Part shown: positions 1 through 36,296 of the stretch, one piece after another
How positions within the stretch are numbered: the stretch's first letter is position 1
How the letters are laid out: each line of letters starts with the position of its first letter
Source of the DNA: a virus
Length of the DNA: 36,296 nucleotides
IMG/VR virus record: IMGVR_UViG_3300046482_000026
Coordinates: 1-36,296 of that record
Direction: 5' to 3' (one strand)
Notes under the pieces: model-generated
The model's database searches: none
Told to the model about the DNA's origin: nothing
What the model saw: only the letters and a program-made list of their open reading frames with translations
Translations under genes and position numbers: made by a program

Positions 1-127
1 CCCGGTCCAGCCCTTCGAGGACAGGACCGACTCAGGCGGACGCGCGCCTGCCTGAGGCGCCTTAGGCGTCTCTCGGCTGATGAAGTCGTCATAGAACGCC
101 ATCGACAATCTGGCTACGGTGAACCAA
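1..127. repeat. Direct terminal repeat, left copy
   Basis: The first 127 bases are identical to the last 127 bases of the window. This indicates a circular or terminally redundant molecule with 36169 unique bases. A length of 127 equals a common maximum k-mer of short-read assemblers, so the repeat may be an assembly overlap rather than a biological terminal repeat. It lies inside the 3' end of the holin gene. Confidence 0.95.
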
Positions 128-387
128 GCCAACACGGCGCCAACGATGCCGATGATGTCGAGGCTCGCCTGGGGCGGTGTTGCCTGGAGCGCGGCCATGA
201 AGCCGACGACAACAGCGAGGAAGGCAAGCAGGAAGCAAGCCAGCTTCTCGCGACCGTCCAGCGCGCCCCTGAACTGCGGCACGGCCTTGAGGACTTGGAT
301 GATGCCCTGGATGATGCCGGCCCAGATCGGCGCACCGGCGGCGGTCAGGACGGTCGTGATGACCGCCGCATCCTGAAAGTCGATCAC
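1..387 (-). CDS. Holin, spanning the circular join
   Basis: The frame starts with GTG at 387-385, overlapping the TGA of the upstream peptidase as GTGA. A strong Shine-Dalgarno, AAGGAGGT, lies at 404-397. It gives 129 codons to base 1, continues through base 36169 for one Val codon and stops with TAG at 36166-36164, so the full protein is 130 aa. The sequence has a hydrophobic or amphipathic N-terminal stretch (about residues 6-33), a clear TM segment around 48-67 (LACFLLAFLAVVVGFMAAL), a second around 75-95, and a polar Pro-rich C-terminus. Size, topology and position next to a peptidase and an XhlA-like protein fit a phage holin, which makes membrane lesions at lysis. The family cannot be named. 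A small membrane protein of other function is the main alternative. Confidence 0.75.
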   Translation of the reverse strand, partial: MIDFQDAAVITTVLTAAGAPIWAGIIQGIIQVLKAVPQFRGALDGREKLACFLLAFLAVVVGFMAALQATPPQASLDIIGIVGAVLAWFTVARLSMAFYDDFISRETPKAPQAGARPPESVLSSKGWTG

Positions 388-1070
388 TGCAGTCCAACCT
401 CCTTAGACAGCGCATTGATCTCGGTCATGCGTCGCTCGAGCTCCACGATGCGCGCCTGGGCAGCCAACAGCTCGGGCGAGGGCAGTGGCAATGGCTCGGG
501 CAGTGGCTCGGGGCTGACCGGCGTGGTGTCGTCGCGGAACACGATGGCGACGACCTGCGGATGGTTCTCCTCGGCGATGTCGAGTTGGTAGTAGGCGAAG
601 TCGTCCCACGGACTATCGACGCCTGACACGGCCTCGGCGAAGGTGTCGGCGTAGCACTCCGACGGGCGGTTGACGTAGATGGTCGGCCGCCAGTTGGTCG
701 GATGGCTCCCGTTCGCCTTGTCCATGAGCAGCATCAGCTCGGCCTTCTTGACGCTGGTCAGGGGCAGGACGTGGGCAATCTCGTGGCGCACAATGTGGCG
801 CGCCTTGCGCGGCTGGCGACGGGCCACCCGGGCGTTGATCCAGAGCGTGTCGCGGTCAACCACGCGGCCCTCGTTCACCACGCCATCGGCGAACACGTAG
901 CCCCGCGCCCGGAACTCCTCGACGCTGTGGAACTCGATGGTGTACGGCCGGGGCACGGCAGTCTCGAGCGGGACGGGCGACTTGGTCGCCTCGTCGAGCG
1001 CCTGGCGGACGAGGGCCACCTGCTCGGTCGTGCCCTTGGCCGTGATCCGGCCCCACGTGCCCGTGCTCAT
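384..1070 (-). CDS. HExxH gluzincin-type metallopeptidase; candidate lytic enzyme
   Basis: This 228-aa protein carries the zinc-metallopeptidase motif HEIAH at residues 96-100. A plausible third zinc ligand is Glu138 in SECYADTFAE, the HExxH...E-x-x-A pattern of gluzincins such as the ImmA and minigluzincin group. Residues 1-95 look like a small alpha/beta domain. The C-terminal 60 residues are a Pro-rich linker (PEPLPEPLPLPSPE) followed by a short coiled coil. No signal peptide is visible. ATG at 1070 overlaps the previous stop as ATGA, and its own stop overlaps the holin GTG. It sits in the slot where lysis cassettes usually carry the endolysin, and no amidase, lysozyme or other hydrolase is seen elsewhere. 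A role in lysis is inference. Repressor cleavage or virion maturation are alternatives. Confidence 0.7.
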   Translation of the reverse strand: MSTGTWGRITAKGTTEQVALVRQALDEATKSPVPLETAVPRPYTIEFHSVEEFRARGYVFADGVVNEGRVVDRDTLWINARVARRQPRKARHIVRHEIAHVLPLTSVKKAELMLLMDKANGSHPTNWRPTIYVNRPSECYADTFAEAVSGVDSPWDDFAYYQLDIAEENHPQVVAIVFRDDTTPVSPEPLPEPLPLPSPELLAAQARIVELERRMTEINALSKEVGLQ

Positions 1071-1435
1071 GCGACGCCCAGCAGCATGCGGATCAGGGTC
1101 AGCATGGCGATGATGGCCGACAGGACCGACGTCCCGAGGGCCAGGCGCATCAGGTTCATCGCGCCGCGTAGCTCGGCGCGCCAGTTCTCGATCACTTCCA
1201 GGCGTACCTCGATCGCTGCCAGCTGGCTCTCGTTGCGGACGCCGCGCGACATGCTCTCGCCGGCTGACAGCAGGTGGGCGTTGAACGCCTGCTGCTCGGT
1301 GTCGTGCTTGGCGGCATGCTGTGTGAGGAAGCTGTCCACCTTGCGGTCGAGGCGGTCGACGTCGCGCTCGATGCGCGCCAGCGACGATCGGACCTCGCGG
1401 TCACCGGTTGGGCTGCTGTTGGCATCATCAGCCAT
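1067..1435 (-). CDS. XhlA-like coiled-coil protein with C-terminal TM segment
   Basis: This 122-aa protein has a long charged helical region (about residues 12-90) with heptad-like Leu/Val/Ile spacing around RIERDVDRLDRKVD and EVRLEVIENW. A single hydrophobic segment follows at about 93-120, near the C-terminus. This layout is that of XhlA/haemolysin-type phage proteins, which associate with membranes and assist holins. The gene is the first of the late operon. It follows a promoter candidate at 1592-1618 and an inverted repeat, and its stop overlaps the peptidase start as ATGA. No strong Shine-Dalgarno is visible upstream of the ATG. Assignment rests on architecture and context only. A spanin-like or other tail-anchored protein remains possible. 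Confidence 0.6.
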   Translation of the reverse strand: MADDANSSPTGDREVRSSLARIERDVDRLDRKVDSFLTQHAAKHDTEQQAFNAHLLSAGESMSRGVRNESQLAAIEVRLEVIENWRAELRGAMNLMRLALGTSVLSAIIAMLTLIRMLLGVA

Positions 1436-1504
1436 GCGGCGAGCGGCGGCCAGGAGCCGTCACTCCCAACCGCCGCATCCAGCCGCGTCCTCCCTGCCTT
1501 CGCC

Positions 1505-1535
1505 CACGTCGGCCAAGAGGGGCGTGGCCGACGTG
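1505..1535. other. Perfect 11-bp inverted repeat in the late leader
   Basis: The arms CACGTCGGCCA (1505-1515) and TGGCCGACGTG (1525-1535) are exact reverse complements around a 9-nt loop. In RNA this makes a very stable hairpin about 50 nt downstream of the putative late start site. No T tract follows on either strand, so a simple intrinsic terminator is unlikely. An antitermination or attenuation element, or an operator for a dimeric protein, fits better. Confidence 0.6.
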
Positions 1536-1591
1536 CAGTGGAGAGAGGTGCGGGACCGAAAATGGTTCCACGCACCACAGAATGCATTGCG

Positions 1592-1618
1592 ATTATGTGC
1601 GATGTCTAGCATTTTCAA
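1592..1618 (-). promoter_or_regulatory. Candidate late promoter
   Basis: On the minus strand TTGAAA (1618-1613) is followed after 15 bp by CATAAT (1597-1592). It lies in a short AT-rich patch that stands out from the GC-rich surroundings. It falls between the stop of the small LuxR-type gene and the first lysis gene and points into the late operon. The spacer is short for a sigma-70 promoter, which would suit activator dependence. Confidence 0.45.
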
Positions 1619-1627
1619 ACAAACGTC

Positions 1628-1834
1628 CTAAAGTGACTGGCCCTGCTCCCGTCCGAGCAGGTAAGCCGCCTCTGTGACGGTCCTGGCACCAGTGACGCGC
1701 AGCATGTAGTGGATGCGAGTTCGCGCGGTGTTCTCGTTGATGCCGAGAGCCTTGGCGGCGCCCTTGTAAGAGCCGTGCTGCAAGTAGGCGACCAACGTCT
1801 GGCGTTGCCGACGGGTGGCCTTCGAGAGAGTCAT
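1628..1834 (-). CDS. Small LuxR/GerE-type helix-turn-helix protein
   Basis: This 68-aa protein is essentially a single DNA-binding domain. RQTLVAYLQHGSYKGAAKAL is followed by GINENTARTRIHYMLRVTGA and ARTVTEAAYLLGRE, the four-helix pattern of LuxR/GerE domains: 'lxxGxsxkeIAxxLgIsxxTVxxHlxxIlxKLgvxxRteA'. There is no receiver or ligand domain. The gene lies just downstream of attP and just upstream of the late promoter candidate, and its start abuts the first integrase arm repeat. It is therefore a good candidate for the late-operon activator. In a lysogen it would be separated from the early operon, because attP lies between the two. Family assignment is good; the role is inferred. Confidence 0.65.
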   Translation of the reverse strand: MTLSKATRRQRQTLVAYLQHGSYKGAAKALGINENTARTRIHYMLRVTGARTVTEAAYLLGREQGQSL

Positions 1835-1835
1835 C

Positions 1836-1884
1836 TTGTCCCGTCGTTTGTCCCGTCGTTCCGGGCCCGAGTTGTCCCGTTGTT
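1836..1884 (+). repeat. Left integrase arm-site repeats (3 copies)
   Basis: TTGTCCCGTCGTT occurs at 1836-1848 and 1848-1860 exactly, and as TTGTCCCGTTGTT at 1872-1884. Starts are 12 and 24 bp apart, all in the same orientation. Confidence 0.75.
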
Positions 1885-1933
1885 CTGGGCCTGCACACGC
1901 TCAAACACGTCAGCCACGCTCACGCCCACAGGT

Positions 1934-1977
1934 ATGGGGTTCAGGAGGTCGAGCGTTCGAATCGCTCCGCCCCGACC
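1934..1977 (+). other. tRNA-Pro(GGG) 3' fragment: att core
   Basis: The plus strand reads as the 3' half of a tRNA. It has the anticodon loop ATGGGGT (1934-1940), the 3' anticodon stem, a 5-nt variable loop, a perfect T stem GAGCG/CGCTC around the T loop TTCGAAT (1951-1967), the acceptor strand CGCCCCG, discriminator A and CC. Anticodon GGG and a CGGGGCG-type acceptor indicate tRNA-Pro. The 5' half is absent, so this is not a functional tRNA. It is the piece that would restore the host gene after integration. Confidence 0.8.
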
Positions 1978-2011
1978 TTTCCAAGCGTGAAACGAGGGCC
2001 GGCTGGTCGGC

Positions 2012-2035
2012 TTGTCCCATGATTGTCCCGTCGAT
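2012..2035 (+). repeat. Right integrase arm-site repeats (2 copies)
   Basis: TTGTCCCATGATT (2012-2024) and TTGTCCCGTCGAT (2023-2035) are same-orientation variants of the left-arm 13-mer, with starts 11 bp apart. The last one abuts the integrase stop codon. Confidence 0.7.
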
Positions 2036-3034
2036 CTAGCCAACGGCGCGGCCCAGCCTGTCGACGGCTTCCTGCATCTGCGTCCAGGACTCGTGGCTGT
2101 AGTGGGCCGTCTGCTCCGTCTTGGAGTGACCCGCGATCCAGCGCCGGACCTCGATCGGGACGCCGGCCTCGGCCATCAGCGTCAGCGCCGTGTGGCGCAG
2201 CGTGTGGAGCGTGTACACAGGCAGGCCGTTGCGCTCGCAGAAGTCGGGGAAGTCGTGACTCACCGAGGACGGGTGATAGGGCCAGATGACGCCCGGGGAG
2301 CGCGGCAGCGAGCGGAACGTCGCAAGTGCCGGCTCCGACAGCGGGATCCGGCGGATGCCCGCCCGCGTCTTGGAACGATCCACGCGAAGCGTCCTCGCCC
2401 GGAGGTCCACGTCGGCCCACGTGAGGGCCAGCAGCTCGCCCCGACGCAGGGCCGTGCAAACAGCAACGGCATATAGCGATGCCAGGCCGTCACCCTGGCC
2501 CGCCGCGATGATCCGCCGCGCCTGCTCGGCGGTGTAGTGGACTGTCGGACGCGCATCGGGCTTCGGCAGGCGCACGCCCTTGACGACGTTCCGGGCCAGC
2601 AGCCCCTCGGCCTCAGCCTGGGCGAGCACCATGGCCAGCGTCTGGACCGTGCCCCGGATGGTGCGGGTCGACAAACCGCGCTCGATGCCGTCCGAGATGA
2701 TGTCTCGAACGTCCTGCGCGTCGATCGCCGAGAGCGGCTTACGGGCGATGGGCTCGATGCGACGGAGCGAGTGGTGGTAGAAATCGGCGGTGGCCGGGCG
2801 GACGACGTTCTGCCGGTCGCGCAGCCAACCCGTCGCGTAGGCGCCGAGCGTCATGCCGAGTGGAGCCGAATGATCGAGCTGCTCCTTGAGCCACGCTCGG
2901 ACGGCCCTTTCCGTTCGCGCCTGATGCTCTCCAGCCCCTCCAGGTAGGACGGCCCGCCAGTAGTCGTATCGCTTGCCGTTGCGCCAGACCGTGCGCCGAC
3001 AGATCGAGCCCTCGCGCCACCCTCTCCGCGCCAT
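2036..3034 (-). CDS. int: Tyrosine integrase
   Basis: This 332-aa tyrosine recombinase catalyses site-specific integration and excision. The N-terminus (about 1-35, GWREGSICRR..) resembles the small arm-binding domain. Residues 60-150 form the SAM-like core-binding domain, and the catalytic domain follows. The full catalytic set is visible: Arg197 (TALRRGE), Lys222, His277 and Arg280 (LHTLRHT), His303 (AGHS) and the nucleophile Tyr312 (AHYSH). ATG at 3034 has a good Shine-Dalgarno, GGAGGG (3047-3042). The upstream excisionase-like gene overlaps it by 184 nt in another frame. attP follows directly downstream. Confidence 0.95.
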   Translation of the reverse strand: MARRGWREGSICRRTVWRNGKRYDYWRAVLPGGAGEHQARTERAVRAWLKEQLDHSAPLGMTLGAYATGWLRDRQNVVRPATADFYHHSLRRIEPIARKPLSAIDAQDVRDIISDGIERGLSTRTIRGTVQTLAMVLAQAEAEGLLARNVVKGVRLPKPDARPTVHYTAEQARRIIAAGQGDGLASLYAVAVCTALRRGELLALTWADVDLRARTLRVDRSKTRAGIRRIPLSEPALATFRSLPRSPGVIWPYHPSSVSHDFPDFCERNGLPVYTLHTLRHTALTLMAEAGVPIEVRRWIAGHSKTEQTAHYSHESWTQMQEAVDRLGRAVG

Positions 3035-3186
3035 GTGTTCGCCCTCCGAAACCTCTCGAGGTCGTCCTCGTGGACTCGTGTCACCCTACCCCGTCGGAAT
3101 GCCACCAAGTCGCCCTCTCGCACCCAGCGCCGGACGACGGTCACGTCGACGCCCCACTCCTGAGCGATGGACTCCAGCGTCCTCAT
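2851..3186 (-). CDS. Excisionase-like helix-turn-helix protein
   Basis: This 111-aa frame starts at ATG 3186, overlapping the previous stop as ATGA. Residues 1-50 form an excisionase/MerR-type winged helix: TLESIAQEWGVDVTVVRRWV, a basic wing FRRGRVTRV, and EDDLERF. The next 60 residues are low-complexity and Arg/Ser/Gly-rich, and they overlap the integrase N-terminal coding region by 184 nt, so they are probably unstructured overprinted sequence. The position directly upstream of the integrase suggests a recombination directionality factor. It could instead regulate the operon. A start at 3207 is possible but lacks the coupling signal. Confidence 0.65.
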   Translation of the reverse strand: MRTLESIAQEWGVDVTVVRRWVREGDLVAFRRGRVTRVHEDDLERFRRANTWRGEGGARARSVGARSGATASDTTTGGPSYLEGLESIRRERKGPSERGSRSSSIIRLHSA

Positions 3187-3329
3187 CGCTCGAACAGGGT
3201 GACCCATGGACGCGGGTCTTCCTGCACCTCGGCGTAGTCCTCATCGGGCAGCCTCTCCGGCGTCGAGTGCTGGCGCAGGAACTCGCGGATGAGCCAGAAA
3301 CCGAGGACGACCAGAATGAGGCGCTTCAC
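3183..3329 (-). CDS. Small single-span membrane protein
   Basis: This 48-aa frame starts with GTG at 3329, overlapping the preceding stop as GTGA. It ends with TGA overlapping the ATG of the excisionase-like gene. The N-terminus KRLILVVLGFWLIREFLRQ is a short membrane span with a positive start. An acidic cytoplasmic-type tail (PDEDYAEVQEDP) follows. Function is unknown. Overlaps on both sides support it being translated. Confidence 0.55.
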   Translation of the reverse strand: MKRLILVVLGFWLIREFLRQHSTPERLPDEDYAEVQEDPRPWVTLFER

Positions 3330-3454
3330 CGGCCGAAGCGCAGGGTCGCGCGGTGTTCGCGGATGGCCGTGTCACACTCCTGGACGAGCCATTCGAGGAT
3401 GCTTTGGCCTGCCTCGAAGCGGTAGACCTGACTGCCGCCGGTGTCCCCGCTCAC
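3326..3454 (-). CDS. Hypothetical 42-aa protein
   Basis: GTG at 3454 overlaps the stop of the upstream 86-aa gene as GTGA, and its TGA overlaps the next GTG in the same way. The predicted product contains YRFEAGQSILEWLVQECDTA and ends in TLRFGR. It looks like a small soluble alpha/beta peptide with no recognised motif. It was inferred mainly from the unbroken chain of coupled starts in this operon. Confidence 0.45.
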   Translation of the reverse strand: MSGDTGGSQVYRFEAGQSILEWLVQECDTAIREHRATLRFGR

Positions 3455-3711
3455 TTGCCCGCCTCGGTGTCGGAGAGGGCTTGGAGAAGCAGTTCGTCCT
3501 CGTAGTCGGGGTCGCCCTTTGTCGTGATCCAGTCGCGCCAGCGGTCCAGCGCCTTCTCCAACTCGGCCACTCGTTGCTCGGCGGCTTGGGCGGCTTCGGC
3601 TTCGATGGCGAGGATGTGTCGCGTCAGGTGCGTTTGCGACCTGAACTTGCGTCCGTGTTCGGCAACGAGTGTCCGTCCTGCCTTCGTCACAGGCACAGCG
3701 GGGTCAGTCAT
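3451..3711 (-). CDS. Hypothetical coiled-coil protein
   Basis: This 86-aa product has a clear Shine-Dalgarno (GGAGGAG, about 6 nt before the ATG). Its middle, IEAEAAQAAEQRVAELEKAL, is a predicted coiled coil. The C-terminus is acidic (DPDYEDELLLQALSDTEAG). The N-terminal TDPAVPVTKAGRTLVAE resembles the start of small phage accessory proteins, but no family is recognised. It lies between the nuclease gene and the short genes that lead to the integrase. Confidence 0.55.
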   Translation of the reverse strand: MTDPAVPVTKAGRTLVAEHGRKFRSQTHLTRHILAIEAEAAQAAEQRVAELEKALDRWRDWITTKGDPDYEDELLLQALSDTEAGK

Positions 3712-3733
3712 GCAGCTCTCCTCCGGATGACTC

Positions 3734-4222
3734 TCATGCCGCGTCCTCGTCCCTTCCGAACCACGCTAGGAACTCATCGGCCGGGAACACGAAGTAGTCG
3801 AGCGGCAGGAGCCCCGGTCCCTGGACGAAGCGCAGCAGCAGGCGCGGGCAGCGGGTGTCGTTGCTCATGCCAGCAAACGACTTCGTCCACTCGATCGGCG
3901 GCTTGCGGCGGTGAGTCTTGACCTGCGTGGCGAAGTCCTTGCCGCGCACGTCCACCGGCCCGCCCGCGTGGCCGATCTTGGTGCCGCCGTACTTGCGAGC
4001 GACTGCGAGCTCGGCCCGGTTGCCGTAGTTGCGGGACTGGCGGCCGCGCTTGGCGCGGGCTTCGTCGCGGATGACGTTGCATGAGCGACAGACATAGGCC
4101 GGCGGGATGCCGAAGCCGCCATCCGCGAGATACCATTGGTGACGACTGCACTTCCGGCCCGTGGCGCCAGTGAGGCTCGGCGGCTCGATCGGAGCGTTCG
4201 CGAGTAGGTCATCCAAGCTCAT
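3734..4222 (-). CDS. PD-(D/E)XK nuclease, Holliday junction resolvase-like, with zinc finger
   Basis: This 162-aa protein has an N-terminal zinc-binding pattern (Cys25-x2-His28, Cys45-x2-Cys48). A compact PD-(D/E)XK-type core follows: Glu71 in NRAELAVARKYGG, Asp91 in GGPVDVRG, and Gln100-Val-Lys102 in QVKTHRR. Gln replaces the usual acidic residue in E/QxK, which is tolerated in this fold. Archaeal Hjc-type and phage resolvases have this spacing. It probably resolves branched recombination or replication intermediates together with the Rad52-type and exonuclease products of the same operon. ATG at 4222 overlaps the preceding stop as ATGA. A VSR-like or other structure-specific endonuclease is possible. 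Confidence 0.6.
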   Translation of the reverse strand: MSLDDLLANAPIEPPSLTGATGRKCSRHQWYLADGGFGIPPAYVCRSCNVIRDEARAKRGRQSRNYGNRAELAVARKYGGTKIGHAGGPVDVRGKDFATQVKTHRRKPPIEWTKSFAGMSNDTRCPRLLLRFVQGPGLLPLDYFVFPADEFLAWFGRDEDAA

Positions 4223-5052
4223 GCGGCATCACCGTCGACGTTGCCGATGACTGCGCCGATCCGGGTCATGGCCCGCCCGGACTGGCGCCGATCCTCGCGC
4301 TTGGTCTCCTGCCACGCGTCGTCCTCGACGCCAGCCGCTTCTCGGGCGTCGTGCCACTTGGCCAGGACGTAGTCGATGACCTCACGCGGTCCACCGGCTG
4401 GCGCTGCTCTCACCCAATGCCCGAGGTCATGGGGCCGCGCATCGGCGATCTGCCACAGAAGGCCGCGCTGCGACGTGTCGTCGTCCCCATCGGTCCCAAA
4501 CGGTGCGAAGCCAAACCCTCGTCGCATCCAGGCTTCTTTGAACGGCTGCCACTTTGGTGAAGTGAAGCTGCGCCATGAATCGAGTTGCCGCTGGGTCAGT
4601 CTCGGCTCACTCGTCGGGGGGGTAGGGGGGGCCTTCTGAGTTCGTCTTAGTTCGTCTGAGTTCGTAGGCATGTTTTGAGGATTGCTCGGAGCAGTCGTCG
4701 TCGCATTGCTCGGAGGCTTGCTCACAGGAATGCTCGCAGCATTGCTCGACCAGCGAGACCGGGATGCCTGCGAGGCATGCTCGGAGCGCTTCGCCCGCTC
4801 GGCGTCCATGCCGTGGACACGGAAGCGATGGTTGCCCATCAACTCGATCAAACCCGCTTCCACGAGGGAATGGAGCGCCTTTGGCTTGCAGGCGGCGGGG
4901 ATATGCGCCGACGCCGGCCATGTGCCATCTGCTATCAGCAGGAGCCGCAGCCACCATGCAAGCGCGGCATCATTGCCAAAAACATGCTCGAAACGCGCAT
5001 CGTCCGCGATGCCGTAATAAACCTTCACGTAAGGGTCACGAGCTGCACTCAT
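4219..5052 (-). CDS. Replication initiator-like protein
   Basis: This 277-aa protein has an N-terminal region (about 1-80, with ARDPYVKVYYGIADDARFEH and ALHSLVEAGLIELMGNHRFR) that reads as the winged-helix replisome-organizer type domain found in phage replication proteins. A Ser/Pro/Asn/Thr-rich linker (about 88-150) and a second helical domain (LTQRQLDSWRSFTSPKWQPF onward) follow. The linker-coding DNA contains phased iterons, tandem 10-mers and paired G7 runs (4616-4786). This recalls lambda O, whose gene contains the origin. Start ATG 5052 overlaps the preceding stop as ATGA. ATG 5061 would also be in frame. No helicase is encoded, so it presumably recruits the host helicase. Confidence 0.65.
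   Translation of the reverse strand: MSAARDPYVKVYYGIADDARFEHVFGNDAALAWWLRLLLIADGTWPASAHIPAACKPKALHSLVEAGLIELMGNHRFRVHGMDAERAKRSEHASQASRSRWSSNAASIPVSKPPSNATTTAPSNPQNMPTNSDELRRTQKAPPTPPTSEPRLTQRQLDSWRSFTSPKWQPFKEAWMRRGFGFAPFGTDGDDDTSQRGLLWQIADARPHDLGHWVRAAPAGGPREVIDYVLAKWHDAREAAGVEDDAWQETKREDRRQSGRAMTRIGAVIGNVDGDAA
4616..4786. other. Candidate replication origin inside the replication gene
   Basis: The region contains three elements in a row. First come two runs of seven G separated by TA (4616-4631), able to form a G-quadruplex. Next are three exact-length tandem 10-mers CTKAGTTCGT (4636-4645, 4646-4655, 4656-4665). Last come 11-bp iterons of the type ATTGCTCGGAG starting at 4681, 4705, 4717, 4729, 4741 and 4776. 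Five of the six starts lie on a 12-bp grid. The encoded protein segment is a low-complexity linker. Origin function is inferred from this architecture. Confidence 0.6.
4681..4786 (+). repeat. Iteron array, consensus WTGCTCGNAG, 12-bp period
   Basis: Copies are ATTGCTCGGAG (4681), ATTGCTCGGAG (4705), CTTGCTCACAG (4717), AATGCTCGCAG (4729), ATTGCTCGACC (4741) and CATGCTCGGAG (4776). Start distances are 24, 12, 12, 12 and 35 bp, all same orientation. Such spacing fits binding sites for an initiator. Confidence 0.65.
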
Positions 5053-5339
5053 GCGGCCCAAATCTCCATCTGTTCACGTGATTCCATGCGCTGTGCAGCC
5101 CGCCGAAGTGCACGAACGACGCGGTATTGGTTGACAACCCGGTTGTTCAGCCGGTCGGCGCACGCCCTGACTTCGGCGGCACTCTGTGGCCAGCGATAGC
5201 CGTCCTGGTCGGAATAGATCGGGACGCCGCGAAGCCTTGCGGCGTGGATCTCGAGCTCCACCTCGCGGCTCGTCGTGCCCAGCTTCTCGGCCAGCACGGC
5301 CTTCGTCTGCGGCGTCGCGGTCAGGAGCTCGGCGATCAC
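5049..5339 (-). CDS. Small winged-helix DNA-binding protein
   Basis: GTG at 5339 overlaps the stop of the preceding gene as GTGA and gives 96 aa. Residues 1-50 (VIAELLTATPQTKAVLAEKL, then GTTSREVELEIHAARLRGVP and IYSDQDGYRWP) have the helix-turn-helix plus wing pattern seen in replisome and regulatory proteins. The rest is helical and basic (NRVVNQYRVVRALRRAAQRM). A longer frame from 5471 adds an Arg-rich leader that looks non-coding. It is directly upstream of, and coupled to, the replication initiator gene, so it may assist origin binding or control its expression. Confidence 0.55.
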   Translation of the reverse strand: MIAELLTATPQTKAVLAEKLGTTSREVELEIHAARLRGVPIYSDQDGYRWPQSAAEVRACADRLNNRVVNQYRVVRALRRAAQRMESREQMEIWAA

Positions 5340-5563
5340 GCGACCCTCGACTTCGGCTTGTTCAGCAGCCGTCCGAAGCGATTGTCGTGAACGTCTGGCA
5401 GGTGATTGCGGCACCAGCCCGTGGCCACGCCGTAGATGTCGCGCTCGACGGTCACGGCCAGCTCGTCGCACGGGATGGCCAGGGCCATGTCACGCGCAAT
5501 GAAGGAGCAGTGGTGGCCCTTCCAGCTCGGCATGGGCTGGTCCTCGGCGAGGACGTGTTTCAT
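5336..5563 (-). CDS. Hypothetical 75-aa protein
   Basis: ATG at 5563 overlaps the previous stop as ATGA. The product begins MKHVLAEDQPMPSWKGHHCS and includes ELAVTVERDIYGVATGWC. It has two His and two Cys but no convincing zinc ligand spacing, no TM segment and no recognised family. Within the recombination/replication operon it is likely soluble and early expressed. Confidence 0.5.
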   Translation of the reverse strand: MKHVLAEDQPMPSWKGHHCSFIARDMALAIPCDELAVTVERDIYGVATGWCRNHLPDVHDNRFGRLLNKPKSRVA

Positions 5564-5754
5564 GCGACGCGCCTGATGGATGCCCGCGCGCCGATCGCCA
5601 CGGGGATATGCAGCTTCTCGTCCTCGACCTGCTGGCGCGCCCACCAGTCACGGTGCTGCGGCTTCGCGCGGTGTGTGGCGACGGCAGCGGCAACCTCGAG
5701 CGGGTCGGCCGGATTGGCCTGGATGAAATCCAGGCACGCGCAGCGGCGCCTCAT
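5560..5754 (-). CDS. Hypothetical 64-aa protein
   Basis: ATG at 5754 overlaps the stop of the Rad52-type gene (ATGA) and its own TGA overlaps the next ATG. The product starts MRRRCACLDFIQANPADPLE and contains an aromatic/basic stretch HRDWWARQQ. No family is recognised. Conserved-looking small proteins with a 'DFI..NP..P' start occur beside phage recombination genes, but that is a loose resemblance. Confidence 0.5.
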   Translation of the reverse strand: MRRRCACLDFIQANPADPLEVAAAVATHRAKPQHRDWWARQQVEDEKLHIPVAIGARASIRRVA

Positions 5755-6335
5755 CCCGCCGGCACCAGCTCTTGCGATGCGATCCATGCCTTCGACGGCT
5801 TGCGCTCGCACCACTTGCCCTGCGTCTTGCCGGAGCAGTAATAGCCCTTGGTGTTCTGGCGCCACTTGTAGCCGTGGTCGGGACAGGCCGATTCGTCGAC
5901 CAGCAGCCCGTCGAATACGGGCATCGGATCGCCGTCGAACGGCGTCTCTTCCTGGGGACGGATCGGCGTCGGCGCGGGACGCACGGCGCGCGGTGCGGGC
6001 TTCTCGCCGTACAGGTCGCGGCCGATGCCCCACTTGACCCCGGCGCGCTTGAAGGCGTCGGAGTGGACGCCCTTGGTGGCCTCGATGTCGGACGGGTCGC
6101 CCGCGTCCCACTTCCAGATCCAGTTCACGTCATCGAAGGTGATGCCGATGCCGCAACGGACGGAACCGTCCGAGCGGTCTTCGTAGCGGTCCTGCCAGCG
6201 GGCAGGCCCCACGGCGGCGTCGAGGCGGTCCATGACGAAGCGGGCGTCGATGTACGACAGCAGCCGCCCGCCCGGGCCCTGCCGTGTCTTTATCTCCGAG
6301 GCGGGAGTCGGGTCGTAGAGGTTGATCTTGGTCAT
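5751..6335 (-). CDS. Rad52/Rad22-type single-strand annealing protein
   Basis: This 194-aa protein carries the Rad52 family signature in its first 115 residues: GGRLLSYIDARFVMDRLDAA, VGPARWQDRY, a central GSVRCGIGITF strand and KGVHSDAFKRAGVKWGIGRD. These proteins form rings that bind and anneal single-stranded DNA. The C-terminus (CPDHGYKWRQ..GYYCSG..GKWCER) is a probable zinc ribbon with three Cys and one His. Start ATG 6335 overlaps the exonuclease stop as ATGA. Together the two form a two-component exonuclease/annealase recombination system, analogous to Red alpha/beta but built from a different annealase family. Confidence 0.85.
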   Translation of the reverse strand: MTKINLYDPTPASEIKTRQGPGGRLLSYIDARFVMDRLDAAVGPARWQDRYEDRSDGSVRCGIGITFDDVNWIWKWDAGDPSDIEATKGVHSDAFKRAGVKWGIGRDLYGEKPAPRAVRPAPTPIRPQEETPFDGDPMPVFDGLLVDESACPDHGYKWRQNTKGYYCSGKTQGKWCERKPSKAWIASQELVPAG

Positions 6336-7156
6336 GCAGCTTCCTCCAATCCATCTGTGACAGGAATGGTCTGGCCGATCTCGCAGCCCTCATGGCCCAC
6401 GTCGGGGATGGCATCGCGGAAGCCGCAGTCGGAGCAAAACGTCGTGTCGAAGGCGGCCATCTCGACCGGGCCCGCGAGCAGCGCCCGCCAGTGGGCGGCG
6501 TGCATCTTGCCGAGCGACACGAGGGCTGACAGCCCGGGCGTCTCGACCCAATCCCAATAGGGCTTGATTACGCGGACGTAGACCTGGTAGACGAGGCGCG
6601 GCGGCAGGATGCCGTGCTCCGTTGCCGCGAGATAGGCATAGACGGGCATCTCGGCGCTGCGCCAGAACTTCTCGACTGAGTACTTGCGCGCAGCCGTCTT
6701 GACATCGAGCACGGAGCCGTCGCCAAGCAGGTAGTCGGGCGTCCCGATCACGTCATCGGCGCGCAGGCTCTGGCCGTTGGCGCCCTGGAAGCGGATGCCC
6801 TCGAGCGGGATGCGGGCCAATCCGTTCACCTCGTCGCGCAGGAACAGCGTCATGGCGTTGCGCAGCTGGACCTCGAACGTCGTGCGGTCCTCGATCTCCG
6901 CGCCCCTGACGCTCTCCATGCCCTTCTCGATGGCGAGCTCGAGGTCTGGCTCCTTGCCGGCCGACGCGGCGTACACGAGCTCAAGATGCGCCGAGTCGAC
7001 GGCGGAGCCAAAGTGGACCTTCTCGGGCATCGGGAAGCGCAGCCGTGCGCCGGCCGAGTCGCGGACGTGCTCGCCGTACCAGCCCTTGCGCGCGCAGGGC
7101 GTCGTCATCGTCGTCTTGGACAGGCCGACCCGCGCGGGGTCGATGGTCTTGAGCAT
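6332..7156 (-). CDS. PD-(D/E)XK exonuclease with probable 4Fe-4S cluster (RecB/Cas4-like)
   Basis: ATG at 7156 overlaps the preceding stop by one base (TGATG) and gives 274 aa. A longer upstream frame is rejected as Arg-rich out-of-gene sequence. The nuclease core shows GTPDYLL (Asp141) and VLDVKTA (Asp151, Lys153), the D...DxK arrangement of RecB-family nucleases. The protein also has Cys21 and a distal cluster Cys241-x2-Cys244-x13-Cys258. One N-terminal plus three C-terminal cysteines is the iron-sulfur cluster layout of Cas4 and AddB nucleases. It is coupled to the Rad52-type gene, so it likely resects double-strand ends to supply single strands for annealing. Confidence 0.8.
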   Translation of the reverse strand: MLKTIDPARVGLSKTTMTTPCARKGWYGEHVRDSAGARLRFPMPEKVHFGSAVDSAHLELVYAASAGKEPDLELAIEKGMESVRGAEIEDRTTFEVQLRNAMTLFLRDEVNGLARIPLEGIRFQGANGQSLRADDVIGTPDYLLGDGSVLDVKTAARKYSVEKFWRSAEMPVYAYLAATEHGILPPRLVYQVYVRVIKPYWDWVETPGLSALVSLGKMHAAHWRALLAGPVEMAAFDTTFCSDCGFRDAIPDVGHEGCEIGQTIPVTDGLEEAA

Positions 7157-7428
7157 CACGCGGCGTCGTCGAAGTACGCAGCCACGATCGCGTTGGCGGT
7201 AGCGTGGATGTCGGCCTCGCCAAACTCGGGCACCAGTGCGGACTCGGACTCGACCTGGGCCAGCTGCTTCGTCGCCCACTCGGCAGCGAGGTTGAACGCG
7301 GCCGCATAGCCGTGATCGAGGCCACGCTTGTAGGGGTCCTCGGCGCGCATCGCCCTCGCGGTGAACATCGCCGACTGCGTCTGGAACGAGTCGACCAAAT
7401 CGTGCGCGGCCTTTGTGCGGTAACTCAT
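7156..7428 (-). CDS. Hypothetical 90-aa helical protein
   Basis: ATG 7428 follows a purine-rich leader (AGAGAAAGAGAAG). The product is largely helical, for example HDLVDSFQTQSAMFTARAM, RGLDHGYAAAFNLAAEWATK and HATANAIVAAYFDD, with no TM segment. No family is recognised. It directly precedes the exonuclease by a TGATG overlap and may be an accessory to recombination. Confidence 0.55.
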   Translation of the reverse strand: MSYRTKAAHDLVDSFQTQSAMFTARAMRAEDPYKRGLDHGYAAAFNLAAEWATKQLAQVESESALVPEFGEADIHATANAIVAAYFDDAA

Positions 7429-7449
7429 CTTCTCTTTCTCCCTCTGTGA

Positions 7450-7641
7450 CTAGCCGATCAGCCCTTCCAGCGCCCCCAGGAACAGCAGGACGGCCAGAAT
7501 CCCGGCGGTGACCACCAGGTAGCCGGTGACGACGCGGACGCGCTCTGACGGGCGCCAGCGGCGCACGCGGCTGCTGTAGAGCAGGTCGCCGCCGGGCCAC
7601 TCCACGAGCGGCAGGTCGGGCTCGGCCATCTGGCGGTTCAC
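7450..7641 (-). CDS. Small membrane protein (63 aa)
   Basis: GTG at 7641 overlaps the previous stop as GTGA. A second start, ATG 7629, is in frame. After a polar N-terminus (AEPDLPLVEWPGGDLLYSSR) and a basic patch (RRWRPSERVR), the C-terminal VVTGYLVVTAGILAVLLFLG is a strong TM segment. The function is unknown. It pairs with the 31-aa membrane peptide immediately upstream. Confidence 0.55.
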   Translation of the reverse strand: MNRQMAEPDLPLVEWPGGDLLYSSRVRRWRPSERVRVVTGYLVVTAGILAVLLFLGALEGLIG

Positions 7642-7733
7642 GACAGCAGCTCGAAGGCGAACCAGATGGCCACGATCCAGAAGCCCAGGCTCGCCAGCAA
7701 CGAGACGGTCCACCACGCGCCACGGCTACTCAT
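7638..7733 (-). CDS. 31-aa membrane peptide
   Basis: ATG 7733 overlaps the preceding stop (ATGA) and TGA 7638-7640 overlaps the next GTG (GTGA). The peptide begins MSSRGAWWTV. The segment WWTVSLLASLGFWIVAIWFA fills almost the whole length and is a single membrane span rich in Trp and Phe. Being coupled on both sides supports translation. Such early-expressed micro-membrane proteins sometimes act on host envelope functions, but nothing specific can be claimed. Confidence 0.5.
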   Translation of the reverse strand: MSSRGAWWTVSLLASLGFWIVAIWFAFELLS

Positions 7734-7960
7734 TCGGTCACCCGCCGTTGCAGGACATCGACGATGCGCAGCGAGCCCAGGACCATCTGCAGGGCACTCG
7801 GCCCGAGCTCGGCGCTTGCAGGGATGAGCGCGTTGAGCCGCGCTTCGAGCAGGGCGCACCCGCCGTACACGTCGGCACGGAGGCTGTTGAGCTCTACGCG
7901 GAGGTCGGCTTCCACGGATGTCTCACGTCGATGACGGACGGGTGACTGGACGCGGAGCAC
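7730..7960 (-). CDS. Hypothetical 76-aa helical protein
   Basis: GTG at 7960 begins one base after the stop of the upstream HTH gene. The product includes VEADLRVELNSLRADVYGGC and ALLEARLNALIPASAELGPS, probably a helical bundle or short coiled coil. The first dozen residues are basic. A later start could apply. No family is recognised. Confidence 0.45.
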   Translation of the reverse strand: MLRVQSPVRHRRETSVEADLRVELNSLRADVYGGCALLEARLNALIPASAELGPSALQMVLGSLRIVDVLQRRVTE

Positions 7961-7961
7961 G

Positions 7962-8162
7962 TCACGCGGCCCGGACCATCCCGTCCAGGTCGGCGCGCGT
8001 GATGCGATAGACGCCGCGCAGCCCGACCTTCCTGGCGGGAAGGTGACCCCCCACGATCCAACGACGAATGGTCTCGGGGTGAACGGCCAGGTATGCGGCC
8101 GCTTCCTCGAGCGTAAGAGAAGTCGAGATGTCAGACATTCCCGTTGACTTCTGCGTACTCAT
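7962..8162 (-). CDS. Excisionase/MerR-family small DNA-binding protein, first early gene
   Basis: The core SLTLEEAAAYLAVHPETIRR and WIVGGHLPARKVG followed by VYRITRADLD is a textbook excisionase-family ('HTH_17') domain. ATG at 8162 gives 66 aa and coincides with the expected start point of a strong promoter, which would make the mRNA leaderless. ATG at 8138 would give 58 aa. It is the first gene of the leftward early operon, divergent from the repressor. It could act as Cro-like regulator, excision factor or both. A second gene of the same fold lies next to the integrase. Confidence 0.7.
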   Translation of the reverse strand: MSTQKSTGMSDISTSLTLEEAAAYLAVHPETIRRWIVGGHLPARKVGLRGVYRITRADLDGMVRAA

Positions 8163-8169
8163 GCGGCGC

Positions 8170-8198
8170 AGCGTAGCCCTATGTGGCCGATGTGTCAA
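8170..8198 (-). promoter_or_regulatory. Early leftward promoter
   Basis: On the minus strand a perfect -35 box TTGACA (8198-8193) is followed by 17 bp and TACGCT (8175-8170). The ATG at 8162 lies where transcription should begin, 7 bases after the -10 box, which suggests a leaderless early mRNA. Confidence 0.65.
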
Positions 8199-8200
8199 GT

Positions 8201-8262
8201 AGTCGCAGCGACATCGCATCTGTATCGCACGCGAGCACGCTGCGAAATCGCCAGAAGTCGCA
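8201..8262. promoter_or_regulatory. Candidate repressor operator array
   Basis: TCGC half-sites occur at 8203, 8214, 8225, 8248 and 8258. Distances of 11, 11, 23 and 10 bp place them on one face of the helix. GTCGCAGCGAC at 8202-8212 is a near-palindrome. The array lies just upstream of the early -35 box and between the divergent early operon and repressor gene, the expected place for lysogeny operators. Confidence 0.5.
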
Positions 8263-8287
8263 CGACCAGGGCGTAACGTGAGCCCTA

Positions 8288-8758
8288 GTGAAGTCGGATA
8301 CGGAGAGGGGCGCCTTCGGCGCATGGCTGCGTCGGGAGCGGTTGGCCCGCTATCGCAACGTCGGGAAGGCGACCGAGGCGCTCGAGCGCGCCGGCTACGG
8401 CACGATCAGCATGTCGGAGTGGGCGGAGTACGAATCGGGCAGCCGCCGCCCGTCACCGGAGCGCAGGGCCGCGATCGAGGCGTTCCTGGGCGCAACCGCG
8501 CCCTCAGAGGCGGACGATCAGTCCGATGAGCTGGTCGGCGCTATCCGAGCCCTAACACGAGCAGCAGAGCTCCAATCGGGGCTCTTGGCAGAAGCTCTTC
8601 GAGCACTTCGCGGAGAGGCTGGGTCGGCGGAGATTGGCCCGCTTGTAGTTGCAGCGATCGCAAGAGCGCAAGCTGTCGCGGAGCTACCCGAGGAACAGGA
8701 CAGCGACCCGCCAGCTGTCGAGCCCGCTGGTACGCGGCCTCGTATACGGCAGCGATGA
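8288..8758 (+). CDS. XRE-type immunity repressor (CI-like)
   Basis: This 156-aa protein starts with GTG. Residues 8-70 (FGAWLRRERLARYRNVGKAT, then EWAEYESGSRRPSPERRAAI) match the XRE helix-turn-helix pattern of phage repressors, with 'Y/WE.G.R.P' after the recognition helix. The C-terminal part is helical (AIRALTRAAELQSGLLAEAL) and probably dimerises. No peptidase-type RecA-cleavable domain is present. It is one of only two plus-strand genes and is divergent from the early operon across an operator-like region. A TAACGT -10-like element 9 bp upstream, with no clear -35, could yield a leaderless transcript. Confidence 0.75.
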   Translation: MKSDTERGAFGAWLRRERLARYRNVGKATEALERAGYGTISMSEWAEYESGSRRPSPERRAAIEAFLGATAPSEADDQSDELVGAIRALTRAAELQSGLLAEALRALRGEAGSAEIGPLVVAAIARAQAVAELPEEQDSDPPAVEPAGTRPRIRQR

Positions 8759-8870
8759 AGGCGGCTTCAATGGCTTCTCGGTCGCAGGGATCAGTCACGG
8801 TCATGAAGGTAATGAGGGGTTGTGCCACCTGTGCGCACCAGGCGGCGGGCAATCTACCACGGAGGATGCA

Positions 8871-9323
8871 ATGACACGGATAGTCCTGTTGTCGCTGCTG
8901 CTCATTGCCTGCGGAGGCGCGACCGGCTCACCCACACCACCGCCACCGCCAACGCCGACGCCGGCCCCGACGATCAGCGAGGCGTGCGCGGAGCAGCTCG
9001 AGCCGGTGCTCGAAGCCCTCGAAGAGTTGGACGGGCGCCTCGACGTCGGTCTCACAAAGGTCCAGTACGGCGAGCGCATGGGCGACATCGCGGTTGAATA
9101 CAACCGCCTGGACATCGACGAGCTGTCGGCCGAGGCGTCCTGCCTCGCGGTCGCAGTGATCCTCGAGGACGCCTACAACCAGTACATCACGGCCAACAAC
9201 GAGTGGTCCGACTGCATCAGCGACACCGACTGCGATACCGAATCGATCCAGCCGACGCTGCAGCGCCATTGGTCGGCGGCGTCAAGGAAGATCGAGGAGG
9301 CGCGGGCATCCTTCACTTCATGA
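8871..9323 (+). CDS. Prophage-expressed lipoprotein (candidate lysogenic conversion gene)
   Basis: ATG 8871 has GGAGGA five bases upstream and begins MTRIVLLSLLLIACGG, a short signal peptide with lipobox LIAC and lipidated Cys14. A Pro/Thr linker (SPTPPPPPTPTPAPT) follows, then a helical domain of about 115 residues. That domain has four cysteines (EACAE, ASCLAV, DCISDTDC), probably two disulfides. It would sit on the outer face of the cytoplasmic membrane (or be sorted onward). It shares the plus strand with the repressor, so it is likely made in lysogens. Known phage lipoproteins of this kind block superinfection or alter surface traits. That role is inference. Starts upstream at 8649 are rejected because the signal peptide would be internal. 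Confidence 0.75.
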   Translation: MTRIVLLSLLLIACGGATGSPTPPPPPTPTPAPTISEACAEQLEPVLEALEELDGRLDVGLTKVQYGERMGDIAVEYNRLDIDELSAEASCLAVAVILEDAYNQYITANNEWSDCISDTDCDTESIQPTLQRHWSAASRKIEEARASFTS

Positions 9324-9358
9324 GGCTCGTCTTCGACTCGTCGCGGGCGAGGGTGCGG

Positions 9359-12300
9359 TTAGTGCAGGTCGACCCACGTCCCGTTGGCACGGACGCGCAG
9401 CTTGTCGGTGGTGGTGTTGTAGTAGACCTGCCCGTCGGTGCTGTCGCCGGAAGCGGGGTCGGACGACAGGGACGGGAACACGACGCCGTAAATGCTCTCG
9501 CCGGCGGTGTCGGTGATGTTGTCCTGCCCGACGCGCAGGATCCAGCCCCGCGTGCCCGATAGGGACTCGCCCTCGAACTCGGTGCCGACCGCCGCACCGG
9601 CGATGTAGACACAGCCCGAGGCATGGTGATGCACAGCCTCAGCCTGTGCCGAGTCGTCGGCATCACCTCCGAACCTCTGGATGATCTTTGTGTCGCCCGT
9701 CGTCTTGGCGATGGTCAACAGCACGGCCTCCGACGGGTCGTCGTCCCAGTCGGCCTCCCCGATGTAGCCGACCACGCGCACGAAGTCGGTGACCACGACC
9801 TGGTTGCCGTTGCCCGTGGTGACGAGCGACGGGAAGCGGTAGTCGTGGCGCGAGTTGAGGTTGGCGCTCCACAGCTGGACACCCGACGGGTCGTAGCGGA
9901 CGAGGGTGTTGCTGCCCAGCTTGTAGACGTAGTAGGCGTCGTCGACCGCCCAGTCCTTGTTGTTCGGGTCGAAGAAGCCGGTGATGGTCACCGTGTCCTG
10001 GAGCACAGCGCTGCGGTTGAAGCGGAGCAGCGTGTTGCTGCCCTGCTGGACCATTGCGAACTGGCCCGACGCCGAGCGCCGCATCGATGTCCCCTCCGAG
10101 CTCAGAGAAGTCTCGGTTATGAGGCTGCCGTCCTCGGAGTCGCGCACCTGGAGCACGGGGCCGCCAGTTCGGACGATGAGCGGCCCCGCGTCGGCGGTGT
10201 CGCCGCCCGCTGCCCACACGCCGTCACCGTAGGCGATGCCGCCCGTGAACTCGAACGGGAAGAAGGGCGTTGCCGTGAAGAAGCTGCTGTCGTCGTTGGC
10301 CCAGCCCGACGTGCCCGTTGCGCTGGCAAAGATCGTCCCGTCGCCGACGATCGCCATGAACTGATCCCCGTACTCGATGTCATAAGGTGCACTGCCGCTG
10401 AACGGGTTGATGCCGGTCCAGCCGAACATATCGGTCACGTCGTCGTTGTACATCACGCCCGTTACCGGATTGCCCGACACGACAGTCGAGTTGGACGATC
10501 CCGAGACGAGCCACACTCCCGCGCCATAGGTGACGGACACCATGCTCGACAGGACACCGCCGTCGTCGCCACCGCCGTTGGCGATCTCGCCGTAGTTGGT
10601 CCAGGTTGTGCCGTTGGTGCTGGTGGCGATGTCGTCGCCGCCGACCACCACGAAACGCCCGTTGCCGTAGGCCACGTCCATGTCCGGCCCGAACGTCGGG
10701 TCGGCTTGCGTGTGCCCGGCTGCGTCTGTCACCGTGCGCGCCGTCCAGCCTGTCGTCGGGTCGGAGCCGGTCGTGGCGATGGCGTAGACGCCCGGAGCGT
10801 GGCCGTCGCCGACCGCCACCCAGATCGAGTTGCCGTAGGCCACGGACGTGAGGGAGTCGTCGGCGTTGGCGTTGAGGCCGCTGATGGTGCGCGAGGTCCA
10901 CGAGCCCGACAGGCTGGTGGCGGTGTACAGCCGGTAGGCCGTATTGGTCGTGCCGACTGCTACCCAATAGCCGTTGCCGTAGGCGATGCCGCGCATGGTA
11001 TTGGTGCTGAATACCTGCGTGCCCGTCCACGTCGCGCCATCGTCAGTCGAGTAGGACAGGTAGCCCGAGGAACCAACCGCGCCCCAGTTGCCCGCGCCGT
11101 CGGTAGCAATGTCGTTGAGGTGTGCGGTGCTGATGTTGGCGTTCTCGCTGCTCCAGCTCGCCGCGCCGCCCGACGTCACCCAGAAGTGACGCACGTCCTG
11201 AGTTTGCGCAGCGATGGCGGTGATGCTGCCGGTTATGTCCCATTCCTCGGCGCCGGTGTCGCGGCGGTATGCCTTGTCGCCGAAGTTGGCTGGCACCCAC
11301 GTCCCCGGCTGGTGCGTGACGTAGGGCACGCCGCCCGATGCCGTGACCGACCAGACCCGTGTGCTCAGGTCCAGGTTGTACTTTGCCAACAGCTCGGCAT
11401 CTGGATCGTGGGCGTAGATCTGCTCGCCGCCGCCTGACTCCAGCGACAGCTCAGAGTCCATGCCCGACGGCAGCAGCGCCACGGAACGGCCACAGCCAGC
11501 CGTCCCGTCACCGTCCTCACCGTAGTCGATCACGTCATCGCCACGCCCGCCGATGGCCGCTGCCAGCACGTCGGAGAGGAGCGTCAGGCTGACGAGGTAT
11601 TCCACGTCAGACGCACCGCCCTGACCACCCAGCGGCTCGACGATGCGCCGCGTCACGCGGTAGTAGGTGTAGCTGCTGATGCCATGGCGGGTGAGCTTGA
11701 TCTGCACACGCTGGCCGGCACGGATGTCGTTGACGTTCGCCGCAGGCAATCGGACCGCCAGGCCCTCGATCTCCAGTATCTCGTTGGCCGCTCCGTCGAG
11801 GAACGCCTGCGCCTTGGTCGTAGCGAGGCTCTGTGTGGCGATCGAGGCGTCGCTGATGGTCGCCTCGCGCGTGCGGTAGGTGCCCTCGGTGCCCGAGTCC
11901 TCGACGTACACCGTGCCGTTCTTGTACTGCAGGTAGACCGCCGAGAAGATGCGGTCGGGCGAGCGTTTGACGCGCGGCGCGCCCTGCGGCGCCCAGACCG
12001 TGGACGAGTTCACGTCTGCCGCCACGTCGCTGATCGACGCGCTTGACGAGAGCGATGTTCCGGTGGCGAGGTCGTAGTAGAGCAGCTCGCCCGCACCGTA
12101 GTCGTAGACGAACCAGAGCTTGCCCGCGGCTTCGGATGCCTCGGCCAGCACGTCGGCGGGATTGCGCCCGATGTAGCTGGTCGGCTCGAGCGTGACCGTG
12201 TTCGTGTTCGGCACGACACCGGCCGCCACCACGTCACCGAAGCGCGTGGTCAGCAGCCAGGTGATGCGCGCGTAGTCGGTCTCCTCCGGCCGCTCCGCAC

Positions 12301-12631
12301 CCTCGTCCCGGGCCAGCACGTAATCGGTGGCGAGGACGTTCAGATCGGTCATCTCGACCGCCCACTCCCGCGCCGACGCGACCTTGTTGATGCCGCGTTG
12401 CGTCGCCCGGTCGTGAGTGAAGCCGGTGAACAGGCGCGTGTTGCCCGTCGCCGCTGACTCGGCAACCGTGACCGACTTGAGCGCGGGCAGTGTGACCGAG
12501 GCGTTGGAGTCGTGCAGGTCGAAACCGCCGGTGCCCACCTCGCCCCGGTTGGCAGCCTCCACGAACGAGAACGATTCCAGCCTGATCTTGTCGGTCAGGT
12601 CAACGCTATTGACGGTGATGGTCCGACTCAT
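9359..12631 (-). CDS. Tail-tip / receptor-binding protein with beta-propeller repeats
   Basis: This 1090-aa protein follows the tape measure (ATGA overlap). Residues 1 to about 370 (TITVNSVDLTDKI.., RNPADVLAEASEA.., DIRAGQRVQIKLTRHG) resemble a baseplate-hub or distal-tail domain. From about 430 to 830 there are repeated BNR/kelch-like blades (GNGYWVAVG, GNSIWVAVG, GNGRFVVVG, ATSTNGTTWT, GDGVWAAGG). A second repeated region (LLRFNRSAVLQDTV, LVRYDPSGVQLW, GYIGEADWDDD) may be another propeller. A short C-terminus ends in ANGTWVDLH. It is the only gene between the tape measure and the end of the late operon. It may therefore combine hub and host-recognition roles, with propellers binding glycans. 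Confidence 0.75.
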   Translation of the reverse strand: MSRTITVNSVDLTDKIRLESFSFVEAANRGEVGTGGFDLHDSNASVTLPALKSVTVAESAATGNTRLFTGFTHDRATQRGINKVASAREWAVEMTDLNVLATDYVLARDEGAERPEETDYARITWLLTTRFGDVVAAGVVPNTNTVTLEPTSYIGRNPADVLAEASEAAGKLWFVYDYGAGELLYYDLATGTSLSSSASISDVAADVNSSTVWAPQGAPRVKRSPDRIFSAVYLQYKNGTVYVEDSGTEGTYRTREATISDASIATQSLATTKAQAFLDGAANEILEIEGLAVRLPAANVNDIRAGQRVQIKLTRHGISSYTYYRVTRRIVEPLGGQGGASDVEYLVSLTLLSDVLAAAIGGRGDDVIDYGEDGDGTAGCGRSVALLPSGMDSELSLESGGGEQIYAHDPDAELLAKYNLDLSTRVWSVTASGGVPYVTHQPGTWVPANFGDKAYRRDTGAEEWDITGSITAIAAQTQDVRHFWVTSGGAASWSSENANISTAHLNDIATDGAGNWGAVGSSGYLSYSTDDGATWTGTQVFSTNTMRGIAYGNGYWVAVGTTNTAYRLYTATSLSGSWTSRTISGLNANADDSLTSVAYGNSIWVAVGDGHAPGVYAIATTGSDPTTGWTARTVTDAAGHTQADPTFGPDMDVAYGNGRFVVVGGDDIATSTNGTTWTNYGEIANGGGDDGGVLSSMVSVTYGAGVWLVSGSSNSTVVSGNPVTGVMYNDDVTDMFGWTGINPFSGSAPYDIEYGDQFMAIVGDGTIFASATGTSGWANDDSSFFTATPFFPFEFTGGIAYGDGVWAAGGDTADAGPLIVRTGGPVLQVRDSEDGSLITETSLSSEGTSMRRSASGQFAMVQQGSNTLLRFNRSAVLQDTVTITGFFDPNNKDWAVDDAYYVYKLGSNTLVRYDPSGVQLWSANLNSRHDYRFPSLVTTGNGNQVVVTDFVRVVGYIGEADWDDDPSEAVLLTIAKTTGDTKIIQRFGGDADDSAQAEAVHHHASGCVYIAGAAVGTEFEGESLSGTRGWILRVGQDNITDTAGESIYGVVFPSLSSDPASGDSTDGQVYYNTTTDKLRVRANGTWVDLH

Positions 12632-14943
12632 CGGAAGGCCAGGTCGCTCCGCTGGACTGCGAGCCAGTGACGCTGCTGCTCGGATACCTCGCGGCTCGTC
12701 AGGCTGACCGACACGGCTACGGTCATCGGCCGGTTGTCCGTGACGCGGCCGGTGAACGCCGCCGAGTGTGCCAGCGCAGGCGCGGCGGCGTGCGCCATGC
12801 CGGTGCTGAATGGCGGCGTGAGTGAGCCACCGGCTGCTGTCAGCGCTGGCAGGTTACCGGTCATGCCCTTGTTTAGGTTCTCGATCCAGGCGCGGCCGAT
12901 GTTAAAACCACCCTTGTCGATGTCGCGCAGCGGCCCTTCCTTCGGCGGTGACAGGCCGATGAGGTTGGCGCGCAGCTTGTTTAGCACGCCCTGGACAACC
13001 TGCACCGACCCGCGCAGGCCGCTTATCAGACCGGCCTGCCACGCATCGCCGGCGTTCTTGCCACCCGCGTACCACGGCAGGCTGTTGATCTTGTTCAGGT
13101 TCGTGCGTGCAGCGCCGACTACCTCGTCGCGCCCTTGGCTCAGCCCGTCCTTCGTGCCCTCGGCGTGGTTGCTGCCAGCGTTTCTGCCCGCCGTGTAGGA
13201 CTGGCCCGTGAGTTCCTTATAGCGGTCGAGCAGGAGTCGTTGCTGCTGCTCGGCCACCGTGCGGATGAACGGGTTCGTGGATTGCAATCCTTGGCCGAGC
13301 TTCTTGCCGGTGAGCGCGCCTTCAATCTCCGCTACTTGGCGGGCCACGGCCATCGGGTGCTTGATGGCGTAGGTCAGGTCGGCCATGACGTTCTCGACGA
13401 AGCCCACGCCGTCGCGGATATTGCCCGCGAGGTTGTTCGGTATCCGTTGCCCGATGCTGGCCGCCTCGCCGGGCAGCGGCTCCAGCCCCTCGATGACGGC
13501 ACGCGTCAGGGCGCGGGCGGCGTTGTGGACGTTCGGCACCACTGCCTCGATCGCTGGAGCTACCTTCCGCGTCGCCGCCGCGTAGTCGGTCCATACCGCC
13601 TCTGACCGCTGGAGCGCGGGGACCTGCGAGTTGAGGAAGGCGTTGGCCGTCTCGCGGGCCTGCTCGGCGAGTGCGCGCTGTGCGGCGGTGGCCTCGGTGT
13701 CGATGATGCCCAGGAACTTCGTCGCATTGAGTGAGGCGTCCATCGCATCGGCCGCCGCGAGTAGCTGGCGCGCCTGCTCCTCGGTCGTGATGTTCAGGTT
13801 GTCGACGGCCGTGGCGGCGTTGTTGGCCTCGACGGCCTGCTGGTGCGAGAGCTCAAGCCCGACCGCAGTGAGAGCGCCGACAACGCCGAGGGCTGCGCCG
13901 AGTCCCGTTAGGGAGACTGCGTTGGCCTTCTTCGACAGGGTGTTCTTATCAGTGGCAATGGTGTCAGCCGTGATGGCAGCTGTTGAGGCGGTCCACCGCG
14001 CGATGAGATCGAGCACCACGCCGGCCATCTTGCTGCCGACGGCCAGGAACGCACCGAGGCCGCTCGTCAACTTGCCGACGACAATCAACAACGGCCCGGC
14101 GGCAGCAGCGGCGGCGCCGATCTGAACGATGAGCGTCTTCATCTCGGGCGAAAGGTTCTTGAAGCCCTTGACCCAGCTGTTCACCGTCTTGAGCAACTCC
14201 GTCCCGAGTGGCAGGAGTTCCTTGCCGAGCGCGGCGGCGGTGTCCTTGAAGTTCGCCATCAACTCGCGGGTGGAGTTTGCGGCGCCGTCTGCGGTGCGCT
14301 CGTAGTCGCCGATCACCTTCGGCTGCTGGCGGAATATCTCCTGGTTGACGACGAGCGCACGGGTGTGAGCATCCAGCACGCCCACGCCGTCCCACAGGCC
14401 CATCTCCATTGCCTTCTGCTGGACGGTCGTTTCGTTGAGCAGGACGCCGTACCGCTTGAGCGGCTCGAACTCGCCCGCGAGTGCGGACTGGATCGCCTCC
14501 ATGACTTCGGGCGCGCCGCCCGCGACGTTGTGGAACGAGGCCATATCCTGCGCAAGGCCCATCCACGACAACGACAGGTCGGCAGCTTCTTCCTCGACGA
14601 AGCCCATGTTGGTGAGCAGCGCGCCGAACGTGCCCGCCGTGTCGAGGAAGTCGGCCTGAGCCCAGGAGTCGTTCATGCTCTCGGAGGCCCGGACGATCTC
14701 GTCCGCCGCGTCACCGTAGACGGTGGCGGCCTTGCTGCTGGCTTCTTCCAGGTCGGACGCGAACTTGAAGGCGACGACGCCAGCACCAACCAACGGCACG
14801 GTCAGACCTTTGGTGAGATCCGTGCCGACTTTGCTGATCTGGCCGCCCAACTTTTGGAGAGACGTGCTGACGTTCTTGGCCGTCGGCGTCACCTCATCCT
14901 TCATGAGGAGCCGGATCAGTAGTTGTGCTGTTTCAGCCAGCAT
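12628..14943 (-). CDS. Tail tape measure protein
   Basis: This 771-aa protein is located after the frameshifted chaperone gene and before the tail tip, the universal place of the tape measure. It begins MLAETAQLLIRLLMKDE. The N-terminal part (SLQKLGGQISKVGTDLTKGL, SAMAxx-type helical region, LADLSLSWMGLAQDM, LAGEFEPLKRYGVLLNETTV) matches the TP901-type tape measure core. Hydrophobic stretches around residues 265-300 and 340-365 are typical membrane-active segments. Late sequence (LSPPKEGPLRDIDKGGFNIG) matches the conserved C-terminal motif of these proteins. At roughly 0.15 nm per residue the tail would be about 115 nm. The start overlaps the end of the frameshift product by 11 nt. Confidence 0.93.
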   Translation of the reverse strand: MLAETAQLLIRLLMKDEVTPTAKNVSTSLQKLGGQISKVGTDLTKGLTVPLVGAGVVAFKFASDLEEASSKAATVYGDAADEIVRASESMNDSWAQADFLDTAGTFGALLTNMGFVEEEAADLSLSWMGLAQDMASFHNVAGGAPEVMEAIQSALAGEFEPLKRYGVLLNETTVQQKAMEMGLWDGVGVLDAHTRALVVNQEIFRQQPKVIGDYERTADGAANSTRELMANFKDTAAALGKELLPLGTELLKTVNSWVKGFKNLSPEMKTLIVQIGAAAAAAGPLLIVVGKLTSGLGAFLAVGSKMAGVVLDLIARWTASTAAITADTIATDKNTLSKKANAVSLTGLGAALGVVGALTAVGLELSHQQAVEANNAATAVDNLNITTEEQARQLLAAADAMDASLNATKFLGIIDTEATAAQRALAEQARETANAFLNSQVPALQRSEAVWTDYAAATRKVAPAIEAVVPNVHNAARALTRAVIEGLEPLPGEAASIGQRIPNNLAGNIRDGVGFVENVMADLTYAIKHPMAVARQVAEIEGALTGKKLGQGLQSTNPFIRTVAEQQQRLLLDRYKELTGQSYTAGRNAGSNHAEGTKDGLSQGRDEVVGAARTNLNKINSLPWYAGGKNAGDAWQAGLISGLRGSVQVVQGVLNKLRANLIGLSPPKEGPLRDIDKGGFNIGRAWIENLNKGMTGNLPALTAAGGSLTPPFSTGMAHAAAPALAHSAAFTGRVTDNRPMTVAVSVSLTSREVSEQQRHWLAVQRSDLAFR

Positions 14944-15540
14944 TGCGCGCTCTCGTCATAGCTTGCGCGAAGGCAGCGTCGTCGGACGCCTGCTGATTGC
15001 GCATGTGTTTGCCGATCTCCTCCTCGGCAATGTGTTGAAACCGCCAGCGCAGCTCGGTGAACGTCGCTGGCGGCGTCGAGTAATAGCGGTCGTGGATCGC
15101 CTTCACCGCGCCTTCGCTGTGCGCGAGGCCCTCGACGATCGAGATGTCGACGCGGCGGTGTGACCATTGCGCGAGGACCTCGACGCCTTCACCACTAAAG
15201 GGCGCAGAAGTGACTCCTGATAAACGTCGTCGGCCTTCTCGGCGATCGGGAAGGCGGCGTCCCATGACAGACGGGCAATTGTTTCCGGCGTGCATGGCAC
15301 GGGCTTGCCGTCGTCGTCGAGGAACGTCCAGTCCACGACGCCGTACTGGAGGTATACGCGGCCGATCTTCTCGGACAGGGTATCGGGGTCGCCGCCAATG
15401 AGGCGCAGCGCAGCAAAGCCGCCATCGGGCGGCAGCTCCGAGCGCAACCAGACGGTGTCGCCGTCGGGGTGAGGAGTGCCGGCGCACCGGCACTCCAGAC
15501 CCTCGAGGGGAACCCGTTCGTCAGTAACGAACCAGCCCAT
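14933..15540 (-). CDS. Tail assembly chaperone, -1 frameshift (long) product
   Basis: Ribosomes reading from ATG 15540 reach the heptamer C CCT TTA at 15202-15196 and can slip back one base into the frame that ends at 14933. The long product is about 202 aa: 115 residues in the first frame and 87 after the shift. The second part (EVLAQWSHRRVDISIVEGLA, STPPATFTELRWRFQHIAEE, RNQQASDDAAFAQAMTRARN) is protein-like. The same frame upstream of the site is Arg-rich noise, which supports entry by frameshift. Lambda G/GT-type chaperones work this way and bind the tape measure and tail tube protein. Confidence 0.8.
15103..15540 (-). CDS. Tail assembly chaperone, short product
   Basis: The zero-frame product is 145 aa. 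Residues 1-115 (MGWFVTDERVPLEGLECRCA, LRLIGGDPDTLSEKIGRVYL, KADDVYQESLLRPL) are ordered. The last 30 (SRSSRNGHTAASTSRSSRAS) are low-complexity, as expected for sequence read past a frameshift site. ATG 15540 overlaps the major tail protein stop as TAATG. The position between major tail protein and tape measure is that of the G-type chaperone. Confidence 0.75.
   Translation of the reverse strand: MGWFVTDERVPLEGLECRCAGTPHPDGDTVWLRSELPPDGGFAALRLIGGDPDTLSEKIGRVYLQYGVVDWTFLDDDGKPVPCTPETIARLSWDAAFPIAEKADDVYQESLLRPLVVKASRSSRNGHTAASTSRSSRASRTAKAR
15196..15202 (-). promoter_or_regulatory. Slippery heptamer CCCTTTA for -1 ribosomal frameshifting
   Basis: In the chaperone reading frame the sequence is C CCT TTA, an exact X XXY YYZ heptamer. 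Slippage places CCC and TTT in the decoding sites and leads into the 14933 frame. A possible stimulatory hairpin (GCG-CGAG/CTCG-CGC with one bulge, 15186-15169) begins nine bases downstream. Confidence 0.8.
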
Positions 15541-16568
15541 TACGGAACGTCTGCGCGGGAGTTGATAACGATGGCCCGGATCGGATAGCCGAGGACCGAG
15601 TCATACCGACCCATGCCTTCGAGCGTCACCGTCGTGTTGCCGCCGAGCTCGCCGTCCGATCGCGTCCGCCACGTCAGCGGCAGGTTGAGGGTCAACGAGT
15701 ACGGCGTGGCCGTGCCGGGGATCATCGTCGCGCTTGTGGCCTTCACCTGGACGAAGCGGTTGACCGGGTCGGCGTTGAGCCAGTCGACCGTTTCGCTGTT
15801 CAGGGCGCCAGTGATGGCGTCCACCTTGGCGAAGGTGAACGAGGCGGTGATGGTCCGTCCGCTGATGCCGTAGCCCGCGAGGGCAAAGCGGCTGTTGGAG
15901 CCATTGGCGAACCGCTTGCGGTCAACCTCGTGCTCAACGCGGATGTTCATGGAGTGGAGCGAGTCGCTGATCTGCGTGCCGCCGATCGAGCCCGCCGTGT
16001 CGTCGATGAAGAGCTGCGTGTCGGCACCGAAGATGAGCGGCAGGTTGGAGCCAACCGTCAGGCTGGTGGCGGTCACGTGGGTGTCCACCGTCGAGCCGAC
16101 GCCGCCGCCCGCGAACTGCCACGGGCCGAGGTCATCGGCGAAGGACAGCTCGAAGTTCTCCAGGATGAGATCGCGCACGCGGATGCCGTCCGCCGTCACG
16201 TCGTCGGTGAACTCATCGGTGAAGTAGTCGAACGTCGTGGCCGTCGTTGACAGCCCGGAGAAGGTCCACGTCTTGGCCGTGCCACCCGTGGGCGCCACCC
16301 CGCCGCGTAGCCCTGCCGCGAACACTGTGGCCGCGCTCTCGTAGTCCAGCGCCCCAGTGAAGGGGACGGTCACGTCGAGCGCGGTGCGGTACTTGGTCAG
16401 CATCGGGTCGATTGAGCCCGTGTCTGCCGTATCGTTCATGGTCCAGTTGGGTTCGATCTCGGGCACGCCGCGCCACGGCATCGCCCGAGTCGTCGTCACC
16501 GCCGTGCCAAAGACGCTCTGCTTCCCAAAGCCATGCCGGCGGTGCCTTACAAAGCCTTGTATCGGCAC
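15540..16568 (-). CDS. Major tail tube protein
   Basis: This 342-aa protein, with a GTG start, is beta-rich: GVPEIEPNWTMNDTADTGSI, FELSFADDLGPWQFAGGGVG, NIRVEHEVDRKRFANGSNSR, TASFTFAKVD and NTTVTLEGMGRYDS. Size, composition and position between the tail terminator-type gene and the chaperone fit the tube subunit of siphoviruses. The N-terminus (GFVRHRRHGFGKQSVFGTAV) matches the 'G.g.Et.fGt' start of tube proteins. No Shine-Dalgarno is evident, and a stable hairpin (16584-16599) lies just upstream. Confidence 0.8.
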   Translation of the reverse strand: MPIQGFVRHRRHGFGKQSVFGTAVTTTRAMPWRGVPEIEPNWTMNDTADTGSIDPMLTKYRTALDVTVPFTGALDYESAATVFAAGLRGGVAPTGGTAKTWTFSGLSTTATTFDYFTDEFTDDVTADGIRVRDLILENFELSFADDLGPWQFAGGGVGSTVDTHVTATSLTVGSNLPLIFGADTQLFIDDTAGSIGGTQISDSLHSMNIRVEHEVDRKRFANGSNSRFALAGYGISGRTITASFTFAKVDAITGALNSETVDWLNADPVNRFVQVKATSATMIPGTATPYSLTLNLPLTWRTRSDGELGGNTTVTLEGMGRYDSVLGYPIRAIVINSRADVP

Positions 16569-16583
16569 TCGTTAGAAGATGGC

Positions 16584-16599
16584 GAAGGGCACGCCCTTC
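16584..16599. other. Hairpin upstream of the major tail gene
   Basis: GAAGGG (16584-16589) and CCCTTC (16594-16599) pair perfectly around a 4-nt loop. The hairpin lies between the stop of the preceding gene and the GTG of the major tail gene, in one of the few non-overlapping junctions of the late operon. It may stabilise or punctuate the mRNA. Confidence 0.45.
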
Positions 16600-17022
16600 T
16601 CAAAATCGCGGCTCCTGCTTGGTAGCACGCGTGGTAATGGCGATGGCGGGAACGATCACCCCGCCCTCATTCAGTTCGATCGGCGTGGAACGCTGCGGCT
16701 CCTGCACGGTGCCGGCGCCCGTCAGGTGGTAGTTCAGCGTGAGCCAATCGAGCAGCGCGTCCGCGCCGTCCTCGAGCACGTCGCTCGTCTCCTCGTTGTC
16801 GCCCAGGTGACGCGTATAGACGATCTCCACCTCGGCCGTGCGCTGCCGGACACCGGCCAGGTGGACGTATGACTCCGAGATGCCGCCGACGAACACGCTC
16901 GACCGTTCCGCGATCGACGGCGGACGCGCCTTGTAGACGCCATCCACGAGCGTCGGGTTGGCCGCCTGGAACGCGGTCAGGCTGATGAGGAAGCCGTCGC
17001 GCACCTCGGACCGGAAGCCCAT
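16600..17022 (-). CDS. Tail terminator-like / head-tail joining protein
   Basis: This 140-aa protein begins MGFRSEVRDGFLISLTAFQA, then has GISESYVHLAGVRQRTAEVE, EIVYTRHLGDNEETSDVLED and a C-terminal strand region. The order connector, short adaptor, gp10-like, this gene, major tail protein makes it the probable tail terminator (lambda U/HK97 gp10-gp11 region). The start is GTGATG, with either GTG 17025 or ATG 17022 overlapping the preceding stop. Family assignment rests on gene order more than motif. Confidence 0.6.
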   Translation of the reverse strand: MGFRSEVRDGFLISLTAFQAANPTLVDGVYKARPPSIAERSSVFVGGISESYVHLAGVRQRTAEVEIVYTRHLGDNEETSDVLEDGADALLDWLTLNYHLTGAGTVQEPQRSTPIELNEGGVIVPAIAITTRATKQEPRF

Positions 17023-17483
17023 CACGCCGCCTCGTTCCAGGCTTTCACGATCTGGTCAACGCCGGTCTCGCGGACGGCACGCTCGGCGGCAGGGCGCAGG
17101 TACGGATTGGGCCGCGTGCCCGGATGGTCGACGCGCGTGGCGAACACCGTGGCCGCCGCGCCCGCGCGCAGGTTGCCCGACAGCCGCCGTGCGCCGCCCC
17201 AGGCGAGCGCCCTGCGATTGCGCGGCACGATGACGTGCGGGCGCGTCCCGAACTCGACGTGGCGGGCGTAACCGACACCCTGCTGCCCGCCGGCCAGTAT
17301 CTCGGCGTCCGATTCGGTGACCCGCCCGAGGCGGATGGTGCGCCCAAGGTTGCCCGTCCTGCGCGGGACGGTTTCCTTGGCGTAGGACACCGCGAGCAGG
17401 CCGATGCGACCGAGGAACTGGCGATGGTCGCCGATCGCCTCGAGCCGCTTGGCAAGATCATCCATGCCTTCGATGTCGCTCAT
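17022..17483 (-). CDS. HK97 gp10-like tail completion protein
   Basis: ATG 17483 overlaps the previous stop as ATGA, giving 153 aa. A longer frame from 17549 only adds overlap with the preceding gene. GMDDLAKRLEAIGD, LLAVSYAKETVPRRTGNLGR, GVGYARHVEFGTRPHVIVPR and GTRPNPYLRPAAERA are hallmark motifs of the HK97-gp10/minor capsid family ('A...vP..TG.L..s', 'YA..vE.G', 'p.pyl.Pa'). These proteins complete the head-tail interface. Confidence 0.85.
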   Translation of the reverse strand: MSDIEGMDDLAKRLEAIGDHRQFLGRIGLLAVSYAKETVPRRTGNLGRTIRLGRVTESDAEILAGGQQGVGYARHVEFGTRPHVIVPRNRRALAWGGARRLSGNLRAGAAATVFATRVDHPGTRPNPYLRPAAERAVRETGVDQIVKAWNEAA

Positions 17484-17722
17484 GTGCTGGTGTAGCTCCC
17501 GCACGACTCGCCCCACGGATGGTTGTGGCCACACGAGGCCACGTCCCACGGTGCGTCGGACGCCATCGTGTAGACGGTCTGTAGCCCGGTGGCGATGACC
17601 TTCTGGGCCACGTACTCGGTGAACGACAGGCCGAGCGGGTTGCCGCGCTTCACCTCGCGGCGGTACTCGCGCCAGTAGCGGCGGGCCATCGGGTCGGTGA
17701 TGCAGTCGTGGCGCCGGGCCAT
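17480..17722 (-). CDS. Small head-tail region protein
   Basis: This 80-aa product begins MARRHDCITDPMARRYWREY and contains NPLGLSFTEYVAQKVIATGL. It ends in a Cys/His cluster (SCGHNHPWGESCGSY) that could bind zinc. It starts one base inside the connector stop (TGATG) and is coupled to the gp10-like gene. The slot is that of a head closure or adaptor protein, but it is short for one. No family is recognised. Confidence 0.5.
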   Translation of the reverse strand: MARRHDCITDPMARRYWREYRREVKRGNPLGLSFTEYVAQKVIATGLQTVYTMASDAPWDVASCGHNHPWGESCGSYTST

Positions 17723-18366
17723 CAGACGGCCACCATCTGGTTGCCCGCGTGCGCCCAGTTGGCGATGAACGTCTGGACCTCGACGGGCAGCTGCGAGTAG
17801 TCGATCTGGTTGCCCTCCGGCGTCAGCAGCGTGTTGCCCAGAAGCGACGCCGGCCGGCGCGTGTACCAGCCGGCCAGCGCCTTGACGGCGAGCAGGAAGT
17901 CATGCGGCAGCGGGCTGTACCCGAAGTCGCCCACGATGACGAGGTCATTGGGCAGCGACGTGTACCAGCCGTAGCGGTCGAGGTTGCGATCGTACCAGTC
18001 GGGATTGGCAAGCCAGTGCGGATAACGGCCCGTGCCATAGGGCCGGAGCTGGATGGTCGTGATCGCACCCCGGTCGTCTTCGATCTCCCAGTACGACTCG
18101 TCAAGATCGAGCGCCGCCCCCTGCATCGTGACGCTCGTGATCGTCCGCGCATCGGGTATGGCAACCGCTGCGGCGCCGTTGCTGGTGAACGTCTTGGTCA
18201 CGCCAGTCTGTGCCTCGAACTGACGGCCCGTGGCCTTCTCCAGGAAGGACGCCGCAGCGCGGATGTTCGACGCGATCAGCGCCGTTGAGTAGGTGCCCGT
18301 GGTGCCTGACACATCGAGATAGGCACGCACGTCCGCCTCTGATACCGGCAGTGTCGTCCAGCTCAT
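17722..18366 (-). CDS. Head-tail connector (gp6-like adaptor)
   Basis: This 214-aa protein begins SWTTLPVSEADVRAYLDVSG. The N-terminal helical region includes IRAAASFLEKATGRQFEAQT, the 'a...iE..tgR.f' signature of DNA-packaging adaptor proteins. A beta region (TRTITSVTMQ-type, SYWEIEDDRGAITTIQLRPY) and a helical segment with HDFLLAVKALAGWYTRRPAS follow. ATG 18366 overlaps the stop of the last glycosyltransferase as ATGA. Connector genes usually follow the major capsid gene directly. Here about 7 kb of sugar-modification genes intervene. Confidence 0.75.
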   Translation of the reverse strand: MSWTTLPVSEADVRAYLDVSGTTGTYSTALIASNIRAAASFLEKATGRQFEAQTGVTKTFTSNGAAAVAIPDARTITSVTMQGAALDLDESYWEIEDDRGAITTIQLRPYGTGRYPHWLANPDWYDRNLDRYGWYTSLPNDLVIVGDFGYSPLPHDFLLAVKALAGWYTRRPASLLGNTLLTPEGNQIDYSQLPVEVQTFIANWAHAGNQMVAV

Positions 18367-19622
18367 GCGGCCACCAGCTCGCGCACGGGCACGCCCGGCT
18401 CTTGTAATGCTAACGTTAGGAACTGCTCGGCGGCAACGTCCCAGCGGAAGGATTGGGCGACATGACTGGGGCCATGCCGCCCGAGGTCGATACGCCGATG
18501 GGGATGGTCGAGCAGGTAGGCCACGGCCCTACTGAACGCATCCTCATCGGGAACGGCCCAGTGATGGTCGTACTCGTTGTCGGTGAGGTGCGCGACCGGC
18601 ACGACGCGGCCTGCCGGGCCGATCACCTCGGGGACGGACGAGTAGTCAAGGCCGACGGCGGGTATGCCACAGGCAACCGCCTCGGCGATGGTCAGGCCGA
18701 AGCCCTCCGCGCTCGGTGACACGTACAGGTCGGCCGCGTTGTAGAGGGCCACGAGCGCATCGCGCGGGAACACGCCGCCGCGCTGGGTGAGGATCACCTG
18801 GTCCTGCACCGACTCGGGCATCTTCGAGATCGAGTCGGGCAGAAAGCCGCCCTGGTCGTGCGGCTGGCAATGCAGCACGAGGCGCACGTCGGGACGCTCG
18901 GCCAGAACGGGCGTCATCGAGCGCAGCAGGGCGTTGTACAGCTTGCGCGGCATGTGGCGATCGGTGCGCAGGACCCACGTCTGGCGCGGATCGCCGCCGA
19001 AGAATGCCTTGCACGCCGCCTTGCTGGTCAGCGTGAACGTTCGCTCCGCCGTCTCGATGACGATCGGGGTCGACGGGCTGACCGGGTGGAACGTGTCAGT
19101 GTCAACGCCGTGATACACGAGCGGCGGTGCGTAGCCGACGACCTTGGCGATCTGTTCCCGTCCGAACTCGCTCATCGCGATGGGCTTGATGACGCGCCAC
19201 AGCTCGGCCCAGCGCGGCGGCAACCCGACGCCCTCGATCGGCGCATAGTGGAACGTCGGCACCTGCCGGAAGGCGTCCAGGTATGGCGTAGCAAAGATGC
19301 GCATCCCCGCGAAATCGCCTAGCAGGAACACGGCCTCGGGCTTCCAGTCGCCCCACGGCTCGCCGTTGGTCAGCGACACGGTGGACCGCCCGTGGATAAG
19401 GTCGGGCACGAACGTCGCCACGCCCTCGACGCCGCCCTCGCTGGTGATGAGCGAGGTTGCGTCCACGGTCCTGCTGTGGAACGGCTCGGGCAGGTCGGGC
19501 CCGATCTCGTTCTGCGACACGAAGCGCACGTCGGCGCCGAGCGCCACGAGCGCGCGGCCCACATCCGACGTGACCGTGCCGAAGCCGGTCTGAGCAAGAT
19601 CGCCGAACCACAGGATCCTCAT
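18363..19622 (-). CDS. GT4-type (GT-B fold) glycosyltransferase
   Basis: This 419-aa protein has the GT-B layout. The N-terminal domain begins MRILWFGDLAQTGFG. The interdomain segment is LVYHGVDTDTFHPVSP (169-183), typical of family 4, and the C-terminal nucleotide-sugar domain has AEGFGLTIAEAVACGIPAVG with the EX7E pair Glu306/Glu314. The donor sugar and acceptor are not predictable. It is the last gene of the sugar cassette and is coupled to the head-tail connector. No signal peptide or TM segment is seen, so it acts in the cytoplasm, on virion proteins or on a glycan intermediate. Confidence 0.85.
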   Translation of the reverse strand: MRILWFGDLAQTGFGTVTSDVGRALVALGADVRFVSQNEIGPDLPEPFHSRTVDATSLITSEGGVEGVATFVPDLIHGRSTVSLTNGEPWGDWKPEAVFLLGDFAGMRIFATPYLDAFRQVPTFHYAPIEGVGLPPRWAELWRVIKPIAMSEFGREQIAKVVGYAPPLVYHGVDTDTFHPVSPSTPIVIETAERTFTLTSKAACKAFFGGDPRQTWVLRTDRHMPRKLYNALLRSMTPVLAERPDVRLVLHCQPHDQGGFLPDSISKMPESVQDQVILTQRGGVFPRDALVALYNAADLYVSPSAEGFGLTIAEAVACGIPAVGLDYSSVPEVIGPAGRVVPVAHLTDNEYDHHWAVPDEDAFSRAVAYLLDHPHRRIDLGRHGPSHVAQSFRWDVAAEQFLTLALQEPGVPVRELVAA

Positions 19623-20620
19623 GCGGGCACCAGCAGCCCGAGGGCATCCGCTACGCGCTCGGCATCGGCCGCAAAGTCGATGCGCTCTCGCACGCGCTGC
19701 GCGATGGTGGCGCTCATCTCTGCGTGGCGGTTGGAATCGTCCATGATCTCGTTCATCAGCCGTGCCACCTCTTCGGTGGAGTGGCGATCAAGGTCGATGC
19801 ACGTCACGCCGTCCTCCCACAGGTCGGCGGCAACCTGCCCGGCGTAGTGCGAGGCATGGCCGATGATGGGCCGTCCGACGCTGGCCCAGTAGTGGATGAC
19901 GTAGCCGAAGCCGTCGCCCGTGACCTTGTCGTGCCAGCCGAAGGCCGAGCGGTACATCCACTGCGCGATCTTCGCCGTCGGCTTGACGAAGCCGGACGGC
20001 CCGTTGTGGCCGTAGACGTAGAACATCCACTCGTCCGCGTCGCACGCAGTGAGGGCCTCGTCCACCTGTTCCATGGCCGGGAAGCACGGCAGGGCCGGGA
20101 AGAGGTTGACGAATGACGACGCCGTGCGCGTGCGCAGGAACGGCGGTATGTGGGCGAACGTGCCGCTGATGTCGAACTCGGGCGTGAACGCGACACCGCC
20201 CGGATATTGCCCCGTGGCATCGAGGATGAACGGGTCGAGCGAGCGGTTCACCGGCTGGTTGGCATTGCCGACCTGGACGGCGTAGCGCGCGCCCTTCTCG
20301 CTGGCGAAGCGAGAGTAGCCGAACTCGTTGTCAGGCACCGAGCAGATGACCAGCGCCCAGTCGTCCATCTCGCGCGCCTCCGCGAGCGTGGTAAGCCGTC
20401 GCCGGCGGAGCGGCTGCAGCTCGTCAATCTCGGGCATGAGCAGGAACTGGCGGGCCACGCCCTCGCCGCCGTCGGTGTACTGCCAGCCGAAGTTCCAGTA
20501 GCCCTCGGCCTTCCAGTCGAGGCCGTAGGGAACGTGGACCTCCAGGCCGAGGCGGTCCCCGAACAGGCGGTGCAGCGACTCCATGAGGTCAGAGTGGTGA
20601 ACGTCGATCAGGACTCTCAC
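19619..20620 (-). CDS. Glycosyltransferase-like protein (GT-B type, 333 aa)
   Basis: GTG 20620 overlaps the previous stop as GTGA. The longer frame to 21199 is antisense-like filler. The product begins RVLIDVHHSDLMESLHRLFG. A C-terminal half with HYWASVGRPIIGHASHYAGQ, DGVTCIDLDRHSTEEVARLM and a helical tail resembles the donor-binding domain of GT-B enzymes ('G.P.I......DG.t...D..s.eei'). The classical EX7E motif is absent. Context between two glycosyltransferases supports a sugar-transfer role. It could be a related sugar-nucleotide or capsule-type enzyme. Confidence 0.6.
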   Translation of the reverse strand: MRVLIDVHHSDLMESLHRLFGDRLGLEVHVPYGLDWKAEGYWNFGWQYTDGGEGVARQFLLMPEIDELQPLRRRRLTTLAEAREMDDWALVICSVPDNEFGYSRFASEKGARYAVQVGNANQPVNRSLDPFILDATGQYPGGVAFTPEFDISGTFAHIPPFLRTRTASSFVNLFPALPCFPAMEQVDEALTACDADEWMFYVYGHNGPSGFVKPTAKIAQWMYRSAFGWHDKVTGDGFGYVIHYWASVGRPIIGHASHYAGQVAADLWEDGVTCIDLDRHSTEEVARLMNEIMDDSNRHAEMSATIAQRVRERIDFAADAERVADALGLLVPA

Positions 20621-21708
20621 GCGGCCACCGCCTCGAGCTTTGGCGCGACGGTGCGCCCGGCGAGGAAGTCGTCCCACTGCTCCGCGACCTTGTCCATGGC
20701 GAAGTGCTCCAACGCGAGGAACCGGCTGGCCTCGCTGACACGCTGCGCGTAGGCATCGTCGTGCAGGATGCGCTTTAGGTAGTCGTATGCCACCTCCGCG
20801 TCCTCGGTGGCGATCGGCGCGAGCTCGTGCATCTCCAGCAGCTCGGAGCCGTAGGGCAGAATGCGGTACCACGACGGGCCGATGCTCACCGTGGGCATGC
20901 CCGACATCATGGCCTCGACGAAGTTCAGGACGTAGCTCGCCGGCTGGGTGCCGGTCGCAAGATAGGCGCGGGCGTTTGTCAGCCAGAGGCGCATCTTGTC
21001 GTAGGGCAGCGCCCCGAGGCCGCCATGAGCCTCTGAGCCCGGTCCTGCGGGGACACGTCGCAGGCCGGTCGTGGCTGCATCCCAGAAGCCGAACGAGGTC
21101 CACTGCCAGCCCGGAGGCTGGAGCTTGCCATCGTCGGCCAGGCTGCGCCGATAAAGATTTTGACTGATGTTGGTGACGACCTTCTGGTCGCCGACCCACG
21201 GGCCGTACTCGTCGGGATCCTTGTAGAAGCGGATCAATGCATCCGCTCCTGCATAGCCCGGAATGTTCCGTTCCTTCGGTGAATAGCGGACGATCTGCAG
21301 GCCGTCACGCCGGAGCGGCGCCATCATCGCCTCGTTGCGGTCGCCCGACTGGCCGATGGTCCGCCACACGACGCGCTTATGTCGGAGGCGGTCCCAGTTC
21401 GGGACGACCCAGCGGTGCTCGAGCGCGGAGCAGATGATGACCTCCGCCCAGTCCAGGATGACATCGGGCAGGCCCATGTCCTTGGTCGCCATCAACGTGT
21501 CGGCGTGGCCTTGCTGGCCAAGAGCGTCCACGGCGGCGATACACTCCGGCACCTCGGGCACCTGCGGCAGCGGCGGGCGATGGTCGTCGAGCGGGCGTGA
21601 CGGATGGATGTACGCGCCGATGCTGAACACCTCGTGGCCGAGCTCGTGGAAGAGGCGCACCTCGTCGTATTCGAGGATGGAGTGAGCGCCCATGTAGACG
21701 ATCTTCAC
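20617..21708 (-). CDS. Glycosyltransferase (GT-B like, 363 aa)
   Basis: GTG 21708 overlaps the stop of the small upstream gene as GTGA. The longer frame to 21861 is rejected. It begins VKIVYMGAHSILEYDEVRLF and has HELGHEVFSIGAYI. The C-terminal half includes ASYVLNFVEAMMSGMPTVSI, PYGSELLEMHELAPIATEDA and DAYAQRVSEASRFLALEHF, matching the donor-site region of GT-B enzymes, with Glu in the 'F.EAm..G.P' position. Its ligands are unknown. It is part of the coupled sugar cassette. Confidence 0.65.
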   Translation of the reverse strand: MKIVYMGAHSILEYDEVRLFHELGHEVFSIGAYIHPSRPLDDHRPPLPQVPEVPECIAAVDALGQQGHADTLMATKDMGLPDVILDWAEVIICSALEHRWVVPNWDRLRHKRVVWRTIGQSGDRNEAMMAPLRRDGLQIVRYSPKERNIPGYAGADALIRFYKDPDEYGPWVGDQKVVTNISQNLYRRSLADDGKLQPPGWQWTSFGFWDAATTGLRRVPAGPGSEAHGGLGALPYDKMRLWLTNARAYLATGTQPASYVLNFVEAMMSGMPTVSIGPSWYRILPYGSELLEMHELAPIATEDAEVAYDYLKRILHDDAYAQRVSEASRFLALEHFAMDKVAEQWDDFLAGRTVAPKLEAVAA

Positions 21709-21854
21709 TTCTTCACCAGCCAGCCCCTGCGCCGTGCACGGCCGTAGTGGTAGTAGCAGGCGGTCGACCAGACGCTGCCGGGCGATACCTCTCCGTATGA
21801 ACGCTGCCCGCACAGGCGCAGCGGGTCGCGGAAGGACGGCTGCTGACAGGTCAT
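21705..21854 (-). CDS. Hypothetical 49-aa protein inside the sugar cassette
   Basis: ATG 21854 overlaps the preceding glycosyltransferase stop (ATGA) and TGA 21707-21705 overlaps the next GTG (GTGA). The peptide starts MTCQQPSFRDPLRLCGQRSY, contains VWSTACYYHYGRARRRG and ends LVKK. It has three Cys, a Tyr/His cluster and a basic tail. There is no recognised family and no TM segment. Without it there would be a 150-base gap in a chain of overlapping genes, which supports it as real. Confidence 0.5.
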   Translation of the reverse strand: MTCQQPSFRDPLRLCGQRSYGEVSPGSVWSTACYYHYGRARRRGWLVKK

Positions 21855-22510
21855 GCCGCAATCTCCCGCCGGGCGGTGTCAGCCCAGTTGGGGTGCAGGA
21901 CCACGCCCGCGGCGAGGCAGTCGCGCAGGTAATCGCGGAAGCGGTCGCGCCGGAACACGCCGTCGTTGCGATGCTGGTCGATCAGGTAGTGGTTCTGCGT
22001 CGTGCCGCGCAGATGCTCGTATGAGCCGTGGGGCAGCTCGCGGACGGTGGCGATCGCCTCCAGCTCGCGGCCGAACGTCCAGAAGTGGTCGACCGGATCA
22101 GGGCCGAAGTAGCGCGAGGTGGCATCGATCGACTCGCGCCGCACCAGCAGCGAGGCCGGGTGCCACCGATCGCCTTCTAGGAAGCCCAGCACCACCCGAT
22201 CGGCCATCGCGTCGTTCATGGCGTCCCAGAAGCCGTCGCGGACGAGGAAGTCCTGCTCGGTGAACCAGACCCATTCGGCGTCGGAGTGGGTGAGGGCGTG
22301 GCGCACGGCGGCATCGCGCCAGTCGGGGCCGTCTGGCGAGTCGAGGACGTGGACGCCCATCTCGTGCAGCGTCTGGCGGAGCCACGTCCCGTAATCGGTC
22401 CCGTCGTGCGCCGTGAGCACCACGATCACGCGCTCGAAGCGGTCCATCTCCGCCGCCAGGAAGGCGCGGAACAACGGGTAGTCGCAGGTGCGCGGCCAGG
22501 CCACGATCAC
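21851..22510 (-). CDS. GT-A type glycosyltransferase (219 aa)
   Basis: GTG 22510 overlaps the previous stop as GTGA. The much longer frame to 23389 reads antisense noise upstream. The product begins MIVAWPRTCDYPLFRAFLAA and has VIVVLTAHDG. The metal-site position EWVWFTEQDFLVRDGFW (Glu85-Gln-Asp87) resembles a DxD variant of family-2-like enzymes. The catalytic half (FLEGDRWHPASLLVRRESID) follows. It is shorter than, and divergently related to, the two preceding GT-A genes. Confidence 0.65.
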   Translation of the reverse strand: MIVAWPRTCDYPLFRAFLAAEMDRFERVIVVLTAHDGTDYGTWLRQTLHEMGVHVLDSPDGPDWRDAAVRHALTHSDAEWVWFTEQDFLVRDGFWDAMNDAMADRVVLGFLEGDRWHPASLLVRRESIDATSRYFGPDPVDHFWTFGRELEAIATVRELPHGSYEHLRGTTQNHYLIDQHRNDGVFRRDRFRDYLRDCLAAGVVLHPNWADTARREIAA

Positions 22511-23460
22511 GTCCACGAGATCAGCCCGTCGAAGCTGCGCCGCCAGGTGTCCACATTCGCCTGGCTTTGCCCTGTGCCGGCCATGAAGGCGGCGATGGCG
22601 GCTCGATATTCCTCGCGCTTGTGCGGCAGGCCATCGCCCTCGTCGGTCACGCGCTGCCACCACGCCATGCGCTTGTCCCAGTCGAAGAGGTCGTCGCGAA
22701 TGGAGGCGTACATGGAATCGAGTGACTCCTGGTCGCCCACGAGATACATGCCGTAGCCCGCCGAGAGCGAGCCGACGTGGAACCACGGCGCGTTCTGCCA
22801 GTTCGCCATGTCCGGGCGGGCGCGGTACTGGGGCATGATCCGGACGCGCAGGCCCAGCTCGCGCAGCTCCAGCGAGGCGAGGCCGAAAGTGTCGGCGGCT
22901 TGGACCTCGGACGCGAGCCGTGCCGTGCCTGTGATGCGCTCGTTCACGTCCCACGCATGGGCACCGAAGCGCATCGAGGTCCGTAGCAGGTCGGAGCGCC
23001 ACGCGAAGAGGAAGCACGGCCAGAAGAGCGGCCCTTCCTCGCCGTTGTCGGCACGCTGCTCGCCGAGCGCGGAGTTGGCATACAGGATCAGCTCGGGCGA
23101 GGCCGAGCCGCGCGGGCAGCCCACGAGGTCCACGCTGCGGTCCTCGATCAGCCGGAACATCTCGTCGATGATGGCGGGCCGGCGCACGAAGGCGTCGTCC
23201 TCGCACAGCATCACCGTGTCGGCGCCTGTCTCGCGCACCAGCCGCTCGATGGCACGGCCATGATCCACGCGATCGGAGAAGATGCGCATGACGACGTTGC
23301 CACGCACGAGCGAGCGCAGGTACTTCCTGACGGCGCGATCGCGCACGCCGTAGACGTGGACGCGCAACTCGTCGACCTGGTCCTGCCACGTCGCCGCATG
23401 GCGCAGCCAGTACTCGACGAGGAACGGGTCGGCCCCGGCCGGCAGCAGCGCGGCCCTCAT
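22507..23460 (-). CDS. GT-A type glycosyltransferase (317 aa)
   Basis: ATG 23460 overlaps the preceding stop as ATGA. It begins MRAALLPAGADPFLVEYWLR. The acidic metal motif is TVMLCEDDAFV (Glu87-Asp-Asp89), followed by VGCPRGSASPE (114 on) and LFWPCFLFAWRSDLLR. These features, and ELRELGLRVRI with WFHVGSLS, are shared in order with the neighbouring 290-aa enzyme. The two are clearly paralogues from a tandem duplication. A GT-A fold acting on a nucleotide-sugar donor is inferred. No membrane segment is seen. Confidence 0.7.
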   Translation of the reverse strand: MRAALLPAGADPFLVEYWLRHAATWQDQVDELRVHVYGVRDRAVRKYLRSLVRGNVVMRIFSDRVDHGRAIERLVRETGADTVMLCEDDAFVRRPAIIDEMFRLIEDRSVDLVGCPRGSASPELILYANSALGEQRADNGEEGPLFWPCFLFAWRSDLLRTSMRFGAHAWDVNERITGTARLASEVQAADTFGLASLELRELGLRVRIMPQYRARPDMANWQNAPWFHVGSLSAGYGMYLVGDQESLDSMYASIRDDLFDWDKRMAWWQRVTDEGDGLPHKREEYRAAIAAFMAGTGQSQANVDTWRRSFDGLISWT

Positions 23461-24329
23461 TCCCACGTCACCCACGGCTCGAGCCGGCCGTCCCACCAGC
23501 GATCGTCGATCGCGGCGTGCTCGCAGAAGGCATCCAGGCGTGCGGCATCCACGCCCATGCGGCGCAGCCACCAGATGCGGTGCGCCCAGTCTTGCCCTTC
23601 GAGGTTGTCCATGCCGATGTCGGACCTGCTCACGAGCTCGTTCGACAGGCCGCCCGCGTGCAACCACGGCTCATCGCCGGTGCACTCCTTCTGCCACATC
23701 TCCTTGTAGTTGGCGCACTCGTCAACGCGGATCAGGTCGCGCTCGCGCAGCTCGAACGCGGCGGCGGTCATGGTGTCGGTCATCATGTCGGCGGGTACCG
23801 TCCATCCCAGCCCCGGCACGGTGTCGCCTGCGTACCACGTCGTCGAGGCGAAGGTCTGGCAGCGGCGCAGGTCATCGCTGCGGGCGAACAAGAAGCATGG
23901 CCACAAGCCATGCCCGTCCGAGCCGCGATCACCCTTGACCTCGCCCCACTTGGCGGTCGCCGCCTCGGCGATGGCCGGGTCCATGCCGCCACGCGGGCAA
24001 CCGATGACCGCGCCCGTGGCCGCCACGTCGTCGAGGCGTGCCGTGATGGCCTCGCCGTCGCGCACCCAGGCGTCCTCCTCGACGAGCATCACCACGTCGG
24101 CCTCGCAGGCGTCCACGAGCACGCGCAGCGCCTCGCCGTGGCCCATGCGCCCGTGCATCACGGCGACCTTCGCACCGACCGCCTCGAACGTCGGAGCGGC
24201 CGATCCGTCGCCGTTGACGAGCACGAGCAGGTCGTCCACGCGGCCCTGCCACACGTTGCGGTAGGCGTTGGTCCAGTAGGCCGCGACGTGCGGGTTGCCC
24301 ACGGTCGGCAGGAGTGCGGCGGTCCTCAC
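23457..24329 (-). CDS. GT-A type glycosyltransferase (290 aa), paralogue of its neighbour
   Basis: GTG 24329 overlaps the FkbM stop as GTGA. It begins VRTAALLPTVGNPHVAAYWT. The motif DVVMLVEEDAWVRDG holds acidic Glu84-Glu-Asp86, followed by VIGCPRGGMDPAI and LWPCFLFARSDDLRR, then ELRERDLIRV and WLHAGGLS. The order and spacing match the 317-aa enzyme downstream. It may transfer a different sugar in a multi-step glycan. Acceptor unknown. Confidence 0.7.
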   Translation of the reverse strand: MRTAALLPTVGNPHVAAYWTNAYRNVWQGRVDDLLVLVNGDGSAAPTFEAVGAKVAVMHGRMGHGEALRVLVDACEADVVMLVEEDAWVRDGEAITARLDDVAATGAVIGCPRGGMDPAIAEAATAKWGEVKGDRGSDGHGLWPCFLFARSDDLRRCQTFASTTWYAGDTVPGLGWTVPADMMTDTMTAAAFELRERDLIRVDECANYKEMWQKECTGDEPWLHAGGLSNELVSRSDIGMDNLEGQDWAHRIWWLRRMGVDAARLDAFCEHAAIDDRWWDGRLEPWVTWE

Positions 24330-25102
24330 CGGAGCAGCGCCTCGAAGTGGCCGATGGTCGGGTGCTCGGCCACGGTCAGGTGGTGCGTATCGCCGAGCAG
24401 GGCGAAGAGCTCCTCCTGCGCGAACTCCTGCCGCTCGTGCGCCTGTGCACCGGCAACGTGCCGCGCGGCGTCGCCCTGGCCGCGATAGTCCCAGTGGTAC
24501 TCGCCAATGATGTACTTCACACGGGCGACGGCATGATCGAGCAGGAACGCCCACTCCGCGCCCTCGGCGTCGATCTTGAGGAACTCGACCTCGTCAATGC
24601 CGTAGCGCTCCATGATGCCCGACAGGCTGATCGTCGGGATGTCCACCGCCTCGGAGTCGAACGCGCCACCGACGGCCGTGTCCCAGAACGAGTTGCCGAT
24701 GAAGCGGTGCTTGTTGACATAGGCGGTCGATGCTTTCGGGTGCGAGCGATGGCGCATGAAGCACGTCCGGCTGATCTCATCCGGGCCGCCCGCCGCCTCG
24801 GTGAGAATGTGCACGCGGTCGGCAAAGCCGTTGCGCTCCAGGTTGTCCTTCATCATCTGGACGTTCTCGGGCACGATCTCCACGGCGACGATGCGCAGGT
24901 CGGGGTTCTGGTACGCGAGGGCGCATGTGACTGCTCCGACGTGGGCGCCGATGTCAATCGCCCAGCCGCCGAACGGGTCCCACTGGCGCACGTGGTACTC
25001 GTCCTCGACGATCGACGAGTAGCACACGTCGTGGTCCACCGTCGAGGGACGAGTACCCATCGTGACCATGCCGAACTGGCGCCATATTGGCTCCTCGATC
25101 AA
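24326..25102 (-). CDS. FkbM-family SAM-dependent methyltransferase
   Basis: This 258-aa protein has the class I methyltransferase motif WAIDIGAHVGAVT (47-59), the acidic end of strand 2 in IVAVEIVPEN (71-80) and the FkbM signature VEFLKIDAEGAEWAFL (172-187). FkbM enzymes usually O-methylate sugars or natural products. In the cassette it probably caps or decorates the glycan. The start is TTG 25102, overlapping the TGA of the 50-aa gene (TTGA). This rare start codon may keep expression low relative to the capsid gene upstream. Confidence 0.85.
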   Translation of the reverse strand: MIEEPIWRQFGMVTMGTRPSTVDHDVCYSSIVEDEYHVRQWDPFGGWAIDIGAHVGAVTCALAYQNPDLRIVAVEIVPENVQMMKDNLERNGFADRVHILTEAAGGPDEISRTCFMRHRSHPKASTAYVNKHRFIGNSFWDTAVGGAFDSEAVDIPTISLSGIMERYGIDEVEFLKIDAEGAEWAFLLDHAVARVKYIIGEYHWDYRGQGDAARHVAGAQAHERQEFAQEELFALLGDTHHLTVAEHPTIGHFEALLR

Positions 25103-25251
25103 CGGGCGCCCATCTTCTTGTGGTCCTTGAGCAGCGCCGCCATGCGATCGTCGATCGACTGGCCGACCAGCTCTTCGAGGCCGGAGTTGTCGATCTTCTG
25201 CTCCTTGGGCTCCTCCTTGGGAGCCTCTGCCTTGGCCTTCTTCTCTGCCAT
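25099..25251 (-). CDS. 50-aa Lys/Glu-rich protein after the capsid gene
   Basis: ATG 25251 has a good Shine-Dalgarno (GGAGGA, four bases upstream) and follows two hairpins after the capsid stop. The product starts MAEKKAKAEAPKEEPKEQKI, a charged disordered segment, and ends in a short helix SIDDRMAALLKDHKKMGAR. Its stop overlaps the TTG of the methyltransferase. Having its own ribosome site just after the capsid gene suggests substantial expression. A small head-associated protein is possible, but no family is recognised. Confidence 0.55.
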   Translation of the reverse strand: MAEKKAKAEAPKEEPKEQKIDNSGLEELVGQSIDDRMAALLKDHKKMGAR

Positions 25252-25276
25252 TCCGTCCTCCAGCTAGGGGATCGTC

Positions 25277-25316
25277 GGCCGCTTACGGCGGCCAGTCGTT
25301 CACTCAACCCGAGTGA
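25277..25316. other. Tandem hairpins after the major capsid gene
   Basis: TCACTC/GAGTGA (25300-25305 with 25311-25316) and GGCCGC/GCGGCC (25277-25282 with 25288-25293) form two perfect 6-bp stems with 5-nt loops, directly after the capsid stop codon. There is no T tract. They could act as a partial terminator, or as a 3' stabiliser that raises capsid mRNA relative to the sugar genes. Confidence 0.5.
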
Positions 25317-26681
25317 CTAGGGCATCACATTGACGATGCGTTGGAAAAAGCCGGCCGACACATACGGATCGGCGTTGAAGGCGATGTCCTCCTCGAAACG
25401 GAAGCCGGTGAGGTTCTTATCCCACCGATCTCCAGCCTCGGTCGAGGTATCGACTCGCAAGTCCTCGCCGATGTACAGGTCTGCCGACCGGAAGTCACCC
25501 ACCACGAGCGAATCGGTCGGCATCTGGTTGCTGACCACGACGGGCAGGCCCCAGATGCGCATTGCGAAGGTGCCGTCACTGAACGCGCCAGTGGCGTCAA
25601 CCGTGTTCGCACCACCGGGTGCGAGGTAGAAGCCAGCCGCGTCGGCGCCAGCCGCGAGCGACTGCCAGAAGTCCGAGCTGTTCATCACGACGCCCGTGGC
25701 CGTGCGGTTGCGTCCGGCGATGGCAGCCGACGCATTGGCGATTGCCGTGGCGAAGTTGCCCGCGATCGTCGACATGCTCGGCGATGAGTGCGTGGTCACG
25801 AACGTGCCCGAGCCGCCGATCGAGGTCAGCAGACCCTTCGGCTCGCTCGTGCCCGAACCCTGCAGGATGTAGTACGCCTCGCCGCTTGCGATGGCCTGTG
25901 CGCCACGCTCGCGGATCAGACGCTCACCCGTGCCGCCAGTCTGGCGAAGCCACTGGTTGGCCGCATCGTGGATGACCGCCAGCGTGTAGAACGTCGCTGA
26001 GTAGTTACTGAAAGCGATGTTCGCGTTGGTCTTGGTCTCACCACGGGCGATGACCACCGCACGGGTCGGCGCGAGACCGACGTGCGGCACCTCGACCGTC
26101 GGGCCGGGGATGCCGGTCACGACGTTCAGGAGACGACGGAATGGGTTGTTTGCTGACTGGACAGTGGTCATCTCGGCGACGACGGCGCGCGGGGCGACGT
26201 AGCCGCCCGTTGCGTCGGTCGAGCCGAGCGTGGCCTTGCTCTCCGAGGGGACACCCTTCCACGTCGAGCCCATGTCGAGCAGGGCCTTCTCGGCGGCCAT
26301 GCGCTCCTGGGTCGGCGCCTTGGGGTTCTGGGCGATGGCGAGGTTCAGGAAGAAGCGGTCGGTGTTCGACCCCGACTCCGCGATCTCGCCGAGGATGGCC
26401 GCCGCCTTGGACGGCGTGCGCACGTCCTTGGCGATCTCCGTCATGCGCTGCTCGATCGCAGCGATGCGCTCTTCGGCCTTCTTCTGGGCCTCCATCTCGG
26501 CCTGCTGCGCCTTCTGTGCAGCAACCTCGTTGGCGACCTCGTCGATCTTGTCGGCCAGGGCGTTGATCCGATCAGCGCCGTCGCCGTTCTCCTTGGCCTC
26601 CTTGAGCTCGGAGGTCAGCTGCTCGAGGTTGGCAAAGGCTGCGTCGGCCTTCTGCTTGACCTCTTCGAGTGTGTCAGTCAC
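25317..26681 (-). CDS. Major capsid protein (HK97 fold)
   Basis: GTG 26681 overlaps the protease stop as GTGA, giving 454 aa. The longer frame to 26789 adds noise. Residues 1-90 (TLEEVKQKADAAFANLEQLT, ADKIDEVANEVAAQKAQQAE) are a long coiled coil, the delta or scaffolding domain removed by the protease in HK97-type heads. The mature part begins around 140-160 and shows GGYVAPRAVVAEMTTVQ, GTGERLIRERGAQAIASGEA, GSGTSEPKGLLTSIGG and IWGLPVVVSNQMP, the classic 'G.g...p.Gil' and 'G.Pv' signatures. There is no strong Shine-Dalgarno, so high expression would rely on coupling. Confidence 0.93.
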   Translation of the reverse strand: MTDTLEEVKQKADAAFANLEQLTSELKEAKENGDGADRINALADKIDEVANEVAAQKAQQAEMEAQKKAEERIAAIEQRMTEIAKDVRTPSKAAAILGEIAESGSNTDRFFLNLAIAQNPKAPTQERMAAEKALLDMGSTWKGVPSESKATLGSTDATGGYVAPRAVVAEMTTVQSANNPFRRLLNVVTGIPGPTVEVPHVGLAPTRAVVIARGETKTNANIAFSNYSATFYTLAVIHDAANQWLRQTGGTGERLIRERGAQAIASGEAYYILQGSGTSEPKGLLTSIGGSGTFVTTHSSPSMSTIAGNFATAIANASAAIAGRNRTATGVVMNSSDFWQSLAAGADAAGFYLAPGGANTVDATGAFSDGTFAMRIWGLPVVVSNQMPTDSLVVGDFRSADLYIGEDLRVDTSTEAGDRWDKNLTGFRFEEDIAFNADPYVSAGFFQRIVNVMP

Positions 26682-27703
26682 TCGGGTTTCTTGTTGGAGG
26701 GCACGCCCTCCTTCGGTTCGTACTTGGTGCGGACCCGCTTGCGGAACGTGTCGATGCGCTTGGTGAGTTCGTCGACGAACTCCTGCCACGCATCCAGTTC
26801 CCGCAGGTTCGCGCCCGACAGCTCACGCCCCGCCTTCGCCGCCGCCTCGCCCGTGAGGTTGGCGTCCAGGTCGCGCAGGGTCTCGAGCTCGGTCAGGATG
26901 TCCGCGAGGCGGGCATCAACCGCAATGTCGGCTTGGTTGAAGGCATCCAGCACGGCCTTCGCCGGGCGGATGGTGCTGTGGATGTTCTGTGGAGAGGTCG
27001 AGAGCGTCTGCATCATGTACGGCCAGACCTCGATGTGCCCGGCCTTGCCACGCTTCACGAGGTTGGGATAGGCGTAGGACGAGCCGAACAGCTCGGCACC
27101 CTTCTCGGCGAGGCTCTTGACCAGCGCCAGGCGCTTCTCGCCCGCGTTGAGCCAGAGATCGACCCACCAGCCGTCGTCGTCCATGCGCAGGTTCTTGGCC
27201 TTGCCGATGAGCACGCCGTTCATGCGCCCTGACGGGTCCTGCGAGTGATGCCAGTCCACCGGCCGCTCATCGAACCAGTCCGGCTTTATGTCCGTGCTGG
27301 CATCGAAGTACTCGCCGTCGAGATCAAGGCTCTTGCCAGCCGGCCCCGGAATGGGCCCGGAGAACGGGATGGCGAGCAGGCGCCTCGGCACCTTGCCCGC
27401 GAACCACGCCTCGGTCGCGTCGGCGTCGAGCGGCTCGGCCTTTGATACGCCCACCTTTGCCTCCTGCGCGTGTGCTTTCAGATGGTCCTCTCCGCATGAA
27501 GTGGTGTCGTCCTGGGCCACGCGTGCCAGCGCGTTGCGCAGGTGCGGCAGGTCGAGCGAGCCGTCGGCCCGGTGATGCGGGTAGTGGCGCTTGGAGCGTG
27601 GCACCGTCTTGCCCTGTTCGTCCTTCTCACCGCCCGGGTCGATGCAGGCGAAGGCGGAATCTGGCAGGGCGTTGATCTCTGCCGCTGTCAGCTCGGCCTT
27701 CAT
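26678..27703 (-). CDS. Prohead maturation protease (HK97/S78-like)
   Basis: This 341-aa protein precedes the capsid gene. An N-terminal domain (SAFACIDPGG, SKRHYPHH, LPHLRNALARVAQ) of the kind fused to many phage proteases is followed by the protease. The protease has PVDWHHSQDPSG with catalytic His152/153, GKAKNLRMDDDGWWVDLWL, and GAELFGSSYAYP with Ser208/209. A helical C-terminal tail (ILTELETLRDLDANLTGEAA) may tether it to the scaffold. It cleaves the capsid delta domain during maturation. The start is GTGATG (27706/27703), overlapping the preceding stop. Confidence 0.85.
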   Translation of the reverse strand: MKAELTAAEINALPDSAFACIDPGGEKDEQGKTVPRSKRHYPHHRADGSLDLPHLRNALARVAQDDTTSCGEDHLKAHAQEAKVGVSKAEPLDADATEAWFAGKVPRRLLAIPFSGPIPGPAGKSLDLDGEYFDASTDIKPDWFDERPVDWHHSQDPSGRMNGVLIGKAKNLRMDDDGWWVDLWLNAGEKRLALVKSLAEKGAELFGSSYAYPNLVKRGKAGHIEVWPYMMQTLSTSPQNIHSTIRPAKAVLDAFNQADIAVDARLADILTELETLRDLDANLTGEAAAKAGRELSGANLRELDAWQEFVDELTKRIDTFRKRVRTKYEPKEGVPSNKKPE

Positions 27704-28359
27704 CACGAGAGCACCACCAATATCTCCTCGTCCTCACGGCGAAGCTGGACCAGTCGACGGTCGGCGTACACGGCCCGGCGGATCAGCCGGCCGCCGCCTT
27801 CACCCGCGCCGAGGACGGTCGCGTCGTATGCCTGGCCGGTGCCTGTTGCGACCCCGGCGTTGGCTGTCACCGTGCCGCCGCTGACGGTGACCGTGGCGTC
27901 GTAGGCGACACCCGTGCCCGTCGCTGCGCTGGTGCTGACCGTGACCGATGCTGCCGGCCCGCCTGCGGCACCACTGCCACTGCCAACGCCTGCGCCAGGA
28001 GCGAGCGACACCGAGGCACCGACCGCCTCGCCGGTGCCGGTGGCAGCGCCCGCGCTCGCGGTCGTCTGCGTGCTGGTGTCGACCGTGGCGTCATACGCGG
28101 CGCCGGTGCCCGATGCCAGCTCGGCGTTGGGCTGGACCATCGACGACGGGCCACCTGCGGCACCTGATCCGGTGGCAACACCAGATGAGGGCTGGAGCAG
28201 CGCCGACGCGTTCTGGGCTGCACCTGTGCCGGTGCCGACCTCGGCGTTGGGGACGATGATGATCGAGGCATCGGCGCCCGCGCCCGCGCCGGTTGCCGCA
28301 CCGGCATCGGCGACGGTGAACACGCCGGCATCGGAGTTGAAGAGGAGCAGTAGGCTCAT
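27703..28359 (-). CDS. Gly/Ala/Thr repeat protein (218 aa)
   Basis: After MSLLLLFNSDA the protein contains eight imperfect repeats of about 20-24 residues (19-182) with consensus A-x-x-A-T-G-T-G-x-A-x-D-A-T-V (for example GVATGTGQAYDATV, ELASGTGAAYDATV). A basic end follows: RLIRRAVYADRRLVQLRRED. The repeats suggest a fibrous or beta-solenoid virion-surface element. They are rich in Thr and Ser, making them possible O-glycosylation acceptors for the cassette downstream (inference). ATG 28359 overlaps the preceding stop as ATGA. A related motif (EGTGAANDATV) occurs in the 68-aa protein at 31391-31597. Confidence 0.6.
   Translation of the reverse strand: MSLLLLFNSDAGVFTVADAGAATGAGAGADASIIIVPNAEVGTGTGAAQNASALLQPSSGVATGSGAAGGPSSMVQPNAELASGTGAAYDATVDTSTQTTASAGAATGTGEAVGASVSLAPGAGVGSGSGAAGGPAASVTVSTSAATGTGVAYDATVTVSGGTVTANAGVATGTGQAYDATVLGAGEGGGRLIRRAVYADRRLVQLRREDEEILVVLS
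27814..28305 (-). repeat. Eight in-frame repeats encoding ATGTGxAxDATV units
   Basis: The repeat units begin near protein residues 19, 39, 59, 79, 104, 124, 144 and 168. They are conserved more at protein than DNA level, so this is an old internal duplication rather than a recent tandem expansion. Confidence 0.65.
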
Positions 28360-29132
28360 AGTCCGAAGAACCCGCTCTGACCCATCGGATCGACGGGCGT
28401 GAAGCTCGTATTGGTGTCGTTGAGGACGACCCAGAGCAGGTTGCCGGTCTCACTCGCCGACAGGGCCTCGATCTCCAGCTGCAGCGTGACGCCCGCTGCG
28501 CCGGTCGTAACGAGTCGGTAGCCCGCATCGCAGCTCATGTCGTCGCCGGTCGTGCACGATGCGTGAGTGGCCGGCGACTCGACGTAGTTGCCGTTCCAGG
28601 TGACGAGGGAGCCTGAGTCGCGGATGTTGTCAGAAGCGCGCGTGAAGGTGCCCGAGTCGTCGCGGATAGCGGCGATGCCGATCACCGCGCTGCCCGTCGG
28701 CACGTCGATGGTCGTGCCCGCCGAGATGGTCTGCGGCCCCGCTGAGGCGGTCCACGCGGCCTGCCGGTATTCGGGCGTCGACCAGAACGAGAGCGACTTG
28801 GAGAACACGGTGATGACGCCCTCGCCGACGAGGCCGGTCGTGGTCGAGAAGTCGAGCGTCGGGTCAGACTCGGTGTCGGTGGTCGCTTCCTTGTACCAGA
28901 CGCCGATCTTCATCGAGCCGGTGCCGTTGCCGGTGCCGGTCGTGCCGTCGGCGATCTCGATCAGCTCGGTCCAGCCGCTGATCTGAGCGGTGATGGCAAA
29001 GTCCTTCCAGCAACCGATGGCGAGCATCATGTCGCCGGTTACTTGGGCGGCGGGGACCGCCAGCACCTCGTCGGCCGTCAGGCCGGTCGAGCCGTTCTCC
29101 CAGGTGCCGACGGCGCGGAATGAGACTGTCAC
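28356..29132 (-). CDS. Beta-rich virion surface/appendage protein (258 aa)
   Basis: GTG 29132 overlaps the previous stop as GTGA. The longer frame to 29237 is noise. The product begins VSFRAVGTWENGSTGLTADE. It is strand-rich (TGDMMLAIGCWKDFAITAQI, SMKIGVWYKEATTDTESDP, SGSAV-type IGIAAIRDDSG, VTLQLEIEALSASETGNLLW). The pattern 'P..v..GD.mla...wk' is common in phage jelly-roll-like decoration or tail-associated proteins. Two Cys (SCTTGDDMSC) may pair. Its exact role is unknown. Confidence 0.55.
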   Translation of the reverse strand: MTVSFRAVGTWENGSTGLTADEVLAVPAAQVTGDMMLAIGCWKDFAITAQISGWTELIEIADGTTGTGNGTGSMKIGVWYKEATTDTESDPTLDFSTTTGLVGEGVITVFSKSLSFWSTPEYRQAAWTASAGPQTISAGTTIDVPTGSAVIGIAAIRDDSGTFTRASDNIRDSGSLVTWNGNYVESPATHASCTTGDDMSCDAGYRLVTTGAAGVTLQLEIEALSASETGNLLWVVLNDTNTSFTPVDPMGQSGFFGL

Positions 29133-30925
29133 CACTCGTATCCGTAGATGACCACGTCGACGCTGATGGCCGCGTCGTTCTGGTAGTGCAGGCGCCGGTC
29201 GGCGGTGGTGCAGAAGATCGGCACCGTGCCCGTCCACACCGTGCCCGGCTTGCTGCTGGTCGATGGCGCATATGAGCCCACGAACAGCGGCTGGTCGGTA
29301 CCCGCCGTGTACGTCAGGTCGGCATCGTCAGCGAAGAACAGGAAGATGCGCCCGGCCGTCGTGCCGTAGGCCGAGATGATGTAGTGCGTGACCGCGATCT
29401 TCTTGCCCGATGTCGGATCCCACACCACCTGCGCCGAGCCTGCGGAGCGCGAGGACGTGTCGTTGTAGCTCTTCCACACCTGCTGCGCCGGGTCGATGTG
29501 GGTCACCATCTGGCGGCCCCACAGGTCGCTGATGCCGTTGGCACGGTCGTTGTTGGCGATGGCGGTCGGCAGCGCGTTGGCCGCCTTGAAGCCGACCTTG
29601 AGCGGGTTGCCGGAATCGACCGAGTCGTGCGGCGTGCCGCCGCCCACCGCCAGGGCGTCCACGGCGTTGGTGCCGGTCTCATCGACGCCACCAATCGTCA
29701 GGCTGGACGCGCTGATGGCAATCGGCACGTTGCTCTGGTTCGACGCGATGGCGACCGAGATCGAGTTTGCCATCGTCTGCTGGCCTTCGTCGGGCAGCGA
29801 GGCAATGTCCACGTCGCCGATGTTGGCCGTGCCGGCCACGAGCGCCGGCAACCGCGTAACGTCAACGTCAAGGCCGTTGGTTGCATCGCCGCCGATCAGC
29901 GCGCCGGCCGCAGTGACGACGGTTGCTTGCGCGCCATTGCGGAGGAACCATGCATTGACGCGATCCGCATCAGCACCCACGCTGACTGGCGCCGCCGCTG
30001 AGGCATAGCCGCCGACCTTTACCGGAGCGCCGCTGTCGGGCAGGTCATGGGCCACGAGCCCATTGACGATCACCGTCGCCAAGCCGCTGTCCCACTCGAC
30101 GAACAGGGCGTTGTTCTCCGTGACCAGCGCCTCGGCTCCGGTCGAGTCCACGAGAGCCACGCGCTGCGAGCCGTTCAGCGCGAAGGAGGCATCTACGCGG
30201 TCGCCGTCGGCGACGTTGGCTGGAGGTGCAGTATTCGCCTTGCCGCCAATCTTGACCGGGTTGCCTGCGTCGGGCGAGTCATGGACGATGTCGCCGCTGA
30301 CGTACACGCCCTCGGATGTTCCGTGGACCGCGATGGGCACGGGATCGCCGCTGTCGTAGTCCTCGCCGTAGAGCTTGACGCTACCCGCCGTGATGCCGCT
30401 CGGCATCGTGGACAAGCGATAGGTAACGGTGGCCGAGCCCGAGGTATAGGCGCCTACACGGACGCGCATCTGCGCCATACCCTGCGTCGGGACGATGTAG
30501 GTTTGATCGAAGACGGTCCCAGAGTAAACAAGGTCCAGCGTGTCGTATGGCCCTATGCCGCTGCTAGCAGAGAAGCCTGGCGTATAGACCCATTCCGTGC
30601 CATCGTTGCCCTCGATGACCACCGTGCCGTTGAGGTTGCCCGACACGAAACGGATGTAAGCCACGGCGTAGTTCGCCACGTCGAACGTGATGGCGTCGTT
30701 CAGTGACGACAACGTGTCACTGACGATGGCCGCGTTGCGGCCCGTGACCTGAATGTCGCCGTCGTCCGTAGTCAGGTCAACGACGGTCTTGGCACCCTCC
30801 GAGCCCGTGACGTGGACGGGCCTTATCAGCTGAACGTCGGCGGTATCGCCCGAGTGCGTTACCTCGTCAGTGGCGATGAGCGGATTGCTGCCGTCCTGGC
30901 TCCCGCCACGGGTGTTGTCAGCCAT
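29129..30925 (-). CDS. Large beta-repeat virion appendage protein (598 aa)
   Basis: The protein begins MADNTRGGSQDGSNPLIATD. It contains three spaced copies of HDSPDAGNPVKIGGKA-type motifs (residues 215, 293 and 433), each followed by a 'DRV.a.f..nG.q..l' segment. N-terminal domain 60-175 is a beta-sandwich-like region (YAVAYIRFVSGNLNGTVVIE). The C-terminal 470-598 region (THYIISAYGTTAGRIFLFFA, DRRLHYQNDAAISVDVVIYG) looks like a separate beta domain. Such repeats occur in phage structural proteins of tailed phages. A head fibre or capsid decoration is suggested by its location between portal and protease. Confidence 0.6.
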   Translation of the reverse strand: MADNTRGGSQDGSNPLIATDEVTHSGDTADVQLIRPVHVTGSEGAKTVVDLTTDDGDIQVTGRNAAIVSDTLSSLNDAITFDVANYAVAYIRFVSGNLNGTVVIEGNDGTEWVYTPGFSASSGIGPYDTLDLVYSGTVFDQTYIVPTQGMAQMRVRVGAYTSGSATVTYRLSTMPSGITAGSVKLYGEDYDSGDPVPIAVHGTSEGVYVSGDIVHDSPDAGNPVKIGGKANTAPPANVADGDRVDASFALNGSQRVALVDSTGAEALVTENNALFVEWDSGLATVIVNGLVAHDLPDSGAPVKVGGYASAAAPVSVGADADRVNAWFLRNGAQATVVTAAGALIGGDATNGLDVDVTRLPALVAGTANIGDVDIASLPDEGQQTMANSISVAIASNQSNVPIAISASSLTIGGVDETGTNAVDALAVGGGTPHDSVDSGNPLKVGFKAANALPTAIANNDRANGISDLWGRQMVTHIDPAQQVWKSYNDTSSRSAGSAQVVWDPTSGKKIAVTHYIISAYGTTAGRIFLFFADDADLTYTAGTDQPLFVGSYAPSTSSKPGTVWTGTVPIFCTTADRRLHYQNDAAISVDVVIYGYEW

Positions 30926-31390
30926 CTACAAAGTCAGCGCGAAGATGCCCGAGGTGTGCCACGCAATCGTGAACGTGCCGGCCGTCACGCTGTTGGCCCC
31001 GCCGAAGTAGTTGAAGCACACGCCCTGGTCGCCGACGGTGTCGTCGTAGACCAGGCAGCCGTAAGCGTTGACGAGGGTCGTGGTGGCGTTGGCGCTCACG
31101 GTGTCCTGGGCGTCGAACGTGTAGACGTTGGACGTGAACGAGGACGCTACCGATACGAGGTTGCGGCCGACGAACGGCCAGCCCGTGGTGTCCTCGATGT
31201 TGGGCGACGAGCCCGCCGTCCAGACGCCCGAGCCGTAGACGGTGTTCGCGGTGGCGACGGTCTGGTCGGGCGTGATCGAGTTGTTGTAGAGCGCCACCTT
31301 GAAGGTGTCCGAATTGGCGTCCAACGCGGCGGTGTTCTCGAGCGAGTCCTCGAGGTACGCCAGAAAGATCTTGCTGTTGCTCCAAGCCAT
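30926..31390 (-). CDS. Phage structural protein (154 aa)
   Basis: The ATG directly follows the preceding TAG. The product begins MAWSNSKIFLAYLEDSLENT, then has DTFKVALYNNSITPDQTVAT and GVCFNYFGGANSVTAGTFTI, ending IFALTL. The 'fkvALy...itPd...' start and 'G.fti.w...gif.l' end recur in small phage virion proteins of the head region. I recognise the type but not a defined function. A decoration or head-fibre anchor is likely. Confidence 0.6.
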   Translation of the reverse strand: MAWSNSKIFLAYLEDSLENTAALDANSDTFKVALYNNSITPDQTVATANTVYGSGVWTAGSSPNIEDTTGWPFVGRNLVSVASSFTSNVYTFDAQDTVSANATTTLVNAYGCLVYDDTVGDQGVCFNYFGGANSVTAGTFTIAWHTSGIFALTL

Positions 31391-31597
31391 CTAGGTGCGC
31401 TCCTTCTTGACCTTCGCCAGTTCTTTCTCCTGTGCTTCGAGGTGTGCTCTCGCCTTGGCCACCGATCGCTCGGCTGCCTCGACCTCTGCCTTGTGCTCGG
31501 CCTCGGCGTTGCGCCTGACGACTGCCGCGTAGGTGTCCTCGTCGGTGCTCACCGTCGCGTCGTTGGCCGCGCCCGTGCCCTCTGCGTTCTCGCTCAT
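31391..31597 (-). CDS. Small coiled-coil protein with ATV motif (68 aa)
   Basis: ATG 31597 overlaps the upstream stop by one base. The N-terminus SENAEGTGAANDATVSTDED contains the same GTGAAxDATV motif as the 218-aa repeat protein. The C-terminal half (HKAEVEAAERSVAKARAHLE) is a charged coiled coil. The shared motif suggests both belong to one assembly or share a binding partner. Confidence 0.5.
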   Translation of the reverse strand: MSENAEGTGAANDATVSTDEDTYAAVVRRNAEAEHKAEVEAAERSVAKARAHLEAQEKELAKVKKERT

Positions 31598-31866
31598 CAG
31601 CCAGCCCTTCCTATTGCTGCGGGCGCGAACACGGTCACGTCCTGGCCGTCCTCGCGGGTCGTCACGATTGACATGATTGGCCGCCCGTTGGGCGCGATGA
31701 AGACCTTCTCGGCGCCAACGTAGTCCTCGCGCTCACGCGCCTCCACCTTGCCCGGCCCGTTCAGCAGCGGCGCCGTGAGGCCGTGCAGCTTCGGACAGGA
31801 GTGGAAGCGGTTGGGCAGCACGCGAGTCGTCTCGGTCAGGCCGCAGTTCGGGCAGTGCCAGTTCAC
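31597..31866 (-). CDS. Zinc-ribbon-like phage protein (89 aa)
   Basis: GTG 31866 overlaps the portal stop as GTGA. NWHCPNCGLTETTR and FHSCPKLHGLTAPL provide Cys-x2-Cys and Cys/His ligands of a zinc ribbon. The rest (EREDYVGAEKVFIAPNGRPI, TTREDGQDVTVFAPAA) matches a small conserved protein type encoded after portal/MuF genes in many tailed phages. Its function is unknown. Confidence 0.6.
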   Translation of the reverse strand: MNWHCPNCGLTETTRVLPNRFHSCPKLHGLTAPLLNGPGKVEAREREDYVGAEKVFIAPNGRPIMSIVTTREDGQDVTVFAPAAIGRAG

Positions 31867-34262
31867 GCGGTCTCCTCGAGCGATGTCTCATCGACCTCGC
31901 TGATGAAGCCTTGCGGGTCGCGCTTGACGATCTTGCGGCTCTTGAGCATCCGGTCCGGCATCTCGACCACGCGCACGTCCATCGGGCCCTCGACCTCGGC
32001 CTTCTGCGCCGCCTGTGGCGCCTCGATGTTGACGATCGGTGCAGGCACCACCACCGGCTCCGGCGCGGTCACGTTGACCACCGGCGCGTGCGGTGCCTCG
32101 ACGTTCACGATGGGCGCGGGCACGTTGACCACTGTGGCCGGGATCTCCGGCATCTGGACGGTCAGCGGCACGGTGATCTGCGGGATGCCCCACGTTGCCG
32201 TCGCCTTCTGTGATGGCATCTGTTCCTCCGTGTCGGCCTTGCCCGACGACGAGATCACCGGACTCCAGTCGAGCGTGCCGTTGGGGTGATCGGTGATCGA
32301 CAGCGCCTCGTCGATGTCGAACTCTTGGCCGTCGCGGGCAGCGCATTCTGGGTCCTGGTCGCCGTCGATGGCGCGCACCTTCTCCACGCCGAACTCGCGG
32401 AACGACTCGATCTGGCTCTGGTTCAGGACGATGGCCGATTCGGTCCGGGCGATGAGCTCGGCACGGTACTCGTCGAAGGCGGCGGCCGACTCGACGCGCT
32501 CGCCCAGCGCAGCGGCCCCGTCGCCGGCCTCGATGCCCTCGCGAATGGCCACGTTGACTTTGTCGCGCGTCGTCTCGTTGATGCCCGTGATGCGCCGGCC
32601 CATCTGGCCGTACATCCGCAGCAGCACGCGGTTGCCCATGAGGTCGGCGAACTCGCCCGCCTTGCCCGTGCCCAGCTGGCCCTGCACCGTCTTGGCCGTC
32701 TGGTCGGCGATGAGCGCGGCGTATGGGCGCAGTACGCGCTCCAGGCGGCGGTCCCACTCGGCGGCGTTCCACCAGACCGACGTGTCGCCCGGCTTCTTGG
32801 CAAGGTGTCCGGCCTTGGCCTTCACCTTGGCCGCGATCTCGCGGCTCTGCTCGTCAAGGAACCTGCGCAGGTCCTTCTCCATGCGGGCGAGGCCCGCAGC
32901 GGGCAGCTTCGCCTTGGCCACGTCGGCCTGTGCACCTTCCAGCGGAATGTCGTCCTCGGGTCGACTCGACACACTGGTTCCGTACTCGACGATCTGCATT
33001 GGCATGACGATGGCGTTATCGAGGGCGGGGACACCGAACGGCGGCAGGCCGATGATCGCCCGTCGCTCCATGTTGGTCATCGGTAGCACCGACGCCTTGT
33101 TGAGCAGGTCGTAGCGCGGCGCCTCGTCGTCAAAGGCCGGAGCCTCGATCACGAGGCGCACGCTGATGCCGATCGCCGCGAGGCGGTCGAGCAGGCGGTA
33201 CTGAATCGTCTCGTACAGCGCGTCGATGCGGAACTGGACGGCGTTCTGCCACAGCGCAGCCTCGTCGTACTTGCGCGTCTCACCCGAGTTCATGCCCGTC
33301 GGGGCGGCACCGCCGATGGTCGAGAGCGGCACGCCCCAGTGGGTCAGCGTGTCGTCGCGGCTCATCTGGGCGAGGGCGATGACGTTCAGGCTGGCCATGT
33401 CGGCAGCGGTCGGCGTGAACTCGATCGGCGCCCGCGCCACGACATCGCGCTTCGCGCTGTCGGGCATGTCCTTGATGGTGCGCAGGTCCGTTGTCAGGCG
33501 GTCGAACACGTCCGAGCCGGCCGCCTCCTTCGGCGCGTAGATGCCCGGCAGGCGGCCGCCCGACGCCAGTGTGTCGAGGGCATGTCCGTCAATGCTCGTG
33601 GGCAGCGACAGCGACGACCAGATCGACTGCGGCAGGCCGGTTCCGAAGTAGCCCTTGTCGGGCTGGTCCAGGTAGAAGGGCAGCACCTCCTCGATCGACA
33701 GCGCCGTGCCGCCGGTCTCGCCGTGCTTGTCGAGCGTCCAGCCGGTGAGCACGCCGGCCGTCGTCTCGGGCGTCAGGCGGTCGGGCCGGATGTAGAAGAT
33801 CTGCGCTGGGAAGTCGGCGGCGGCATTGCGCTCGTTGAGGTGCCAGAAGCCGACGTTGGCGAGGCCCATGTGGCGCGACGTGATGCCCCACAGGGAGCGC
33901 CGCGTGGCCGGCTGCTGCGGATAGCGCCGCGCGAACTCGTCGCCGAGCGGCTTCTCCAGCAGGTCGCGGATGGCGCGCAGCTCGGGCGGCGATTCGTCGG
34001 TGACCTTCTCGCCGTCGTCGGTCTCGAGGTGCCACGCCACGCCGCCGACGCGCTGGCTGATGACACCCTCGGCACGGTTGACCCAGCGGTTGGTCTTGTA
34101 CACGGTCAGGGCATCGCGGATGATGCGCGAGTCGTCACGGGCCACGTCGTAGATGGGCGTGCCCCAGGTCATGATCGCCGCGCCCGGGCCGGTCACGGCC
34201 TTCTGGACAGTCTCGATCACCGCCTTCTGCGGCCTACCGAGGAGCGCATCGAGGATGCTCAC
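31863..34262 (-). CDS. Portal protein fused to MuF-like domain
   Basis: GTG 34262 overlaps the previous stop as GTGA, giving 799 aa. GTG 34268 is an alternative. The first ~430 residues are an HK97-type portal (MTWGTPIYDVARDDSRIIRD, LPFYLDQPDKGYFGTGLPQS, GVPLSTIGGAAPTGMNSGET, NMERRAIIGLPPFGVPALDN). Residues ~450-680 are a MuF/head-morphogenesis domain (ELIARTESAIVLNQSQIESF, VEKVRAIDGDQDPECAARDG). The C-terminal tail has Pro/Val repeats (VNVPAPIVNVEAPHAPVVNV) and ends in a basic patch and VDETSLEE. In many phages portal and MuF are separate genes. The fusion fixes a 1:1 ratio at the packaging vertex. Confidence 0.9.
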   Translation of the reverse strand: MSILDALLGRPQKAVIETVQKAVTGPGAAIMTWGTPIYDVARDDSRIIRDALTVYKTNRWVNRAEGVISQRVGGVAWHLETDDGEKVTDESPPELRAIRDLLEKPLGDEFARRYPQQPATRRSLWGITSRHMGLANVGFWHLNERNAAADFPAQIFYIRPDRLTPETTAGVLTGWTLDKHGETGGTALSIEEVLPFYLDQPDKGYFGTGLPQSIWSSLSLPTSIDGHALDTLASGGRLPGIYAPKEAAGSDVFDRLTTDLRTIKDMPDSAKRDVVARAPIEFTPTAADMASLNVIALAQMSRDDTLTHWGVPLSTIGGAAPTGMNSGETRKYDEAALWQNAVQFRIDALYETIQYRLLDRLAAIGISVRLVIEAPAFDDEAPRYDLLNKASVLPMTNMERRAIIGLPPFGVPALDNAIVMPMQIVEYGTSVSSRPEDDIPLEGAQADVAKAKLPAAGLARMEKDLRRFLDEQSREIAAKVKAKAGHLAKKPGDTSVWWNAAEWDRRLERVLRPYAALIADQTAKTVQGQLGTGKAGEFADLMGNRVLLRMYGQMGRRITGINETTRDKVNVAIREGIEAGDGAAALGERVESAAAFDEYRAELIARTESAIVLNQSQIESFREFGVEKVRAIDGDQDPECAARDGQEFDIDEALSITDHPNGTLDWSPVISSSGKADTEEQMPSQKATATWGIPQITVPLTVQMPEIPATVVNVPAPIVNVEAPHAPVVNVTAPEPVVVPAPIVNIEAPQAAQKAEVEGPMDVRVVEMPDRMLKSRKIVKRDPQGFISEVDETSLEETA

Positions 34263-34456
34263 GCCCACATCCCCTTGGGCATGTCGGGCGGAGTGCCGCC
34301 CATCCTAGTCGCATGGGTGACGGCATCGGCGTAGTCCGAGGTTGTGAAGTCACACCCATGCTTGCCATTCAGGCGCCTACCGCCCGAGCACACCCATAGG
34401 CGCTGCTGGGTAAGACGCGGCGTGTGCGGGCTGTCCTTGCCCGTCTGGTGGCTCAC
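34259..34456 (-). CDS. Small Cys-containing protein between terminase and portal (65 aa)
   Basis: GTG 34456 is preceded by an 11-codon frame that bridges from the terminase stop, and the stop of this gene overlaps the portal GTG (GTGA). A GTG at 34513 in the same frame is an alternative start. The product includes TPRLTQQRLWVCSGGRRLNG and HGCDFTTSDYADAVTHATRM. Two Cys plus distal His could form a small zinc finger. No family is recognised. Its place between terminase and portal suggests a packaging accessory. Confidence 0.5.
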   Translation of the reverse strand: MSHQTGKDSPHTPRLTQQRLWVCSGGRRLNGKHGCDFTTSDYADAVTHATRMGGTPPDMPKGMWA

Positions 34457-34484
34457 GCATGCGACATGGAGGCGGGCACGCCCG

Positions 34485-35813
34485 TCACGCGATCCATGAC
34501 TGCTCCGTGCCACCGGAGTAGCTGGTCAGCATCAGCTCGGTCAGCGCCCATACCAGGGCGTCCATGCGGTCCGGGCTCTTGCCCTTGCCGTCATAGCCGA
34601 CCATTTGGCTGACCAACTCGGGGAAGTCGGCGACGTGGCTGACCTTGCCCATGCCGTACAGGTTGGCGATCGGCTCGGCGCGGGTTATCTTGCCGCGCGA
34701 CGCGACAACCGACGAGTAAGCGACGTTGGCGTCGAAGCCCCGGATGGTGCGCTCGACGAGGTCGCCGCCGTTGTTGACTTCGGCGACGATCCGATCAGCC
34801 TGATACGTGTGGTATGCGTCGACGACGCGCTGTGCCCAGACGTGAGGAGCCATGCGGCCAGATAGGTCGGCCAGGACGTATCCGTGACCGTCCGAGTCCA
34901 GTCCAGCGACCACGATGCCCGTTTCGTCACTGTTCTTCTCCGCTGTCACTGCCGGGTCAACCGCGACCACGATGCGCTGCAGCTGGTCCTGCTGCCGGCC
35001 ATCCTTGACCCACTGGCGCGGCTTGCCGAGCTTGATCCATGAGCCGTCGAACAGACCGCCCGAGAGCGCGATCCACTCGCCCCTGACGTAGCGCTCGCGG
35101 TAGATGCCCGACAAGCCGGCCATGCGCTCCAGGTAGGACGGCGGCAGGAAGCGGTTGTCGGTCGTGGTCGCATGGAGCAGCAGCCGCTCGGCGTGGCCCG
35201 GCTCCTTGAAGCGCTCGATCAGCCAGTGCTTCGGATCCGCCGGGTTGGTCGCTCCCGCGAGCTGCGTGAACGGCGTATCGGGCCAGCGCAGGCGGCCGGC
35301 GAGCATCACCCAGTCCGCCTCATCCAGCTCCACAGCTTCATCCACGAAGGCAAACGCCAGGTCGAGCGAGCCGACCTTGGACGGAACGCCAGTGACCGGA
35401 TCAACATCCAGTCCGAGAAGCCAGAAGCGCGCCCCGTTGGCGAGCTCATACCAACCCTCGGTGACGTTCTTGCGGACGATGGCACCGGGCGGTAGTACGT
35501 CGCGGAAGAGCGTGCGCGCTGTAGTCGCCGCGAGAGAGGCCCGGACCTTTCGGAAGATACCGATAGGCGCACCCTCAAACCTTCGGCCGAGCCAGTAAGC
35601 CTTCTCGCATAGGATGCGCGACTTTCCTGCACCGAAGGCACCGGAGTACAGGAGCTCAGGAGCAGTGGAGTCGAAGAAGGCCCGCTGCTGGTCATTCGCG
35701 AACCTCGGCCCCAACTCCGACCGCATCGACTCCTGCAGCGGCTTCGGGAGCGTCTGCAAGAAGTCGGTCAAGGGCGTCGCGGAGCTGCTGTTTCTCGTGG
35801 TCGTTGAGGCCAT
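34485..35813 (-). CDS. terL: Terminase large subunit
   Basis: This 442-aa packaging ATPase/nuclease has Walker A SGAFGAGKSR (57-66), Walker B LAFAFVDEA with catalytic Glu159, and the coupling-type segment LAGATNPADP. The RNase-H-like nuclease domain shows VVAVDPAVT (Asp286), RIVAEVNNGG (Glu345) and SPDRMDALVWAL (Asp418). It drives DNA into the prohead and cuts the concatemer. The ATG at 35813 overlaps the small subunit gene by 122 nt. ATG 35726 (AGGAG just upstream) would shorten it by 29 residues and may be the real start. Confidence 0.93.
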   Translation of the reverse strand: MASTTTRNSSSATPLTDFLQTLPKPLQESMRSELGPRFANDQQRAFFDSTAPELLYSGAFGAGKSRILCEKAYWLGRRFEGAPIGIFRKVRASLAATTARTLFRDVLPPGAIVRKNVTEGWYELANGARFWLLGLDVDPVTGVPSKVGSLDLAFAFVDEAVELDEADWVMLAGRLRWPDTPFTQLAGATNPADPKHWLIERFKEPGHAERLLLHATTTDNRFLPPSYLERMAGLSGIYRERYVRGEWIALSGGLFDGSWIKLGKPRQWVKDGRQQDQLQRIVVAVDPAVTAEKNSDETGIVVAGLDSDGHGYVLADLSGRMAPHVWAQRVVDAYHTYQADRIVAEVNNGGDLVERTIRGFDANVAYSSVVASRGKITRAEPIANLYGMGKVSHVADFPELVSQMVGYDGKGKSPDRMDALVWALTELMLTSYSGGTEQSWIA

Positions 35814-36159
35814 CGGTCAAGGTCCGGTTCTCGGTGCGGCTGGTCGCCGCGCCCGAGAGGAGTTGTGCCTTATCCGTACTGACGCCGAGGGCCACGATGA
35901 GGTCACGCGCCTCGACCTCGCCAGCGATGATGGCCTTGGCCAGCTTCGACGCCGCGAGGTGAGCGAGCATCGACATCTCGGCAGCCAGATCGTCCCTTGT
36001 TTTCTGCCGGAGTTCGCCGAACTCTGGCGCGTCCAGCCAGTAGTCGATCGTGGTGCGCGGGATGCCAGTGGAGTCCGCAGCAGCAGACACCGAGCTCGCC
36101 AACGCAGCAGTGACGGCGTGCATCTTCTGGCGCTTGGTGTATCTCCGATGCTCGGCCAT
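35692..36159 (-). CDS. terS: Terminase small subunit
   Basis: This 155-aa protein begins MAEHRRYTKRQKMHAVTAAL. Residues 7-45 (ASSVSAAADSTGIPRTTIDY) form a helix-turn-helix for DNA recognition. A helical oligomerisation region (QKTRDDLAAEMSMLAHLAAS, IVALGVSTDKAQLLSGAATS) and a C-terminal tail follow. It directly precedes the large subunit and recognises the packaging site. ATG 36159 lies five bases after the holin stop. A longer in-frame start at 36261 would overlap the holin gene and has no good ribosome site. Confidence 0.8.
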   Translation of the reverse strand: MAEHRRYTKRQKMHAVTAALASSVSAAADSTGIPRTTIDYWLDAPEFGELRQKTRDDLAAEMSMLAHLAASKLAKAIIAGEVEARDLIVALGVSTDKAQLLSGAATSRTENRTLTDGLNDHEKQQLRDALDRLLADAPEAAAGVDAVGVGAEVRE

Positions 36160-36163
36160 CCAT

Positions 36164-36296
36164 CTAGACCCCGGTCCAGCCCTTCGAGGACAGGACCGAC
36201 TCAGGCGGACGCGCGCCTGCCTGAGGCGCCTTAGGCGTCTCTCGGCTGATGAAGTCGTCATAGAACGCCATCGACAATCTGGCTACGGTGAACCAA
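36164..36296 (-). CDS. Holin C-terminal part (duplicate copy at window end)
   Basis: This is the 3' end of the same holin gene, present a second time because of the 127-bp terminal repeat. The frame enters from the window edge and ends with TAG at 36166-36164. Bases 36164-36169 are the only part not also present at bases 1-127. The polar tail encoded here ends in SSKGWTGV. It is not a separate gene. Confidence 0.75.
   Translation of the reverse strand, partial: WFTVARLSMAFYDDFISRETPKAPQAGARPPESVLSSKGWTGV
36170..36296. repeat. Direct terminal repeat, right copy
   Basis: This is an exact copy of bases 1-127. When the two copies are merged, the holin reading frame continues from base 1 to base 36169 and stops at 36164-36166, immediately before the small terminase gene. 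The join is therefore gene-coherent. Confidence 0.95.

Follow-up and report, generated by a model that had tools for sequence, protein, structure and literature searches.

Pixie, a mycobacteriophage of Cluster K3, has an attachment site whose core is a 47-bp 3' half of a tRNA-Lys gene, with an adjoining tyrosine integrase gene and putative arm-type sites in direct orientation, two plus three, and phages related to Pixie have the identical core with different arm sequences (PMC3203893). The attachment site described here lies in a virus record of 36,296 bp, IMGVR_UViG_3300046482_000026, which is called the window below. It shares with Pixie a tRNA 3'-half core, an adjoining tyrosine integrase and a direct two-plus-three arm array. 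Pixie, in contrast, has a sixth, inverted site and carries attP 5' of int rather than 3' as in the window, and the two differ in tRNA, arm sequence and host phylum. The arrangement is a textbook one, and a two-plus-three direct array around a tRNA half was already known from Pixie.

Lambda and L5 also resemble the window in having an arm-binding tyrosine integrase with arm sites around the core, and L5 further resembles it in the direct orientation of these sites and the use of a tRNA gene. Integration in these phages involves host factors, IHF in lambda and mIHF in L5. Both integrases are distant from that of the window, which is less than 31.5% identical to phage proteins among the matches listed. 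In KplE1, arm sites overlap the intS promoter and intS is regulated at attL (PMC2951348). The window is similar in that its arm sites lie upstream of a gene that recombination proteins could regulate; however, the gene in question is the integrase itself in KplE1 and a small LuxR-type gene in the window, and a scan with an E. coli-type consensus located no promoter around attP.

We conclude that the locus is very probably an intact attP, belonging to a temperate tailed phage that infects Limnocylindria; the adjoining integrase would bind its arms and core and recombine in the anticodon loop of tRNA-Pro(GGG). The observations that support this reading are the identity of the core, the cluster of repeats, the integrase gene, the circularity of the genome, a target found in one class, restoration of the tRNA in silico and the layout in relatives.

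The attachment site is unbroken in a circular phage genome

The record has a G+C content of 66.7%, and both of its ends carry an exact 127-bp direct repeat. A contig from a different sample (L002), 99.9-100% identical, spans the end-to-end join. The genome is therefore a 36,169-bp circle, or circularly permuted, so attP is unbroken and is not the end of a prophage. In the direction of minus-strand transcription, int is followed by attP (2035-1836), a 68-aa helix-turn-helix (HTH) gene, small genes and the terminase genes, which extend across the join. The genome also has recognisable capsid, portal, tape measure and Rad52-like genes. A glycosyltransferase-like gene (18363-19622, minus strand; phrog_2170, 1e-19) lies amid the head-tail genes.

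The large terminase gene (TerL; 34485-35813, minus strand) appears to be a mosaic. Three contigs (L007, L008, L100) are 58-59% identical to it in the ATPase half but have nuclease halves that cannot be aligned to it, and two others (L101, L103) match only in the nuclease half, at about 50% identity. The half-length matches in the first three had raised the suspicion of an intein, which we rejected because their reading frames align over the ATPase half only and then continue into a different nuclease half. Another phage, L006 (4658-9661, compared with window positions 1-5000), has a TerL 72% identical to that of the window and a methyltransferase-like gene (DNA) between its replication and terminase genes. 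An integrase domain was absent from the 33-kb L006 contig, which is possibly a non-integrating sister phage.

Table 1. Features of the attP region in window coordinates and, in the last six rows, arm positions in bp, counted from the first anticodon-loop base to the start of each motif, with an uncertainty of a few bp in the register from one motif to another
Feature	Position	Strand	Sequence or basis
attP core	1934..1977	+	tRNA-Pro(GGG) 3' half, first anticodon-loop base to ACC; 44/44 identity to Limnocylindria tRNA-Pro(ggg) genes
Strand-exchange region (putative)	1934..1940	+	anticodon loop ATGGGGT; identity edge coincides with loop
Left arm-type site 1 (putative)	1836..1848	+	TTGTCCCGTCGTT, exact repeat; cluster statistics; similar pairs in relatives
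Left arm-type site 2 (putative)	1848..1860	+	TTGTCCCGTCGTT; 12 bp from site 1
Left arm-type site 3 (putative)	1872..1884	+	TTGTCCCGTTGTT; 24 bp from site 2; extra relative to relatives
Right, integrase-side arm-type site 1 (putative)	2012..2024	+	TTGTCCCATGATT, weakest copy
Right arm-type site 2 (putative)	2023..2035	+	TTGTCCCGTCGAT; 11 bp from right site 1
Remnant of host tRNA downstream flank, decayed	1978..2000	+	86-92% identity to host flanks up to 1992-2000 in some genomes
Tyrosine integrase, 332 aa	2036..3034	-	PF00589 7e-19; phrog_1 integrase 5e-58; alignment with L112 integrase
LuxR/GerE-type helix-turn-helix protein, 68 aa	1628..1834	-	HTH families above cut-off; L112 homologue in same place; model
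Window arms (TTGTCCC)	-98, -86, -62; +78, +89		
L112 arms (GCCAGCCAT)	-117, -105; +105, +117		
L003 arms (TGTCA)	-48, -36; +108, +120		tRNA-Asn(GTT) core
L105 arms (ATCCCTTACC)	+104, +115		
L104 arms (CGTACCACT)	+102, +114		
L010 arms (CCCTAAC)	+105; before displaced tRNA fragment -105, -92		

The core restores a proline tRNA gene upon recombination in silico

The core had been proposed, in a reading made from the sequence alone, to be the exact 3' half of a proline tRNA. We found it to be identical, without a single difference, to the 44 bases that end a tRNA-Pro gene with anticodon GGG, in about 20 Limnocylindria genomes, and the identity between attP and attB has its left edge at the first anticodon-loop base. 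A complete tRNA was not found anywhere in the window. When the 5' half from a host (L010, L012, L013 or L016) was joined to the 3' half from the phage, ARAGORN called a tRNA-Pro(ggg), and the reciprocal joints (L012, L013, L016) gave no tRNA. The anticodon loop is among the standard tRNA subsites for islands, and in class A the crossover lies near the loop and the 3' fragment of the element restores the gene (PMC4383910). The phage follows the Islander class A pattern, with identity starting at the first loop base and a restored hybrid tRNA. By analogy with known tyrosine integrases, a 7-bp overlap would occupy the anticodon loop. Among viral contigs the exact core sequence had no match, and a pattern that covers the variants of tRNA-Pro(GGG) in Limnocylindria matched just seven other contigs among 2.9 million.

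Five repeats flank the core and keep their layout in relatives

The three repeats on one side of the core and two on the other, at the spacings reported by the sequence-only reading, were confirmed by coordinate. TTGTCCC opens all five and occurs once elsewhere in the 36 kb, at 22673. Along attP, the 13-mers differ from TTGTCCCGTCGTT at 0, 0, 1, 3 and 1 positions. The copy at 2012 is unremarkable on its own, because 15 matches to the 13-mer with up to three mismatches were found window-wide against 10.7 expected. As a group, however, the five repeats within 200 bp exceed chance: no 7-mer reached more than three copies in any of 714 other 200-bp windows, and five copies of any 7-mer arose in 0 of 5000 dinucleotide shuffles. 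The tandem arm sequence had no match among viral contigs.

We compared the locus with other elements that have an attachment site of this kind. In L003, L104, L105 and L010, arm pairs 11-13 bp apart occur, on one side or both, at about 102-120 bp from the loop. Pairs of 9-mers spaced 11 or 12 bp apart, within 320 bp after int, were present at 9 of 34 related-integrase loci in host genomes versus 17 of 225 controls (p = 0.0025), a value that is probably conservative because the control stretches upstream of int may hold real sites. Integrase-side pairs spaced 11-13 bp at about 102-120 bp from the loop thus recur, with a sequence that varies between elements. A kept layout with changing repeats would be expected if each integrase reads its arm sites with its own N-terminal domain. 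The comparison thus supports the proposal that this is an attP with five arm-type sites. The window departs from its relatives in two respects: there is a third site on the left, and the pair beside the integrase sits about 25 bp nearer the core.

The three left repeats could instead be operators of the LuxR-type regulator, or belong to its promoter region, with the two right repeats as partial look-alikes. The regulator's ATG lies 1 bp from left site 1, so that the three left repeats directly precede the start codon, and the homologous gene of L112 likewise starts near the left pair. The repeats, however, flank the core on both sides, and two of them separate it from the integrase; the L003 core has pairs to its left and right, with no such gene seen beside it in the sequence that was read; and there are elements in host genomes with pairs on the integrase side alone. 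We therefore regard operators in place of arm sites as very unlikely, although the two uses of the repeats could coexist.

An intact integrase gene and a small regulator gene adjoin attP

The integrase gene is complete with an intact frame, and its 3' end adjoins right arm-type site 2. The catalytic residues R197, K222, H277, R280, H303 and Y312 are all present, as assigned by motif and by alignment with the L112 integrase, and the structure model matches the Tn1549 and lambda integrases. Ahead of the core-binding domain, the N-terminus is modelled with low confidence as a beta hairpin (11-28) and a helix (34-55), the first 60 residues having a pLDDT of about 36-53. The integrase had no match to the Pfam arm-binding domain. 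As a single query against viral contigs it found nothing, and an integrase alignment used as the query recovered the L112 record alone.

We infer integrase binding, arm-core bridging, cut positions and infection of the host, the mechanistic steps by comparison with lambda, L5 and related integrases. The N-terminal domain would contact the TTGTCCC repeats and the central and catalytic domains the core, the arms would be bridged to the core as attP folds into a complex, and strand exchange would take place within the anticodon loop of tRNA-Pro(GGG) in the host chromosome. The new 3' half would come from the phage, and the displaced host 3' half would move to the far end of the prophage. The tRNA would survive integration because the phage supplies a replacement 3' half.

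The 68-aa protein passes the cut-offs of other HTH families, not that of PF00196, which its L112 homologue matches at 1.1e-8. Its model (pLDDT 88) is nearest to NarL and GerE, at a Foldseek E of only 0.009. By sequence and model, both proteins look like a GerE/LuxR-type domain, and the place of the gene beside attP is conserved in the two phages. From this position the protein may be a directionality factor, of the kind required to drive recombination towards excision, or it may regulate lysogeny. By analogy with intS of KplE1, occupation of the left arms by integrase might block this gene. A more elaborate possibility starts from the setting: int and the LuxR-type gene share a strand and flank attP, and no terminator was found. 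Here attP would act as a switch: int would be read through into the regulator in the circle and be split from it by integration, arm-bound integrase would block the start of the regulator, and the LuxR-type protein would represent a novel type of excision or lysogeny factor that recombination itself controls. We consider this switch doubtful.

The attachment cassette moves separately from the rest of the phage

L112 (IMGVR_UViG_3300036766_000833) is a 45.8-kb virus contig with only three proteins in common with the window, all in one stretch: the integrase (38.7% identity), the HTH protein (33%) and a small protein (1067-1435 in the window; 42% over 43 aa). As in the window, a homologous integrase, a tRNA-Pro(GGG) core, the LuxR-type gene and the small protein beside it follow one another in L112. 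Unlike the window, its arm sequence is GCCAGCCAT, it has two sites per side rather than three plus two, and its core matches another Limnocylindria tRNA variant. The terminase family of the window was not found in L112.

L003 shows the converse. Its TerL is 73-77% identical to that of the window and its portal and other genes are also related, yet its attachment site has a tRNA-Asn(GTT) half as core and other repeats. A search for an integrase domain in seven terminase-related records found none; thus, the L003 integrase is missing from the contig. The cassette therefore moves as a unit, given L112, which has the cassette without other shared phage genes, and L003, which has shared phage genes and another site. 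From these comparisons, integration specificity travels with the cassette, separately from the rest of the phage, passing between otherwise unrelated phages with its layout kept and its arm sequence changed. The earlier claim that the integration site can be read directly holds for this phage, at tRNA-Pro(GGG), but the site is not fixed for the phage family, as L003 uses tRNA-Asn(GTT).

The target tRNA points to Limnocylindria as the host

The tRNA-Pro sequence had also been expected to reveal the host lineage, through a search of bacterial genomes for tRNA-Pro(GGG) genes with this ending. We searched 41 bases (1935-1975) against 84,980 species of bacteria and archaea, each represented by a single genome. 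The 20 matching stretches all came from records with Chloroflexi, Chloroflexota or Candidatus Limnocylindrales in the title, so the expectation was borne out: the exact end was found only in Chloroflexota. ARAGORN called an intact tRNA-Pro(ggg) at every one of the 20 loci. Within 177 genomes of the class, taken as Limnocylindria from record titles (RBG_16_70_13, Candidatus Limnocylindrales), about 20 were 100% identical over exactly 1934-1977 and a second large group was one base off. The G+C content of the phage is nearer to the median of three Limnocylindria families (68-68.6%) than to that of Limnocylindraceae (63%) (PMC13212565). TerL relatives in contigs of class genomes reach 50-59% partial identity, and the best named phages 37-45% among the matches listed. 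The phage is thus predicted, from its sequence, to infect uncultured Limnocylindria (Chloroflexota).

No prophage of exactly this phage turned up in any of the 177 genomes. DNA comparison of window positions 1-18200 with host genomes gave, outside the core, mainly short chance matches. The phage has also lost the strong terminator hairpin of the tRNA. Hairpins 3' of the tRNA are strong in L016 (-43.1 kcal/mol, z -3.8) and in the element-borne copy of L010 (-37.6 kcal/mol, z -7.3; whole-segment folds), the phage flank folds worse than most shuffles of itself, and neither folding nor a terminator scan found a terminator 3' of the phage tRNA half. Shortening of the flank with this loss may have brought the integrase-side arm pair closer to the core.

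The missing prophage and the decayed terminator would also suit a relic, that is, a tRNA half and repeats left by a phage that formerly integrated here and no longer does. We consider a relic extremely unlikely, since no core base has diverged from the host genes, the integrase gene has an unbroken frame and a full set of catalytic residues, and the arm sites are well preserved. Read as a working attP, the locus assigns an uncultivated phage to a host class and to a precise position in the chromosome, and it gives Limnocylindria a matched set of integrase, putative arm sites and attB. In the literature searched, no paper contained both the class name Limnocylindria and the word prophage.

A displaced 3' fragment of tRNA-Pro(GGG) follows the intact gene at a distance of 1.4-2.7 kb in three Limnocylindria loci (L109, L108, L010), and integrases related to that of the phage, only distantly, adjoin tRNA-Pro(GGG) in two (L104, L105). 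These loci show that tRNA-Pro(GGG) is a repeated insertion point within the class. In another Limnocylindria genome (L102, about 11019-11150; G161 contig 84), a tRNA-Thr(CGT)-like 3' half lies 113 bp after int with repeats TGTGCAGCA spaced 11 bp apart, and the same contig also carries a related TerL half.

What the first reader, a model, noticed from the sequence alone, without database searches (positions are those of the whole stretch)
18363..25102. Seven-protein glycan-modification cassette embedded in the head operon
An FkbM methyltransferase, three GT-A type enzymes, three GT-B type enzymes and a 49-aa unknown lie between the major capsid gene and the head-tail connector, all coupled by 4-nt overlaps. 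In most siphoviruses the connector follows the capsid gene directly. Established knowledge: some mycobacteriophages (Che8, Corndog, Myrna) glycosylate capsid or tail proteins with phage enzymes. Inference: this phage builds a multi-sugar, methylated glycan on its virion, made in step with the capsid. The alternative is modification of host surface glycans, but late co-expression with structural genes favours virion proteins.
Basis: partly seen in the sequence, partly recalled or inferred. Interest (0 to 1): 0.88.

Follow-up and report, generated by a model that had tools for sequence, protein, structure and literature searches.

The report
Sugar-enzyme locus inside phage head operon
In a whole lineage of environmental tailed phages, the gap between the capsid gene and the head-tail connector gene always holds sugar-transferring enzymes, most likely to coat the virus head with a glycan that differs from phage to phage.

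Summary
Between the major capsid gene (25317-26681, minus strand) and the HK97-gp6-like connector (17722-18366) lie an FkbM methyltransferase and six glycosyltransferases (three GT-A, three GT-B). All nine junctions from the 50-aa gene at 25099 to the connector are 4-nt overlaps. The folds are supported by structure prediction, profile or homology, weakly for A3. The 49-aa ORF is not conserved.

Searching IMG/VR by capsid and connector, without using the enzymes, all 40 contigs spanning both genes carry glycan genes between them. In 53 spans the enzyme families occur 194 times inside the interval and never outside it. A GT4 enzyme beside the connector (B3) is in every one, and its divergence tracks the head genes (rho about 0.8). 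FkbM, B1 and B2 are shuffled between genomes (rho 0.03-0.18 with capsid). Other genomes fill the slot with GT2s, FdtA, acetyltransferases or FabH.

Best explanation: a cytosolic virion-glycosylation locus, with B3 probably priming a head protein and an exchangeable module building a variable, methylated glycan. The virion target is inferred, not shown. DNA glycosylation and lipid-linked host-surface modification find little support. New variant of a known kind.

The parts
25317..26681 (-). HK97-fold major capsid protein, upstream border of the locus and most likely acceptor
   Evidence: PF05065 E 1.4e-30, phrog_10 E 4.5e-47, TIGR01554 over cut-off; acceptor role inferred
25276..25316 (-). two hairpins after the capsid stop codon, possible attenuator
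   Evidence: sequence; similar hairpins after the capsid stop in most of 79 loci
25099..25251 (-). 50-aa charged protein (kek), function unknown
   Evidence: relatives in 17 loci, seen at the same position in those mapped; no family hit except Pfam LMWPc below cut-off
24326..25102 (-). FkbM-family methyltransferase
   Evidence: PF05050 and TIGR01444 over cut-off
23457..24329 (-). A1, GT-A type glycosyltransferase
   Evidence: AlphaFold2 pLDDT 86.7, Foldseek E 1.4e-7 to GpgS; conserved E-x-D
22507..23460 (-). A2, GT-A type glycosyltransferase, paralogue of A1
   Evidence: 31% identity to A1 in alignment
21851..22510 (-). A3, probable GT-A type glycosyltransferase
   Evidence: weak SunS profile match E 0.003; conserved E-x-D
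21705..21854 (-). 49-aa ORF, not conserved, possible coupling filler
   Evidence: no relative among 26,775 ORFs; composition
20617..21708 (-). B1, GT-B type glycosyltransferase of a mainly viral family
   Evidence: TarM profile match E 5e-5; 192 viral against 17 cellular-genome relatives
19619..20620 (-). B2, GT-B type glycosyltransferase
   Evidence: AlphaFold2 pLDDT 88.4, Foldseek E 3e-9
18363..19622 (-). B3, GT4 glycosyltransferase, universal in the lineage, probable first enzyme
   Evidence: PF13692 over cut-off; in 53 of 53 spans; tracks head genes
17722..18366 (-). head-tail connector (HK97 gp6-like), downstream border
   Evidence: phrog_442 head-tail adaptor E 5.4e-13

Best explanation
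A virion-glycosylation locus built into the head operon. The late operon makes the capsid protein and, with coupled translation, a set of soluble glycosyltransferases and an FkbM methyltransferase. Using host nucleotide sugars in the cytosol, these build a short glycan on a head protein, most likely the major capsid protein. B3 (GT4), fixed next to the connector and inherited with the head genes, most likely attaches the first sugar; A1, A2, A3, B1 and B2 extend it and FkbM methylates it. The extension module is exchanged between phages, so related heads carry different glycans. Shown: gene identity, conserved position, universal B3, shuffling of the rest. Inferred: acceptor, order of action, B3 as first enzyme, and the benefit (changed surface recognition, stability or adsorption).
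For: Enzyme identities. Unbiased scans with capsid and connector profiles: 40 of 40 spanning contigs hold glycan genes between them. In 53 spans, 194 family hits inside the interval (270 kb) and 0 in the other 668 kb fetched. Pairwise divergence: MCP-B3 rho 0.82, B3-gp6 0.84, MCP-gp6 0.78, against MCP-FkbM 0.03, MCP-B1 0.12, MCP-B2 0.18 (n=38); B3 groups with portal, MCP and gp6, not with tail genes. Alternative slot contents are largely sugar-pathway genes. Soluble enzymes; no lipid-carrier priming transferase and no GtrA flippase in 38 records. Two phages with named hosts, phiPsal1 and Mae-JY09, have glycan genes in the same interval. Precedent: capsid and tail-tube glycans in mycobacteriophages as cited in PMC11256854 and PMC12619734.
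Against: No virion mass data. Capsid and putative tail-tube proteins show no C-terminal extension, while the mycobacteriophage glycans are reported at C-termini (PMC12619734). In trees B3 agrees best with its neighbour gp6 (2 of 16 supported splits contradicted) and less with MCP (12 of 20), so B3 may hitch-hike with the connector. Larger phages carry the same GT families in islands with no capsid gene detected nearby.
Confidence: 0.7

Rival explanations
1. Host-surface modification: the enzymes alter host cell-wall or capsule glycans late in infection or in lysogens, blocking superinfection or re-adsorption of progeny.
For: B1 resembles TarM, a teichoic-acid glycosyltransferase, over its C-terminal part; window phage has an integrase; others propose superinfection exclusion for freshwater actinophage GTs (PMC10202952) and for late-expressed GTs of gut phages (PMC8008677).
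Against: No GtrA flippase or lipid-carrier priming transferase in 38 records, enzymes soluble; TarM itself is soluble, so this is not excluded. Integrase in only 2 of 38 records. Does not explain the strict capsid-connector position or B3 following head genes.
Confidence: 0.17
2. DNA glycosylation: the enzymes decorate modified bases of phage DNA as protection against nucleases.
For: Proposed for freshwater actinophage GTs (PMC10202952); one relative has a C5-methyltransferase-like ORF between B3 and the connector (L008:14281-14958).
Against: No TET/JBP hits in 38 records (but its control was silent) and thymidylate synthase in 1 of 38; records are partly fragments. Slots with FdtA, FabH, acetyl- and methyltransferases fit protein or surface glycans better.
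Confidence: 0.05
3. Structural hot spot for morons: the interval is merely a permissive insertion site inside the head operon and the glycan genes have assorted functions unrelated to the virion.
For: Contents vary strongly and are exchanged.
Against: Only glycan-type genes among identified contents, never empty in 40 spans, B3 always present and inherited with the head block.
Confidence: 0.08

Closest known systems
Mycobacteriophage virion glycosylation (Che8 and others; Freeman et al. 2023, not held, known here through PMC11256854 and PMC12619734)
   Same: Tailed phages whose capsid and tail-tube proteins carry glycans, with phage-encoded glycosyltransferases.
   Different: In the Che8 relative Maravista the GT genes lie near the 3' end of the genome; here a coupled multi-enzyme set always lies between capsid and connector. 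Homology of the enzymes was not tested.
Pontimonas phage phiPsal1 (MG835450)
   Same: Capsid, GT4, SAM methyltransferase, GT2, gp6-family neck protein in the same interval; distantly related connector gene.
   Different: Only two GTs; the methyltransferase is on the other strand and is not FkbM; the phage was not studied and is reported lost (PMC6106888).
Microcystis phage Mae-JY09 (PP395641)
   Same: A GT4 and an epimerase between capsid and head-tail adaptor.
   Different: Cyanophage; its GT is 36% identical to that of phiPsal1, not a direct match of the window; no FkbM annotated.
Bacterial O-antigen and capsule loci (general knowledge)
   Same: Conserved flanks around exchangeable GT, methyl-, acetyl- and nucleotide-sugar genes.
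   Different: No lipid-carrier priming transferase or GtrA flippase found; coupled to virion genes.

Membership tests
FkbM methyltransferase family | match over curated cut-off | tested here: met
   PF05050 55.5 (22.7), TIGR01444 66.7 (37.7) bits
GT4 (B3) | Glycosyl transferases group 1 domain over cut-off, with E-x7-E | tested here: met
   PF13692 55.5 bits against 27; EGFGLTIAE in the sequence
GT-A fold (A1, A2) | GT-A fold with acidic DxD-like motif | tested here: met
   A1: Foldseek E 1.4e-7, prob 1.00, TM-score only about 0.44; E-x-D conserved. A2 by homology to A1
GT-A fold (A3) | GT-A fold | tested here: inconclusive
   SunS profile match E 0.003 only; not folded
GT-B fold (B1, B2) | GT-B fold or homology to GT-B enzymes | tested here: met
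   B2 Foldseek E 3e-9; B1 profile to TarM E 5e-5. A full E-x7-E is not conserved, so catalysis is not assured
Virion glycosylation system (mycobacteriophage type) | phage-encoded glycosyltransferases | tested here: met
Virion glycosylation system (mycobacteriophage type) | glycan on capsid or tail-tube protein | not testable with these tools
   needs mass spectrometry
Virion glycosylation system (mycobacteriophage type) | glycan at the C-terminus of capsid or tail-tube protein | tested here: inconclusive
   no C-terminal extension in capsid or putative tail-tube proteins; sites themselves cannot be seen
DNA hypermodification system | modified-base synthesis genes (TET/JBP, thymidylate-synthase-like) | tested here: not met
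   0 of 38 TET (control silent, so weak) and 1 of 38 thymidylate synthase
Gtr serotype-conversion operon | GtrA flippase | tested here: not met
   0 of 38 records; control rang in 7 genomes

The most novel reading that the evidence does not exclude
The capsid-connector interval is a virion glycotype locus: a head-matched priming glycosyltransferase (B3) plus an exchangeable module that gives each phage head its own glycan, a phage counterpart of bacterial O-antigen loci, used to vary the head surface.
Probability: 0.45. Interest if true: 0.85.

Novelty: new variant of a known kind. Interest (0 to 1): 0.72.

Why it matters
Phage virion glycosylation is known from a few mycobacteriophages. Here, if the inference is right, it is an obligatory and hypervariable part of the head operon of a whole environmental lineage, with one enzyme inherited with the head and the rest swapped. 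Heads of related phages would then be chemically distinct. The idea makes testable predictions (which protein carries the glycan, which enzyme starts it) and points to glycosyltransferase groups with no current family model (A1/A2, B1, B2).

Tried and rejected
DNA similarity to INPHARED phages: none. tblastn of MCP, B2, B1, FkbM and gp6 against phages: none, nor of a relative's MCP; only B3 gave distant hits. A viral scan with B2 alone found nothing, because its patterns were too narrow; B1 alignment scans worked.

Considered and set aside: C-terminal glycan sites as in mycobacteriophages (no extensions); the 49-aa ORF as an acceptor peptide (not conserved); the repeat proteins 27703-28359 and 29129-30925 as the general acceptor (relatives in only 12 and 5 loci). 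A first divergence analysis used untrimmed ORFs and was repeated with trimmed domains and 90% de-duplication. Tree comparison weakens the claim that B3 follows MCP specifically rather than the head block or its neighbour gp6. Freeman et al. 2023 is not held.

Full report
WHAT IS THERE. The window is one IMG/VR record. Head and tail genes run on the minus strand: terminase, portal, capsid 25317-26681, cassette, connector 17722-18366, neck, putative tail tube, tape measure ('tail tube' for 15540-16568 is by position only).

ENZYMES. FkbM and B3 pass curated cut-offs. For the other five no family model passes. Alignments of relatives gave profile matches to TarM and HepE for B1, to HepE for B2 and weakly to SunS for A3. 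AlphaFold2 models of A1 and B2 are confident, and Foldseek places them among GT-A (GpgS) and GT-B (PimB', HepE, TarM, MshA) enzymes. The A1 TM-scores are modest (about 0.44), so the fold class is better supported than any detailed relationship. A1 and A2 are paralogues. None has a strong membrane segment.

RELATIVES. Scanning IMG/VR with B1 gave 192 relatives, against 17 in one genome each of 84,980 bacterial and archaeal species, so B1 is mainly a viral family. About 45 loci have capsid, some or all of FkbM-B1-B2-B3, and connector in that order. To remove the bias of searching with an enzyme I scanned with profiles of the capsid and of the connector. Of 72 distinct capsid loci, 40 reach the connector, and all 40 hold glycan genes in between. 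The capsid profile was itself built from cassette-bearing loci, so a more distant cassette-free relative could be missed. Over 53 non-redundant spans from all scans, the enzyme families occur 194 times in the interval (270 kb) and never in the other 668 kb fetched. B3 is in all 53; FkbM+B1+B2+B3 together in 40; B3 alone of these families in 10; A1/A2-type genes in 7 and A3 in 2. The B3 profile is a broad GT4 profile, but the B3 copies counted next to the connector average 45% pairwise identity. The interval measures 2.2-9.6 kb.

SLOT VARIATION. Where FkbM, B1 and B2 are missing, other glycan genes fill the slot: GT2 enzymes (L135, L114, L174), an NTP transferase (L135:14489-15190) and, in two related contigs, genes including FdtA (seen in L172), GNAT acetyltransferase, FabG and FabH (L172, L147), which suggest an acylated sugar. 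GDP-mannose 4,6-dehydratase (L131; TIGR01472 428 bits against 415), an epimerase (L018) and hexapeptide acetyltransferases (L003, L040) occur beside B1-B2-B3. Several slot ORFs remain unidentified.

TWO TIERS. Pairwise divergence of B3 follows capsid (rho 0.82) and connector (0.84), as well as capsid follows connector (0.78). FkbM, B1 and B2, which lie physically between capsid and B3, do not follow the capsid (0.03, 0.12, 0.18) although their mean identities are similar (n=38). Portal, pre-capsid gene, capsid, B3 and connector form one block; neck and tail genes are only loosely tied to it. The partial correlation of capsid and B3 given connector is 0.48. Trees are more cautious: B3 and connector are nearly congruent (2 of 16 supported splits contradicted), while capsid and B3 conflict at 12 of 20, against 15-17 of 20 for FkbM, B1 and B2. 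So B3 is inherited with the head block, most tightly with the connector, and the rest is exchanged in place. I read this as a fixed first enzyme plus a swappable extension module; hitch-hiking of B3 with the connector is the main alternative.

TARGET. The enzymes are soluble; no initiating sugar-phosphate transferase (0 of 38 records) and no GtrA flippase (0 of 38) was found, so the acceptor is likely cytosolic. TET/JBP and thymidylate-synthase families are absent or nearly so (the TET control was silent, so that answer is weak). Position, operon and B3 inheritance point to a head protein. Precedent: capsid and tail-tube glycans in mycobacteriophages (PMC12619734, PMC11256854). Those are reported at C-termini; here the capsid protein ends without an extension, so sites would lie elsewhere. 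Freshwater actinophage GTs have been assigned by their authors to DNA protection or superinfection exclusion (PMC10202952); those genomes were not compared here.

HOST. Unknown. TerL matches are many actinobacteriophages at low identity, but the two best are Synechococcus phages. A Nanopelagicales MAG contig carries A12-B1-B2-B3 (L094), and phiPsal1 was found in a Microbacteriaceae culture (PMC6106888). An actinobacterial host is likely but not shown. The window phage has an integrase; only 2 of 38 records do, though many are fragments.

VERDICT. Observation confirmed; interpretation plausible and strengthened by position and inheritance, but the target is unproven. Within the held literature I found no description of this capsid-connector glycan locus, which is not proof of absence. 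New variant of a known kind.

Noticed in passing
window 25276-25316 (-): Two hairpins between capsid stop and kek. Most relatives have a strong G+C-rich hairpin just after the capsid stop (79 loci, median z -2.2 against mononucleotide shuffles); in about 15 it has a recurring covarying form ACTG[AG]CC..C[CG]T[ATC]A..GG[CT]CA. Possibly an attenuator or RNA-processing element lowering enzyme relative to capsid expression.
   Followed up: partly
window 27703-28359 (-): 218-aa Ala/Gly/Thr/Ser repeat protein (repeats like ATGTGxAYDATV) between portal and capsid; relatives in 12 loci.
   Followed up: no
window 29129-30925 (-): 598-aa protein with repeated segments (HDSPDAGNPVKIGGKA-like) and no family match; possible head fibre or decoration protein.
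   Followed up: no
L172:12155-16496 and L147:12417-16033: Slots hold GNAT, an ACP-like 90-aa ORF, FabG-like and FabH genes (plus FdtA in L172): looks like a pathway for an acylated amino sugar inside a phage head operon.
   Followed up: partly
L008:14281-14958: C5-DNA-methyltransferase-like ORF (LDLFCGAGG) between B3 and the connector.
   Followed up: no
L097:8569-20340 (Bacillus methanolicus): Chromosomal B1 relative in a cluster that looks like GDP-mannose and dehydratase genes, read by eye.
   Followed up: no
L006:5997-9906: Large-phage island of the same GT families adjoins a virion structural protein (phrog_1623) and a nucleotide-sugar epimerase.
   Followed up: partly
L002:9916-11206: Near-identical second contig of the same phage; its capsid reading frame is interrupted, perhaps a sequencing or assembly error.
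   Followed up: no
window 2036-3034 and 5751-6335 (-): Tyrosine integrase and Rad52-family protein: the window phage may be temperate.
   Followed up: partly
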